Positions 1 through 64,000 of a DNA stretch of 64,000 bases are shown in pieces. The position numbers were made by a program, and so were the translations under genes. Position 1 is the stretch's first letter, and every line of letters starts with the position of its first letter. The stretch is from Eutreptiella sp. 'Long Island Sound 2002' (lineage: Eukaryota > Euglenozoa > Euglenophyceae > Eutreptiales > Eutreptiaceae), in assembly GCA_964036045.1 (NCBI GenBank), contig OZ038391.1:40041232-40105231 (forward strand), read 5' to 3'. Below the pieces are notes generated by a model that saw only the letters and a program-made list of their open reading frames with translations, was not told where the DNA came from and did no database searches.

Positions 1-283
1 CATGCGGCACACTGCAATCAAAGATACTGTTCACGCTGCTCTGAACCACGGGCTCAAAAAATCAGCCCCAAGTGGTAGACAGACCAAAGCATCAGGCTCG
101 CGTCTCACTACAGCCAGCCCACAAAAACCTGCACTGTTATGAAAGAGCACAGTCAAAACACTTGCAGAATCAAAAGAACACGACATCCCTCCCTGACCCG
201 CAATCCGAGTGCAACTGCTAGCTCAGCCCCGCTTTTCGTGCGCTGGCTCCTGCACTCCAATAGTAACAAATAACAACAAAAGA
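1..283. other. Left edge, no gene seen
   Basis: I see no supported gene here. The segment lies just downstream, in minus-strand sense, of the last reverse-transcriptase reading frame and could be the 3' non-coding end of that element, but no poly(A) run, terminal repeat or target duplication is visible at the window edge. Confidence 0.4.
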
Positions 284-1078
284 TCACAAGACAGATCCAG
301 AACTCGGCCCAGCGCTTTCAGAATCGCACACAAAGCGCTTGGCTTCTTCAATCCAAACCAGAATATCGGTTTTGGTAAAGAAGGCATCCAGGGCAAACCG
401 CTGACACGCTCTGAAGACCCGACCTTTCCACCATCGAGAGGGGTAACCTCGAATAGTCAGGCCCCAGATGATGGAGCGCACGTTGCAGACAAGGTCGTCT
501 CGTGACCATGCATACCACATCGATTTGCAAATCAGGGCACTCACGAGTGACCTCCACACCACACGTGCATTGGGCGCCTTAGGGTGGACCCATTTATGCC
601 ATTCAGCATTCACTGTGTCACGCACATCGAGGCAGACCCCTTTACGACGCAAACGCAGGACGGAGGGGTGGGACCCATGCGTGATGACAGCTTCACCCCA
701 GACGACGTCGCTCCCATGCGCTTCCCATTTCAAGGGGATTCCATAGACAATTCGAAGGATCACAGAAACAACAAATTTAATATGCTCCAACAGTCTCGCA
801 CCCATATTTGCACAGATCAGGTAAATGTTATCCCTATACCGGCTAAACAGCACGAAGGGGAAGGAGGCTGCACTCAGCTGCTGGGAGTCTGGCCAACACA
901 TGGGGTTCAGAATTTCGCCCCGAACAGCCAGTAAAGGATGAAAAGCCTTCAGAAAATTCGCAACTCTCCCGCGCTGCTTTTTCCTTTGGGCCCGCGGCCC
1001 GCTCCAATTTCCGGCTGTGGGTTGGGTCCCGGCAGCCGGACAGGAGACGATCACCATATAGGTCCCCCGAGCGATCAT
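284..1078 (-). pseudogene. RT C-terminal segment (palm motif C and thumb)
   Basis: This 264-residue frame carries the sequence RYRDN at residues 80-84, preceded by hydrophobic FPFVLFS and followed by IYLIC. That is the context of RT motif C, normally YxDD; here the second catalytic Asp is Asn. A following segment (GIPLKWEAHGSDVVWG) resembles the palm motif D/E region, and the rest, rich in Trp and Arg, fits a thumb. It is in a different frame from the motif A/B segment and separated from it by about 640 bases, so it cannot be translated with it without splicing or repair. The first 40 residues are probably not native. I read it as the 3' part of the same element; a fragment of a second related copy is the alternative. 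Confidence 0.6.
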
Positions 1079-1718
1079 CGAGCGATTTCTGTGGTCCCAT
1101 CGAGTATTGTTTACATATTTAGCAATACGACAATCTCAGTGATATGAATCAGAAGCGTCTGTGTCACAAACCTTTTTGGTTGAAAACACCTTTTTGCCAG
1201 GAGAGCAATTTGTGCGGGCGGCAAAAGCAGGACTGCGCGCGTGCAAGTTGGGGGACCGTGGATGCAATTTGTTCAGCAGTGTGTACTGCAAAGACTGTAC
1301 TCTGTAACTTCTGGTGTGTAAAGTCCAATTTACAGACCTGAGTTCTTACCAGTGAAAATGACCGAAACATCAAGAAAACACGTTTTGTGTGTAACTGGTT
1401 GTGCAATGTCCTTGATTTCAGATCGCTTTAAGTGTTTTTCAATCTTCCGACCACAAGCAACTGACAATTAAGTACATTCCTTGAAGAGGTCGAAATGAAG
1501 TCTTGGCTTTCTTGAACCAAAAAACAAAGGCTGCTTGGCGCGCTTGGAGCGGGGCATGCCCCGCGTCCAAGCGCGCCAAGCGGCTTCACAGGCCTCCTTT
1601 TTGGTTTTTGGTGCCTTTTTGAGCATGTTTCGTCACGAATTGTCTGTTATAAAGATATATCTACAGACTTCAAACATACACTTTACGTGCTATACCCACA
1701 CCTGTACCTAGTGCAACT
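1079..1718. other. Non-coding block splitting the reverse transcriptase
   Basis: No coding frame of the retroelement crosses this block. It contains a long near-perfect hairpin and a partial outer inverted repeat (AACCAAAAAACAAAGG on the left, CCTTTTTGG-type sequence on the right). It could be an inserted foldback element, a spliceable intron or decayed linker. No target duplication is obvious. Confidence 0.45.
1533..1581. repeat. Near-perfect hairpin
   Basis: The left arm GCTTGGCGCGCTTGGA plus GCGGGGC is followed by AT and then by GCCCCGC, one unpaired G and TCCAAGCGCGCCAAGC. The stem is about 23 bp with a single bulge. It sits between the two halves of the reverse transcriptase on the minus strand. 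It could be a foldback element core or a strong RNA hairpin. No T-tract follows that would suggest a simple terminator. Confidence 0.85.
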
Positions 1719-3473
1719 TCACCCTTGCTTGTTCTGGACGTGCTGCAACACAGTGGAAATCCTGCCATTGGCTGCCCCATCCCATGGGGTCGATTTGATC
1801 AACCACACAGTTTCACTGCCCACCTGGACAGATCCAAACATGCTGTCAAGTGGGGCCCACCATTGATAGCACCCCACCTCTCGCAGGCTGTCAATAGTCA
1901 TCGCAAGGCAGGAGGGCGCTGTCATGATCTTACCAGACGGTATCATGCAGGCTGCATTGCGGGGGGCCATGGTAAAATCCGAATTGTCTGAAAAAGTACA
2001 CCGGACCTCAAGAGGCAGGTCAGCCGGTTTCGGGGAATCAACAAAATCTCGGGGTGGCTGACGAATAGCTGAGTGAATGTCCTGTATCGTCTGTGGCACC
2101 TGTCCACCGTGCAAAACTGTCACTTCTCTCCAAATAGCCCAAATCTCAGCTAACTGTGCTGAGATAAAGCCTCCAATAGGGACACCGCGAAGGCCTTGCC
2201 GCAAAATGACCGGGCCCGCAACGAACAATACGTTATCATAGGTATCAAACCTGACGAACCGTGTCACCAGGTCCTGGGTGACATTCAGGAAAGCATTGGA
2301 AGCAGCTGAGCCAATGTGGTCCAGGTGCTTATCGGCCTTCGATACCGCAAAGGTCAGTGAAGTGGAACGACGCTTCTTAGCTAGACTAGCAAGTGCCCAT
2401 TCTAACGATAGCACAACTTGCTCGAGGGGAATCTCCCAGAACATGTCTGCCATATCCTTTTCAACCAAATGGGTGTGTTCCGGGATCGCACCTAACCGAC
2501 AGGCTGCAACCAGCTGATCTCTCACACCAGGCATGCATGCAAAACCAAAACCCTCAGACTGCTCAATCAAGGCATTCACTAGGAGCTGCAGGCAACGTGA
2601 CATCACACGGCTGTAGCTCTGCAGGGGGTGCCCTTTGAAGGACACTATGTCTCGAAACCGGAGCGTCGCTGTGGTCAGCTCATCTGTTTTCCATTTCAAA
2701 ATCGAGAAAATAGACGGCGTGAAGAGCGGGGGTACACTGGGGGTTTGTGGTTGTGTCGTATCGGGGTACAGGTTGGACTCGCACGCATCACCAACAGCGA
2801 CCCCAGTGCCTTCCACCACAGCTATCTCAGGAATATCTAGAAGATCTTCATTCCCCAGTAATTGCAAGAACCACTGCTGCATGTCGGATACCGTGGGCAG
2901 ATGCTTAGGGATTTTCCTAAGGCTTTTGGCGTCATCAATAATCCCCTTGTCAAGGGCCTTATGGAGGATGTGCTGCATAGCAACAATTTTAGCTTCAGTC
3001 ACAGAATGTGCCCAGCCCCAGATAGAGAAACGTGAACCGAAAATGATATTCTTTAGCCATTTAGCATCATCAAGATGACGGCATATACCAAAGTTTCGGT
3101 GCAGCTGTTTGTCCCATTGCCCGGTTCGCAACCGCAGATCCCATATGGTATCGCGTGCAGCAGCTATAGCATCAGCTGTGAGCCAAGTGGCACCCCTGGA
3201 TTCACTCCCAATCGCATTCCAAGTCAATGCAGAGACTTCAGATGTAAAAACTGAGATCTGCTTTTCAACCAGGACCGACTGGGAAGTAAAAGAGCCGGTT
3301 GCAGACTGTAACACCGGCACCTGCAGATCACTCAGGCAGTTAGCGAAATCCTCAAATCTGCTATGGACGAAAGCAGCATCAGGAAAGGTGCGGTTACGTG
3401 CATTGGAACTCATAAATTCAGCAGCCAAAGGTTCAAAAAGACACGCCCACTGCTCGTCACTTCTCAGGACCAA
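1719..3473 (-). pseudogene. Reverse transcriptase fingers/palm segment (motifs A and B)
   Basis: This 584-residue frame remains open upstream to a TGA at 3546-3548. Residues about 339-349 (KDMADMFWEIP) have the Asp and hydrophobic context of RT motif A, and residues about 430-446 (GVPIGGFISAQLAEIW) match motif B with its P-I-G-G and Ser. About 300 upstream residues, rich in Trp and charged residues, would form the N-terminal extension and fingers. After motif B come about 135 residues before the stop with no YxDD-type motif; the motif C equivalent lies in the separate frame at 284-1078. The catalytic Asp of motif A is kept, but the enzyme is incomplete as encoded. Family-level identification is good; clade is uncertain. 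Confidence 0.65.
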
Positions 3474-3653
3474 ATGGCCTGTGGCGTTACGCAGCGCAGG
3501 AAACTCAGCTCGTAGGTGTTGACATTTGCAGGCCTGCTTCTCGACTCAGGCAGCAACAGTTTGTTGCACAGAGACCAAAGTGTCCGGGTCAAAATCTCTG
3601 TCCAAGACCCACGCCCCAAAGGACGAATCAATGGGAGACCATGAGGCGCACTG

Positions 3654-4565
3654 CTAGCTATCATTGACAGCCCCTAGCGCTTGTGAGGTAAGGAAAGGGA
3701 CCGAAGTAGACCCAGAGCCATGGATAGCAGAAGCAACTGACGGCGTGGAAAACGGAATGACAGAGAGTGCATGCACCATCCAGCCAATCAGAGGCTCAGG
3801 CACAGCAAACTTCCGGAAATGCTTTTCACAAAATTCTTTCACCAAGCGCAGTACAGACTCGTCATATGAAGGGACACGGATTACGAACCGTCTCTTCAAG
3901 GATATGTCCCACTCTTTCTTAGCGGAACTTTTAGCAAGCCGGAACAAATGTTCAAAAATTGAGAACTCTACATGTTTGTCTACCTTGACCAAAAACAGCA
4001 GCAGCGAGGCACAGTCCAGCGCACTCGGATGGTCTAACAACCACAGGGCCTTCGCCTTCAATGACTTCCCCTCTGGTGTTTCACACGACTTAGTTACAAT
4101 CTCTTCCCATAGAATTCGGTCAATACCACCAAAAGGGGTAACCGCATTCACAGTCGGGGCATGCACACGTGCCCAGAACCTCTCTCGTTCACCAGCGCGT
4201 TCCGGGATCACCCTCTCAATGGCTAGCATAGTTGAGGTGTGCGGGCCTACCCTGGCAAAGATGCGCCCAATCGTTGGTCTTGCCCTGAGTTTCACCCTGG
4301 CAGGGGTGTTTCTACCTGATTTATGTGCATAGTGGTTACGAATCGACTTTCCTTTCTGTATATGCTCTTTAAAATGTTCAATGGGTGGCCTGATGCCATT
4401 AATTGCGCCCACCTGACCAATGTAGGTCAGATGGGGGCCACAAACAGCATAGATGAGACAGTCAGCAACCGTCAGATCGTGGTCAGACGGCAACGAGGCC
4501 AAACGTGCAATTCTGCGCAACTTACGATCAGGTGAGCTAGAGAGTAGAATGTTTGCTTCTCTCAA
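3654..4565 (-). pseudogene. GIY-YIG endonuclease segment
   Basis: Residues 37-50 give LIY, ten residues, then YIG, the defining pattern of the GIY-YIG nuclease fold, with Gly at residue 43 and 50. An Arg at 59 followed by EHFKEH (63-68), a Glu-rich helix around 117-128 (AIERVIPERAGERERF) and Asn at 140 fit the conserved Arg, His, Glu and Asn of the family. About 160 further residues lead toward the reverse transcriptase. It shares the frame of the RT segment, separated by TAG (3654-3656) and TGA (3546-3548). In retroelements this domain nicks target DNA for priming. Position before the RT is the permuted arrangement. Confidence 0.65.
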
Positions 4566-4568
4566 CGA

Positions 4569-4889
4569 CTACGCAACCTCTGCCCATGGTACATGGTGAC
4601 GGTTAAGCAGCTCAGCTCGATGTTGGGCCAGCCGATCCCACTTTTCCCGCAACGCTGTGTACTCTGCACTCCGGTTCACCGTTGGATCGTGTTGCTCGCC
4701 TAGTGGGCGTGGCTGGGAGGGTGACGCCCAGGAGCCTCTAGCTCTATGTGTCAGGGAAGAAAGGGCTGAACCTATCTGGTCCCAGTCCAACCCCAAACCT
4801 ACAGGCTTACTACCAGACTCAAGTAGAAAGAATTCCCATATGCCTTCATCCCATACCCACGCCTCTTTCGTGCGTCCAAAGCGGCGCAT
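4569..4889 (-). pseudogene. Retroelement N-terminal segment, 106 residues
   Basis: This segment is in the same frame as the endonuclease segment and is bounded by TGA upstream and TAG downstream. It is Trp-, Arg- and Glu-rich with several WD and RE pairs, but no recognised domain. Frame continuity with its neighbours is the main reason to regard it as part of one original reading frame. Confidence 0.45.
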
Positions 4890-4892
4890 CTT

Positions 4893-5159
4893 TCACCGGG
4901 GCATAGAGCAAAAACATTCCGCGCGGGCGAATTGACCCCACTTGGCAATCCATCGACTCCACCCGGGGGACACTGTTCTTTTGAGTGCTACCACCAAGCG
5001 TAGTGGAGCCTCAGAAAACAGAAATTCATCCAGGACCTGGAGGTCCAGCTCAGAGGGATTCCACAGATCTGACCTAAAAAACAATGAGGGAGGATTCGCT
5101 GATCTTCCTACCCAATCAAGAAGGGTGGCTTGTAAGTCATGTGCTTGCGCACCTAACAT
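4893..5159 (-). pseudogene. Retroelement N-terminal segment, 88 residues
   Basis: It is in the same minus-strand frame as its neighbours and ends at TGA 4893-4895. The translation runs back without a stop to the TAG at 5205-5207. It is moderately hydrophobic with a basic C-terminal end, and no domain is recognised. Confidence 0.4.
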
Positions 5160-5204
5160 AACATCGGCATCAGCGACTGAACTAAAACTAGTAGTAAAGG
5201 AAGC

Positions 5205-5888
5205 CTACGGCGACGAGATAATGGAAAACCGGACATTGAAGTGGGATAAGAAAAGGTCTTCCGACCCCCCATTAAACCTCAGTGTCCTCGGGTCATCATG
5301 TATCTCACCAGGGACAATCCCACACATGTCTAAGTATTTATATAGTGTACCACACTGCACTTCGCTTGGTGGATCCAAGAGCATACGCATAGTTGATCTA
5401 CCTTGCAGATTTAGGTACGACCGCCACACCTGTTGCACCATCCTATCTTTCAGCACTGTCAGCCACACTTTCGTAGTGAAGTTTGGGTCACTGAGTTTCG
5501 TCCCGACCCACCTTTCAGCATTAGGTAGCACCTCAGGGTGTTGACCGGCTTCAAGAAAGGAATTCTGGTGACACGCATGGTATTCAGCGGCTTGAGGTAT
5601 CGTATGAACGGGGGAACTCATCGCATCATCGCGTGCGTTAAAACAAGAACTATCATCACTATCACAGTCTACCGGGCACAGGTCAGGCATTGCGTCCTCA
5701 CTTGTACAAACTTGCAAGGGTCCCACGGCGCATGAGCGGGTGTGTGGCCAACAAGGATCAGAGGAGTCCCCTAAAATTGGGTGCATCTCCCAAGACTCGA
5801 TAGCATTGTCTACATTACCATCTCTAGAAAAAGAAGAACAGGAATTCTCAGAAGACACAGAGGTAGAAAAGGACAAAGAGGAGGACAA
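5205..5888 (-). pseudogene. Retroelement leader segment, Ser/Asp/Cys-rich
   Basis: This 227-residue frame begins the frame-continuous series that ends with the reverse transcriptase. Its first half is Ser-, Asp- and Cys-rich and likely disordered. The second half has Trp-containing stretches (KVWLTVLKDRMVQQVW) of helical character. The frame is open upstream to a TAG at 5949-5951, and the first Met inside is near residue 35, so the true start is unclear. It stops at TAG 5205-5207. No known domain is recognised. Confidence 0.45.
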
Positions 5889-5951
5889 GTGGGTGATATC
5901 CCTTTTATGTGACTGCCTGCTGGCCAGGGGATTGCCGCAGCATGTTCTCTA

Positions 5952-8900
5952 GCTCTGTGATCAACAGTGTGTCCTCCTGTATGATACTTAGCTGCAGGTC
6001 CACAATAGACCGAACTTCCGAAAAAGACAAATAGATAGGCAACGTATTCGATTGCATTCAACCATCCTGGACCTCATCATTGAACGGTTACCTTATCAAA
6101 GGCTCTAACATTGGAACCCTGCAATTGTCATGACTCTACCATTGTTTACTCGCCTCATTAAGGCCCATTTCAATCACCCACAATAAGGGCACCCTCCTCA
6201 CTTCGGCGGCTTGAGTGTGAAACAACATGACAATACCGAGCCTTCCTTGCGTCGCATGGATGGCACATGCACAATACATACATACACCCATACACAAACA
6301 TAGAATTCTATTAATGAGGCTCGATGACTCCCCACGATGAACATGCAGGGGAAGAAGAAGGCAAGTCACAACACGGGTGTGAACCAAGCCCCAAAAACAC
6401 AAATTGCCATTGTTGTGCACCGTTGGCGGGCCTCCCTGTTTACAGCCGAAGACTCATAGGGTGTTGAAGCGCACCATAGAAGAGGAACAGGTCACCGGAA
6501 AGGTGGCACGTAGAAGGCAAGGAGAGTGTGCACCGCCTTTGTTGTGAATGATGACGTTTTGATTTCTTTCTTGGACTATCCTTCGTAGCAGAGGGACCAT
6601 CTCCAGAGACGTGTTGTGCCGACACTGAGCCTTCCACACACGGTTATGCTGCACTTTTGTGTAAATGTTTTTGCCCGGGGTATGCTTCCCTGATAGGACT
6701 CAACTTTGATGCATTTGCATGATTGCCCAGCAATACCAAAGCCCTCAAATCTTCCTTCGTTGTCTTGTCCAAAATGATTCGCCTTTGCTTTCCTCCATCC
6801 ACCCTCCTTTGTTCCCTGCAGTCGTTCAGCGATGAGGCAGATCGGTACGAAAAAGTGGATTGCAACTTCCATTGAGAAAGGACAAGATTTTGGAGACAAT
6901 GCAGGATTGTTGAAGCATGAAATTGACCACTCAGGGCGAAGGAATATAACCGGGCATGAGGCAAGGAAAAGGCATCTTTGAAGCACATACCGGGGCCCTT
7001 GTTACTCGTGTAAAAGCAATTTTTTCTCAAAGATATCAAGCAATCCCACGAAAATGGCCAAATTTGATGTAAGTTACATGGCTAGGCTTGAGCACGGGGG
7101 CGCTACGCACCTCCTCCCCAAGCCTAGCATATCATTTCATCATTTGGTCAATGGCAAAAAGGAATGCAAATGGATGGTAAGGAGGCCTTGAGTGGGGCGC
7201 CGCATGAATTCCTGTGCCCCACTCGTGCATGCCCCATGGTGTGCATGAATGGGCCCCCGAGGGGACCAGATAGTGTTGCCACCAATTGCTGCCTCATGTC
7301 CAAAGTGGCGCTGTCAATGCCCATGTCAGCTAAGCGAGATGGGCTCATGTGCAGCACCCTGTGCATGTGTGGTACCCACTAGTTTTTGGGTTATCCTTTC
7401 AGTCAACTCATGCATCACATGATGCAGATTTTCGATGGCCCCAACCTTGTGACCATGAACTATTTTTAGAAAACGCTTTTTGCCAATGTTATTAAACCAT
7501 TTCCATGCAAGAAAACAAGGCTAGAGGTGGCAACATTTGTGTTTTTGACGGTGTGCAGACTCCAAAAGAGCGTGAAAGCTTCCTGTTTCATTGTAAACCT
7601 CCCCGTATATAACAGGTGTTCGGAAATAACCATAACAAGCCAATTGAATGAATACCGGAAAATTTCATACCATTCATGTACAAGGTTACGGTTAGGACCA
7701 TGTTGACGGGACATCACATAAAAGCGGACAGTCACAAACAAGTCAATCAACACGAGCACACAGGCAAAAGATCCACAGTGGCAAAAAAAGACAGAGCCCC
7801 AACAATAGGGATGTCACAAATCCTAAACCAGACATCTTTGGAGCCGATTTCTGGGCATTTTTGGATCGGTTTTTCTGCACACTTGTCTACCTTCATGAGC
7901 CCAAATCTCACATAGAACCACTCCTCCCTCCCTTGCAAAAGGCATAAACGCACAACAAAAGCATGTGGTCCTCACATGACAACGGCGTCCACCACCCACT
8001 CCTTCAATTGTGCCAACAATTGGTCCCGGTGGACGTTCAACCTCAAGAAATCAGCCACCCAGGCTGTCTACGGCGCAGCAACTTGGTTGCACCATTCAGA
8101 ACATCCACCGTAATAGAAGATGTGTCCTTAGGGACCAAAGAGGCATTCAACAAGCGTGCCAATATCTTACCATCCCTTTTCTTGCTCTTTGCCGCTGCGA
8201 ACTTCCTACCATTCTCCTCCGGAAGGTGCTCCAACCGCAGCCTACAATATGTTATGTACCGACATTCCTTGGAAGCCAGGTGTGTGCTCACACAGATCAT
8301 GCACTCCTCCATGAGGGTAATCCTCAATGACATTTAAATTGGCCTCATATTGGCTTCGGTTCCCTATGAACTAAGCCGCAATTGGCACCATACAAGTGTT
8401 TTGATTCCTATCGAACGCCGCGCGCATCCCATCATGTACCGAAAAACAGTCCCTCCAACGCGGTTAGTACCTGAATTGTCACGTGTCACTTTTTCGCGCC
8501 ATGGCTTGATGGAGGTTAGAAGATCATGCACGGCCAACCATATTGTCAATCGGGAGGGACCGCACAAGCTGACAGTTGGGGATCTGAAAAGTTATGGCCC
8601 GGAACTCTTACAAGCACGGACAGTGACCAAGTTGAATCTTTCACTAAATCTACATAGAGGACACAATATACTGTGGTAGCACAAATCACGCGGCACCCAG
8701 AAAGCAAGCAGACGACGGCAATTTAAGATCACAATGAGAACTATTGAAATTCTGATCAGATTACTGAAAAAACGCATCCATAACGTTCAGGAATAAAAAG
8801 ATACACGCGCGACCTTACGCAAGCTGCCGACTTTGGGCAGAATACCGGGTTCATTCGAACACCTAAGTAACTTTTAGTTTGCGAATTTTCATTTCAAACG

Positions 8901-9720
8901 TTTCTTTGAATGTTCTGCCGGTGTGAAATCTTGGATTTACGTAGAACGGAATGTAAGTGAGAATAAAAGATCCAAAAAGTTGAACAGCAAAATTCCTCAG
9001 CGTGCTCACCGGCCACAGCCGTGCTACATCTTGCACTGCGTCAGGTCATCTGTGATCCTCGCAACCTTTTCAAGTTGCGGATTATTACCAGTTGATCCTT
9101 ATTCCGGCTGTAACCCATATGGCGCGCCTTGCGATTTAGTCCATGCTGGTGGTTTTGTTCACGGCTTCGTTGCCGCATCATGTGCGCGGGTCCCATCTAA
9201 TTGATGCGTGCCATTGTTGCTGCTTGCGTGCACCGTCGGGCTTTAACATCGCCCTCTTGTTGTGTCCTCCGTTTGGTCTGCACCTTTTTTTCTTGCGGTA
9301 CCGAAATGCATGATCTTGTGCACTCTCCCACTTCCGATATGTGCTTCCTTCCACGAATGCTCAGACTTCTTCCACCATTTGTCAGGCTGGCCGTCCATAT
9401 CAAGCCCATCGAGCCTTTTAAACAACACTACCTTTGAGACACTGAAACCAGAGGCAATGACCGCTCCTTTGTGAGGTAGCTTGCAGTTGTTCGACACCGC
9501 ACTTTGCCATCTGAGGCAAGGCATCTGCATCAAACTTTCTCCCCTTACCTCTCGGTAAAGGTTGGGTGTGGATGTGATCATCCGAAAGAAAGTCAGAGTC
9601 ATCATCCAAATACTGCATGTATCTTTGGCTACCTGCCTCATTAATTCCAACTCTCCCGCGTGGATTAGCGGGTAAAAATAATTACTGCTTGAAATAAGGG
9701 TATTGGGTAACTAATTTTCT
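5952..9720. other. Gene-poor stretch with short coding-like pieces on the minus strand
   Basis: No gene can be supported. Several minus-strand frames look more protein-like than their complements, notably 6440-7039 (two parts in one frame split by a stop, with a basic KKSKRHHSQQR stretch), 8043-8333 (96 residues, Lys/Arg-rich) and 9243-9650 (acidic DDDSDFLSDD start followed, in another frame, by a Lys- and Trp-rich tail). I read them as remains of element proteins broken by shifts and stops. I do not recognise a family. Confidence 0.3.
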
Positions 9721-9722
9721 CA

Positions 9723-10060
9723 AATTTCGTGGCACTAGAAGAACAAGTAGTACAACAACGAACGCAACCACCAGCACCGCAACCCGCAAATCAACAGCAA
9801 GGCAACAACCAAGGAGAACAACACACACAGCATCTCCAACAACTAGCCTTACTGCGACGACAATTGCAACGACGAGTAGAATACCTATGGCCACAACAAC
9901 AACTACTACGACAACAATTTGTAGCACTACCCCCACCACAACAACAAAAGCTGGAACCCCTAACTCCTCAACTCGCACAACAACAGCCAACCATTCAACC
10001 CACTCAACCTCCACTCACTCAACCTCCACCCACTCAACCTCCACCCACATCTTCCAGCCC
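9723..10060. repeat. CAA-rich low-complexity tract and 15-bp Pro/Thr-type repeats
   Basis: The plus strand is a degenerate run of CAA, CAG and ACA triplets that would read as a Gln-rich protein, followed by about three copies of a 15-bp unit built on ACTCAACCTCCACCC. A plus-strand frame (9729-10082) covers it but has no other sign of being a gene. Confidence 0.6.
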
Positions 10061-10615
10061 ACCTAGGCACTTCTTTCGATGATACTTTTGATGGGATAAT
10101 GTCCGCGAGACATTTATGAAGTGTATGGCCCATAGGCTGGTTCACCCCCCCCTCCGAGTGTCAATTTTTCCGAGTTATGCCTTCTATTCGCTTCGTGCTC
10201 CTAGTTGTGTACAATTGTGCCCTGCCTTGCATGCATGCAATGCTCACATAGTGAAGTTCGTCCCGAGTGTTAGGTGACTTCACTTCATGGGGATGTTTGG
10301 TGTCAATTTGCATGTCATTTTCCTCCTGAAGCCTCGCCAAATCCTCTCCAAAACTCCCCTTGGACATCGTGCAAATCTTCTCCAAATCCCATTCAAACCT
10401 TCTTTTTTCGTGCTAGAAATTGACCCCAAATCCTGCTAGAAATCCCCCAAATCCTTTGCAAACCATCCCTCAAATCCTCTTTCTATACCCAATTTACATC
10501 CCGCAAATCATTCTTTTGATAGTCTCTAACGCATTGCCAATTCCTCCTTTTCCTTCTTGCGGCCCATTTTTGTCCCCGTACAGTGTTTCCCCATACTATT
10601 ACATAATCGTTCAGT

Positions 10616-10695
10616 GTTAACGATTATCGTCCTGAAATCACGGCCCTGTAGGAGCGAAGCGAACGGGCCGTGATTTGAGGACGATAATCGTTAAC
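10616..10695. repeat. 31-bp inverted repeat built from the GTTAACGATTATCGTCC terminus
   Basis: The left arm GTTAACGATTATCGTCCTGA continues AATCACGGCCC. After an 18-base loop its reverse complement follows with one mismatch in the TGA/TTG region. The same outer sequence recurs near 11.6-11.7 kb as direct and inverted copies, so this looks like two abutting element ends of one family. Confidence 0.8.
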
Positions 10696-11685
10696 TCCAT
10701 ATCAGCGCCACATGCCCCATCCCTCCTCAAGCACGTGCAAGGCAAAGCAAAGTGAGTGAACGCTTGAAAACCACATTGGGCATGAAAAAAAAACCCGTAT
10801 GGGAAAAAAAAGTCCCACAATACAACAACATGCAACAATACACATGTCAATTTTTACAGATAGATATATAGAAAGATTGATGGGCATACCACTGTGCCTC
10901 GAGACAACAAGGGCCCACCCCATCCTCTGGCTTCAAAACAGAGCCGTGGAAGCATTTTTCATGAAAAGGGGCATTGCAAGCATGGCAAGAAATCCGCTTA
11001 CCACCACGCAAAGGCCGTTAAACAAAAATTTCCCTAGAACACTTGTAGCAGACTTTCTCGCGAGGAATGTTCCGAGGAGGAAGGCGCGGTCGCCGCATTT
11101 TTCCAAACGGCTGAGGAGCATTGCACAAGTCCTAATTCACAGGGCAATCTGCTGGTGTTGCGGGAGCTGCCCAAGTGGCTGCACAATAGCTTTCCCTAGC
11201 CTCCTCAAGGGACCTTTTGAGAAAAAGCTGTGTCAATGGGCGCTCCTCATAATCCCACTCCGAGTCCGAGGAAACAACCACAGGGTCATTAGCAAGGACA
11301 TCCACAGACTCAGCCACATACAAAGCCACACGAAGCAACACTACCCTCAGCCAGAATGTCTTCGGAAACATTGCTGCCCTTACTTAGGGATTCCTGTGCC
11401 TCAAGCAAAATGTCCTCAGAGACAACTGTGTCCTTCCCTAAGTTATTTTGTGATTTATTCCTCTTGTCATGACGATGTCATTGACAGCCGTGGTTATTTC
11501 CGGTTACGACAACAGTGTTTTCGGTTAAAAAATGAAAATTCTTCCCAATAGGCTCATTGGAACCGGCTCGAAAAGCCAGTTTTATTGATTGGTCACCCGG
11601 GTGAATTGGCAGTTGGCCCAGATTTCAGGACGATAATCGTTAACTCCCGCTCGGTCCCTCCAGATTTCAGGACGATAATCGTTAA
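10616..11685. mobile_element. Putative small element bounded by GTTAACGATTATCGTCC termini
   Basis: A left-type terminus lies at 10616 and right-type termini at about 11619-11645 and 11660-11685, enclosing 1.0-1.07 kb. Inside are a 250-codon plus frame (10799-11551) with no recognised domain and a minus frame (11132-11371) with an acidic SSDSEWDYEERP stretch that looks more protein-like. No transposase is recognised, so a non-autonomous element or decayed copy is likely. Boundaries are uncertain because three termini of the same kind cluster at the right. Confidence 0.4.
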
Positions 11686-11729
11686 CTCCCCCGCGAGACG
11701 GAGTTAACGATTATCGTCCTGAAATCTGG
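11619..11729. repeat. Cluster of two direct and one inverted terminus copies
   Basis: The 28-base sequence CAGATTTCAGGACGATAATC plus GTTAACTC occurs at about 11619 and 11660 in the same orientation and at 11700-11729 inverted. The second and third copies form a perfect hairpin with a short loop. Confidence 0.85.
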
Positions 11730-11950
11730 TACCGGGGGAGCTAGGTGGGTATCCTAAAAGTGGTGGAAGGAAAAACCCTCATATGGGTATATCTTGGGGA
11801 CCCAAAAAGCTCATATGGGTATATTTTTGGGGGAGATGGGGGAGGGGTTTTGTGACTTGACTCGGACCTCAGCAGTGGCAAACCCAACCTCACACAGGCA
11901 AACCCTGAAGTTATGGAACATAAAACTCAGACATGAAATTTGAAATGTCC

Positions 11951-12733
11951 TTAGTTCTTCGACACTTGAGCCCGCCACTCCAAAAGCTGCTTACACTGAT
12001 GCAACTCAGCTGGCGAAAGTTGTTCACCACATGCAGTCCGAGCATACAACTGAGCCAAGTGAGTATCAACCCGCTGAATCATCAAAAGCATATCACTTGC
12101 AACTTGTGCGGGAGCTTGTGTGGATGATGGTGTGGGATTGGGAGGAGGTGGGGGTTGAGTGGCTTGTTGGGCAACCGGTTGTGTCATATCTTGCACCTCT
12201 GCTGGGGTAACTTGCTGTGCCTGTTTCGTGTTCCGATAATCATGGTGGTTCTTGAGTGCTACACGATCACATGGATTCAAGTCATACTGCAAACCCTCAA
12301 ACCAACCATCCGCCCTGAGAACATTGTTCCAGAGAAGTATCATGGCAGGAAAATCTACCGAGTCACCTTTTGGAAAGCGAGGAGCAAGGATAGAAAACAA
12401 TGCCTTCTCGGAATCATTCCACTTGAGGCGTGTGACACATTGCTTCTTGGAATGCAAATATTCTGTGGCACTCACGGATCATTACGCATGTTGGTATTGA
12501 GGTTGGTGTGGGGCACCACAAAATCAGGTCTCAGCATCTTTTGTTTTTCACCAAGCTTGTCCCGGGTCATCTTGTCTATTGGCTTAACAAATTGCGGGGT
12601 TTTGGTACTGCGGCCGTTGCATTGCCTCGGTTCCTACCCGTTGTTGCTTGATGGGCTCATCATCATCCGAGGACTCATACTCCACTTCTTCCTCAATGAC
12701 TCCTTGACCTCCTGGGCCCTCCATGTGGTCTAA
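11951..12733 (-). pseudogene. Broken element protein with W..SE..L.. segment and Gln/Pro-rich linker
   Basis: The minus strand opens at a Met near 12733 with an acidic stretch (EEEVEYESSDDDEP). The sequence shifts frame near 12590 and again near 12475 before a 174-residue frame. That frame contains KWNDSEKALFSILAPRFPKG, reminiscent of SANT/Myb-like or transposon-encoded DNA-binding segments, then a Gln/Pro-rich linker and a C-terminal helix. The resemblance is weak. Two shifts in under 300 bases indicate decay, though very short introns cannot be excluded. It lies wholly between the terminal inverted repeats. Confidence 0.4.
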
Positions 12734-13039
12734 ATATCAAAGATACAACACATAACAAGCACAAAATGCAAAAAAAAACGACCTCAAATAACTCCTTGTA
12801 CATGCATGGTTCGGCTGCGAAACTCGGTATGTATCATTGCCCAATGGTCCTTGTGACTTGATGAATGTATCTCCAAAATTTCAAATAATGGTGTCAAGTT
12901 ATGGTTACGTCGTCCAATCAAGGGTATATTCGTCGAAAAACAATCATTCATAGTTTAATATGAATGCGTTAACCATTTTGCACCGTAATTTCTGTTAAAT
13001 TCTTTTGCGTTCTCATTTTTCGTCTGTGGTACTTCAGCG

Positions 13040-13165
13040 GCTGAACAGGCGCGGCGCCGCGGCTCAAATCTGGCTTAAGCCGCGGCGCCGGCTGGCTTAA
13101 GCCGCGGCGCCGCGGCTTAAGCCAGGCGCCGGACTGGCTTAAGCCATCGCCGGACTGGCTTAAGC
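13040..13165. repeat. GC-rich tandem TGGCTTAAGCC / GGCGCC repeats
   Basis: About five copies of CTGGCTTAAGCC alternate with GCGGCGCCG-type palindromes. Both units are self-complementary, so the tract can form many alternative hairpins. It lies just inside the right end of the 11.7-13.2 kb element. Confidence 0.75.
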
Positions 13166-13216
13166 CAAATACCCACCTAGCTCCCCCTCTACCCTGAAAT
13201 CTCGCCCCTAGTTAAC

Positions 13217-16200
13217 ACTTTTAGTAAAGTACCCCCTCCTTGGAATTGTGAAGGGTCGGTCGAGTTTGGTGATGATTTGTGCCTCTCCTTCCCTTCACCT
13301 GCGTCCCTACTCGGACTAGCCATGAGTCCAGCCAGAGTGTACGAGAATGTGGAAATACATCGTCTTTGTAGATTCAAATTTGAGGATTGATCGTTCTCCG
13401 AATCTTTCGAGTCGTTATGGGTGGTGTCGTTGGGGTAATCGCAAGCACAGAGACAAAGCCGACGAGGACGGGAATCGGGACGTGTTATTTTCCAATAGGA
13501 CATCCGAGTCTTTTCTACGTGCCGTACGGTTGGGGGGGGGAGGCGGGGGCGTAAACGGCATGTGCCGTGCCGTGCCGTGCCGTAACGCCTATAGGGAGGG
13601 GGGGGGGGCGTAAATGGTCTGTGCCGCACCGTGCCGTGGTGTTCGTACCAAATAAAGGAAGGCCAGTCATGGAAGTGAATAAGGACTGAGTTGGCATGTT
13701 GTTGTGCAGTTGCTTCTTTTGCCTCATCTGAACTTGCGTTTTGATTTTTGTGATTTACTATGAATGCAAGCTATGCTTAGTGGAACTGAATTGGTTCTTT
13801 TGTTTCCACATCATGTCATGGTTGAATTGTGCTACCTTTGCATGCATGTCAGAATACATCACATTGCGCTTAAGTTTGAATAAGTCATTTGTCGTGCGAT
13901 CTTGCAAGAACGTAGTGACATTGCTTATTATTGTGCTCCGTTGTGTTTTGTTCTGTTGTGTTTTGGTGTGTTGTGTTGTGGTGTGTGGTGTTGTTCGTTT
14001 TTTTTTTGTATTGCATTTGTGTTGTGTTGGATCCATTCATTACCATGCGATCTTACATGAACGTAGTGGCATTGCTTATTAATTTCTTGTGCTACGTCGT
14101 GTTTTGTTGTGTTGTGATTCGCAACCATCCAGAGGGCACCGGGAAATAACAACATGCATGCAACGACTACTTTGCGCACTACTTTGGGCCCGAGGCAAGG
14201 GGTAAACAACAAAAAAAAATTACATTGGGCCCGAGGGGCCCAGTGTATGTGTGCAACACTTCATTTCGGTCGATTTTAAGGGCCGATTTTCGGTAGGGTC
14301 CGGGGGGGTACGGCTGCGGGGGGGGGGGGGGGGTAAACGGCTTGTGCCGCCCTGTGCCGTGCCGTGCCGTGCTGCTAAGGGGGGGGGAGGGGGCGTCCAA
14401 GGGGTTGTGCCACGGAGGCCGTAGTACACTACCAATCTTGACTCCCACAAAACTACCAATTTCATGGGAGGAAGGGCCCCAAAACGAGTTGGTAATGGTG
14501 CAAAGCACGGGGCGGAAGCTCCAATCCTCCGTAACCTTGAGCAATGTTGGACATAGGAAACCCACTTGGAGGTAAGCCCTCCATCTTTCCAGCACCCTTT
14601 GATGCCGAAGGACAAAATACAGGTAGCATATCATCCAAACCCCATTCGCCGTTGCAACCGCTACCCGGACCATTTTTCGTTGAATGCACAACAAACTTTG
14701 CGCTCACTCACAGCGCGGAAATAGTTGCCCATGGTACATCTTCTATGCGACTGAACCCATGTGCATCCTACACGATGTCGCCTACTACAAGGAAGAATTG
14801 CTCCGCATCGTGTTGGCGGGAGGGCCTGTTCAAACATTCCCTTGGAAACTCCGCCGTGTAAATCTTTAATTGTAGGAGTCTTCCATGGCAACTAGTTTGG
14901 GCAATTTCCACGCTATGAATGTAGGGACACAAACACAAGCGGGCCTACTATGCATGAGCAACGAGGACAGGACCGGACAAGAAGGCCCGCCACTTGGACA
15001 CCGGACGCACATGTGCATGAAAATACCACGCTTGTACCATCACATTGCCTAGTCGACAACCCACATGTACGAATGGCGAACACATTGTGCATGCGTGCCT
15101 ATGCACGCCTTGAATCCTTTTGTGTCCTCTATAGCGAATGGGTTTTTGATTTCCCCTGTTGAGATTTGGATAGAAGTCGTACATCCTTGTTTTCTTCCTC
15201 GTTCATGCTTGACCATAGTCAAATTGTGTAGTCGAAAGTATGGGACGCGAAGGTGTGATGCTATCTGAGTGCTACCCCGCTACGCCACCGCCGCACCCTA
15301 ACACGGCACTTATCGTTGTTTGCGGATTGTATGTTCAACGTGAAAAGAAGGAATACCTCGCCTCTCAATGACAGTCGCCGATGTTGGGGGACTTTGGGGA
15401 ACCCTGTGTGCGGGCTCTACCATTGTCCAGTGACGATCCAATGCTTTCTGCCCGCGTTGTGATTCACCGATCAACCGCAATTTTGCGCACCATGTGCTTA
15501 GGTAGACCTCTAATCCTTCGGGGTGACATAAGGCAAAACGGCTTGAGAGCCGTTGCGTCAGTCGTGCCGCATGACCCCCATGTACTGTTGTCCTTAGGCG
15601 TTGCGGAATGGCCGAAATGCTTCGTGGATGAGAACAGCACGTTGATGGGTTTGCACTTGTTTCCATTGTATTTCCTATTTTGGGTTATAAGCTTGTGCGA
15701 TGTACTCCGAGACATGCGAAAAGGGGTGGACGTGTGCGTGTTTGTGGTGAGCGTTGCATTGCTCACATGTAGTTGCGTATGCGGAGCAATGTTGGATGGT
15801 GCCATGAACTTCACCAGGTCGTTTATGCTCGCATTCTCTAGTATTTGTGATCGGCTTGGTGTTGATCTCATGATATGCCTGGGATTGTCGCCATTGCTTC
15901 GGATTCTTCGGGGAATCCGATGCCGTCGAGATAGTGAAAACGCGAGTGAACACTTTTCGCACGAGAATCCGTCTCAAGAGCAACAGTAATCGCCACGATT
16001 TTCCGCCTTTACCTCAGCCTTGTCTCCCGCTTTCGTAGGCCCCTCGCACCGCCCCTTCTCACTTGATTAGTTGGCTCCTCTACTCCATCTTGTACGTCGT
16101 CCAAGTGGCCCAATTGTTGTCAAGCGGTTGGTGGTTCCGGCATAGCCACCCCTCGTGTATTTCAGCCAACACACTATTGGTCCCCCGCATTGCATTCGTC

Positions 16201-16600
16201 TTCGCGTATGGCACCGTTGTTCTTCAATTGACACAGGTGCGCGTTTGCTCGTGTGTGCAACCTGACGTGTGCATTGCTTGCTTGCCCGTTGTACCTCACC
16301 GCGCTTGGGTTGAGAGCGGCCCGCACGGTACCCTTGTACGTGACCATGGGCAAGACGGGGAACACGGGGGAACTCCGCGTATCAGCCGGTCCATTTGCCC
16401 ATGCATACGCGCGAAGAGGAAATGGGAGGGAGGTGAGAAATTGGAAATGAGAAAGGAAGATGAAGATAGAATAAGGGCGGGGCCGGGTGGGTGGGGACTA
16501 CGTGGGGATAGGAACGGTCGTTGTCCAAGTCGCATTCTTCAGCATTAAGCATGGTGTGTTTGTGCACGGCGCGTCCCCTACAACCTTGCATGACATCGTG
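13217..16600. other. Gene-poor stretch with G runs, GCCGT and TGTTG microsatellites
   Basis: No gene is supported. Two similar blocks, 13530-13600 and 14300-14385, each join a long G run, GTAAACGGC and several GCCGT repeats in direct orientation. A TGTTG-rich tract lies at 13936-14030. Minus-strand frames at 15464-15871 and 15675-15983 are long but show no recognised domain. Overlapping plus frames with hydrophobic stretches (15381-15989) look like complement artefacts. Confidence 0.35.
15226..15292 (-). ncRNA. tRNA-like sequence, possible SINE head
   Basis: On the minus strand TGGCGTAGCGGG fits a polymerase III A box and, about 50 bases later, CTTTCGACTAC is a weak B box. The arms do not form a complete cloverleaf, so this is at best a tRNA-derived repeat. 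The match could be chance. Confidence 0.22.
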
Positions 16601-16613
16601 GCAATTTCTATAG

Positions 16614-17360
16614 GTGAACGCGCCCGTTATATACACCTTGATCATGACAGTGATGTTTCTCTGCATGGTATTGGCTGGCCAGCCCATGAAGCGATGGGTG
16701 TACACTGGCGCTAGGGAGCACTTCCATCGTCCAAATTGGGCTAGTGCAACTGGCGTTATGGACACCGTCCAAGACTTTTTTGGCACATACAGCTCCGCAG
16801 CCCTCACGGGTCGCCGCCCCCGACATGAGCCGCTTGCCGAGACACAAGGGAATCGGCATTCTCGCACCTCTCCACAGTCCAACCCCAACCGGAACCTGGA
16901 CCCGGACGCGGATGCGGACCCGAATGCGGACCCGCACCCGGACCCGGATCCGGATCCGGACCCGGACCCGGACCCGGACCCCGACTGTGCCCCTTCGCAG
17001 AAAGTGCAGTCGACAGGGTTGATGCTAAAGGGGACTCATGTGGAAATGCACGTTGTGGAGGACAACCAGGGCCGGTGTGCACCCGCAGGGCCATCCTCCG
17101 ACGCGGTGGCTAGTAGTAGCGCCAACAATCACATCGGTGAGGAGGGCTGTCCGAACCCCGAGCCCACGTCGCGGAGGTTGGAGTACTTGTCCGCGTGGTT
17201 CCGTCTCGGCGCGTTGCTTGTGGGGTTGGTGATGTATCTACTATTGTGCGTGTTGTGGGCGGTGGTACCCATCGTGCAGTGCGATACAATGTTTCTGGAC
17301 CTCCGCCCGCAGGATTTCCCGGTATGCGCACGTGCACAGCTACCTTCCCTTCGGGATTGA
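16614..17360 (+). CDS. Uncertain ORF with Asp-Pro repeat and two hydrophobic segments
   Basis: This 248-codon frame starts at ATG with a hydrophobic stretch at residues about 5-22, has a central Asp-Pro/Asp-Ala run encoded by a (CCCGGA)n hexanucleotide (16891-16984), and near the C-terminus a strong hydrophobic segment (LGALLVGLVMYLLLCVLWAVV). That would make a small membrane protein with a disordered loop. I do not recognise a family. Overlapping frames on both strands are also open because of the repeat, so this may not be a gene. Confidence 0.25.
   Translation: MNAPVIYTLIMTVMFLCMVLAGQPMKRWVYTGAREHFHRPNWASATGVMDTVQDFFGTYSSAALTGRRPRHEPLAETQGNRHSRTSPQSNPNRNLDPDADADPNADPHPDPDPDPDPDPDPDPDCAPSQKVQSTGLMLKGTHVEMHVVEDNQGRCAPAGPSSDAVASSSANNHIGEEGCPNPEPTSRRLEYLSAWFRLGALLVGLVMYLLLCVLWAVVPIVQCDTMFLDLRPQDFPVCARAQLPSLRD
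16891..16984. repeat. (CCCGGA)n hexanucleotide repeat
   Basis: About 15 units of CCCGGA with GCGGAT-type variants. It keeps all frames open and encodes Asp-Pro in one plus frame and Arg-Thr in another. Confidence 0.85.
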
Positions 17361-19978
17361 GTTTAGGCTGACACAATGTAAACAACCCGGAGGCGCACAA
17401 CTAATGTTACGTGATGTTATTTTGGGTTATCTGAGGGTCGTCCGCCTCACGTAGTGGTCAGCGCCTCCACGTCGTTCATAAGCCACTCGTAAAGCGAGCA
17501 AGCGAGCGAAAGAGAGAGGGAAACAGAGAACCCATTCTCATGCGCGGGTACCGAGTTTTGTGTTGTGATTTTTCGCGAGGGTGTTCTCCGGTGTGGACTC
17601 GGCGGTCACACACCCCTGTCGATGCACGCTCCACACCTGTCCGTTGTCACTGTCGGCAGAGCAATTTGACACCCCTAGTGGCACGGCCATATCAGCAGAT
17701 GCATCCTGATGTGGATCGCGGCATCCGAGCCACGAATTTTCATTCCGTGCATGTGGTTCCAGTAAACGTCAATCATACCGGATTGCGCTGCCCTCTTGAG
17801 AACCAGGCGCACCAGTTCGACGCAATTCTGGACAGTTTGGTGTGTTTTGTGTCCACGTGCATTGTCTGTCCCGAGGGCCCCCTTCCCCAGCTGCACTGTA
17901 ATAACACCCCTGTGACAGGAGCGGCCGAACACAGGCATCGGTGGATCCCGGCACTGCTTTGGGGACAGGCGCCTTGAAGGTGGGTCCTCCGATAACGGAC
18001 ACACGCAACAGTACACATCAACACAAGTACGCCATTTCTTACTTCGCCTCTCGGCAGGATGACAGAAGGCAGGAGGTCTAACCAGAACCGAGCTTTTGGA
18101 CATTGGGCCTTTATCAATGATGCCGTGCCCCTCACCCTCAGAGAGCTCGGGGACGACACCAAACCCGCCGCCGATGGTCAAAAAGAGCGGCTTGTGTGGC
18201 ACCGTGAAACAACGAGGAAGATGGGTGACCGTTTTGGGCCTCGTTTAAGGAGACAGCCCAGATGCTGCCCACCAGTGTCAGTGAGGGCAATTTACATTCC
18301 GTTGAGGCAGCCCAGCGCTTTCAGCCCCCCACCCCCCACAACATATACTGATCGCCCCCTAATTGAACCACAGGCTTCGCATTCTGAGAGGCCAACATGA
18401 GCCGGAGGAGGCAGGGTCACGACACGTCACCACACCGCGCAACTGGGCAGAGTGGAAAATGAGCCCGAGGATCAATTTGACGTGCAATGGGCAACAACCA
18501 AAGTGCGTTCTGTCTGCTCGCAGTCGATGACCGCTTGTCAACAGATTCCAGTCAAGGTTTGGGGATATGTCAGCTTCTTCCCGAATTGCAGCGTCCCGGG
18601 TTCCCCGGGTCCTCTTATTGGCGATTTGCGCCTTGAGGTGCATGGCACTGCATACAACCTGAAGCCGGCATTCATGACCCAGACCACGAGTTCGCCAGTA
18701 TGGATCAATGCTCCAGAGGGTCCCTCTGCGGCCATCAATATCAACCTCCATGTTCACGACGAACGTCGGTATCTGCTGTTCGTGTTCAAAGTCAGAGCAC
18801 ATGGGGAAGTGGTCGAGAACAAGCATGAATTCGATCAGATCCGATCGGCTGCAGTTAGGGGTTGCCCGGTCGTGCTGATGGTGTTGCTCTGTTTTTTCGG
18901 ATATTTTTGTGTCGTGGGCAGTTAGGTTGGCCTGCGTGCGCGCTTGCGTATGGGACCCCTGTGTGCACCTGGGGCTTTGCTCTTCTGCTGCATCCTGTTC
19001 CGTGCGCATTGCGTATCGAAGCTTTCTTGTCAAGGCAGAGTTCCTGCTTGGCTTATGGTAGTTCTTCCTGATGTTGTGCTAATCCCCATACTCAGGTGCG
19101 CCCAGATCTGGAACATCACCAGGAACATGTTAGTCCAGTAAAGAAGTTGGGAAGAATGGAATTAGGGATATGGAGAAAATGGGGCGAAGATGGGCGTGGA
19201 AATTAGGTGAAGAATTTCAGAACTGGCAAAAAATGGGTGAAATGGGACCCAGGAACGTCTCCGCGGACACCATCGGAATTTCTGACGCGTGTACAACAGC
19301 ACTGACTACTCAACCCCCGTCGATTAGAATCAAGTTTGCAGGCCCGAACGTGCACACACATATACCAGCCTGTGCATAATGCAGCTTCGCAGAGCTGAGA
19401 TTGGTTGCAATGATGTGATGATGGTGTTCTGGGGTGCGATGCATGAGTCAACAAAGTTCGCGTTTTGGAGTAGGGCGCACAGCACAGCCATTGGATGGTT
19501 CGGGAGCTCTTTTGTGAACGGCACGCCGTGTACGTGATATGTTTGACCCCAGACCTTCGGGTAAGTGTCTAAAGAGTTGGACGTGTGTGGTAAGGCTGAG
19601 GGTAGATTTCTCTTCCCCGGTGGTGTGTGTATGTGCAGGGGAAGGTGTATTGTTAGGATTGCAGGAGTGAAGGGGGTGGGCACTTAATAAGACCGATCCC
19701 CTGGAAAACATCACTGCAAGCAGCCAAACTAACTCTACACTTTGTTTCCAGCAGTAGCATCATGAATGCCTGAGACAGAAAAGGTGGGGGAAAAGGAGTT
19801 TCAAAATGAAAATAGAGAGAGTTACTGTCTTGTGGCCTGTTGGCGAACATGGCTACAGAGAGACAGCTCAGCTGCCTTGCGGTTACAAACGCTGCTGCTG
19901 TGGTAGAGTACTCTCGGCGGTTGGAACGCAGACTCGCATTTCTGAATGGCAGAATTCTGGCAGAGACGACGTCAGATT
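17361..19978. other. Gene-poor stretch
   Basis: No gene is supported. Minus frames at 17675-18202 and 18359-19033 are the longest. The first has a patch (TDNARGHKTHQ, then NHMHGMKIRGSD) that may be a relic of the reverse-transcriptase motif C region; the similarity is weak. A plus frame at 18452-18925 overlaps the second and shows no domain. Confidence 0.3.
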
Positions 19979-20988
19979 TTATGTCATCACACATTTTCTC
20001 CTTGTTTGCTTGCAACCCTGACCATAGCCCACACCGCTTACCATCCCCCACAGCATTGGGTCCAGATCCTGACCCACGACATGACTCAGCCCCGGGCCGA
20101 GCCCCAACTGCATATTGATAAAAGTCGCCGAGGGACCAATCCTGAAATTGACAAGAGCCATTGCCCAGAGGTCTCGAGGATCAATGTTTCGGCAAAAGGT
20201 GTAGACAAGATCGTTGGCACTGACATTCAGAAGCACGAGCGATATTGAAACATAAACATGTATTTGGCCCTTGTTCACCCTACCCTTCAGACCCCGAATG
20301 AGTCATGCAACAGTGATGTGTTCCGTCCATATATTTGGTATTCCGCTACCCAACAACCAGGACACTGCAATGTGATACACTCACCACTGATATGCCAAGC
20401 CAGCCTCATATTTTGCTGTCACCGTCAGATTTCTAACCCTCACCCCCAATCCTTTAGATCCGATACCCCCGATGATCCCTGACATGAAAAAACGGAAGGA
20501 TAGATGTCGGATCTGGGAGGGAGGGTCACAAACAAAAGTGTTGGGCCACACCACATGTGGCTCTGGACCCCTCCCCCCCCATAATCCTGTTGAATGCGTC
20601 CAAAACAAAGCCTTCGAGGACGACGGGCCAGCGTTTGCGACGACACACAACGTCAAAAGGTGTACCACAGGAGCCTGGCCCTTCCCTGCGGTGTTGAACC
20701 TGTCAGCCCTCCCAGCTCCTCGCAGATTAGCCCTGAGCTTGACCCTGTGGTCCGTCTCGAAGAGTCGATGTGAAACCACCACTTGGTTCCAGATCCATTG
20801 TAAATCTGCTCAGGCGGCTTTATGTTATTATCCCGAAAGTTATTGGTTGGTCGTTTGTGAACAGCGGGCACCGTCATTTTGTGCCGGTTGGTGCCCGGCA
20901 CTCGGGTCCTTTTAGCTTTGGCCCTGACCCTACTCAAGTATTGACCCAGACTAAAGGCGTTGCAAAGCATTCTCATAGTATTTTGCAT
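19979..20988 (-). pseudogene. Probable decayed reverse-transcriptase relic
   Basis: Across several minus frames, short patches recur in the order seen in the reverse transcriptase near 2 kb. Around 20.80 kb ADLQWIWNQVVVS resembles ADMFWEIPLEQVVLS after motif A. Around 20.53 kb TLLFVT resembles the NVLFVA stretch before motif B. Around 20.2 kb LVLLNVSANDLVYTFCRNI resembles FVLFSRYRDNIYLICANM of motif C. Frames shift between patches and stops are frequent, so this is a dead fragment if real. The comparison was made by eye and needs a profile search. Confidence 0.35.
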
Positions 20989-21536
20989 ACTGCAATCTAC
21001 ACTTTACTACTTGACTGGTGCCCCAGCCAAACAGAAGTTTTGACGGCATCGCCTACTGTGCAGCTTTCACCTGCCTCCGGCTGCAGCTGCACATAGGATT
21101 ATTTCCCTGTATATTAATTTCCAGGTCAGTGGTATCAAAGTATTTTCGCGAGTTTCTGCTTGAATGACTGCGCTGCATGCGTTGATGAAGCACTTCCAGA
21201 GATTGATGTGATTTTGGAAATTGGTTGTATGCGAAGGGCCCCATTGCGTGCCCACGGGAGTGCTTTATGATCGTCGTTGGTGCTCGCCGGTGGTGCTCGC
21301 CGTTGGATTGTTGGATTGGTGGTCAATTGTTGCTGATCATTTCACCTGTACACGAACCACTGCCACTCGATGCAATCGTTTTGTGGTTAGTATCCTCTGA
21401 TCAAAGAAAAGCATTCAGCTAGACCACACACACACACGATTGCTGCACACATGCAATTGTCCAATTAGGGAGATGTCTTTTAAATTGTCTGGAAGATGCA
21501 ACTTATAGCGATATGTCTTCTTGTGGATCTGCTTTT

Positions 21537-21850
21537 ACACATTCCCCTAGGGTTGCCAATGACCCGACGTAGCATATCTGAACAAGGTCCAGATCCTGCG
21601 CTACTAGTTTTAAACCGTTGCTGGAACTGTGTTTTTCAGATACAACTCGGTGTAGAGAAAATGCAAAATTTGACCGAGATTCGTCAATGTTTGTGGCGCT
21701 GGCACCGTAAAATTTTCATTGGTCATACATTTGCGATCTGGGGGGTTCAAGCCCTGTCGTGTGCATGTTTTCAAAAAGAGTGCATTTTTTACGGCGCCGA
21801 GGGTTTGGGGGTTTACGGCTGTATGTGTTCGCGTAGTGCACTCCAAGTTC
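21537..21850 (+). repeat. Dispersed repeat, copy 1 (partner at 37.75-38.06 kb)
   Basis: This segment matches the later copy along its length: ATTCC then GGGNTGCCAATGA, ATCTGAACAAGG, GTTGCTGGAACTGTGTTTTT, TTTGACCGAGAT, GGCGC...CCGTAAA, GCATGTTTTCAAAAAG and GGGGGTTTACGGCTGTAT, with scattered substitutions and small indels. It is a non-coding element carrying a partly degraded form of the palindrome TTTACGGCGCTGGCGCCGTA. Confidence 0.8.
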
Positions 21851-24532
21851 AAAGAGTTAAATTGAGCCACACTGTAAGAAAATGCAAAGTGGACTCAAAA
21901 CAGAAGTCGTCAGAAAAATACCTTTGTCAGCAAATCCTGTCCAACCATGGATAGACACTAATGTGAGCAAAACTGCTCAAACCCAGGCATGCCTTTGGAT
22001 GCAAACTCCAAAAACCAAAACAAGGCGGCATGTCAGTGCAAGCCTTAAAGCACAAGACGGTGCTTTTGGAGGGCAAAAAGCCCTTGGTGTCATACCCATT
22101 TTGCACATACAGCTTATCGTTAAATTGTTTGTCACATAACAATACCCTACAACAAACGACAACAAATCTGCATCACTTTCCATTACAATCAGCAATTTGC
22201 AATGTATGAATTCATCTGCATTTCTGTCCAATTTCGCATACGCGCGCATCTGTCCTACCGCATCTCCAGGGTGGCACAATGGCGCCCAGCTACCCGGTTG
22301 TTCCATCGGGCAGTGACCCTATCACGCACTGCCCAGAATTAGCTGGGACCCGGCCCCATGTAAGCAGCACTGCTTCCTGCTTAGATTGCACCGAGGCATA
22401 AATCCTGGCCACTACTGTAATGGGCTTGCATGCCTGGGAGGATCCCCTGTGTGGTTGGTTCTCAAATGGGGGATTTCTATCCTGGTTCTATCTTGCGTTT
22501 GATTCGTAGATATTGTGTGGTCAACAGCAGTGAAGCACACAAAGGTGTCACACAGCATACTCGAGTTCAGCAAAGCCCACTACAAATGTGACCAAACATC
22601 TATGCATATCCATATTGCCAGTAATTAAGTGCAAGACCCCTGAACGCTGCGTCGCCGAGCTGCGACTGCACAAGGCAACAATGTAAGGTAAGGGGAGAAG
22701 GGTCCCATTTTTGGGGATGCAACACTGCTTGGTTGTGCGGTCGTGTGTGACCTCACATATGTGTAATGGCAGTGAAGGTATGCATCAGTATGGGTATGCA
22801 TACCCATACTGCCGCCATGACTGATCCCCAAATTGCGGAGTTTGTCCCCTTAGGAGAATCCCCCTATCCGGTTGCCACATTGGATTCCCATGGAGGGGAC
22901 CCAGGGTGGGGTATGTGCCTGACAGTCGTTGGCAGTCGCTTATGCATCCCAGTTTCAGTTCGCAGCTGTCCGGGACGAAAGAAATTCCGAATTTGAGAAC
23001 TGGGGAGGAGGTTTCCACCAGGGGAGAAACATCAATCTGGGAATCAGCAGCACGATATGGAGTATTTAGGTGATCAGAGGCACAGGTGTGCGGGGCCTTG
23101 CGCTTAAGGCACGCTGGCAGGACAAAGCGGTGCTCGGGGAACAGTGTGACATGATAATCCAGTGCCTGAGGCACAGCTTGACAGTGCAAAACAGTGCCTG
23201 AGGCATTGGCCTTGGCGATGGCTCACGCCCGCACAGCTAGCAAAGACCATTGAAGGCATCCCACTCCTGACCTCCTGGTTGCGTGATCTTCTGCCTCTAG
23301 CCCCCTTTGGTCTGATCTTCCCATTCTTTCCGGGTGTCCGTGCTGGACTTTCCCATGCCGTGCATGCTTTCTCTGTGCATCCATCCCCCGAATAAGTGCG
23401 CACTCTATTCCTCGAGTATACACTGTTTATTCTATCACACTGTATTTTCGTCGCTGAACTGCCCAATCACTAAGTGCCTCAGCACTGGCAACCCTCCCAA
23501 GGTGGAAAAGCTGAGCAAAAGCTGAGCAAACCGCCATGCACACAGATGTTCGCACGAGGCACTGCTGTTTTTTGAAGAGCACATCATTCGACGGTGGTTT
23601 ATGTATGCACGTGCGTGCTACTCTGCCCTGAAACCCTGGCCTGTTTTGCCCAACCCCAGTTAGGCGCTGTTTCAAGCACATTATACACTACCTTCTGCTG
23701 TTGCACTGTACCGAGCATCTGGGCCATTGCTTTATGCAGTGCATTATCGCGGCCTAAGCACCGTTTTGACGTATCACACTACGCCTCAGGCGCCTGATTA
23801 TCATTTCACACTGTGTGTCAGGTGCTGTCTTGTCCTTGACCGATCACATTGTGATTCAGGTGCTGCGTTGCCCAGTCACTGATTTGCCCAGCCACTGCCA
23901 GTCAAGACTACCAGGGTCAATACTTCAGATTGGGAACCTCAGCTGGAATGGGACTCTAAGCGTCTCGTAGCCCCCTTCATCACCGCCCAGCGACAGTGTA
24001 ATAGACCAGGCCCAAGAACCAAGCAGGCAATGCAAAGCACAACATCTACATTGTTGGTGAGCAGGGGTGTAACAGGCCAAAGCAGCGTCTGAAGCACAGT
24101 GTGGCACGGCAAATAAGTGCAGCTCCTCCTCCTCTTCCTCCCACTCCTAATAGACCAAACCGACATGGATCAACACAAGCAGGTCACACAACCGACAAAA
24201 ACACTGGATGCGGGTTGAAGGAGACGGTTCCCAAGCAACCTTATGAAAGTTACCATCCCCCTTCCCGCGTTCGTCAGGTCCAAACGCTGCCCTCCTCCAC
24301 CGAGGGTCCGACCAAATGTGCGAATCAGATTCTGCAACATAAATATTTTGGGAGGGCATTTTTCGGTCTCAGACCCCGGCATACCCCCCACCCCCCGTTC
24401 CAATAGAAGCCTGCTCTACCCTCCTCTGTAGAGTGGCAGATGGTTTGTGTGTTGGATAGTCTCAAATTGTGTCACCTAAGCTGAATCCATGTGGTAACAT
24501 TGTGGAATGCGCCGCGCGATCCCGCTTTCGCG
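21851..24532. other. Gene-poor stretch upstream of the kinase
   Basis: No gene is supported. A short perfect palindrome GTATGGGTATGCATACCCATAC lies at about 22788-22809. A run of degenerate sequence centred on CAGTGCCTGAGGCA recurs near 23160-23205 and similar CAGGTGC/CAGGCGC patches continue to 23.9 kb. No TATA box or other promoter element for the kinase is convincing. Confidence 0.4.
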
Positions 24533-24850
24533 ATGGGAAACGCGAATGATTCCTCGACAAACCACTACGCCAGCCAGATCCTCCACAACCGGTATAAGCT
24601 CGTGAAGGAGCTTGGCAGAGGTGGATTCACGGTCGCGTACGAGGCCCTCGATCTATGGCCCCCGCGATCGAGAGATGCCCGCGTCGTTGTGAAGATACTC
24701 TGGAACGCGCTGCCATTGTATGAAGAGTATTTCAATCGGGAGATTCACTTCCACCAACGCTACGGCGGCTACACCGAGGTTCCCGTGAAGACTGCGGCCT
24801 ATGTGGATCGCTTTTATGACGCGGATTTGCAGGCGCCGTGCTTTGTGCAG
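24533..24850 (+). CDS. Kinase exon 1: N-lobe
   Basis: The ATG at 24533 is preceded in frame by codons without another ATG. The start MGN is not followed by the Ser/Thr typical of myristoylation sites. The exon ends ...PCFVQ at CAG|GTGGCC; exon 2 continues EFIDGT, exactly the hinge position of kinases. Confidence 0.8.
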
Positions 24851-27800
24851 GTGGCCGTCAACCCTTCCGCCCAATGCAATCAGGCCTTTGAAGGGGGGCT
24901 ACAATGTTTCGCACCGTTAACCGCCACCAAGCGCAGTGTGTGAGGCGGTGTGGAAGGGACACCCCAGATATGATGTTCGCGACCACCCTGGACGCCCCCA
25001 TAGTCCCCAAACTCACATGTGGGGTTGCCACCCACCCTGGGACCCCCATGCCACATTGGAGTCTCATGGGAACCTGCGCCCAAACCCAAACCCAAGGCAC
25101 TTTCCGGGAAGCCGTCCATGAGCTTCTCCCTCCCACAGTGAATGGCCGAACAATTGACGCTTTCTTTCATGCAGTCGCACAATCTTGTTTTGTTTCTAAC
25201 CTGATGCCGAAATGCCGTGGAGATGGGGCAGGGATGGGGTGACTATAGGTGGGTGTATTGCAGCTGACTGTCTCCTCGACCATGAGTGCAGGGGCGTAAG
25301 CAAGAGGAAACACGTCTGCGTCATGACATTGCACTGCTGTCCTGTGTGGAACGACTGCGAAAAAAATGCTGCATGGTGAACATGGTAAGGGGATCTGAAC
25401 ACGAGAGATGCAACCACATGAAGCGGGGGGCCAACCAAAACTGGAGTGACCGTGAATTTTCAGTGCAGCACTCGCAACGCTATGATATACACAATTGCTT
25501 TAATTTTTGCGACTAGGCGGGCCGAAACTTGCTCTGCGGGGGGGGGGGGGGGGGGGGGCGGGCGTGCTCAGAAGGTGGGGGGGGGGGGGTTGGCAAAATG
25601 GGCTTCCGTGCCGGGACGCTTTGTTATGTGGTTTTGGCAGTTTTGGTGCAACAAAGACTGTCGTGGGCTGGCATGATACCCCCGCCGATGGTTGAGCGGA
25701 TAGTAGGCCTTTTTTTGTGAAAGGCCGGGGACCGGTAGCGTTGACATTCCACTCATTTCCAAGTGTATGAACCTCCTATAGGGGCAGCCATGGGAGACAG
25801 GGGAAAAGAAAAAACTGATGACCGGGGACCCCTGGGGCTCTCATCAGTTGAGGGTCGCGATGCCCAACCCTGTTATAAAGTGGGCTAAGCGAAATACACA
25901 CTCAGACCCCCACTTGTAAAGGTTGTCCCAGGGACCTCATATGAGGAATTCTGGAATTCTGAGCATGTGCATCTGTATGAAGTGCATTTCTCTATGCCTT
26001 TGAAGGAGAGAAACCTGATGCTCCAACACCGTTGGAATTTGAAACGTAGTGTTGAAAAAAAGTTGGCTGACAAGAACCGTGAGCCTGCAGTGTTGAATGC
26101 TTTGCGCCAAGACATACAAAAGGAAATTAGGGAAGCATCCATGATGCGACCTGTTCGTTCTGCCCTTTTGGTCGACCACAAAGGTGTGCCTTGTACTGCA
26201 CAACGTGCTGTACGTTTGCGCATTGAAAAAAAAACCTTGCCACAGGCTGATGGTCATTGGGTCACAGAATTGAACACTTTGTTGTCTCAGATTCCATGTC
26301 CTGAAGGGACAGTCACAGTTCAGGACCCCCAACCCAAAGCTCAAACTCCCAAAAAAAGGACACTGTGTGATTATTTCAGCGTACCTACTCACAGGACCCC
26401 CCCATTGAGTGGACAGCAGTTCTTTGCCTCTCCGACAAACCGCCACACTCCCCCATCAGGCAGCAACGCCGACCCCCCCCCCCCCCGCCCCAGGCAGAAA
26501 GCATAACTCCTGTGGTGGGTATTATGCCTGAACCATCGCCACAGTACTTGTCCCAGGAGGAAATTCTCATCCAGTGCGTCGAGTCGCTTGTCTCTGATGA
26601 AGGCATCAGTGCTACAGGTGCGCTGGATCACATCCTTCATGCTACCGCGTCTTCCACTTCCAGCTCCAACTCTAGCTCCAGCTCATCAGGTAGCGAGTCC
26701 TCCACAAGCAATAGTGACTCCAGCAGTGATTCCAGTGAGGACACAAGCTCTGATTCCAGCGACTCATCAGGGTCGGCTTCTGATTGAGACACCAATCTTC
26801 AGGGTACCATGGTTCGGCCTGGGTGGGGCGCTGCATGGCAGCCGGAACTGACCGGGGGTCATTGTACCCTTAAACAAAAGTACCACCCCCATTGGCACAA
26901 ACCCCAAAAACATGCTTCTGAGCCATCGACACACCACCCAAAAGTATCAGGAAGTACAAGGAACCCCCACTGTCCCCCGTTGTGAGCCTAGAAATCGTCC
27001 CGGCACGGCGACCAAGGAGGGGGGGGGGGTTGGGAAAATGGGCTTCTGTGCCATCTCCCCCCCGCAAACCAATTTTCTTCCCGCCCTGTTTTGAAATTTG
27101 AGTCATTTTGTGTTCCTGTTTTTTTTTTGTTGGGCGGGAATGAATCTTTTTTCGTATTGCACATTTTTTGCGGTGAAGGAAGTTTATATGCACACCCTAG
27201 CCTGGGACTACTGAGCTTTAAAAATTTTGAAGTTTGAACGCTCCGCAAAGATATGACTCGCACCCTCAGACGCACCCTTGGCTGCATCCTGGGCCAAACC
27301 TACACATCCTGAGCCACACCATCAGCCACATTCCCAGCCACATGGCTGATGACGTGGCCGAGGGTGGCTCTGGGTGAAACTGTCGTCGTGGTTCGGGAGG
27401 CGGCTGAGGGTATGGCTGAAGACATGGCTCCGGGTGCGGCTGAGGACTCAGCGTGTGGTGAGGAGAAGATGTGGCTGAGGATGTGGCTAAGAAGGGGGCT
27501 GAGGTCGTTCATAAAGATGTGGCTGAGGGTGTGGCAGAGAGTGTGGCTGAGGATACGAGTGGCTGCGGATGTGGCTCAGGTTGTGCCAGAAATGTGGCTG
27601 ACAAAGCGGCTTGCACTTTATTTTGGTGTGACGCCCATGGAGAGGACAGCAACAAAGATGTCCAGTTGGATCGGAATTTATGGGATCACCTGGCACCTGC
27701 CAACATTCCCTCTGAACCCCTTATTATCACAGCTGTAGGAGTCCCAAGCCCCCAGCCCACATAGGACCACTGCTGGGGTGGTGCGTAGGACAGAAACGGG

Positions 27801-30800
27801 CTTCACCGTTCAGGGTTTAAGTGGGGGCTGTTCCACAAAGGCTGGCTGGGTAACGTGCAGTACAACCTCACCCACACCCTCAACCATGCTGCCAACCTCA
27901 GCCACACCCTTGGCTGCACCATCGCCTGCGTCCTCAGCCACATGATCTACAAAAAGGGTGCCCATTTTTCTTGGGCAAGAAACCAATTTGGACAAAGGTT
28001 TTCGGCAAAGGTACGCAATCTGACCCAACAACATCCAGGCGCTTGATTTTGACAGGTTCCAGTTCTCGTCTGGTAAAATATTGTAGCCTCGATGGAGGAA
28101 CACCGTTTGGGACTGGGTGACACCATGCCAACTGGCGCTTGCTCTGTTATGTAGAGATTGTTTCCTCCGCTTCTCACGGGCAACGGCACAACGCAATTGT
28201 GCCCGAAGGGGCGTTGCCCCTGCAGCCGAGTCTTGCGTTGGGCCCCAATGCTGCAGACGGATGGTTGTCAGGTCACTTCCTGTGAATCTGACACCAACAG
28301 AACAGTCGAATGCAGGGAACAACCTCCGCCTCTTTGGGGCGTGGAGTGCTCATGTGGGGCAACTCCCCCTTGGTTTTTGTTGTGCACTGGCCGCCCAATC
28401 CCTGTGAACAATAGGTCGATGCGTCTTTTTGAGAGGCGCCCTCCCCCTCTGCGGTTTGGATCGGCGAAGAGGGGGAATGGTGGGTGCCAGGGAGGACTGA
28501 GTTCTATGGGCCGAGTGTCAAATGCGAAAAGCACCACAAGGACACCTTCTTAATGCGTTCCCTTTTGTTGGTCAAACAGTCAATGAGTGAATTTGTGTCT
28601 CCTTGGCCCAAACCCGCTCCTACCGCCGCTGCACCAAATGGCCGTGGGTCAGGGGCCCCCTGACGGTACTCCCCCTCCCCTCCCTCTCCCTCTCCCTCTA
28701 CCCCTTCCTGCCGCCCTTCCGTTCCCTCTGGCCCTCGCCCTCGCCCTCGCCTCCGCCTTCGCAGTCCCTTTCCCCCTTGCCATGCACTTTTCTGGAGGGA
28801 AATCCTCCAACTTGCTGTGATGCTGAGCGGTAAAGCATCTGAGCTGCTTCCCGTGCACCGGGGGTCAGCTGCATCGCTTTTTGCTTTCTTGCCTGGGCCC
28901 TAGAATTCGGGGGGATGGCCTAAAAAAGGCCCCTGGAGACCACAAGCCGGCACCGAAGGCACTGAATGTTTGTTTGCAGCATCCGAAAAAGGGCAGACTT
29001 TCGACCAATTTGTGGATGCCACAACATCCACCTAATCATTGTATTGTGGGACATGTTTCCTGGGGTCAGCCCCTGCACACACCAGCTCCATGAGCAGCCC
29101 TCGCAGCCCTTTTGGAAGAAGAGGTTCCCATAGCGGAGCTCTAAGTTCCCCGAATGCACAATCGAGCATGGCTGTGATCTGCTTGACACTCACTTCGGGC
29201 CATGGCCCAAATTCAAAAATCAAGCTCAGGCGAGGCTGCGAGGCCTAACCGGATGCAGCAACAGATGTGTGGCACATCATCTTCTGCTGATGAGCCTCAG
29301 AGTTCACTTCGAGTGAGGTCACAGGGTGTCTTGAATGTCAAAGGGCAGTCGGCAACATTGGGCTGTATCCTGGTTTGAAATAGAGATTCAGGCCGTCCGA
29401 CCAGGTGTCGTAAGACAGGAATTGCACCATGCACCGTCGGATCAAGGCTCCGCAAAACTGTCAGCCCAAGGGAGGAGAGGCGAGGGCGAGAGCGAGGACA
29501 AGGCGTATTGAGCCTTGGCTGAAGGAGAAGGGGAGGCATGTTGGGGGGGTGGGGGTATGAATGGCATGAGGGCATAAAAGTTCTCTGATGTAAGGGTTGC
29601 GACATCCTCAACTGCCAGCTTGAGGGAACTTGGAGCCCTTTCTCACAGGTAGGATCATAAAGGCCGAGAAGAATGGACCTGTTGATGCATCGGTGCTCTA
29701 CCCCTCATCTTTCTTCCCACCTCGAGCAATACGGACCTCACTATGCTTGCCCTCGTGCTCTTTATAGCCACCCCTCCGCCCCCTCCTGCATGCATCCACG
29801 GCCTTGTCCAATAGGAATTCATCGACGGCACAGTTTTGGTTGATATTGTGAAGCAGATGCCGACCTTCGCTGATGTCCATGCGCACGTTTTCCTGAACAA
29901 ATTCTTGCGGCTCCTTGTGTACCTGCACAAGAACGGCATCGTCCACCGCGACATCAAGCCGCACAACATTATGCAGGACAACGATGGGCACTACTGGCTC
30001 ATCGACTTCGGCATTTGCACCACCGTTGATGTGGGCAGCCAACCCATCCAAACCAACGACTCCCACACTGGCTGTACCTCCAGTCCTCGTTCCACGACTA
30101 ACCCTGACCCGAGTGCCCACCGGGAGCCTGGCCTGCATCCAACCTCAATGGGGATCTCAACCCCGTTCCACGGATCGAGCCACGACGCCACCACTATTGG
30201 CACCATGGGATACATGGCCCCAGAAGCCTTTACAGGTGTTCAGTCAATGGATTAGGGGGATCACCAGGGTGCTATTGGAGCTGTCTGAACCAAAATCATG
30301 ACAATGCTGAAACCTGGCAATCAGTGGCCATTTTCGACCCTGTCTAAGTCGTACAATATTGCGTTGGGGGCGTGTTGCGCGCTGCGCACGCACCGTGCAC
30401 GCACCGTGCACAAAGTTTGTACAGGACCATACCAAAGCTGCATAGTGTTGCCTAGTACCAGTAACAATGAGCCTTGTTATGCATTTATATGAGTTGCTTG
30501 CATGCTTTGCCCTCATATCTAGTGCATTTGTGTGTGTTGTTGTGCATCCTTTCCGATAGTTTCCCACAGAATTTGGATTTGGATTCCGAGTACGAACTAT
30601 GGTGATACATTCGGGTCCCTTTCCTGGTTGGGGATATTGACCAGCCTACGAATTTAGGCATTCCCGAATGACACAAATCTGTACGCCTATCTTCGAGATC
30701 TGCCACAACCCTCCACATTTCCTTTATGCATGTGGATGTTTCAAGGACGATGAAGTCCTGAGCTGCAGCAGTGAACATCTTGGTCTTCTGACAACCAGAA

Positions 30801-31190
30801 GGGACCCTGATGGTCCACCAAGGGGTACTGAAACCCCAAAAACCAGGTTGGATATCTTCAGGTTTGCAGAAAATGTACATAGCATGTTGCAGGAGCAAAC
30901 AACCACTACATCAACACCGAGCACCAAAGCTTTCTGTCTGTATAGGTAAGAATATCGCCAATTGTAGCAAAAACCCTCAATTTCCCCCTGTCACATGCGT
31001 GCAGTGTGCACGCTGTGCCAGGACACCCCCGTTGACTGCCATGCCAATTGGCAAGTTTCTCTAACTCGATTTCAAGAACGTAGCCCAGGGCTTACCACAA
31101 TTGGCAACTCAAATGGGAGTGACTTATTACCTGGCTCATAGTAGCCGCAGAGGTAGCGGCAACAGCAGCAGCAGCGGCGGCGGCGGCGGC

Positions 31191-31244
<54 letters not shown>

Positions 31245-34200
31245 GGTGCTAATTCTTGATGAATGATTGTAACGGCATGAACGAAACAAGGACACAATTT
31301 GGTCCTGTTCCTCATGCTGCCCCTTCTCCTCCTCTGCCCCCTCCGCCTCCTGCTTCTGCGCCTCCTGATTCTCAGACTCCTCCTCTTCTACCTGGTCGCT
31401 CCCCGCGCCCTCCAAACTACGTTGGCCCAAATTTGAGCCACCACAAAGCGAGGGTGCTGGTGCTGGCCATCGGCTGCTTTCCCATTTCTGGGGACCAGGA
31501 AGTTGGCCCAAACAATGCCTGGTCAGAGTATGAGAAATCTGTGCAATCATACACAAATGCCCAAGGACAGTGATGACAGCGGATTCAACCCATGCGGCAT
31601 TGCATTTGGGCCCAACACATGCTAACCCCACAGCTGTCCTTCCCCTAGTTTTCCAAAACAAACAATCACACAGATTAAAATGGCATGTACTCTGGTAGCC
31701 TTCCTCTCAACAGATGGCAGAACAAACATGGCAACTTGGGTGTTGCGCAACCACTACTGGGGTGGCTCTAATTTCATTAGAAACCCCTTTTCATGACAAT
31801 TTCAAAAAGGTATATCATACCCCCTGCCCCTGGACAATAGTTTCCCTACAGGCCCACTCACTGATAGGTTGAATTTCCAGTTGCCACGGGACCCAGATCC
31901 CTGTTCACCGGCTGTGGCTTGAGCTGTGATGACCATGTCTTGGCTTTAAGGCAATTGTAGTAGGTGGTCTGGGGCACTCACTGGACAAGATCTCCTAAAC
32001 GTCATTTTGTCGTGGGTAGCTCTAGCATATTTGGATTTTCCACACTAATATGCGCGATTCCTCCCAATTCTCGCTTTTGGCTGAAGTTACCCTGTGGGCA
32101 ATATGAAAACCTTCCCCTTGACCTAGACCTTGCTTTCGCCCATTGTTGGCTCCTTTTCCTATGTTCCGTTAGATTGATGTTGGCCCACACGGACCCCGAC
32201 ACATTACACTGACACTGACACTGACACTGACACTGACTGTGGATATCCTTCCTCAACTGACCCACCCCCCTGACTTTTGGGGAGATCTAATCACCAGGTC
32301 CGTTGGCTCTGACTTTTGGTCTATGTGTTGCTCCGTGCTCTCGCCTGCAACCGTTCCTAGGCCTGGGCGTCCTACCCTAAATGGTGCACCCGCTTGTTGA
32401 TCGGGAGATCTAACTTTCAGGTTCTCCAGCACTTACTGGGCTTTTCCATCTATGCCCACACCCTCTCTATTTTCCCCCTCGCTGTGCACCATGGTTGTTG
32501 TTCTGTTTGTGGTTGGTGTGCCGTTCTGCGCTGAGATCCATGCTAGTCTGTTTGGTTGTTTGTGCCTTGTTTGCTCTACTTTGCATTGCCATCTGGGGGC
32601 TGAAAGGGTTACATGTGGAGTGTGGCCCACAGAACGTTCCCCACAAAACACAGTGATCCTGTGTGGTGTGCTACCGCCAGTACATGCAGAACATACCCTT
32701 TCCCGCCTGATGAGTGACCTCTTCTTCCCCTTCTCATTTGCACCAAAAAATCAGAAAGGTGTTTTGTGGACGGAATAGATCTTTTGCCCGCTAAAACACC
32801 CAAGGGTGCCTGTTGCATACAACGTCCAAGGGGGGCTGGCCCAAAGAACCAGGGGCCCTATTGCTACGTTTGGGATTCACTGCTGCTATGTGCCCGTGCA
32901 ATGACTATTTCCGGGAGTGCCAGTGAGGTACTGGGGGGCAGCACCATCGCTGCAAGCAGTGGTGCCGAGGCAACCACTCCTGCTCCCGGTCCCTCCTCCT
33001 CCTCCTCCTCCTCCTCCTCCTCCTCTTCCTCTTCCTCCTCTTCCTCCTCCTCCTCCTCTTCCTCCTTCTACTCCTTTTTCCACTCCTTCGCCTCAGGTCA
33101 GAGCTGCCCCGCTAGCGATCTGTACGCCCTCGGCTGGACGGTGCTTTTCCTGCTGCGGCAGGGCGCGGAGGCCCCTGCCTTCCTGCCCAACGACCATGCG
33201 CTGGAGCAGCTGGTGCTTGGCAATTTACCGCACATTCAGTCTCCGCAGCTCCGCAGGGTCATCGTTAAGCTCTGCAAGCGCCGCCTGGCAGATCGCTACC
33301 CGACGGCGGAGGCAGCGCTGCAGGTACTGTGCCCCGCCCGCAGTCGCCGGAGCCTTGAATGCGAGTAGTATTTTGCATATCTCTCGGTGCCTACGCTGTT
33401 ACTGCCAACTTTGTGCGTTTTTGGGGAGCACCGCCTCTGTTGCCTCGTTTGTGCCCCGTGAGTGTCCAATAGGGGTGGGTACATGGGGTACATTCGGAAA
33501 GCCCTTGAAAAGGGTTGTTTGGAACACCCTGGGTCTGCATGCTGTACTGACAACATCTTTGAGATTTTCGTCCGTTTTGGACGGTTCATGTGTTGCTTGC
33601 TGCCTCTTTTTGTCAACGGGCAGTCATGTCTACATGTAAACCAGAAACCTGTGTTGATCCGAGACGAAAAAGTTAAGTGGCTGGATTTGGCAGCACACCT
33701 GACCCAGTGAACCTGCAGCCCCATGCTGGCTACGTATGGTTGACATCAGGTTATAGTGAGGCCATTCCCTGGCGCAAGGTTCGGTTGACCAAACAGCGAA
33801 ATGTCGACCTGACAACCGATGGCCTGTGGGCTATGCCTCTTAACGAAGGTTGGGTGCCAGTGAAAGGACGGAGGTTGCAGGATTGGGAAAAATTGAAGAA
33901 ATATGTCCCTGTCCACAAACAAGGGGATGTCTGCCCGAATGGGGTCCCAGCCCTGCCTGAAAAAGGCAATGCAGATGATGACGCTGATTCAGAATAAAGA
34001 TGATTCACCGGTGCAGTGCCATGTTTGTGTGCACCGTCCAATGTCTTGCACTGTCCTGAAAAATGTGACCCCCCCCCAACCCACACACTTCTGAAATGGC
34101 CTTTTCTCACATATTCCAAAAAATATACACAAACCCCCCCCCCATGTGATGATATGTTTGCACATCAAAGCAAAACTTGTGAAAAATCCCAAAAAGTGCC

Positions 34201-35165
34201 AAAATGCAGTTTATGGATGTCCCCGAGAGATATGGGTCCCTATGTAAATGCACATGCACAACACCCGGTCGTTGGCACATGCCGATTAAGACCCCGATCG
34301 GTGCACTTCAGATGCTGACCCAGATCCGGATGATCTCATTTTGGGGCCAGGCTTGCAATGCGATACCGGCGTTTTTGGTGGCCCCGACCACGGGTACTGT
34401 ATCAGAGTTTCCATTACGTGTGGAGGGAAGTTGCCCTACGCGTATGATGTACTGCGCACTCCAGTGCGCAATGGACTACTATGCAGTTCGTTCACTTCGG
34501 GCAACGCAACTTGCAGGAACGCCTGGTTTCTGTAGTCTGAGGAGGTGCGATTTTCAACGGGGTGGTGCTCAACAAAGCCTTCAAAAACTTGAGGGAGGGG
34601 GTCTGTGCCAGGAGCTCTGAATGGACCAAACTATCAGTCACTATGAGCTCCGGCGCCACAGGCCATGGGCACCGAAAGATGTCTTTGGGGCTCACCACAA
34701 GCCAAACTTCTCGCACATGTCGAAGAATAACGGTCATAGACCCCAGTTTCGGTTGCTGCTGCTGTGCCAACCAGTTGCAAGGCAAATCCCGAATCACTGT
34801 TTGGAGGTGCCGGATATTCTGACACCGATAGTCTGGCGGCATCCGGTGGGGGATTGGGCTGTCATTTGGTGGCGGTATGGCGAACACTAGCACCAAGTCT
34901 GGTCACGGCTTGTTCTTTTGCGCTCTCTCTGTGCCCAAGCCCCTCCCCTTCTGCGGCGTTGCAGGACCTGGCGCTAGTTGGGACCGAGCACGACGCACAG
35001 CTGCAGGAGAAGGAGGTGCATTTGCAGGCGCATTCTTGCTTGGTCCCCGGGCTGGACACGTTCATGGTGTGCAGCCCCGGTCCCAGGCCTGAGCCGGAAC
35101 CCGAGGAGCTTCCGGACTATAATCCGCCCCGACAGACACAGCGGGGTTGGCTTTGTGGATGGTAG
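24533..35165 (+). CDS. Ser/Thr-type protein kinase gene, four exons
   Basis: Exons 24533-24850, 29815-30235, 33097-33323 and 34965-35165 join through GT-AG introns in phases 0, 1 and 0 to give about 388 residues. Kinase landmarks appear in order: glycine-rich loop LGRGGFTVAYEA (27-38), VVVK with Lys54, a helix C Glu near 70, HRDIKPHN (150-157), IDFG (169-172), GYMAPEA (238-244), and SDLYALGW with Asp254, then a normal C-lobe ending in ADRYPTAEAALQ. All catalytic residues are present, so an active kinase is expected. The segment between DFG and APE is about 68 residues, Ser/Thr/Pro/His-rich and much longer than usual. The tail after residue 340 is Pro/Glu-rich. The last exon could instead splice at GT 35162, but joining directly to the next gene would create TGA. 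Substrate and subfamily are unknown. Confidence 0.8.
25578..27052 (+). mobile_element. Putative 1.4-kb element in kinase intron 1 bounded by 13-bp inverted repeats
   Basis: CCGTGCCGGGACG at 25606-25618 is matched by its exact reverse complement at 26996-27008. Just outside the left copy, and shortly after the right copy, lies a related direct repeat consisting of a long G run followed by TTGGCAAAATGGGCTTCCGT (right version TTGGGAAAATGGGCTTCTGT). The interior is mostly one plus-strand reading frame. The structure fits a compact DNA element or a captured gene. No transposase signature is recognised. Confidence 0.45.
25889..26787 (+). CDS. Intronic ORF of unknown function, about 300 residues, shifted at a C run
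   Basis: The plus frame from 25889 encodes SYEEFWNSEHVHLYEVHFS, then a Lys/Arg/Glu-rich helical part (KRSVEKKLADKNREPAVLNA), a Pro/Thr-rich linker containing KKRTLCDYF, and reaches a C homopolymer at about 26472-26485. Past it, the frame one base over continues QAESITPVVGIMPEPSPQYL to a Ser/Asp-rich acidic tail ending at 26787, while the original frame stops at 26506. One base more or less in the C run would join them, so either the run is mis-sized or the gene is broken. KKRTLCDYF faintly resembles a PCNA-interacting motif but lacks the usual Gln. No ATG is seen at the very start; the first Met in frame is near residue 36. Confidence 0.4.
27250..27960. repeat. Two-sided GTGGCTGAG minisatellite
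   Basis: Degenerate 9- and 18-base units of GTGGCTGAG(G/A)ATGTGGCTGA run on the plus strand from about 27335 to 27600. The complementary form (CAGCCACA, CTCAGCCACA) occupies about 27250-27345 and about 27870-27945. The array is therefore mirrored about a point near 27345, and a plus-strand frame through it reads VAEDVAEGVAESVAED-type protein. It is likely a low-complexity expansion. Confidence 0.65.
28665..28780. repeat. CTCCCT / CTCGCC pyrimidine-rich repeat
   Basis: A run of CTCCCT and CCTCGC units on the plus strand in kinase intron 1. It gives spurious Pro/Leu and Arg/Gly frames. Confidence 0.75.
29815..30235 (+). CDS. Kinase exon 2: hinge, catalytic loop, DFG and APE
   Basis: The acceptor is CCAATAG. 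The exon holds the catalytic loop HRDIKPHN, IDFG and GYMAPEA, and a long Ser/Thr/Pro-rich insert (residues about 177-234) between DFG and APE. It ends in phase 1 at TTTACAG|GTGTTC. Confidence 0.8.
31162..31243. repeat. (GCA)n/(GCG)n triplet repeat
   Basis: About 27 triplets, starting GCA, switching to GGC and returning to GCA. It lies in kinase intron 2 and would read as poly-Ala on the minus strand. Confidence 0.9.
32206..32237. repeat. (ACTGAC)n repeat
   Basis: About five units of CACTGA in kinase intron 2. Confidence 0.9.
32992..33066 (+). repeat. (TCC)n run forming an extended polypyrimidine tract
   Basis: About 25 TCC/TCT triplets end 30 bases before the CCTCAG acceptor of kinase exon 3. 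The open frame that reads it as poly-Ser is spurious: the exon 2 and exon 3 phases only agree if this is intron. Confidence 0.8.
33097..33323 (+). CDS. Kinase exon 3: C-lobe
   Basis: Starting in phase 1 after CCTCAG, it completes Gly247 and continues QSCPASDLYALGWTVLFLL, the helix F region after APE, then the rest of the C-lobe to RYPTAEAALQ. It ends at CTGCAG|GTACTG. Confidence 0.8.
33677..33997 (+). other. Intronic ORF, unknown, 106 residues
   Basis: The frame reads protein-like (SGYSEAIPWRKVRLTKQRN, a Trp-containing middle and a GNADDDADSE end), suggesting the 3' end of an element protein. There is no recognised domain and no visible element ends. Confidence 0.25.
34492..34896 (-). pseudogene. 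Possible reverse-transcriptase relic
   Basis: On the minus strand VIRDLPCNWLA, then HVREVWLVVSPKDIF, are spaced like GVRDQLVAACRL and DMADMFWEIPLEQV of the reverse transcriptase near 2 kb. The match is by eye and weak, and motifs B and C were not found downstream. Confidence 0.22.
34965..35165 (+). CDS. Kinase exon 4: C-terminal tail
   Basis: After GTTGCAG, the exon reads DLALVGTEHDAQLQEKEVHL, completing the last kinase helix from EAALQ, then a Pro/Glu-rich tail (PGPRPEPEPEELPDYNPPRQ) and TAG at 35163-35165. GT at 35162 is a possible donor if the gene extends further. Confidence 0.55.
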   Translation, partial: DLALVGTEHDAQLQEKEVHLQAHSCLVPGLDTFMVCSPGPRPEPEPEELPDYNPPRQTQRGWLCGW

Positions 35166-35925
35166 GCAGGTGGCCACCAACGGTGGTGGTTGGGTGTGCA
35201 GGTGGCTGACGAAGGTCGTACAGTGTCTAGGGGGATAATTAAGGGCGATTGTTAGCATGTTGATGATGGAAACTGAGGGCGATTGTGGGTGTATAAGCGG
35301 CTGCCCAACGACGGTTGATCAGGAGGGTCACTGACGTGTACAGCAGGATAATTGGGAGCGGTTGTAGCTGTTCAGGAGCAGAGGCTGGAGAGGCTCATTG
35401 CCTTGAAGCACTGATTCAATATTGTTTTGGTGACTCAGACTGCAGCAACACATTAGACCCATTGTAAGCAGCGCAGAAATGCTGCGGTCCTTCAGTTACA
35501 TAGAATCATAGCACCACCAAGATACTCCAGTCCACTACCAGTAGACGGAAAGAACACTACCACTGCCCCAGCAACACTACCACTGCACATTGCATGGGAC
35601 CACTGCACATTGCATGGGACATGGTCCCGCAGAATTCGATGCCATACTTTTAGAGGAAAGGCAAAAGAGGAAATGACAATATTTTATAGCTTGGGGTGGG
35701 CAACAGTTATGGCAGCTCTGAGCTGCACCCGTCCCCCAGGGACTCAAACCAACTGAGAAGTCCGTGACCAAGAACGGCTTGGAGTGCACTGTGCGCACGC
35801 GTAGCGCCGTAGACATGGGGCGCGCAGGTGCGAAAAGTGCCGTAAACACCACGGAGGTTTCCATTAAGTGTAGGGATTGCCAAAGGGGGGATAGTAGGCG
35901 GTTTGGCACATTTCTAACATAAGCG

Positions 35926-35947
35926 TTTACGGCGCTGGCGCCGTAAA
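35926..35947. repeat. 22-bp palindrome TTTACGGCGCTGGCGCCGTA+AA, copy 1
   Basis: Perfect inverted repeat of ten bases about a central TG. Exact or near-exact copies lie at 36230-36251, 37284-37305 and 37539-37560, with degraded forms at about 37907 and 21695. Confidence 0.9.
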
Positions 35948-36139
35948 TAGTCAGCACTATTGGAGGGGAAGCAATCAAGAAGTAGGGATATTCCAACCCC
36001 TAGAGACGACACCCCTCCTTGGAGCCCTGTCTGACGGAGAAGGGCAGAGATGGACAAATTGGGAGGAACCCGCATAGTCCTCTTGTTGCATCATGCTGAT
36101 ATGGGGGTGAACTCAAACACTTTCCACACAAGCCCTACG

Positions 36140-37377
36140 GGACACACCAGTGAACACCACCGATGGGCAGGGGAGGATCATTCTTTAGTGGGTACACATA
36201 CAGTGGGTACGGCGCCAGCACCATAAATGTTTACGGTGCTGGCGCCGTAAAATGAGAGGGGGTAATTTCTGATGATTATCGCGATAATGGGGTTTTTGCG
36301 GCAGTGCCCTTCACCAGCACCAGCCAGAAAATTTCCGGGTGCACCTAAACACGGTGACAAAGGTTAAAACTGCAAACTGCACAATCTGCCATATGCAGGG
36401 GTCATGAAAATATGGGGGTGATCCAAAAAGGTTTCCACACCAGCCTAATAGGAACCAACAGTTGAAACTGTTAGGTTGTCTTTTCGGGGGTGGTTTGAAA
36501 CGGGCTGTAAGAGCCAGAAATTCTTCCAATTCGGGAGCCAGTGCACCACCTTCTTGAATCTGTTGGTTCCGATGATCATTGTGAAAATGGGGTTCTTGTG
36601 GCACTGCCATTCATCAGCACCAATGACAAATGTGACCAGCATGTCCTTGGTCCATGTGTGCCCCAATCGTGTGTGTGCAGTCTAGCTGAACTTGGGGCAG
36701 CTGGCAGGGGAAATCCATAAAGACCATACAAAATGTTGCAAAAAGTGCAATACTTACATCAAAATGTGTCATTGCACGGGGTGGCAATCGAAATTCTGAG
36801 CTACCAGCCCCCCCTAGGTTCACCTAGACTGCACACACGCGATTGTAGCACACATGGGCCAGGGTGCACCCAAGGACATGCTGGTCACATTTGTCACTGG
36901 TGCTGATGAATGGCAGTGCCACAAAAACCCCATTTTCACAATAATCATCGGAACCAACAGATTCAAGAAGGTGGTGCACTGCAGTGAGACTGGGGGGCTC
37001 CCGACTTGGAAGAATTTCTGGCTCTTACAGCCCGTTTCAAACCACCCCCAAAAAGACAACCTAACAGTTTCAACTGTTGGTTCCTATTCGGCTGGTGTGG
37101 AAACCTTTTTGGAGCACCCCCATATTTTCATGACCCCTGCATATGGCAGATTGTGCAGTTTGCAGTTTTAACCTTTGTCACCGTGTTTAGGTGCACCCGG
37201 AAATTTTCTGGCTGGTGCTGGTGAAGGGCACTGCCGCAAAAACCCCATTATCGCGATAATCATCAGAAATTACCCCCTCTCATTTTACGGCGCCAGCGCC
37301 GTAAACATTTACCGTAAATGTATACCCACTAAAGAATGATCCCCCCCTACCCATTAGTGGTGTTTGCTGGTGTGTCC
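36140..37377. mobile_element. Foldback element with about 550-bp inverted arms
   Basis: The sequence from GGACACACCAG at 36140 to 36691 is matched in reverse complement by 36818-37377, with small differences near both ends. The central loop is about 126 bases. The arms carry the palindrome noted at 35926 and the self-complementary ATTATCGCGATAAT. No protein is encoded; the overlapping frames on both strands are mirror copies of each other. The structure fits a foldback or long-TIR non-autonomous DNA element. Clear target duplications were not identified. Confidence 0.85.
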
Positions 37378-37538
37378 GGCTGCCATAGGTCATGACGGGG
37401 ATCACACGGTAACTATGGGAAGTACTAGTGGACTATGCAGGTTCCTCCAGATCTCGGCATCTCTGCCCCACACCTGTAGTGAGTAACAATATTTGCACCA
37501 CATTCTGCTGTTTTTCAAGCTCTTGCCAGCCGTCATTT

Positions 37539-37560
37539 TTTACGGCGCTGGCGCCGTAAA
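37539..37560. repeat. 22-bp palindrome, exact copy outside the foldback element
   Basis: It is identical to the 35926 copy and lies 160 bases beyond the right arm of the foldback element, so the palindrome is not restricted to that element. Confidence 0.9.
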
Positions 37561-37753
37561 CATTTTTGGCAGAGATATTTCAATTGAAGCAGAATCTCTA
37601 CACCGAAAATTACAAAGAGGTGATATTTTGACAGGCTGTTTGAACTGCAGAGATCAATATTTTCTTCCTTGCAGTTGTCCAAATAGACAGAAGCCTTGCT
37701 TCTGGTTCACAAATTAGATCTTGCACCTATCCTTCTCTTTTTCGTTTCTTTTT

Positions 37754-38064
37754 CTACATTCCTCCGGGGCTGCCAATGAACCATGGTACCGTATCTGAAC
37801 AAGGCCCAGGGTTTGACATATTGGTACAACATGTTGCTGGAACTGTGTTTTTCAGATAAATTTCGGTGTAGAGACAATGGAAAATTTGACCGAGATGCGT
37901 CAATGTTTGCGGCGCCGGTGCCGTAAATTTTCCGTTGGTTCCCCATTGGTGATTGAGGGGTTTAGAGCCCTCTCACACGCATGTTTTCAAAAAGTGTGTA
38001 TTTTTTACAGCGCCCTAGGGTTGGGGGTTTACGGCTGTATCTGTGCGCGTAGTGCACCCCAAGA
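37754..38064 (+). repeat. Dispersed repeat, copy 2 (partner at 21.54-21.85 kb)
   Basis: It is the same orientation and content as copy 1, including GTTGCTGGAACTGTGTTTTT and GGGGGTTTACGGCTGTAT, with scattered differences and a degraded palindrome in the middle. Confidence 0.8.
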
Positions 38065-41000
38065 ACGGGCTTTTGTTGATTGAGAATGTTCATGTGCAGC
38101 ATTGCGGAGCAGTAAGAAGATTTCGGGTTCTTCGGCATCTCAAATTCCAGTTTTGGTCCTCCGTTGCCATCAGGTGATTAATGCAGGTCTGACTTCAGGT
38201 GTAGGACCTGGAGGGATGCTCTGCATTTGTCGTTAACATGCTCCTGATGACCATGACGACACCAGTGCTTAAGACGATGACTTTCACTTGCACGCTTTCA
38301 ACGTTGTTAACTAATTTGGCACAACTGCGTAGTTTTGTCTGCCCGTCCGATCCGTATCATCGGATGGAGCACAGGACCGTCACCAGAACAGTGGGACACA
38401 TGGTATTTTGTATTTTCAGGCCTCCTCACTGTGAGATGCCAATTTGCTTGTCTCTGATGCTCATCTTTACTTTGGAAAAATTGTTCAGGCGTACGTGTGT
38501 GGCAGGCGCCCGTTCAAAATATCCTACGCTACCGGTAGCTGCAGGTGCAGGAAGAGGAGATGGTGGTAGCATGGCTGGGGCCGAACAGATAGAAAGTGCC
38601 GATTGGCATTTGTCTCAGGCCACATCTACATACTGCGGATTGGTGTTCCTTTACCCCTGCCCCTGCCTGTCTGTATTGCGAGTTGATGCTGTGCTGCAAC
38701 TGTACTTCCCAGTTGCCAAGTGAGCGTCTGGGACACCATCACGTAGCTAGCTGCACCGGGTGAGCCTCCCACCATCAGGCGCTAGGCAAGTGGCATGCTA
38801 TGTGTCTTTGGATGATGCTGATTTTGTGAGTGAGGCTCATTCCGCAACTTTTCAAATGCTCACGATGGCTGATCAATGGAGTTTTATGTTTCTATATTCT
38901 TTTGGAAATTGACCCAATGTCGCGAGTATTGGACGACGTATGATCCCTTGCAACATGTACAGCACCAAGTGCCCCCCCCCCCCCCCCATGCCCGCGGCAG
39001 TGCGGATGCCCGCAGTAGTACGGATGCCTGCTTGTCATAGCAGAAGGTTCAAAGGCGAGAGGCCAATAGGCGCCGCCACAGGCTAACAGAGCCAACCCCC
39101 AAGGCCTTGTGCCAACCCCCCCCCCCCCCACGCTCTTCCTCGGAGGTATGGGGGGGGGTTATGGGGGGAGGGGGGAGGGCGGACAGCCAAAGAAGCAGCC
39201 TAGTTGAACTTGAGTGATTCAAAATGCTGTTTGTAAAACCCGTGGCCCCTGTTATTCAGAACACAGTCATATCAACAATGCATGACGAGGTAGTCTATGC
39301 AACATTCATGCATCCCCTTGATGAATGGCCTCCAGCTATCTCATCAAAAATTTGCAGAACAAAGATGCAAGAATACACTTTTCACGGCGCTTTCTGACAC
39401 AAAGCTGTGCACCCTCAAGGGAAGTGTACAACTTGTGCGTGCTTGTGAGTGTCCAACCTTTTGCTCCAAGGCTGAACTGGCCCGTAAATAGACCAATTAC
39501 ATGTAAGCATGTGGTTCGTGGCTGCTGCCGTTTGCACGTTTCTCTTACCTTTCTGCATCAACGAGGTAGACAGCAAAGGCAACATCATATCGATAGCCAA
39601 CATTACGTCCACACCAACACAGATCTCGGTGACCAGCCCCTAGGCCTATTTCGATATCTCTTCCGACGCTGCGGGTCTTTTCGGATCGGTGCTTCAGACG
39701 TACGTGAAACGGAACAGCTGCCTTGCAGATTAGGACGATTATGAGTTTGAAGTTGAAAAATTCCAAAACAATTCATGATCTGCGGGACAAGGAATGGGGG
39801 ACCCCCGAGAAAAAAGAAATACCCAGTTACTGAGGCGCCAAAGGGTCAGAATCGAAAAATCCATTGTAGGGATCATTCCCTCTCCCAAGATGATGATTTA
39901 AGGAGTGCAGAAAGTGCGGCTTCGTAGTCAGACCGCATCATATTACAGTGTGCCTGGTTACATCCGCCATTCACCAAAACCACAGAGTCAGGTGTCATTT
40001 ATACATTGCGTACATTGGAAGCCTCTATGGGCAGTAAGTCAGCAAATGTATTTTCAGCGGCCCAAAAGTGTCTGATGGAAATTCACACGTCATTTCGTCG
40101 AGGACACCGTGCAACTGTCGAAACATCTGGCGCCTGCCACACCCAACATCAGAAAAAAGACATTCTTCTTTTTCTTCGGTGCGTCTGATCAAACGCAAAA
40201 TTCAAAAGAATCAACTCTCTGTGGTGATGAGACAAGTTCCAATTCTGATCCATTTCTGAGTCATGGTAGGCGATCTCAGGAACCCTGGATGACAATGGGA
40301 AATGGGATGCCATGTTAGGTTCTTGTGCAACCACTTTTGCTGTATTGTTGCCCCTTTCCCTTCTTCTTGCTTGAAATGTGGGGTTATGTATACGTGAGGT
40401 GAAATGGGTTGTGAAGCCAAAGATGCGCAGTTGTAGTAGGCTGCAGCAATTTTTTGTTGCAGCCTGTGCAGCAGCATTCCAGCAGGTAAAATGTTGAATT
40501 TGTCCTCTACCTATTTACCTTTTACCACATAACATCATTTTGGAGAAATCTTGCTAAACTTTGCCGCTCAACCCACCAATTCTGAAGAATTACTACAATT
40601 CCCAATCGCTCTGGTGATGGTGTCAGCGTTTATTTGTCCTATTTGTCAAGCAATTAAGATGTGTCTGGAGAACCATATGTGCTTTCACAAAGTAAGTGAC
40701 CTCCCTCTCCCCTCACTACTGTACAATGCATGCCTACAGCAGAGAACGCATGGAACTGGGTCTCCAATGGATGCAGGGCAACATTGACATCCAGGGTGGG
40801 TTCTTTTTCCTTGGACGGGGCTCTCATTATCTCTCTGCCACCGGATTTTTTTTGCGCCTCAATGGATACTTTGGCAAGAATGGACTCACAAAATGATCAT
40901 GGTGTCAGATTGCACATGCTTCTTGCTGCAACCTAAACTAATGTTGGAGACGATCAGAATTGGGGGGGGGGGTGCCATGTGGGGGGTGCATGACAAATGT

Positions 41001-42400
41001 TCCCATCTTCTTCTAAGCATACAGGACAAAAATACGAAAAACATTGAGTATATCATGGGGACAAGCTATCTTCTACTCTTCCGTCTAAAGGCGTTCAAGT
41101 TCTTCAAGGTCTGTGAACAATGCATGCGTGAGCTCATCATCTTTCACTCACAAAGCAACTGCAGCAGCAGCGCCCCGCCCTCTCTTGTGGCAATTTTCCC
41201 ATGCTGCATGGAGGTGTCATGAATGCCATCCACATTGCTCCAATACAAAATGTTACCTTGATTTGGACGCCTGCACTCTCAAATGTTGCCAAGTGGATTT
41301 GGTCAGACCCAGGCCACCTACCTCCAACCCTAGCCTTGTTGGTCAGTGCTTCAAGCATTGTCATGTTAGGCTAATTACGAGTGCGTCACCCTGTCAAACA
41401 CCAAATGGCAATCTCTAGGCTCACTCTGCAAGAATTTGCAATGGCAACATGCCACATCTCTTTCTGTTGAATGTGTCTTCTCAAAAATTATGCCACTGAC
41501 AAGCAAGGGTACAAAAGAATCCATCGAACCATCTGTGGCAATTTGTGCTGACCAGTCTAGCCTGAATTGCAATGGTGTGTATTCTGTCCGGCAGGCTCAA
41601 TTGACAGCTCCCCACATCCAGGTTGAAAATGGGTTCCTGAAACACTCGACTTAGGCACACTATGCCTTTTCTGCTTGATTTAATGCCGGCAAACGCTCCC
41701 TCAAGGTGTGAGACGGCCCTCAGCCACGCCCTTTACCTTCGTTGTTGAACGATGGGAAGCCGACGTGTTCCATGGAAATCTGCCACCTTAATGAGCTGCC
41801 AGTGAAGTTTGCCAGGCAGTCAAATGTTCACCATGCAAGCTCAGCTTGTGTAGTGTGTGCATGTGTGAGCATGCCTTTAATTCTTCAACGCAACCCCTAT
41901 GTGCCTCTGAATCGTAAGCTCAAGGGCTATATCCATGGAACACATTGGCCATACATTCTCGAGTGCTGCTTGATTTACGGCTGCCAGTTTTGACCTGTAC
42001 ATGCTAGAGTTTGGTCTTGTGTTTTTGATGTTGGTCTTCATAAAGTCACGCCAATACGTGTGTGTGTGCGCGCGCGCTGTCTGCAACCCCCCCCGACATG
42101 TCGTTGTTGCATCTGTTGTAGCGACACAGGGTTGGCCGAGTGAGAGTCAGTATGTTGCACAAGGCAGTGCAATGCAGGTGCAGTGTTTGTGCATGCATGC
42201 AGTGTGAAGTGACAGGATTGTCCAAGCAGGGGAACCCATCAGACTATGATTTTGGGGCTCAGCCAGGTACTTCATTGGTGCCTGGATAAGGATCATGGGA
42301 AACAGAGATGTAAGTCGATTGAGGTCCGTGGATCGGGGGGTTGACTTTTGTCTCCTTGTGCTACAGCCCACTCTTGGCGATTGAAGTGTGTTGTGTCCAG

Positions 42401-42745
42401 ATGCAGCCACCTACTGCCCGCAGCCCGATCGTTGTGGCTGCAACGTTCACTGCCACTCCGTTGTTGGAGATCTTCGACTGGTGGCAGCAGCGCGTGGCGT
42501 TGCCTGAGTACGTCCTGAGGATTGCGGACTACAATTCCGTGTTCCCACAGTTACTGCGGCCCGACAGCGATTTTCGTGCCACAGGCCCCTCGGGCTTAAA
42601 TGTGGTGTTGTTCCGCTTCGAGGACTGGGTGCGGGACGTCCGTGCTGGGGACGCTTGGTGCAATGTTGTTACAAGAACGGCGCAAGATTTGGTGGCAAGT
42701 ATCCATAAGTACGCTGGTTCCTGCCAGGCCCCGCTGTTGGTACAG
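42401..42745 (+). CDS. FkbH-like exon 1: N-terminal domain, first part
   Basis: It encodes 115 residues beginning MQPPTARSPIVVAATFTATP. This is the usual first strand of the FkbH N-terminal domain, so little is missing upstream. It ends PLLVQ at ACAG|GTGGTG, joining ICRPSP of exon 2, the expected strand in relatives. Confidence 0.75.
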
Positions 42746-45700
42746 GTGGTGATTGTGCGTGTTGTAGATTGTGAGCAGAGCGGGTGGAAAATTGCTCCAA
42801 GGGAAGGAGGGGTCGTATGAGCTCCTTTTTCGAGAGTCCCCCCCCCCCCCCCCCAGGGGGCAGGGGCTCTTCTGTCCGGCCAGTACGGGGGCAGACAGTC
42901 GGCATGGGACCGACATGGGGACCAAAAACTAAAAGAATGCTGACAGTTGACCGCCAACGTGGGTCCATTGAGGATGCCGGTGGCTGAACAGTGGCCGCCG
43001 GGAGGTCGACAGCCAATCCGTCCCTGAGGACGACCACCAAGTGACTGCCCCCCTCCTGCCCCCCCCCTGCAGTGGTGACGGTGGGGCTGGCCAGACGACA
43101 GGGTTGCGTGGAAGCGGGTTGCATGCACCACACAACCGTACTGTGACACCTTTGCCCACAACCGGAACTGCAGTGTACCCTCCTTCCTTGCGGTGTGATT
43201 TGTGGTGGGACCCGGCCACAAAGTGGTCCGGTATGCCACCACACACACGCCCGGCAAGCCCGGCCCGGGTTTATCCATCACACAGTAGGGCCCACCCTCA
43301 TCTGATGTGACTCAGTCGCGCCCACTCTGGGTGTGCAGACGCTCGCAAGTAGGCTGGTAACGGCACTCTGCAGGCTTCAGAACTGGGCGAGGTGGCCATG
43401 ACCAGGTGTGGGGTGAGGGTGGGAGGGGGCCTGCCCAGCGGAGGAGTCAGGGATCCTTTTTTCATGACCGGCAGAGCCCCCCCCCCCCCACCACGTCGAT
43501 GTGGACAAGAATGCTGTTGTATGTTGAGCAATGCCACTCATCGAACTCTCAAGGCCATGGAAGGTACGCGTTGAGCTGTTGAGCTGCTGCTGAGCTGCAA
43601 AGGACACCCAAACACCAGACACCACCAGCGGGCACAAGGCAACATGCAAGAAATTCAATCACAGGCACACAAAAGTGTGGCAACAGCAGAGGCCTGGCCA
43701 CTATTAAAGCACTGCCTTGCTGGTGTTGGGCAAATTTTGGCGACCGTACATGTTTTGTCCACCATTTTTGAAGAACTGGCACAGAATTTGTCACGTTAGA
43801 ATGATTCCCCAGCGGGGAGAGGGGTCGTATGAGCCCCCCGGGCCCTGGGGGGAGGGGGTGGCTGGAAAGGGGGCTCTTCTGTCAGGGCCTTGATTTTGGC
43901 CGTTTTGTTGACTGCAAATGACATGTTTTGTAGTGGCAATGCGTGGCAGCACCGCTGCAGACTGCCGTCCCACTCTTTGCTTTGAATGTGCGTTGTGGTC
44001 CTGCTACAGATCTGCAGGCCCTCCCCTGCATGGGAGGCGGATGACGCCAAGACGGCGTTGCTGCAGACGGTGACCGGCAGTTTGATGCGGGATGTGGGGG
44101 CATTGCCGAACGTGCTCCTCAGCGACTGGACGACCATCGACGCCCTGTACGGCCCGTCCATCGGCCCGTACTACGACGCCGACACAGACAGAGTCGGGCA
44201 TCTGCCATATACTGAGACATATTACGCGGCGCTCGCCACGTTCGTGGTCCGAGCGGTATTCAGCCGCCACCACCGCAACAATTTCAAGGTACCCGGTCGG
44301 TGTTAGTGCTTGGCCCATCGGTGTCGTGCGGTGTGCAAGTGCTGTGCAAGTACCTCCTCACGCCGCTGACCCGCCTCTTAGGCGGGGGCCTCTTGGTTTG
44401 TAGGACCGCATCTTCGGATTTGCACCTCCTCTCCCGGAGCCAATAGCATGTGACCGGGGGAGGGGGGATTAGGCCACAACGTCAAGGAAACACGGGCCGG
44501 CCAACACACGTTTGACGGCCGTCGCGTTGTTTCCTTTTGGAACCCTCTTTGGGAATGCCGTTTACGCAGTGCAAAGTTTTATACCCGAACCCTAGCCATG
44601 ATGCCCCGCCAGGGCGTGTGTTGTTTCCCCATAAAAAAGACAGTGCTGCCTTACACTGACAGCCGTGCTTCCCAAGTCTGACAGTGAGACTGCTCCGAAG
44701 GTTGTGCTCCCTCGACGTGCCCCGGTCCGAAGGCAATTTTTGCAGTGCTGGCCCATTCTGAAGACAGTGCGGAAGGCGACAAGGCTCGAAAGGCAAATGT
44801 GCCACTACGACACATGATTTTCTCACGAGCAATCCCTCGAGGGTAAGGCCCTCTAGTGCAAGGCTCCCGAAGATGCAAGTCAGGGCAGCTGTGGCATGTG
44901 TGGCCCGGCCACCAGCCGGCTTTTGCCCAGTGGTGAGGCACAGGCGGGTCCCCTCGTTGTACACACGCGCAAGTGCGTTGGCTACGCCGTGCAGGAAGCG
45001 CATGTGTTTCGCTCCGCTGAGCGCCACACCTGCACCCTCGGATACTCCTGCTGCCTCCACTCGCTACACTCGCCCACTTAGAACGTCAGATCACATGGAC
45101 GTGAGCCCATTGTATTTGGAAAGAGGGGCTGGGTCATGCTATTTGAGACTCGCGTCTGCGCATGACAGAACTCGCCTGAGGTTTCACATGGTTCTGCACA
45201 GCCTGCACTGGGGCTCGAATATCTGGCGCCCTGCTCACAGTTGCCGTTTTGTCTACTTCGGCCTCTTGTTTCCCAGTGCGGCCTGAGGTATGGTGTGGGG
45301 GGCCGAATTTCCATTGTGGCACTGCGCCATCGCCAGCACCGCTTCACACGTGCCCGCACCCCAATTTTGACAATCTTCAGGTGTTTGTGACTGACTGCGA
45401 CAATACTCTCTGGAAGGGGACCGTGAGCGAGGCCCGTATCACCGATCTGGAGGTCACTGGGGTGCAGCGCGAGCTCCAGAGCCGGCTGGTTCGGCTCCAG
45501 AGCATCGGGCGCCTGGTGTGCCTGGCGAGCAAGAACGACGCAGCGGATGTCGCCCGGGTGTTCGAGCAGCGGTCTGACATGGAGCTCACGCGGGCCCACA
45601 TTGCGGCCTCCGAAGTGAACTGGGCCCCAAAGGCTGAGAACCTGCAGGCGCTAAGCGAGCGGCTGGGGCTGGCCCTGCGCAACTTCGTCTTCATCGACGA

Positions 45701-48700
45701 CAACCCGGGGGAGATTCTCGGCGTGCGGACGCTGTTGCCGGAGGTGGTGTCCCTGCACTTACCCTGCGGCTCGCACGATGCAGAAGCGGCTGCCGCGCAT
45801 GCGCTGCGACACCACTGGGCGTTGGACAGTTTCGACGCTGGGATTTTGGGCGTGGTGGTACCCGCGGATCGGATTCCGAGGCCCTATGCAGTGGGGCCGG
45901 GTGCGGCTCTTACGCAAGAGGATACGCTGCGTACGCGATTCTATCAGGACAACGCGGCCCGGGAGCAGTTGCGGGCGACGGGGTTGTCGTTTCGCGAGTT
46001 TCGGCGTGCACTGGGGGTGGAGATCGATGTGCACGACATGGAGTCGGCGGAGGTTGCGCGCGCGGCGCAGCTTTCGCAGCGCGTGAACCAGTTCAATTCC
46101 ACCACCGTACGGCGCACGCAGGAGGAGGTTGCGGACTGGGCCTCACGGGGCGGACATGGCGTGCTGTGCTGCTGCGTTACGGACCGCTTCGGCGATTATG
46201 GACTCGTTGCTGCCGCGTTTTGGCACGAAAGCGGCAGCGCGGCGAGCTGCGCGGGGTCAGACTGTCAAGTGTTCGGCAGCGGGGCTCAGCGCAACGGTGG
46301 TACCAGCGTTGACGCCGATACGGGGCGCGCGAGTGTTGATGCTCCTGCCACACCGCCCATACTGACCGCGGACTGCGATGCGGGGCCGGCGGCCCTTTAC
46401 GTTGACGCATTACTCGTGAGCTGCCGTGTGTTTGACCGCGGGGTCGAGCACGCGTTGCTGCAGCGTCTCGCAGGGCGCGCCCGGGACCGGGGCCTGTCGG
46501 CGGTGCGGGTGCCGTTCCGGCGGTCCGCCAGGAACGCGAAGGTCGCGGCTTTTCTGCACGAAATTGCGCGCGCGGCGGGGCCAAGTTCTGGAGCCGACGG
46601 TGCAGGGCCTGCGGGGTACTGCGCGGACAGTGCGGGTGCAGGTGCATGTGCGAGTGCCGCTGCAGGTCTGCAGGAGCACTCATTCCTCTTCTCTGCCGAG
46701 GCCCTGTTGAATGCGACGCTCGAGGACCTGGAACCAGCTCCTGCAGCTGCGGAGGTGGACGTGCACGTTACAAAGCGCAGTGCAGGATCTGCGCAGGACG
46801 AGGCCGGGGCTGGGGCCGAGGCTGGGGCCGGGGCTGGGGCTCAAGCAGCAGCTCCGGCCGTCTCGTCTGCTGCTGCGCTGCCGCCGTGTTCTGACGACGG
46901 GTTCTGGCGGCAGGTCGTGGGGGAGTGGTCGGACATGGCAGCGCTGGTGCTGTGCCTCCGCGGGCCCTGCCGCGCCGCGGCCGCCGCCGCACCGCCCCCC
47001 CCGGACCCCTCTGACCCGGCGCTTGTGCTGCTGTGCCTCCGGCGGTACGCGTCGGACGTGGTGGGCCACCCGCTGTCCGCCGCAGACGACGGCCGCGCGC
47101 TGGACGAGCTCGGGATGACGTCGGTCGGGGCTGTGCGCTTCTTGGCGCTGCTGCAGGGCCTGTGCCGTGCGTGGGACGTGCCGGCCCAACTGCCCGCCAC
47201 TCTGTTCCTGCAGCACCGGACGCTGCGCAGCATCGCGGCGTTCCTCGGGGCCCTTTGCACCGCCGCCCCGGGCCCTCCCCGGGGCCCACGGCACGAGCCA
47301 TCACCCCGCCCGCCGGAGTTTGCCGCCGTTTTGCAGGCGGTTGAGGAGGTGGTGTGCGCAACCGTGTGTAACCGCCAGCGGTTCGACGCCCGCCTGCCCC
47401 TCGTCGATTTGGGGCTCGACGAGATGTCCGCCGTCGCGCTCCGCGACACCCTCGGGACGCAGTTCGCGGGGCTGGCCTTGCCCGAGACCTGGGCCTTCGA
47501 TTTCCTGACGCCCGAGGCCATCGCGCAGCGGGTCCTCGACGGCCGCGGCGCCGCGGCCCCGGGCCCGGGGGCGAGGCAACCGGACGACACAGGGCCACCG
47601 CCGGCGATGCGCCCCGGGGGAGGGTCCGCCGCCGCGATGGCGGCAGGTGCGGTCGGGCACGGGGCGTTGGGCCGCTCGGGGCTCGACGATCGCGAAGGGG
47701 GCGGTGCCGGCGGCGGTGGCCCGTTCCCCGGCCCCGACGCCAATGCGGACTGCCCGGCGGCCCGGTCGGCGCCGCCCGCTCTGTGTCGCGGTACCGACGC
47801 GTCGGAGGTCGTGCCGAGGGCCGTGCCCGACGCGTCCCGCGCCGCCACCTCCTCCGCCCACAGCGCCGCGCGCCGCAGCGCCCCCGGGGGCGGGTACCGG
47901 GTCCCGGAAGACCCCAACGACCCCTCGACGGGGCTGTATGCCGCCAAAACGGGGCATCTGGAGCGGCTGCGGGCGCTGATCGCCGGTGGCTGGGCCTTTG
48001 GGAGCACGGCGGACAGGCACGGGCTGGACGCGCTGGCGTGGGCCGCGGGGTGCGGGCACCGGGAGGCCGTGGCGGTGCTGCTGGAGGCCGGAGCGGCGGT
48101 GGACCGGCGGAACAAGGAGGGCCGCACGGCGCTGATGTGGGCGTGCCGAAACGGGCATCTGGAGGTCGTGCGGCTGCTGGTGCGGCACGGGGCGGACGTG
48201 CGGGCCACCAACAAGAAGGGCATCAACTGCCTGCACTGGGCGGTGTGGGGCGGGGCCCGGCACGTGGCCGCGTGGCTGATGGAGCAGGTGCGTGTGTAGT
48301 GGGGCCACCCAGCGTCACGTGGGAGGCGTTTTGGGGGGGGGGGGGGGGGGTGGGCTACTGCTGTTTGACGTGATGAAGTCTTTGCTCGGGTACCTGGTGG
48401 CATGTCCCGCTGCCTTGTGCGGGCCAGCGCATAGTACATGGGACCGTAGACGTAGTGGACAAGTGTCGCCCATCTGCCGTCTTGTTCGCTGCAGTGAAAG
48501 GCGCCTGTGACATGTCACTGAAGATCTCTTCTTTCTTTGCATTTGTCGTGTGACGGCTGCTCGCCTGCGCAGAGTCGTGCACACGCATCTCTTTCCCGAA
48601 GCGGGGCAGCAGGCGAAGATTGTGCCTCGAGGCACAATTTGAGCCGCCAGGCGCTGATTGCGCCTCGAGGCGATTGCCACGCGCGACTGTGGGCCGTATT

Positions 48701-50889
48701 TGAAGTGTCAGATTCGCGTTTTTATTTTCGTTTCCTTTCGAATTGAAGGCCGCAAAGGCCGGCCGATTTGATCGCCTGAAATGAAAAATGGCGGAAGAGG
48801 TGGGGCATTGGCATATCAGAGTGCAGCAGGATAACCCCTTCACCTGCAAGACAGAGCCTCTCAGCCGGCTGCAGCTCCCCCGGGCCTCCTCTCGTCATCG
48901 GGTACACGCCGGCCGAGGGGAACTCCCCTCTTAAGTGGCACTCTGAAGGCGGGGGGCTCATGCACAGCGCTCTTTTTTCTCTTGGCTCAGAAACTGCTCC
49001 ACACTCTGGGCCATCAGGGCCTGCCTTCAGGATTGGTGCAATTCGCTTGTGAAGGACAGCTTCGAGCCCAGGGCCAGCACCCTCATTTTGTGGTGGCGTA
49101 AGTTTGGGCCGACTGGGGGGTGTCTGTGGGTGGGCCCAGGCTCAGAGCTTCACTTAAGAACTCACCACCGGTGGGGGATGGGGGGTCCTAGACCACCCCC
49201 ACTTCACCCCCCCTTCCGCCTGTAATTGATTGGGGCAAAGTTTTCTGGGCCTTTTGGCCGACGAAAAATTGTCGCCGGCGCCTTTGGCGCAGGTCTATTT
49301 GGAGTGCAATTGTTTCTTCAGCGCCTTTGGCCAGTTCAGGGGGAAGGGGGTGAGGACCCCCCCTCCCCTCTTCAGTGAAGCTCTGCCCAGGCCTGTGGAG
49401 GCACACCGCCAACCTGCGCAGAATCGGCGCCCTAGACTTTAAATGAGGAAGGGGGGGGGGGGTGTTGAATCATGGATTATCACGGGCACTCAGTTCAGGC
49501 CCAGGCCCAATTTGCAGGGCAGAGAGGGGGATTGATGGGGTCAACGGGGCCCAAAAGGACGTCAACACCGATGGGGACATTGCGATTGTCACGGGAAATC
49601 GGATTAGGGATCAGTTTTAGGGCGAAGATCAGGCCCACTTTTCGGGGCAGGGGTCCGCAACACGCCAGGCTTCCAGGGCAGCGCACAAGCTGAGGTTACG
49701 AGAGAATGCGTCGCGTGTGAGCGGGGCACCAGGAAGAACAGCGCAAGAGCATGGCCAGTGCGGAGAGAAAGACGGTGGGGGCGGTGGGCGGAAACGGGAA
49801 AAAGGTACGACTGACAAGGTGATGGGGAGAGCGTCGCCGAGGATGCGAGAAGCAATGGACAGCAGCGGGGCATGGGGTAGTGCAAGCAAAACGTAGGAAA
49901 AATGTAGGAAGCATTCAACACAAAGGACCCAACACAGCCCATGTTCCTGAGGATCACAGCCCTGAGGTCAAGGAAGAGCACCCATCAGGGCAAGATTTCG
50001 AGTCCACAGATCTCGAGGGTCTGCACTGCAACAGCAATTGACAGAAAAGGGTTATGCAGACTAGCTAACTCCTCCGTGATAAAACCATAAACTTGCTAAC
50101 CGCAGGACGATTGGTGTACAATGACATGTATGGGCAGGCCAAGAAAATTCAACCATAACCAGATGGGTAGAGGGCATCAAATGGAGCATGCAAGGCGTGA
50201 AAAGGAGCATACCAAAATGGAAGAATTACGTTTAACAATGGAGCAAGGTCCAAAATCTAAGATTTGAGAGCCACAGGGGGCAACTCATGAAGTCACCATG
50301 ACAGAGCCCCAACCGCGGCATGCAGGGCCATTTTGCCCCACCCCACACATACCTCCACTTGCTCTCCGATTGGCCCTACCATGGTCACAAGCCTTGGAAT
50401 GCAGTCTTGCAGGGACAATGCCAGACGGGCAGGGAGGGCGAAGTCCTGCTGCACTGATGCCGGTGTCGCTTCTCTGTACTCACTGCACCGCATCAGGGGC
50501 TGGAACTCGAGTCCGTGAACAACAGCGGCTGCAACACCGCCATCTGGGGGGCCACCGAGGGAAGCCTTGCGCTGTGCCAGTGGCTCTTGGGCCGAGGGGC
50601 GGACTTCACACACGTCAATCACTTCGGGCATGGCCCCGTGGTCAAGGCAGCGTGGCGCGGGAATACTCCGCTGCTCCGCTGGCTCTTAGGGTTGGGGGGG
50701 GTAGTCGACCAGGTGTTCATGACGGATGCGGATGGGAAGCTGCCGGTGGAACTGGCGGAGCTGCGCGGGCACACGGACGCGGCCCAGTACCTGCGGGACG
50801 TCATGCAGCAGCATCCACAGGCGGTGCGGCCCGCGCCTGCCATTGCTCTGCAACGGAGGGAAGAGCCGGACTGCAGCGTCCGGCCGTAG
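42401..50889 (+). CDS. FkbH-like HAD/acyltransferase - carrier protein - ankyrin fusion, four exons
   Basis: Exons 42401-42745, 44010-44288, 45381-48287 and 50512-50889 join in phase 0 to about 1,302 residues. Residues 1-208 match the N-terminal half of FkbH-type proteins (VVAATFTATPLLEIFDWW; DADTDRVGHLPYT). The HAD core has VTDCDNTLW with Asp213/Asp215, ASKND, NWAPKAENL and FVFIDDNP. The acetyltransferase-like half follows (TDRFGDYGLV; LLVSCRVFDRGVEHALL). A carrier domain has DELGMTSVGA with Ser789; a second has DLGLDEMSA with Glu889 where the phosphopantetheine serine belongs. Gly/Ala-rich linkers precede ankyrin repeats from about residue 1053. Family knowledge: FkbH proteins transfer a glyceryl unit from 1,3-bisphosphoglycerate to a carrier protein. 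Coding GC is far above the introns. Whether ATG 42401 is the start is uncertain because it abuts an acceptor-like CCAG. Confidence 0.85.
42746..44009 (+). other. FkbH-like gene intron 1 (1,264 bases)
   Basis: It runs from GTGGTG to GCTACAG. Two direct repeats containing GGGGTCGTATGAGC and, after a C- or G-rich run, GGGGCTCTTCTGTC lie at about 42805-42880 and 43820-43887. C runs at 42840-42854 and 43480-43489 keep spurious frames open. Confidence 0.75.
44010..44288 (+). CDS. FkbH-like exon 2: N-terminal domain, second part
   Basis: It encodes 93 residues with SDWTTIDALYG and DADTDRVGHLPYTETYYAAL, both hallmarks of the segment before the HAD core, and ends HHRNNFK at AAG|GTACCC directly before the catalytic strand of exon 3. 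Confidence 0.85.
44289..45380 (+). other. FkbH-like gene intron 2 (1,092 bases)
   Basis: It runs from GTACCC to AATCTTCAG. No feature is supported inside; a minus frame at 44482-45060 is open but shows no domain. Confidence 0.75.
45381..48287 (+). CDS. FkbH-like exon 3: HAD core, acyltransferase half, two carrier domains, first ankyrins
   Basis: A single 969-codon exon of high GC. Order: HAD catalytic core (first residue VFVTDCDNTLW), acetyltransferase-like domain, a Gly/Ala/Glu-rich linker (GAGAEAGAGAGAQAAAPA), carrier 1 around 47025-47260, carrier 2 around 47330-47545, a second Gly/Pro/Ala linker, then ankyrin repeats (KTGHLERLRALIAGG, GCGHREAVAVLLEAGA, NGHLEVVRLLVRHGAD). Large open frames on the opposite strand (46841-48439, 47301-48308) are shadows caused by GC-rich codon use. 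The exon ends at GAGCAG|GTGCGT inside the ankyrin array. Confidence 0.9.
47025..47260 (+). other. Carrier protein domain 1 with phosphopantetheine serine
   Basis: The domain encodes DDGRALDELGMTSVGAVRFL; the codon TCG at 47121-47123 (Ser789) is at the 4'-phosphopantetheine attachment position of the LGxxS motif. Flanking helices are of normal length for an acyl carrier protein, so it is a plausible acceptor of the FkbH product in cis. Confidence 0.75.
47330..47545 (+). other. Carrier-like domain 2 lacking the serine
   Basis: The domain encodes LPLVDLGLDEMSAVALRDTL, which aligns with the consensus LGLDSLSAVELR except that GAG at 47421-47423 (Glu889) replaces the modified Ser. The fold pattern is kept (following helix and LPETWAFDFLTPEAIA), so it is likely a structural or regulatory pseudo-carrier. 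Confidence 0.7.
48288..50511 (+). other. FkbH-like gene intron 3 (2,224 bases)
   Basis: It runs from GTGCGT to AACTCGAG. It contains G runs near 48333 and 49450, and a short repeat of GCGCCTCGAGGC-type palindromes near 48625-48675. The acceptor is not preceded by a strong pyrimidine tract, so the exact junction is less sure than the others. Confidence 0.65.
50512..50889 (+). CDS. FkbH-like exon 4: last ankyrins and C-terminus
   Basis: It encodes SVNNSGCNTAIWGATEGSLA and further ankyrins (HGPVVKAAWRGNTPLLRWLL, DADGKLPVELAELRGHTDAA) and a 30-residue basic/acidic tail, ending TAG at 50887-50889. Reading frame and repeat register continue from exon 3. Confidence 0.8.
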   Translation, partial: SVNNSGCNTAIWGATEGSLALCQWLLGRGADFTHVNHFGHGPVVKAAWRGNTPLLRWLLGLGGVVDQVFMTDADGKLPVELAELRGHTDAAQYLRDVMQQHPQAVRPAPAIALQRREEPDCSVRP

Positions 50890-53863
50890 CCCTGTATGAG
50901 CATTCGTGGAGCCCCCACGCAAAGTCCTGACTCTCTTTCGCCATCGCTTTCTGACACGACGTTTTCCAAGACCCGTGGTCGTGTCCAAACTGCTGCGGTG
51001 TTTGTGCTGCGGGAGGAATGTGAGGGAATGACCGCCGCGGTAACCGACAGCAGTGGGCGCAGCAAATCGATGGTTGCTGGTTGACGGCCACCGTTTCTGT
51101 AGTCATGGCACCGCGCGGATGTCGCATGCCCCTCTCCATATCATTTACGGTCTGGGATTGACTCTCCGACCAACAAGCAGATCATGCCCCCGACATGGCA
51201 CTGGGGATCGTACCACGGAAGGACGGGGGGGGGAGGGTTTAAGTGGGGACCCGGAGCCCCCCAGCCCCCCCGCTTTTCGTCGCCAAACAGTGGGTCCGAC
51301 AACAGGATAACGGCTCGTTGGGTCCTTCGGGCCCGTCCGCCAGAAGGTCCTGTTTGTTTATGTTTTTGTTCTGTTTGCTTGTGCGTCAAAATGCCCAGAG
51401 TTCCTTTGGAGAAGATCGAATATGCCAAACAAACAACCGAAAACATTTGTGAGCCCCATCCCGCGATCAACAAAGGGAGATCGCACAAAAGGCCATGGCA
51501 CTGGACACGTTTCCCAACCAGCTCTCATTGGAGTCCCCTCCACCAAGTCTTTTCCACAGTTGCACAGTTGCACTTGTGTTCCGAAAATCCTTTGGCTCAA
51601 CATTTGGCCGTTGTGTTTGGCTCAACATTTGGCAGTTGTGAACCTCAAAAACAACTTCCGATTCGAACAGTCACTGCTTCATCGTTCCGAACACTGACCT
51701 CGACCAGCAGGTCTGGCAAAAGACACGAAAGTAGACGCCGGTCGCGCTACACGGTGCCCAACAATCCGGTATAGAACGCCCCCAATATCGCAGTCATTTA
51801 AAACGTGGATTCTTCCGGGAACAGTGCCTGCAACATGCGTATTCATTTGCTACGTCAATGCCCCACAGGCGCACGTACGGGTCCATGGAAGACAGTTGTA
51901 GCTACGATCTGTAGGGCGAGTGCTGCCCTGGCCTAATGCAGCCTCTGCTGGGCATTCAACAAGGGGTATACCGCAGTGGAATGAAGGTGGGGCAGGCTGC
52001 AGCGGCACAATCTGCAGATTAGCAGCATGATCATCGAAGGAATTTGTTGCGTGAGGCATCCAAATGCCCTAGACCCCCCCCCCGCCCAATTCCTGCAATA
52101 TGCAGCAACCACTCTGGCAGTGCTGCTTTGCATCCCACTGCTGGCACCCGAGCTAATGCCATTGCGTCTGCCACTGCAGGTCCTTGGCCTTCGTGTGTGG
52201 TCTGTGGAAATCCGGGCTGTAGGCACAAGGGAGTTGAGTGGTGGAGGGAAAAGATTTTGTGGTGCTCAGGAGGTTGTGCTGCCAGTGTGGCAAAAGCAAC
52301 AATATCCGTCACGAGGGTGCTTGACCAGCACCAGCCAGCGACCAATTCGTGTGTAAGGGTGTATTGAAGCGTGCAATGACCCTCCCAGGCATATCCAGCC
52401 CCTGATCCCACAAAGGTACATCAGCACCTGGGCCATTGGATCCCATACAACTACGCATGTGTAAGCACCAACCGCTGTTGGTTTAGTGCCAACCAGAAAA
52501 CCAGAAAACCAGAACACCAGAACACCATCTCAGAACCAATACACCATGTCAAATCCTCCGAGGAAATTGGAGATTGTGGGCAATGTTGCATGGATAGAAA
52601 ATTGGGGAAACTTGGTGGGAATTATCACACACTGATTGGTATCTGGGAAATGGGCTTGGGAAATGGGCTAACAGTGGGACACGCATGTTGGATAAAGCGG
52701 GCTGGGACTTTCCAAGGAAGCGCCTTTTATGAACAAGTCCAGCTTTACCAATTGTTTCAAGCTCTTCTGCTCTTTGGATTTCCGCATTTGCCGCACGTTC
52801 AACTTCACATTTTATCTAGACATCTGGTGCCAAGACTGTATGTTGGGACCGAGCTAGTGGAGCAAGGGTCTTCAAAATGCATTGCAGGTAATGTGGAGGC
52901 TACGGAAGGCGTCAAAACAGACGGAAAACGGGCTAAAACCAATTATTTTGGCATATTGGTCCAAGATCACATGTGCGTTGCCTGCACACTGCACTGCTTT
53001 TTGAAAATTGTTGTCCATAATACCCAGACAAGCCGCCTGGATTCCCCACAAATGCCCTCAACGCCCCCACTAGCACCACTGCCCAGCTGCTTTTGTTGCA
53101 AGTATTGCAAATTCAGCCTGGAAAACATCCCATGAAACTGGTCATGTTAAACTTCAAACTATCTAGGTCGTGTTATGGTCCCAGAAGCTGTGTTGGGGGT
53201 CATGGGTGGGGGACTGGCCAAAAAAATGGACCCGCCATTCAGGGTGGGGCCAAATCCTTGCTCAGAAATTTGCCCACAATGTCATGAAGAAGCGCTGCAA
53301 TACCCCATCCTGTGGTTGTGGGAATGCTTTGTTGTTTGTCACTCATGCCACATTGCTGCAATGGATGTGGTAACACTGTGGTACATTGGGCCGTCAATTT
53401 CAGGGTGATCCCAAGAGGAGGACTCAGATGGCTGGGATGCATGAGTATCACAGTCGCTTTGCAAACAGTACAAACATGATGTTTTAGGGTTCAGTCTGGT
53501 TTGTGTCCTGCCAATCTTTTGCATCAACTTGTGAAAATTATGTTTCCCCTCTCCAGCCATGTCAACCATGTCTCAAAAGTGCTGTTGCAATGTTCTGCAA
53601 TGGCGATGTGGAGTAAAGGTTTGTGAGGCAATAGAACATCTTTGGGGACTGAGAGATGACACTTGTATCATCATCCACGCTTTTTGCTCCTTACAATTGT
53701 TGCAACGAATGAACAGTAAGCACCCAAAGGACACCAGCACTTAGCAACAACAGGCACTGGGAATGAGAAGTAAGCATTTAGAGGGCACCAAGAATGAACA
53801 GCACTAGGAATGAACGGCAAGCATCCAAAAATCGCTAGGAATGGCAGAAAAGTGTATTTTCAC

Positions 53864-53911
53864 CATTCCCAATATTTCCGAATATTTCTGAGTATTTCCA
53901 AATATTTCCAA
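53864..53911. repeat. AATATTTCC tandem repeat
   Basis: About four to five units of 10-11 bases, AATATTTCC(G/A)A, with small variations. Confidence 0.8.
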
Positions 53912-55842
53912 AGCAGCGATGAACCCTACATGTATGGCACCACAGCTCGCGGTGTTGTTGACGGGATGGATACGAGTACTATAGGGGTACTGTATGATAT
54001 ACGGGTGTTGTATGAGTGGGAGTGGCAGTGGTATGGAGGGGAACAAAGGGACCAATGGCATTCACTCTCCACATAATTGAAGAAACCCACAGATTCGGGG
54101 ACTCCGGTTATTCATGTAGGATATCGACAGTCCAGTGAGTCGGCACAGTGGTGGTCAACGCACACAATGTTTTGGGAGGGTGCCACAACCGGATGCAACC
54201 AGGGAGGTATGGGACGCAAAAGAGGAGGCTGTGTCTATGCCCACGAGCAAAAAAAAAGGGGGTGAAACAAGAACAGGTGTGACAGGTACATTGATGCCAT
54301 TCCGGAGTTGGTGACAGTGGACGGGAAATTGTGGAAACAGATTGTTCATCTAAGTCGCGTGGGTGGGGGAAGTGAATAGTGAGAAAGGTTAGATGACGTC
54401 AGTGCGCAAACTCCAGGTCCGCATTGATCTGTGGGGAAAGCCCATTGTTGAGCTGGAAAAGCTGGGAAGGGAGGTGAAGTGGGTGCATGTCGGTCAAGGG
54501 AAATGAAAGAGCCAACATGTTGGCAATGGAAGGCATGTGCACCGACCCCTCGTGGGCGCACTAGCTATCGAGGGACATGAGTGGGTTGGACACGGAAGCC
54601 TAGAATTCAAGGATAGGGGGTGCAAAGGGGCCACCAAGTGACACCGCACAGGCCGTGGGGGGCTCATTGGGCCTGGTCCCAATGGACAGTGAGCCATCCG
54701 AAGGGATGTTGACAGAATTGGAGCCTTGCCTGTCGGACATTTGCAGTTCAGCTTCGGATTCTTGGGGCCGTACATATTGCCCTTGGCCCCTCGGGTAGGG
54801 CCGGGTGAGGACACAGTATCATAGAGAGCAAGACGGACAATCTTCGCGTTCACGCAAGGGTGCCAAGGGTCCCATGTTGTGCCATGCAAGTTGTGCATGC
54901 TTTCTTGATGATTTGCATGCGCATGCTATCACACCAAGAGCAGGGCATGAGGGTATGGACCCTACATGAGAAGGGGCTCATACAAACGATGAGGCTAACT
55001 CACCTACGCAATGGCACAGAGGCCAAGCAGTTTGGCTTCACTTTGAGCCGCATTTTCAGGTCAGGATTGTGGGCAGATATTGAGTGCCAGTACTTATGCA
55101 GGTATAGGATTTGTACTTCTTGGTTGTGCACATCATTCAGAGGCCCCTCTGGTACTGGCTGGTGAGATAAAATAATGGCAAAATGCCTTGTGTTGTACTC
55201 TGCCTGTCCTCCTACCACTAGCTCGCAGCACCATCCAACAGGCCTCCCACCCAACTGTGTGCAGACAGCATATCTGCAGCTATTGCACCTTCATGGCCTC
55301 TAAGCTTACAGCTTGCCGTCTTTGGTGTGGGGCATGTGGTCGAGTGCTGATACATTTTACTGTGATTAGACCGAGGGAGAGGAGGTATTTGTGAAGGTGG
55401 GTGCAGATGGCTGAACTGGGTATGGCATGTGGTCCTATGTTTGGCTGGCAAAGTTACCTTGGCTGTAGGTGAGGGAATAGGAGACCTGAACATGACCCAA
55501 TACCTAGAGCAGGAAACATTCAATAGTGCGAGGCACGAACTCAAGGCAACATGTGGCATTGGTGCAGCGAAGTTTGCAGTTTAGAGAGGCAATAGAACAT
55601 TCTGGATGACCTTGAGTGATTCAGTAAATGGTTCATTCCCACCTGCCCCCCACTGCCCTCCCCTCACACCTTATCCCTCATGAAGAGCATTTGCGGCATG
55701 GGGTCAGGTCATGCTAAACATATCAAAAGCAGTTATCCCCTTTTGATACCCTCCCCATCCACGTCATGTGCTGAGCACTTGCCTCAGGACAGCATCAGTT
55801 TGACCAGGTCTGAGTTGGATATCTGCAGGCTGCTGCACCTTC

Positions 55843-55858
55843 TGTCCCATTTGTTTTG
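55843..55858 (+). promoter_or_regulatory. Probable splice acceptor before the small ORF
   Basis: CCCATTTGTTTTGCAG is a pyrimidine-rich tract ending in CAG, 27 bases upstream of the ATG. It matches the acceptors of the two larger genes. Confidence 0.45.
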
Positions 55859-55884
55859 CAGGAAGTTTCAAATTTTGTCTCACA

Positions 55885-56064
55885 ATGTTTCCGGGTTTTG
55901 GAGGTCCCCGTGAGAAGCCTGTGAACCAGTACAAGGCTTGGAAGGACTTGAAGAAGAAGGCATTCATTTTCATGGTCACTTGTGGTACCCTGTTCTTGAC
56001 TGGAAAGTATTTCGGCAACCCTGGACTTGAAAAAGTGCAACTCCCTGCAGCTGTTGTTGCGTAG
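55885..56064 (+). CDS. Small single-span membrane protein, 59 residues, unknown
   Basis: The frame from ATG 55885 to TAG 56062 encodes MFPGFGGPREKPVNQYKAWK, a Lys-rich helix (DLKKKA), a hydrophobic span FIFMVTCGTLFLTGKYF and a short tail GNPGLEKVQLPAAVVA. Basic N-side, one membrane segment and small size resemble subunits of mitochondrial or plastid membrane complexes, but I do not recognise the family. The start lies 27 bases after a good acceptor (CCCATTTGTTTTGCAG), implying a 5' UTR intron or an upstream coding exon; the frame is open through those 27 bases. The next unrelated stop lies close downstream, and the protein-like composition stands out from its surroundings. Confidence 0.55.
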   Translation: MFPGFGGPREKPVNQYKAWKDLKKKAFIFMVTCGTLFLTGKYFGNPGLEKVQLPAAVVA

Positions 56065-57289
56065 GCAGCACACTAAACTGCGGTCATGGCATTGGGCTCT
56101 CTTGTAATCCGGGGCAAAAGCACACAGACCCTTAGATAAAATGTTCCTTTTTTGAGCGTTACGTCTGGTCAGCTGGAATGGCACAGGAACCTAACCCAAA
56201 CCTCCATTTGTGTACATGTGTGCCATGGACATGTGAACATGTTTGAGTGTGTGGTGTGGTGTGGTGTGTGTGTCTATGTGTCATCATCATAAGTTGTGGG
56301 CCCACTATGCAGCGTTCAAGGTTTGTGCACCGAGACCCAGGAAAGTGTATTTGTGTGGTCCTGTACCAGTGATGACCTTTGTCAGTTCCTACAGGGGTTT
56401 CACTTTGCAATGCAATTGAAACCAGATTCTTTCGGTGTTTTAGTTCCCAACTATGCGGCGTCTATCGCACAGGTGGTGCCGGGAAGTTATCTGCCGGTCT
56501 CATACTGCTACTGTAATCCACATGACAGAAGGTGCAGTACATCTGATGCATGCAGAAAATGCACAACAGTACCTCACAGATATTCATGTCCAGCGCCTGC
56601 AGTATCAATTAAACTCCCTGCGGGCTCCTTGTCATGGGCCCTTGCCCTCCACTCCAGTTGAAAGGGCTCTGGATACGAAGAATTTGGGGATGTGGGAATG
56701 ATTAATTCTTCCAGCCTGCCTGCGACACTTGCCGTTTTGCGATCACGCGGCTTTGCAGCATGTCGGTACACCATAAGTAGAAGTGACTGTGCCCCGATAC
56801 CTCACCTATGTTGTTTTTCATGTCCACCTGCACCAAATGATGGCACAGATGGATCTTTGGATCTGGTTGGCACTGGAATGTGCCGGTACAGAGGTGCACT
56901 GTGCACGCTAAGGGTGCTGTGCAAAAATTCAGCCGCTTCAAACCGCAACCAGAAATTGATGCACATGCAGCCCCACACTTGTCCACAGAGAGGATCATAT
57001 GAAAGAACTACAGGGCACAGGGCACAGGGCACCAGGCACAGGCCACAGAGTCACCGTTGATGGGGACATGGGCGGGTCAAATGTTGACATGTGCAGCGTG
57101 GGTGACAGTTGCATTGTCGACTGGGGAGAGGAGATGGGCACACCACGGCAGGTGGGTCATGCATTCTGGTATGCACCCAAACCCCTCCGTTTTTTTTCCA
57201 ACCCCCCTCCCCCCCATCTCCTACCAATTTTTACCAAAAAACCACCCACACCATTTCCCCCCCCCCCCTCGGGCGGGTTTTTTGGGAAG

Positions 57290-57440
57290 GTTTTTTTTTT
57301 GGGGGGGGGGGGGTAAGGACAGGGGATTTTGGGGGAAGATCTGGGGGTTTTTGGGGGTCAGATTTTGGGTTTTTTTAAGGTTTGGGGGGTTTTATGGGAA
57401 GAACTTGGTTTTTTTTTAGGTAAGAACTGGTGTTTTTTTG
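57290..57440. repeat. G/T-rich array with GGTAAG units, copy 1
   Basis: Alternating T runs, G runs and GGTAAG/GTTAG motifs at roughly 25- to 35-base spacing. It is similar in makeup to the block at 59460-59800. Confidence 0.7.
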
Positions 57441-57497
57441 GTTAGACCGTTTCAAGCGCCAGATTTTGGCCACAGAATTGAAATCCACTATTTTTTG

Positions 57498-57830
57498 GTG
57501 GCCCCTTGAGTTGGGGATAGGGACTCATGAATGCACACACTTGTGTGGCCCGCCGAGTTGGGGATATGGACTCCCACGCTTCGGTGTGGCCCCTCGAGGT
57601 GGGGTGATGGGACTCCCACACTTTGGTGTGGCCCCTGGAGTTGGTGGTCCCGGGCATGGAGTTGGATTCCCATGTTTTGGGGTGGGCGCTCGAGTTGGGG
57701 CTATGGACTCCCACACTTCAGTGTGGCCTCTTGAGGTGGGGTGATGAACTCCCACGCTTCGGTGTGGCCCCTCAAGTTGGGGTTATGGACTCCCATGCTT
57801 CGTGTGGCCCCTCAAGTTGGGGATCCGGAC
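57498..57830 (+). repeat. Minisatellite with unit of about 45 bases
   Basis: About seven copies of GTGTGGCCCCTCGAGTTGGG followed by GATATGGACTCCCACACTTCG, with substitutions and one irregular unit. All overlapping reading frames on both strands are by-products. Confidence 0.9.
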
Positions 57831-58320
57831 TGCGTGTGATGGTATGTTGAAGATTTGCAAAAGTCGCACCCGCAAAGAGATTGTGGCTTGCATGTCCGGT
57901 CTGGTGAAAGCCAAAGCAGAGGCTTCTACAGACAAGAGGAGAAAGCATGTAGTCTTTGTCCGTGTGTTCGCTAGTTGGTTGTAGTGGTCGTGAGTGCTGC
58001 ATGGAGATCTGCTTCTCGACAACAACCCAAATTTTCCCGACATGTTAGCAATTTTGACGTCACTTTGCTTTTTTCTATTTTGTTTGCCTGCTTCAATTGC
58101 AGTGCCTCTATCACAATACAACATATTGGTGTTGTACAACCAAGTAAGTACGGGTGCACTAAGTGCTTCGAAAACCGGGGATAAACCGGTGTGCATACAC
58201 CTACGTCCATGCAACAACAATTGCTCCATGAGTTTGATCTATGTGGACGTCTCTTACATGTTTCGGTGCTTTGTGTTCGTTGTTCAATTAACGTATGGGT
58301 GCAAAGTGTGCCAGAGTTAC

Positions 58321-58406
58321 GGTCCGGAACTGGTTTTACCAATTAATTGGAGAAACCGGCTATCAGCAATAATCGGAGGTCATTTTCAAAACAATCGGCA
58401 CAACTA
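58321..58406 (+). repeat. ATTAATCGG-type dispersed repeat, copy 1
   Basis: TTTTACCAATTAATTGGAGAA, CCGGCTATCAGCAATAATCG and TTTTCAAAACAATCGGCACA match the copy at 60549-60636 in the same order and orientation. Confidence 0.8.
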
Positions 58407-59292
58407 ATACATTGTGTCCAATTTTGGCCCCAAGAAGAAGGTGTCATCTCGACAATTGCCATCTGATTGTAAGGGGGCGCATTTAGTGCAGTGCAAGTGC
58501 AATGCAACTATTTTGGGTGTGTGGCCGTACTAGAGACCCATACTTTGTGATACTAGAGGGGCATCATTCTTGTTTGAGAGTACGTTTTGATACTTCTTCC
58601 ACATTGGGGATATGGCATTTTTGGATTTTCACCTAGTTTGTGCCATTTCCATTTTTTTTTACTCTTTTTTTTGCTCATTTCCACCACATCCACTCTTTCC
58701 TAGGTTGATTTCTCCCCACCATGGGCCTCAAGAAGGCAAAGGTGATGTCTCTTGGTTGTTAACCCCCCATCATGGGGACCCCGAGTAGGCACGGCTGATG
58801 TCGGACCTCAGGATCATGATCAAGGCCGAGGGACAATCCAGCATCCTCTCAAAGTGCTTTATCACGTCCAAGTACTATAATTGAAGGTGACCCCACGGGC
58901 TTGATCAACGCCAGGGATCCTTCATGCTAGCCTAGACGTACCATGCCGTCATCCCGAGACGGTCGGCAGCGGGGCTATGGGCTATGGTAGACAGCCATAC
59001 CCAGCACCCCCGGGTCCATCCTCCCACCCCCATTCGTGGAAGATGGACCACCTCCTGCCCCCACTGTAGGAGGTCTCCCAGGGTGTACAATGGGACATGC
59101 TCCTGAGGCAAGGGTGATATAAGGGCATTTGGAAGGGATGTGCTAGGGGACTCTTCACGGGGAATTCGGTCCAAAAAGTAGCGCGCAGTGCGCGCACAGT
59201 GCAAGGGTGCCCATTAAAATACAACCCTGTACGTCATGTTTACCCCCCCTGCTCCAGCTTATATGGCCTCACTTGTGATTGATTTGAGAATT

Positions 59293-59416
59293 CTGGTTAC
59301 TGAGGAGCAAATAATAGGAAAACTAGGTTATATTGAAACCCAAGAACCGGCAAAACTGGTTGTTTTTGTAAAATTAATGGACAAAAACCGGATATTTTCA
59401 ACACTGCTAGGTTCCC
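59293..59416 (+). repeat. ATTAATCGG-type dispersed repeat, second segment, copy A
   Basis: GGTTACT, TTTTTGTAAAA and TATTTTCAA...CTAGGTTCC match the copy at 60842-60966 in the same order. Confidence 0.7.
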
Positions 59417-59459
59417 TCACCATAGGCACGGGTGTCCAAATGATTGGGTGGTGCAAGAG

Positions 59460-59800
59460 CTTTTTTGGTAAGGTATGGGGCTCTTTTTGGTAAGAGATGG
59501 GGGGTGGGGGGGGGGGTGGCAAAAAATAGGGGGGTGGTTTGGTCAGAAAGGGGTCTTTTTGATAAGGTTTGGGGGTTTTTTTGTAACAATTGGGTTTTTT
59601 TTTGTAAGAGTTTCGGTTGGGGTTTCTTTGGTGAGATTGGGGGGATTTCAGGTAAGAAATGGGTTTTCTTTGTAAGTCTTGTTATCACTTGAGAGTTTTT
59701 TTTGGTAAAATTGCGGGGGGGGGTTGGTACCAATTTGGGGTTTTTTGGTCAAATTGGGGGGGGGGGGGTGGGGGTTTGGGTGGTACAACGCGGGGAGTTT
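59460..59800. repeat. G/T-rich array with GGTAAG units, copy 2
   Basis: Repeated TTTTTTGGTAAG and TTGGGGGTTTTT motifs, at least ten donor-like GGTAAG or TGTAAG sequences in 340 bases, with long G runs. Confidence 0.7.
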
Positions 59801-59968
59801 TTTGTACACACCAGTCATGCATTCAACGGTCCAGTGGGCGTATGCAATGGGATGCCACAATGCACTTGCAACCCTGAAAGCGATTTGCTATTTGAGCCAC
59901 CACCGACCTGCCATGTTACACGTGACTGATCTGTTGGTTTTGAAGCTTTGTCAGTCTGATCACCTTGG

Positions 59969-60129
<161 letters not shown>

Positions 60130-60548
60130 TGAGTGGTGACACATGGGTGCAGATGATCTCATAGGTTGTTGTTGCAGGTGATGGCAGGTATGATTCTTCA
60201 TTGTCCACAGCGTATGATGAGATGAGATGAGACGTCAAGAGTGGGGAGATGTGGCACAGGGGTTCGAATGAATTTATTTCTGTGTCCGCACTGCATTACA
60301 CACAAAGGCACCCTACAATAGCGGCACCCTATTCCACATTTTGCAGTGCTCTTCTTTGTGCTTGCGATGAAAAGGCCCCTAGTTTCTTTTGAATCTCGTG
60401 GCAAGGCATTTTTGTCATAACTTTTGGCTGTTGTCCAGTGCTCTCATCTTTCTGGTTGCCCATGTGCCATTCTTAGTGCTTTGTTCTTTGTTGTTGCCCA
60501 CGTTCCATTCTCTGTCCCTCCTTCTCCCCCCCCCCCCTCTCTCTCTAG

Positions 60549-60636
60549 GGTTCGGAACCGGTTTTACCAATTAATCGGAAAAACCGGTTATCGGCAATAA
60601 TCGGAGATTATTTTCAAAACAATTGGCACAACCGGT
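60549..60636 (+). repeat. ATTAATCGG-type dispersed repeat, copy 2
   Basis: Partner of 58321-58406. It continues into AACCAATTAATCGGAACGG at about 60655, where the unit appears to restart. Confidence 0.8.
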
Positions 60637-60841
60637 GATTTTGAAGACTCATTTAAACCAATTAATCGGAACGGTTCCAAATTTTTTGGGTTCTTTTCGG
60701 CGGTACATTTTGTCCAACTTTTGCACTAAACAGAGGGTTTGGTTGCAATAAGCGATGGCCGACGCTGAATTACAGCATCGGACGTAGTTTTGATCACTGT
60801 GCTCCGACTTGTATGAACTCTCTTTTGCCAATTGCAAAATT

Positions 60842-60966
60842 TTGGTTACTAAAGGGCAATTAATCGGAAAAAACTTCTTATTTTGAAAACTATTAATCGG
60901 CCAAACCGCTTATTTTTGTAAAAATAATCGTTTAAAACTGGTTATTTTCAAAACTAGCAGGTTCCA
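60842..60966 (+). repeat. ATTAATCGG-type dispersed repeat, second segment, copy B
   Basis: Partner of 59293-59416. It contains CAATTAATCGGAAAAA and AACTATTAATCGG, linking it to the first segment of the family. Confidence 0.7.
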
Positions 60967-61486
60967 AACCTTATGTCTCTCCCTCTTTATGTCTCTGTTC
61001 GTATGTTTCTGTGTTTGTATGTGTGTGTGTATGTGTGTGTATGTGTGTGTATGTGTGTTTGGGCTTGTGTGTAGTTGGTTTTCCGTTATTAATGTGGGTG
61101 TTTGTTGGCTGTGCTCTATTGCTATCTATTGAACAATTTCCTTTCGTACGTATCGTTGGGCTATAGGTACCTATCGTTTGGGCGTAGGTACCAATCATCG
61201 GGCCATACAAGGGGTTGTAATAGTTCGTAAGCGTAAAGGTTCGTTTTGTAGCAGTTCGTTTTGATGGCGTTCCGAACTGCTGCATGTCGAAACCGCCATG
61301 TGTTACGAACCGCCGCCGCAACGAACTAAAACCGCGCAGATGCGTTCCAATTTTGGTCAAATTTGGGAAAGCAGAACAGAGGCTTTTGTATCGCAGTCTG
61401 TTGAGCTTCTGTGGTCATAATAGTAGTAATAATGATGATAGTAACAATAATGATCAATAACATTGATAATTGTTCTGTCTTCAGTC

Positions 61487-62903
61487 ATGCAGCGCTTGCT
61501 CACAAAGTGAGGCCAGTCCACGAACGATGCCCTTGCTGCAGTCGTAGAGGCTCAGAGCAAGAAGGTGTCCTGCTGTTCTAAGGCCCGTCAATACAAGAGT
61601 TCAGCGAGGAAGGACTTGGCTAGAGTGGGCGGCGGCACAAAAGTCCCTTTGTGTGCAACTGTTGCTGAAAGGTAATTACAACCACGTTGTGCTGCGTTAC
61701 GGGTGTCGAGCGCCGAACCTTACCACGCTTCGCACCACGGCTGGCAAGGTGTAGGAGGGTGAGCCACTGCAAGGGTACGGCACCAACTCGGTTCTCAGCC
61801 GCACAGAGGAGGAGAAGATTCTGAAGTTCATCAAAGAGCTGAAGTATGAGGCTGCCGTGATTGACCTGGACACCATTGCGGCGCTTCGAAGAGCAGTCAC
61901 GGAGAGGTCCCCCGGGCCTGGTCTTGTTCCTGTTTTGGACCGCCAATGGGCTGCAAACTTCCGTCGCAGGCACAAGATGGGTTGTCTGAAGAAGATCACG
62001 ACGGAGCGACTGCCTTCTACAGTGTCTGACTTAGTTCTCGACAACAAATGGAGAGGTGAATTCTTGGACCTCGTTGAGCAGCCTCAAAAGTATGGTGTGC
62101 GTATCCCTGAAGGTGAACCCTAGTCGCTGCCGGCGTGGGCGCAGTTGGGCTTGGACGAGACGCCCCTCCAGTACGCCCCCAAGTTGCGCGGAGGGTATGC
62201 AACCGGAGAAAAAGAGGTCAGACACTACAGCAGCGCTGACAAGCGACAGGCCACGGCCGCGCCTGTGGTCAACCGTGAAGGCATTGTAAAAGTACTACAA
62301 GTGTTGCACAGAGGAAAGACAAGTCGCTGCCATGCGCGACTCGATGTGCCTCACGGCCTGCTATCCTACATGCAAGAAGACCACGCGGAGAAGAAGTGTC
62401 AGACTGGCGAAACGTTCAAACGCTTGATGATCAAGGTCGACACTGAAGTGGCAAAGAACAGACGCGACCATGGCGTCGCGCAGAAGTACCCGTGTGTTGT
62501 CATCATGCACTGGGTCGGAAGCCATCTCAACGACGACGAGTTGAAGCGCGTCGACGACGCTGAAATAGAGTTGGCTAACTTATACTCTTTTGTGGCGCCG
62601 CCACAGATGTATGTTTTCTTTGGCCGCGCTCGTCGCAGCCATGTTAGCAATGTTGGCGATCAGGTCATCAATCCAGGCATGAGAGCATGGTTGCGCGACA
62701 GACTGAAGCGTCGCCACATTGACCATTGCCTGAAGATCCACGATGGACTGCTGCCAAAGCACTCCAAGCTGGATAGCACGGAGGGTACGATGAAGGCGCT
62801 CCTTGTAAGTTGGCTTATTCAATGGGCTGCATCCCCTTTGACAACCACACACGTCCTCGGCAGCTGGAACATGGTGTTTATAGAGGTGCCAGTGACAGAA
62901 TGA
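61487..62903 (+). pseudogene. pogo/Tigger-like DDE transposase, broken
   Basis: The first part (from about 61510) resembles an HTH segment (TNDALAAVVEAQSKK). After frame disruption near 61670-61750 a single frame runs to the end: TEEEKILKFIKEL, RQWAANFRRRHKMG, TERLPSTVSDLVLDNKWR, then TAG at 62121-62123, then GLDETPLQYAP, KRQATAAPVV, LQVLHRGKTSRCH, VVIMHWVGSHL and NVGDQVINPGMRAW. These match the order of pogo/Tigger-type (DDE_1) transposases. The Asp expected before W-V-G-S-H appears as His. Because the frame is the same on both sides of the TAG, a single C-to-T change could explain it. The copy is inactive on several counts. Acidic frame 62938-63147 may be its C-terminal tail. Confidence 0.65.
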
Positions 62904-63521
62904 TGTGGTCCTCCCTTGATCTTCAGCAGCCATCTCCATGCCAGCACCTTTGCTGTCTGTTGTTCCTGATCCTGTTTCAGATTCAGAGGACGCCTCAGAG
63001 GCAAAGGCAGAGGCAAATGAAGCCTCTAGGCCAGAGATGGACGACAACATTGACGTGCTGTTATTCCCATGCACACCACCGGTAGAAACTTTTAGAGTGA
63101 TTTCAACACTGTGTTTGTGCCTCTCCTGCTGCTTGCTGCTGGTGTAGGGTTTCCTGCTGCTTGTTTTTGAAGAGGAAAATGTTTTAGTTGCTGAAATACA
63201 ATCAATCCACGATAGCCCAAGCCAGAGATAAGCAAGTAGAAGAGAATCAGGATCAAAGCATGAAGGGCTGCAGTGTAAACAGTGAAAGATGAAAGGATAT
63301 TCACGGAAACTGCAACTCAAGGCACATCTGATTGCATATTCACAAAGATAGCTGAAGTTTTTTGGAAAAAGAGTTGGAAAACTGCCCCATGGTCACTCCA
63401 TCTCCATAGTGCCATCTCAGGAGATGTGCACTCTTTGTTTTGGGTCCCATATGTGCTGAGGTGGCAGGGCATGTGGCGATGAGGTCACTGCCATGTCACA
63501 TGGGATCTTCCTACTTAGCTA
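62904..63521. other. Downstream of the transposase, no gene seen
   Basis: A plus frame at 62938-63147 reads PVSDSEDASEAKAEANEASR, an acidic stretch that may be the end of the transposase after a shift. The rest holds nothing I can support. Confidence 0.3.
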
Positions 63522-63592
63522 GGCTGACCGGGAATTGAACCCAGGACCTCTCAAAAAGAGGTACCCAGCCCCCTAGGGTGCATACCACTAGG
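63522..63592 (-). ncRNA. tRNA-like sequence, probable SINE head
   Basis: On the minus strand CCTAG...CTAGG forms a D-like arm with TAGTGGTATGC as A box. ACCTC-TTTTTGA-GAGGT is a perfect 5-bp anticodon-like arm with loop UUUUUGA (anticodon UUU, lysine type). CTGGG-TTCAATT-CCCGG is a T arm with B box GGTTCAATTCC. The variable region is one base and the acceptor ends do not pair, so it is not a functional tRNA. A tRNA-derived SINE or pseudo-tRNA is likely. Confidence 0.42.
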
Positions 63593-64000
63593 AAAGCTAA
63601 GAATTCATGAGAAAACATAGATAAATTCATAGGCTCTGCCCTGGATATGTCAGTTCTCAGTCGACTCAGGAAAAGATGAATTGCCTCACATTGATAGGGC
63701 ATTAAGGGGTCCACTCCATAACCTGATTGGGTGTTTGGTTCCATAGGTCAAAATGTGTTATCACCACTTTTGGTTGGGCCAATACTAAGATAGAAATGCC
63801 TGTGTGCTCAGTGCATCTCTAACACAACTAGAGTATGCCTCAAAGCATTGGAAAAGCACTTTTTCTTACTCCCCCCTTGTGCTGTGGTGGCCACCACTGT
63901 CGCATTTTCAGGAAAAAGGGATTTTTTTCTTGGCCTTTCCATGGTTTCAACATCTACTTTAAAATACCTATAGTTTCCCTCACACAGAAAAATGGTCGCT
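63593..64000. other. Right edge, no gene seen
   Basis: I see nothing supported in this stretch. If the tRNA-like head at 63522-63592 is a SINE, its body would lie at lower coordinates. Confidence 0.4.

Follow-up and report, generated by a model that had tools for sequence, protein, structure and literature searches.

The gene and its exons

The window, a stretch of 64,000 nucleotides from Eutreptiella sp. 'Long Island Sound 2002', contains a gene whose predicted product joins an FkbH-like enzyme, two carrier domains and ankyrin repeats. Its features are as follows.

42401-50889, + strand: FkbH-carrier-ankyrin gene; four predicted exons, stop included; product of 1307 aa
42401..42745, + strand: exon 1 (aa 1-115), start of the N-terminal region ahead of the HAD domain in FkbH-like proteins; based on reading frame, splice sites and alignment to a paralogue (C1) and bacterial FkbH proteins
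44010..44288, + strand: exon 2 (aa 116-208), remainder of the N-terminal region; based on alignment
45381..48287, + strand: exon 3 (aa 209-1177), entire FkbH domain, carriers 1 and 2 and the initial ankyrin repeats; based on profile searches and an AlphaFold2 model of the exon
45381..45767, + strand: HAD-IIIC half of the FkbH domain, with D213, D215, S258, K292, D314 and D315; matches to TIGR01686, TIGR01681 and 3slr
45924..46592, + strand: C-terminal half of the FkbH domain, with NQFN, DRFGDYG and SCRV (containing C556); TIGR01686 stretches
47037..47246, + strand: carrier 1 (PP-binding), PF00550 best stretch (aa 761-830), with S789 at 47121-47123
47349..47561, + strand: carrier 2, a pseudo-carrier reading GLDEM, with E889 (47421-47423) instead of the phosphopantetheine serine; based on alignment
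47931..48287, + strand: ankyrin cassette, exon 3 part (aa 1059-1177); profile search and AlphaFold2
50497..50889, + strand: exon 4, remaining ankyrin cassette, C terminus and stop codon

The three introns (1264, 1092 and 2209 bases) are all GT-AG and phase 0, and the gene sits on a 59.6-Mb contig within a 2.28-Gb genome. These features identify it as a genuine eukaryotic gene, as the preliminary description of this DNA had held. Only aa 1-208 and the final part of the ankyrins lie outside exon 3. A Pfam scan of ten frames in the window beyond the gene gave a protein kinase as its sole match.

The paralogue C1, from the same genome, is intronless and carries the whole domain order in a single open frame. 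Its alignment to the window protein runs uninterrupted across all three exon joins, and the only gap within 18 residues of any join spans 2 residues and falls 9 residues ahead of the first join. The comparison with C1 supports all of the predicted joins.

Enzyme and carrier domains

Profile searches place all three families above cut-off: FkbH (TIGR01686, 234.7 bits against a curated cut-off of 146.65), PP-binding (PF00550, 46.5 bits against 20.8, with two stretches at E <= 1) and ankyrin (PF12796, 107.3 bits, several repeats above cut-off). The matches are far above chance level and, with the exon model, bear out the earlier proposal that enzyme, carriers and ankyrin platform form one protein. 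The five signature motifs quoted for the enzyme are likewise intact (aa 212 to 484), but because all of them fall within exon 3, their description as spread over spliced exons was wrong as worded.

The HAD catalytic residues (DxD, S, K and DD) are all present in the window protein; D213, D215, S258, K292 and D314 are conserved in 55 of 56 aligned rows, the remaining row having a gap there, and C556 is conserved in all 56. The C-terminal half, which we take to be 'GNAT-like', is split by a low-complexity insert, outside which AlphaFold2 models it at a pLDDT of about 90 or more. In FkbH domain and catalytic residues the protein resembles the bacterial FkbH-like glyceryl transferase/phosphatases that act with a carrier (TIGR01686). 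Fusion to a carrier, previously thought unusual, is frequent among the bacterial matches listed, and PF00550 occurs in 120 of 120 FkbH matches listed (best 120 of 240), a frequency that the query's own carriers may favour. The bacterial matches listed end in carrier, thioesterase or NRPS/PKS/FkbM domains, whereas the window protein ends in ankyrins. The Pfam and NCBIfam tables show no KS, AT, A or C domain in it, confirming the reported lack of a ketosynthase.

Two carriers were found, as described, but they are not two working ones. Carrier 1, modelled as four helices at a pLDDT of about 90, has the motif GMTSV with S789, reading GMTS where G(G/L)(D/H)S is usual. The helices of carrier 2 are modelled with lower confidence, and this domain has a glutamate at the phosphopantetheine serine site, so that only carrier 1 can be charged. 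The same division holds across the two-carrier proteins: the serine of carrier 1 is retained in four of four and that of carrier 2 absent in four of four, being replaced by E in the window protein, C1 and P0240 and by A in P0155. In profile comparisons carrier 1 is closest to bacterial FkbH carriers (score 40.3) and carrier 2 to adenylation-type carriers (39.1), with which the carrier 2 domains of the window protein and C1 also group in a tree at a weak 84/30. The profile comparison gives a hint, no firmer, that the two carriers may have different nearest kin.

Relatives and genomic setting

Among the matches listed, FkbH and ankyrins occur together only in P0001, P0155, P0240, P0241, P0242 and P0326. 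Five of these six relatives pass the TIGR01686 cut-off; the exception is P0326, which is N-terminally cut. P0001, considered as an orthologue from another species, is a mechanical frame of C1 from the window's own genome and was therefore not counted as a separate species. The domain order recurs in C1 and in the EukProt transcript-derived protein P0155, both with FkbH, two carriers and ankyrins; P0242 of Prorocentrum cordatum has FkbH, a single carrier and ankyrins.

FkbH matches lie at three places in the genome, none within a PKS frame, and the third gene, C4, has no carrier or ankyrin within the 60 kb read. Many giant PKS frames are present elsewhere in the genome, without any FkbH match. 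A PF02429 search of the genome, run as a test for a dinoflagellate host, returned nothing; it was silent in every control genome too and carries little weight by itself. The window gene has no PKS neighbour and stands apart from PKS/NRPS genes, the nearest PKS carrier match on the contig being about 7 Mb away (best 150 of 247).

Scanning with the cassette gave 29 loci in prokaryote genomes (26-46% identity) and 4 in viruses. All 33 lack an FkbH gene (best E 0.27 and 0.72), and a bacterial origin of the whole build was rejected. The same scan applied to C1 as a positive control detected FkbH and carrier 2 and missed carrier 1, so the carrier part of this negative result is weak. A test of one origin for the eukaryotic FkbH domains gave an AU p of 0.21 (17 rows, with P0155 and P0240 long-branched).

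One ankyrin cassette with different heads

Foldseek and Pfam identify the C-terminal cassette as ankyrin, and the window protein matches designed ankyrins (E 3.6e-8). The same cassette occurs on proteins with adenylation or acyl-ligase heads. Euglena gracilis EG_transcript_2372 (P0224) and the C12 protein P0357 consist of an NRPS-type adenylation domain, a carrier-like segment and ankyrins; like the window protein they have a cassette of the same clade preceded by a serine-bearing carrier motif, but they differ in having an adenylation head instead of FkbH and one carrier-like segment, which scores 16.9 bits in P0357, below the Pfam cut-off, and is undetected by Pfam in P0224.

In trees that excluded 83 residues from the interior of C9 (perhaps an intron that was left unspliced; C9 was read as carrier tail and ankyrins only) and restricted generic ankyrins to their best BLAST stretches, the enzyme-linked cassettes form one clade of 10 or 11 members at 100/100, with the window cassette inside. 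Eleven of them separate, also at 100/100, from a comparison set of 4 further ankyrins encoded in this genome plus 8 additional ankyrin proteins. Within the clade, FkbH-headed and ligase-headed members, named from BLAST identities ahead of tree building, interleave (AU p 8e-8 and 7e-7, C9 row left out), and neither type makes up a single clade. On the evidence of these trees, heads have been exchanged over a common ankyrin cassette during evolution.

With C9 again left out, the window cassette is more conserved than the FkbH core in comparisons with P0155 (53 v 33% identity), P0240 (50 v 41%) and C1 (56 v 48%). It is not better conserved against dinoflagellate-type proteins (cassette 40-42 v enzyme 41%), a label that for P0241 and P0326 denotes similarity to P. 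cordatum P0242 (56 and 46%).

Proposed function

FkbH-like enzymes are described in the cited part of PMC7489565 as making glyceryl-ACP, which, in the cited parts of that paper and PMC5355916, starts the bacterial hydroxymalonyl-ACP/methoxymalonyl-ACP and tetronate pathways. Those pathways rely on an ACP that is a protein of its own, and their dehydrogenases are clustered. We consider it about an even chance (roughly 50%) that the window protein is a trans-acting loader, charging carrier 1 with a glyceryl-type unit and docking to an assembly line through its ankyrins. By analogy with the bacterial enzymes, the FkbH part would draw on a phosphorylated three-carbon acid, which in bacteria is 1,3-bisphosphoglycerate. 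It would hold the acyl group of this acid as an enzyme thioester and hand the dephosphorylated unit on to the carrier 1 phosphopantetheine of its own chain. Carrier 2, not being chargeable, may persist for structure or spacing. The cassette would dock the loaded protein to a partner common to other loaders of like build. That partner would most simply be an assembly line for polyketides or polyketide-peptides, and the receiver could use the unit as a starter or, after oxidation, as a hydroxymalonyl-type extender. Here we infer the substrate, the thioester, the docking partner and the receiver.

It is possible, though clearly less probable, that the three-carbon unit goes to a non-PKS acceptor (a lipid, sugar, amino compound or small molecule) and that the ankyrins position the enzyme in the cell. 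The lack of a PKS neighbour fits such an acceptor, and receivers do differ among bacterial FkbH-carrier proteins, since some of the matches listed carry a fused thioesterase or FkbM methyltransferase domain. The many giant PKS frames in the genome speak against it, as does the presence of the same cassette on NRPS-type adenylation heads, which is consistent with assembly-line supply.

We think it unlikely that the ankyrins lack a dedicated partner and serve as a generic arm for dimerisation or localisation, of a kind commonly fused in ankyrin-rich algae. HEAT, ankyrin or PPR repeats are indeed a frequent fusion partner of dinoflagellate trans-acting PKS/NRPS domains (cited part of PMC6361889), trans-AT contigs of Gambierdiscus carry ankyrins upstream (cited parts of PMC7159223 and PMC4445524), and the window's own genome gives 236 matches to the cassette query; yet the enzyme-linked cassettes stand apart from the other ankyrins in our trees. 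That the protein is what remains of a former loader, now inactive or regulatory, as the dead carrier 2 might indicate, is improbable: the catalytic residues and carrier 1 serine are retained, the full order is present in two paralogues, and the relative P0155 is seen as a transcript. That adjacent genes were joined by eye into a wrong model, as the long introns might allow, is scarcely credible when C1 has the full order in one open frame and P0155 in one transcript-derived protein.

The loader reading shares with the dinoflagellate fusions a single trans-acting biosynthetic domain coupled to ankyrin repeats. The cited parts of those papers name acyltransferases and PKS/NRPS domains in general, with no mention of FkbH, a carrier pair or a common cassette with swapped heads. 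We found no FkbH-ankyrin fusion in the published literature; ankyrin fusions of trans-acting PKS/NRPS domains have already been published.

The related proteins with the same arm and other heads suggest an interchangeable unit that supplies assembly lines for natural products. More speculatively, euglenids and dinoflagellates might share one carrier-ankyrin chassis whose head (FkbH, NRPS adenylation or acyl ligase) was exchanged in evolution, using a single conserved docking site to supply giant assembly lines with different units, with the FkbH version as the first eukaryotic glyceryl- or hydroxymalonyl-type supply. Little is known of where algal giant polyketide synthases obtain unusual starter and extender units, and a loader that stands alone, bringing its own carrier and a conserved arm for docking, would offer a direct handle on that supply, the cassette being usable as bait and the carrier readable by mass spectrometry. 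Head exchange on a single arm would further illustrate a way for eukaryotes to build natural-product pathways in the absence of gene clusters. According to the cited part of a 2017 paper (PMC5355916), hydroxymalonyl-ACP is restricted to some bacteria, and a eukaryotic FkbH system would make that claim testable. A candidate site of use, provided that E. gracilis carries an FkbH gene, is the alpha-hydroxyl (C19) next to the carboxyl carbon (C18) in the polyketide part of the Euglena euglenatides.

Gene structure and domains of the window protein

The genome assembly (2.28 Gb, 2205 contigs) contains, in the window (C14:40041232-40105231), a gene of four exons joined by GT-AG introns, all in phase 0. 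Its 1307-aa product carries an FkbH enzyme, two carriers and a C-terminal ankyrin cassette.

Exons of the window gene
42401-42745, +, exon 1
44010-44288, +, exon 2
45381-48287, +, exon 3
50497-50889, +, exon 4

Third-position GC in the exons is 0.70-0.83, against an overall GC of 0.57-0.59 in the introns. An AG immediately 5' of the start codon (window 42380-42401) may be a spliced-leader acceptor. Profile scans bear out the domain content proposed in the preliminary description: FkbH (TIGR01686, 234.7 bits; cut-off 146.65), HAD-IIIC (TIGR01681, 50.6 bits; cut-off 35.75) and the Pfam PP-binding and ankyrin families all score above cut-off, with carrier 2 visible just as a second PP-binding stretch at E <= 1. 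The five FkbH/HAD motif segments, described there as spread over spliced exons, all sit in exon 3.

Residues D213, D215, S258, K292 and D314 are conserved in 55 of 56 aligned rows, the remaining row being a gap; D315 is conserved in 54 rows and C556 in all 56; C214, in the DCD motif, is kept in 46. Our guess is that C556 is the acyl-holding cysteine. AlphaFold2 models exon 3 with a pLDDT of ~96 for the HAD domain, mostly ~90 or more for the second half of FkbH except an insert, ~90 for carrier 1, ~53-83 for carrier 2, ~96 for the ankyrins and <40 for linkers. The top Foldseek matches, at E 3.6e-8 and 4.1e-8, are designed ankyrins and 3slr, a HAD protein, respectively.

Paralogues and relatives

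FkbH matches occur at three places in the genome: the window, C1:158.2 Mb and C4:177.56 Mb. The C1 paralogue is one 1324-aa frame with the same domain order, and its alignment runs unbroken across all three window exon joins (identities by exon 38/107, 31/92, 371/850 and 63/124 aligned residues). The third gene has several exons (C4:177562438-177567290, continuing to ~177.572 Mb), and the family profile across 60 kb detects the FkbH part alone, with no carrier or ankyrins.

Searches with the window protein, the C-terminal part of the C1 paralogue (P0001) and P0155, each scoring the 8000 candidates sharing most words, gave 240, 650 and 365 matches, of which the best 120 were used each time. Among the matches listed, six proteins combine FkbH with ankyrins.

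FkbH-ankyrin proteins and their TIGR01686 scores
P0001, own genome (C1), 239.4 bits
P0155, EukProt transcript, 205.9 bits
P0240, ENA, 170.4 bits
P0241, 214.5 bits
P0242, Prorocentrum cordatum, 205.2 bits
P0326, N-terminally cut, 58.2 bits

Carrier 1 of the window protein has its serine (S789), as does the first carrier motif of P0001, P0155 and P0240 in the alignment, where alone the P0240 carriers are visible, without a Pfam match. In carrier 2 the serine position holds E889, and Glu, Ala and Glu in the same three proteins. Because the serine is missing in these too, its sequence marks carrier 2 as a long-standing pseudo-carrier and not a recent fault. For P0155, AlphaFold2 pLDDT is ~90 in carrier 1, ~46-63 in carrier 2 and mostly 90-98 in the ankyrins. 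P0241, P0242 and P0326 have one carrier each, above the Pfam cut-off and with serine.

In open-licence PubMed Central, judged by title, FkbH with ankyrin returned nothing beyond cyanobacterial symbionts and FkbH-like with algae nothing beyond cyanobacteria; no report was found there for FkbH with dinoflagellate or euglenid, or for ankyrin repeat, phosphopantetheine and dinoflagellate together. Fusion of trans-acting PKS/NRPS domains to ankyrin is already known from passages of PMC6361889, PMC7159223 and PMC4445524.

Different heads on one ankyrin cassette

A cassette search of the own genome gave 883 candidates; among the best 150, which were scored, C12:10865129 and C9:17505341 rank directly below the window and C1. 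At the head of the C12 frame lies an adenylation domain of NRPS type (AMP-binding, 207.8 bits; TIGR01733, 291.4 bits, below the whole-protein cut-off of 317.4), followed by a carrier-like segment (16.9 bits, below the cut-off of 20.8) with the motif GLDSL and then ankyrins. It shares 53-54% identity with Euglena gracilis EG_transcript_2372 in the two best stretches. The C9 sequence covers the carrier tail onward, and the head of a further protein, P0146, is fatty-acid-ligase-like.

Enzyme-linked cassettes form one clade (support 100/99 to 100/100) in three trees, set against 16 generic ankyrins, 8 generic plus 4 own-genome ankyrins and, with the C9 cassette left out, 7 plus 4. Constraining the FkbH-headed cassettes to one clade is rejected in each (AU p 3.8e-8, 1.2e-10 and 8.3e-8), as is constraining the ligase-headed ones (4.3e-8, 8.1e-6 and 7.0e-7). 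The starred branches require at least two head changes in the trees with own-genome ankyrins, and, as an example, the C12 cassette shares 55% identity with the cassette of the FkbH protein P0241 and 37% with the window cassette. This trace would not arise from ancient paralogy in which nothing was exchanged; swapping of ankyrins rather than heads would produce it just as well.

A proposed trans loader

Open frames with carrier matches (best 150 of 247 scored) reach 44,620 aa (C21:9063880-9197739, -, a single open frame), 16,441 aa (C3) and 14,181 aa (C7). The largest is near in size to PKZILLA-1, to our knowledge the largest published algal PKS; at the N-terminus of both this frame and an 11,573-aa one, AprA-type winged-helix and methyltransferase domains precede the PKS domains. 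Two frames, 11,534 and 11,573 aa long (C11:63.95-63.98 Mb and C21:25.73-25.77 Mb), have equal carrier match scores and are apparently near-identical copies of one PKS. None of the genome's FkbH matches falls in a PKS frame, so an FkbH-derived unit, if used by a PKS of this cell, must come in trans. The simplest account of the window protein is a trans loader.

By analogy with bacterial FkbH-like proteins, the loaded unit would be of glyceryl type; passages of PMC7489565 and PMC5355916 describe such proteins making glyceryl-ACP for tetronates, methoxymalonyl-ACP and hydroxymalonyl-ACP. According to PMC11703798, euglenatide B has a hydroxyl at C19, beside the carboxyl C18, and an amino group at C20; the shifts in its Table 1 are most simply read as placing the methoxy carbon at C24. 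A hydroxymalonyl unit would show at the C19 hydroxyl, which a hydroxylase could equally provide, and no FkbH was seen in E. gracilis. The same source likens nematode nemamides to euglenatides, and passages of PMC8363725 on nemamides revealed no mention of a hydroxymalonyl-type unit.

Other features of the window and genome

Protein kinase-like exons lie at window 24485-33365 (+), of which Pfam confirms one (29815-30252) and the rest are recognized by eye. Also by eye, and without a match in the Pfam scan, mobile-element-like frames resemble a reverse transcriptase with GIY-YIG (1722-4568, -) and a transposase (61755-62900, +). Frames in the 20 kb upstream of the window resemble, by eye, a voltage-gated ion channel. 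Together with the genome size and the Euglena-like proteins at C12 and C9, the flagellar rod profile PF05149, typical of Euglenozoa, makes a euglenid host likely: it has 39 matches in the genome, including four full-length ones (360-363 bits).
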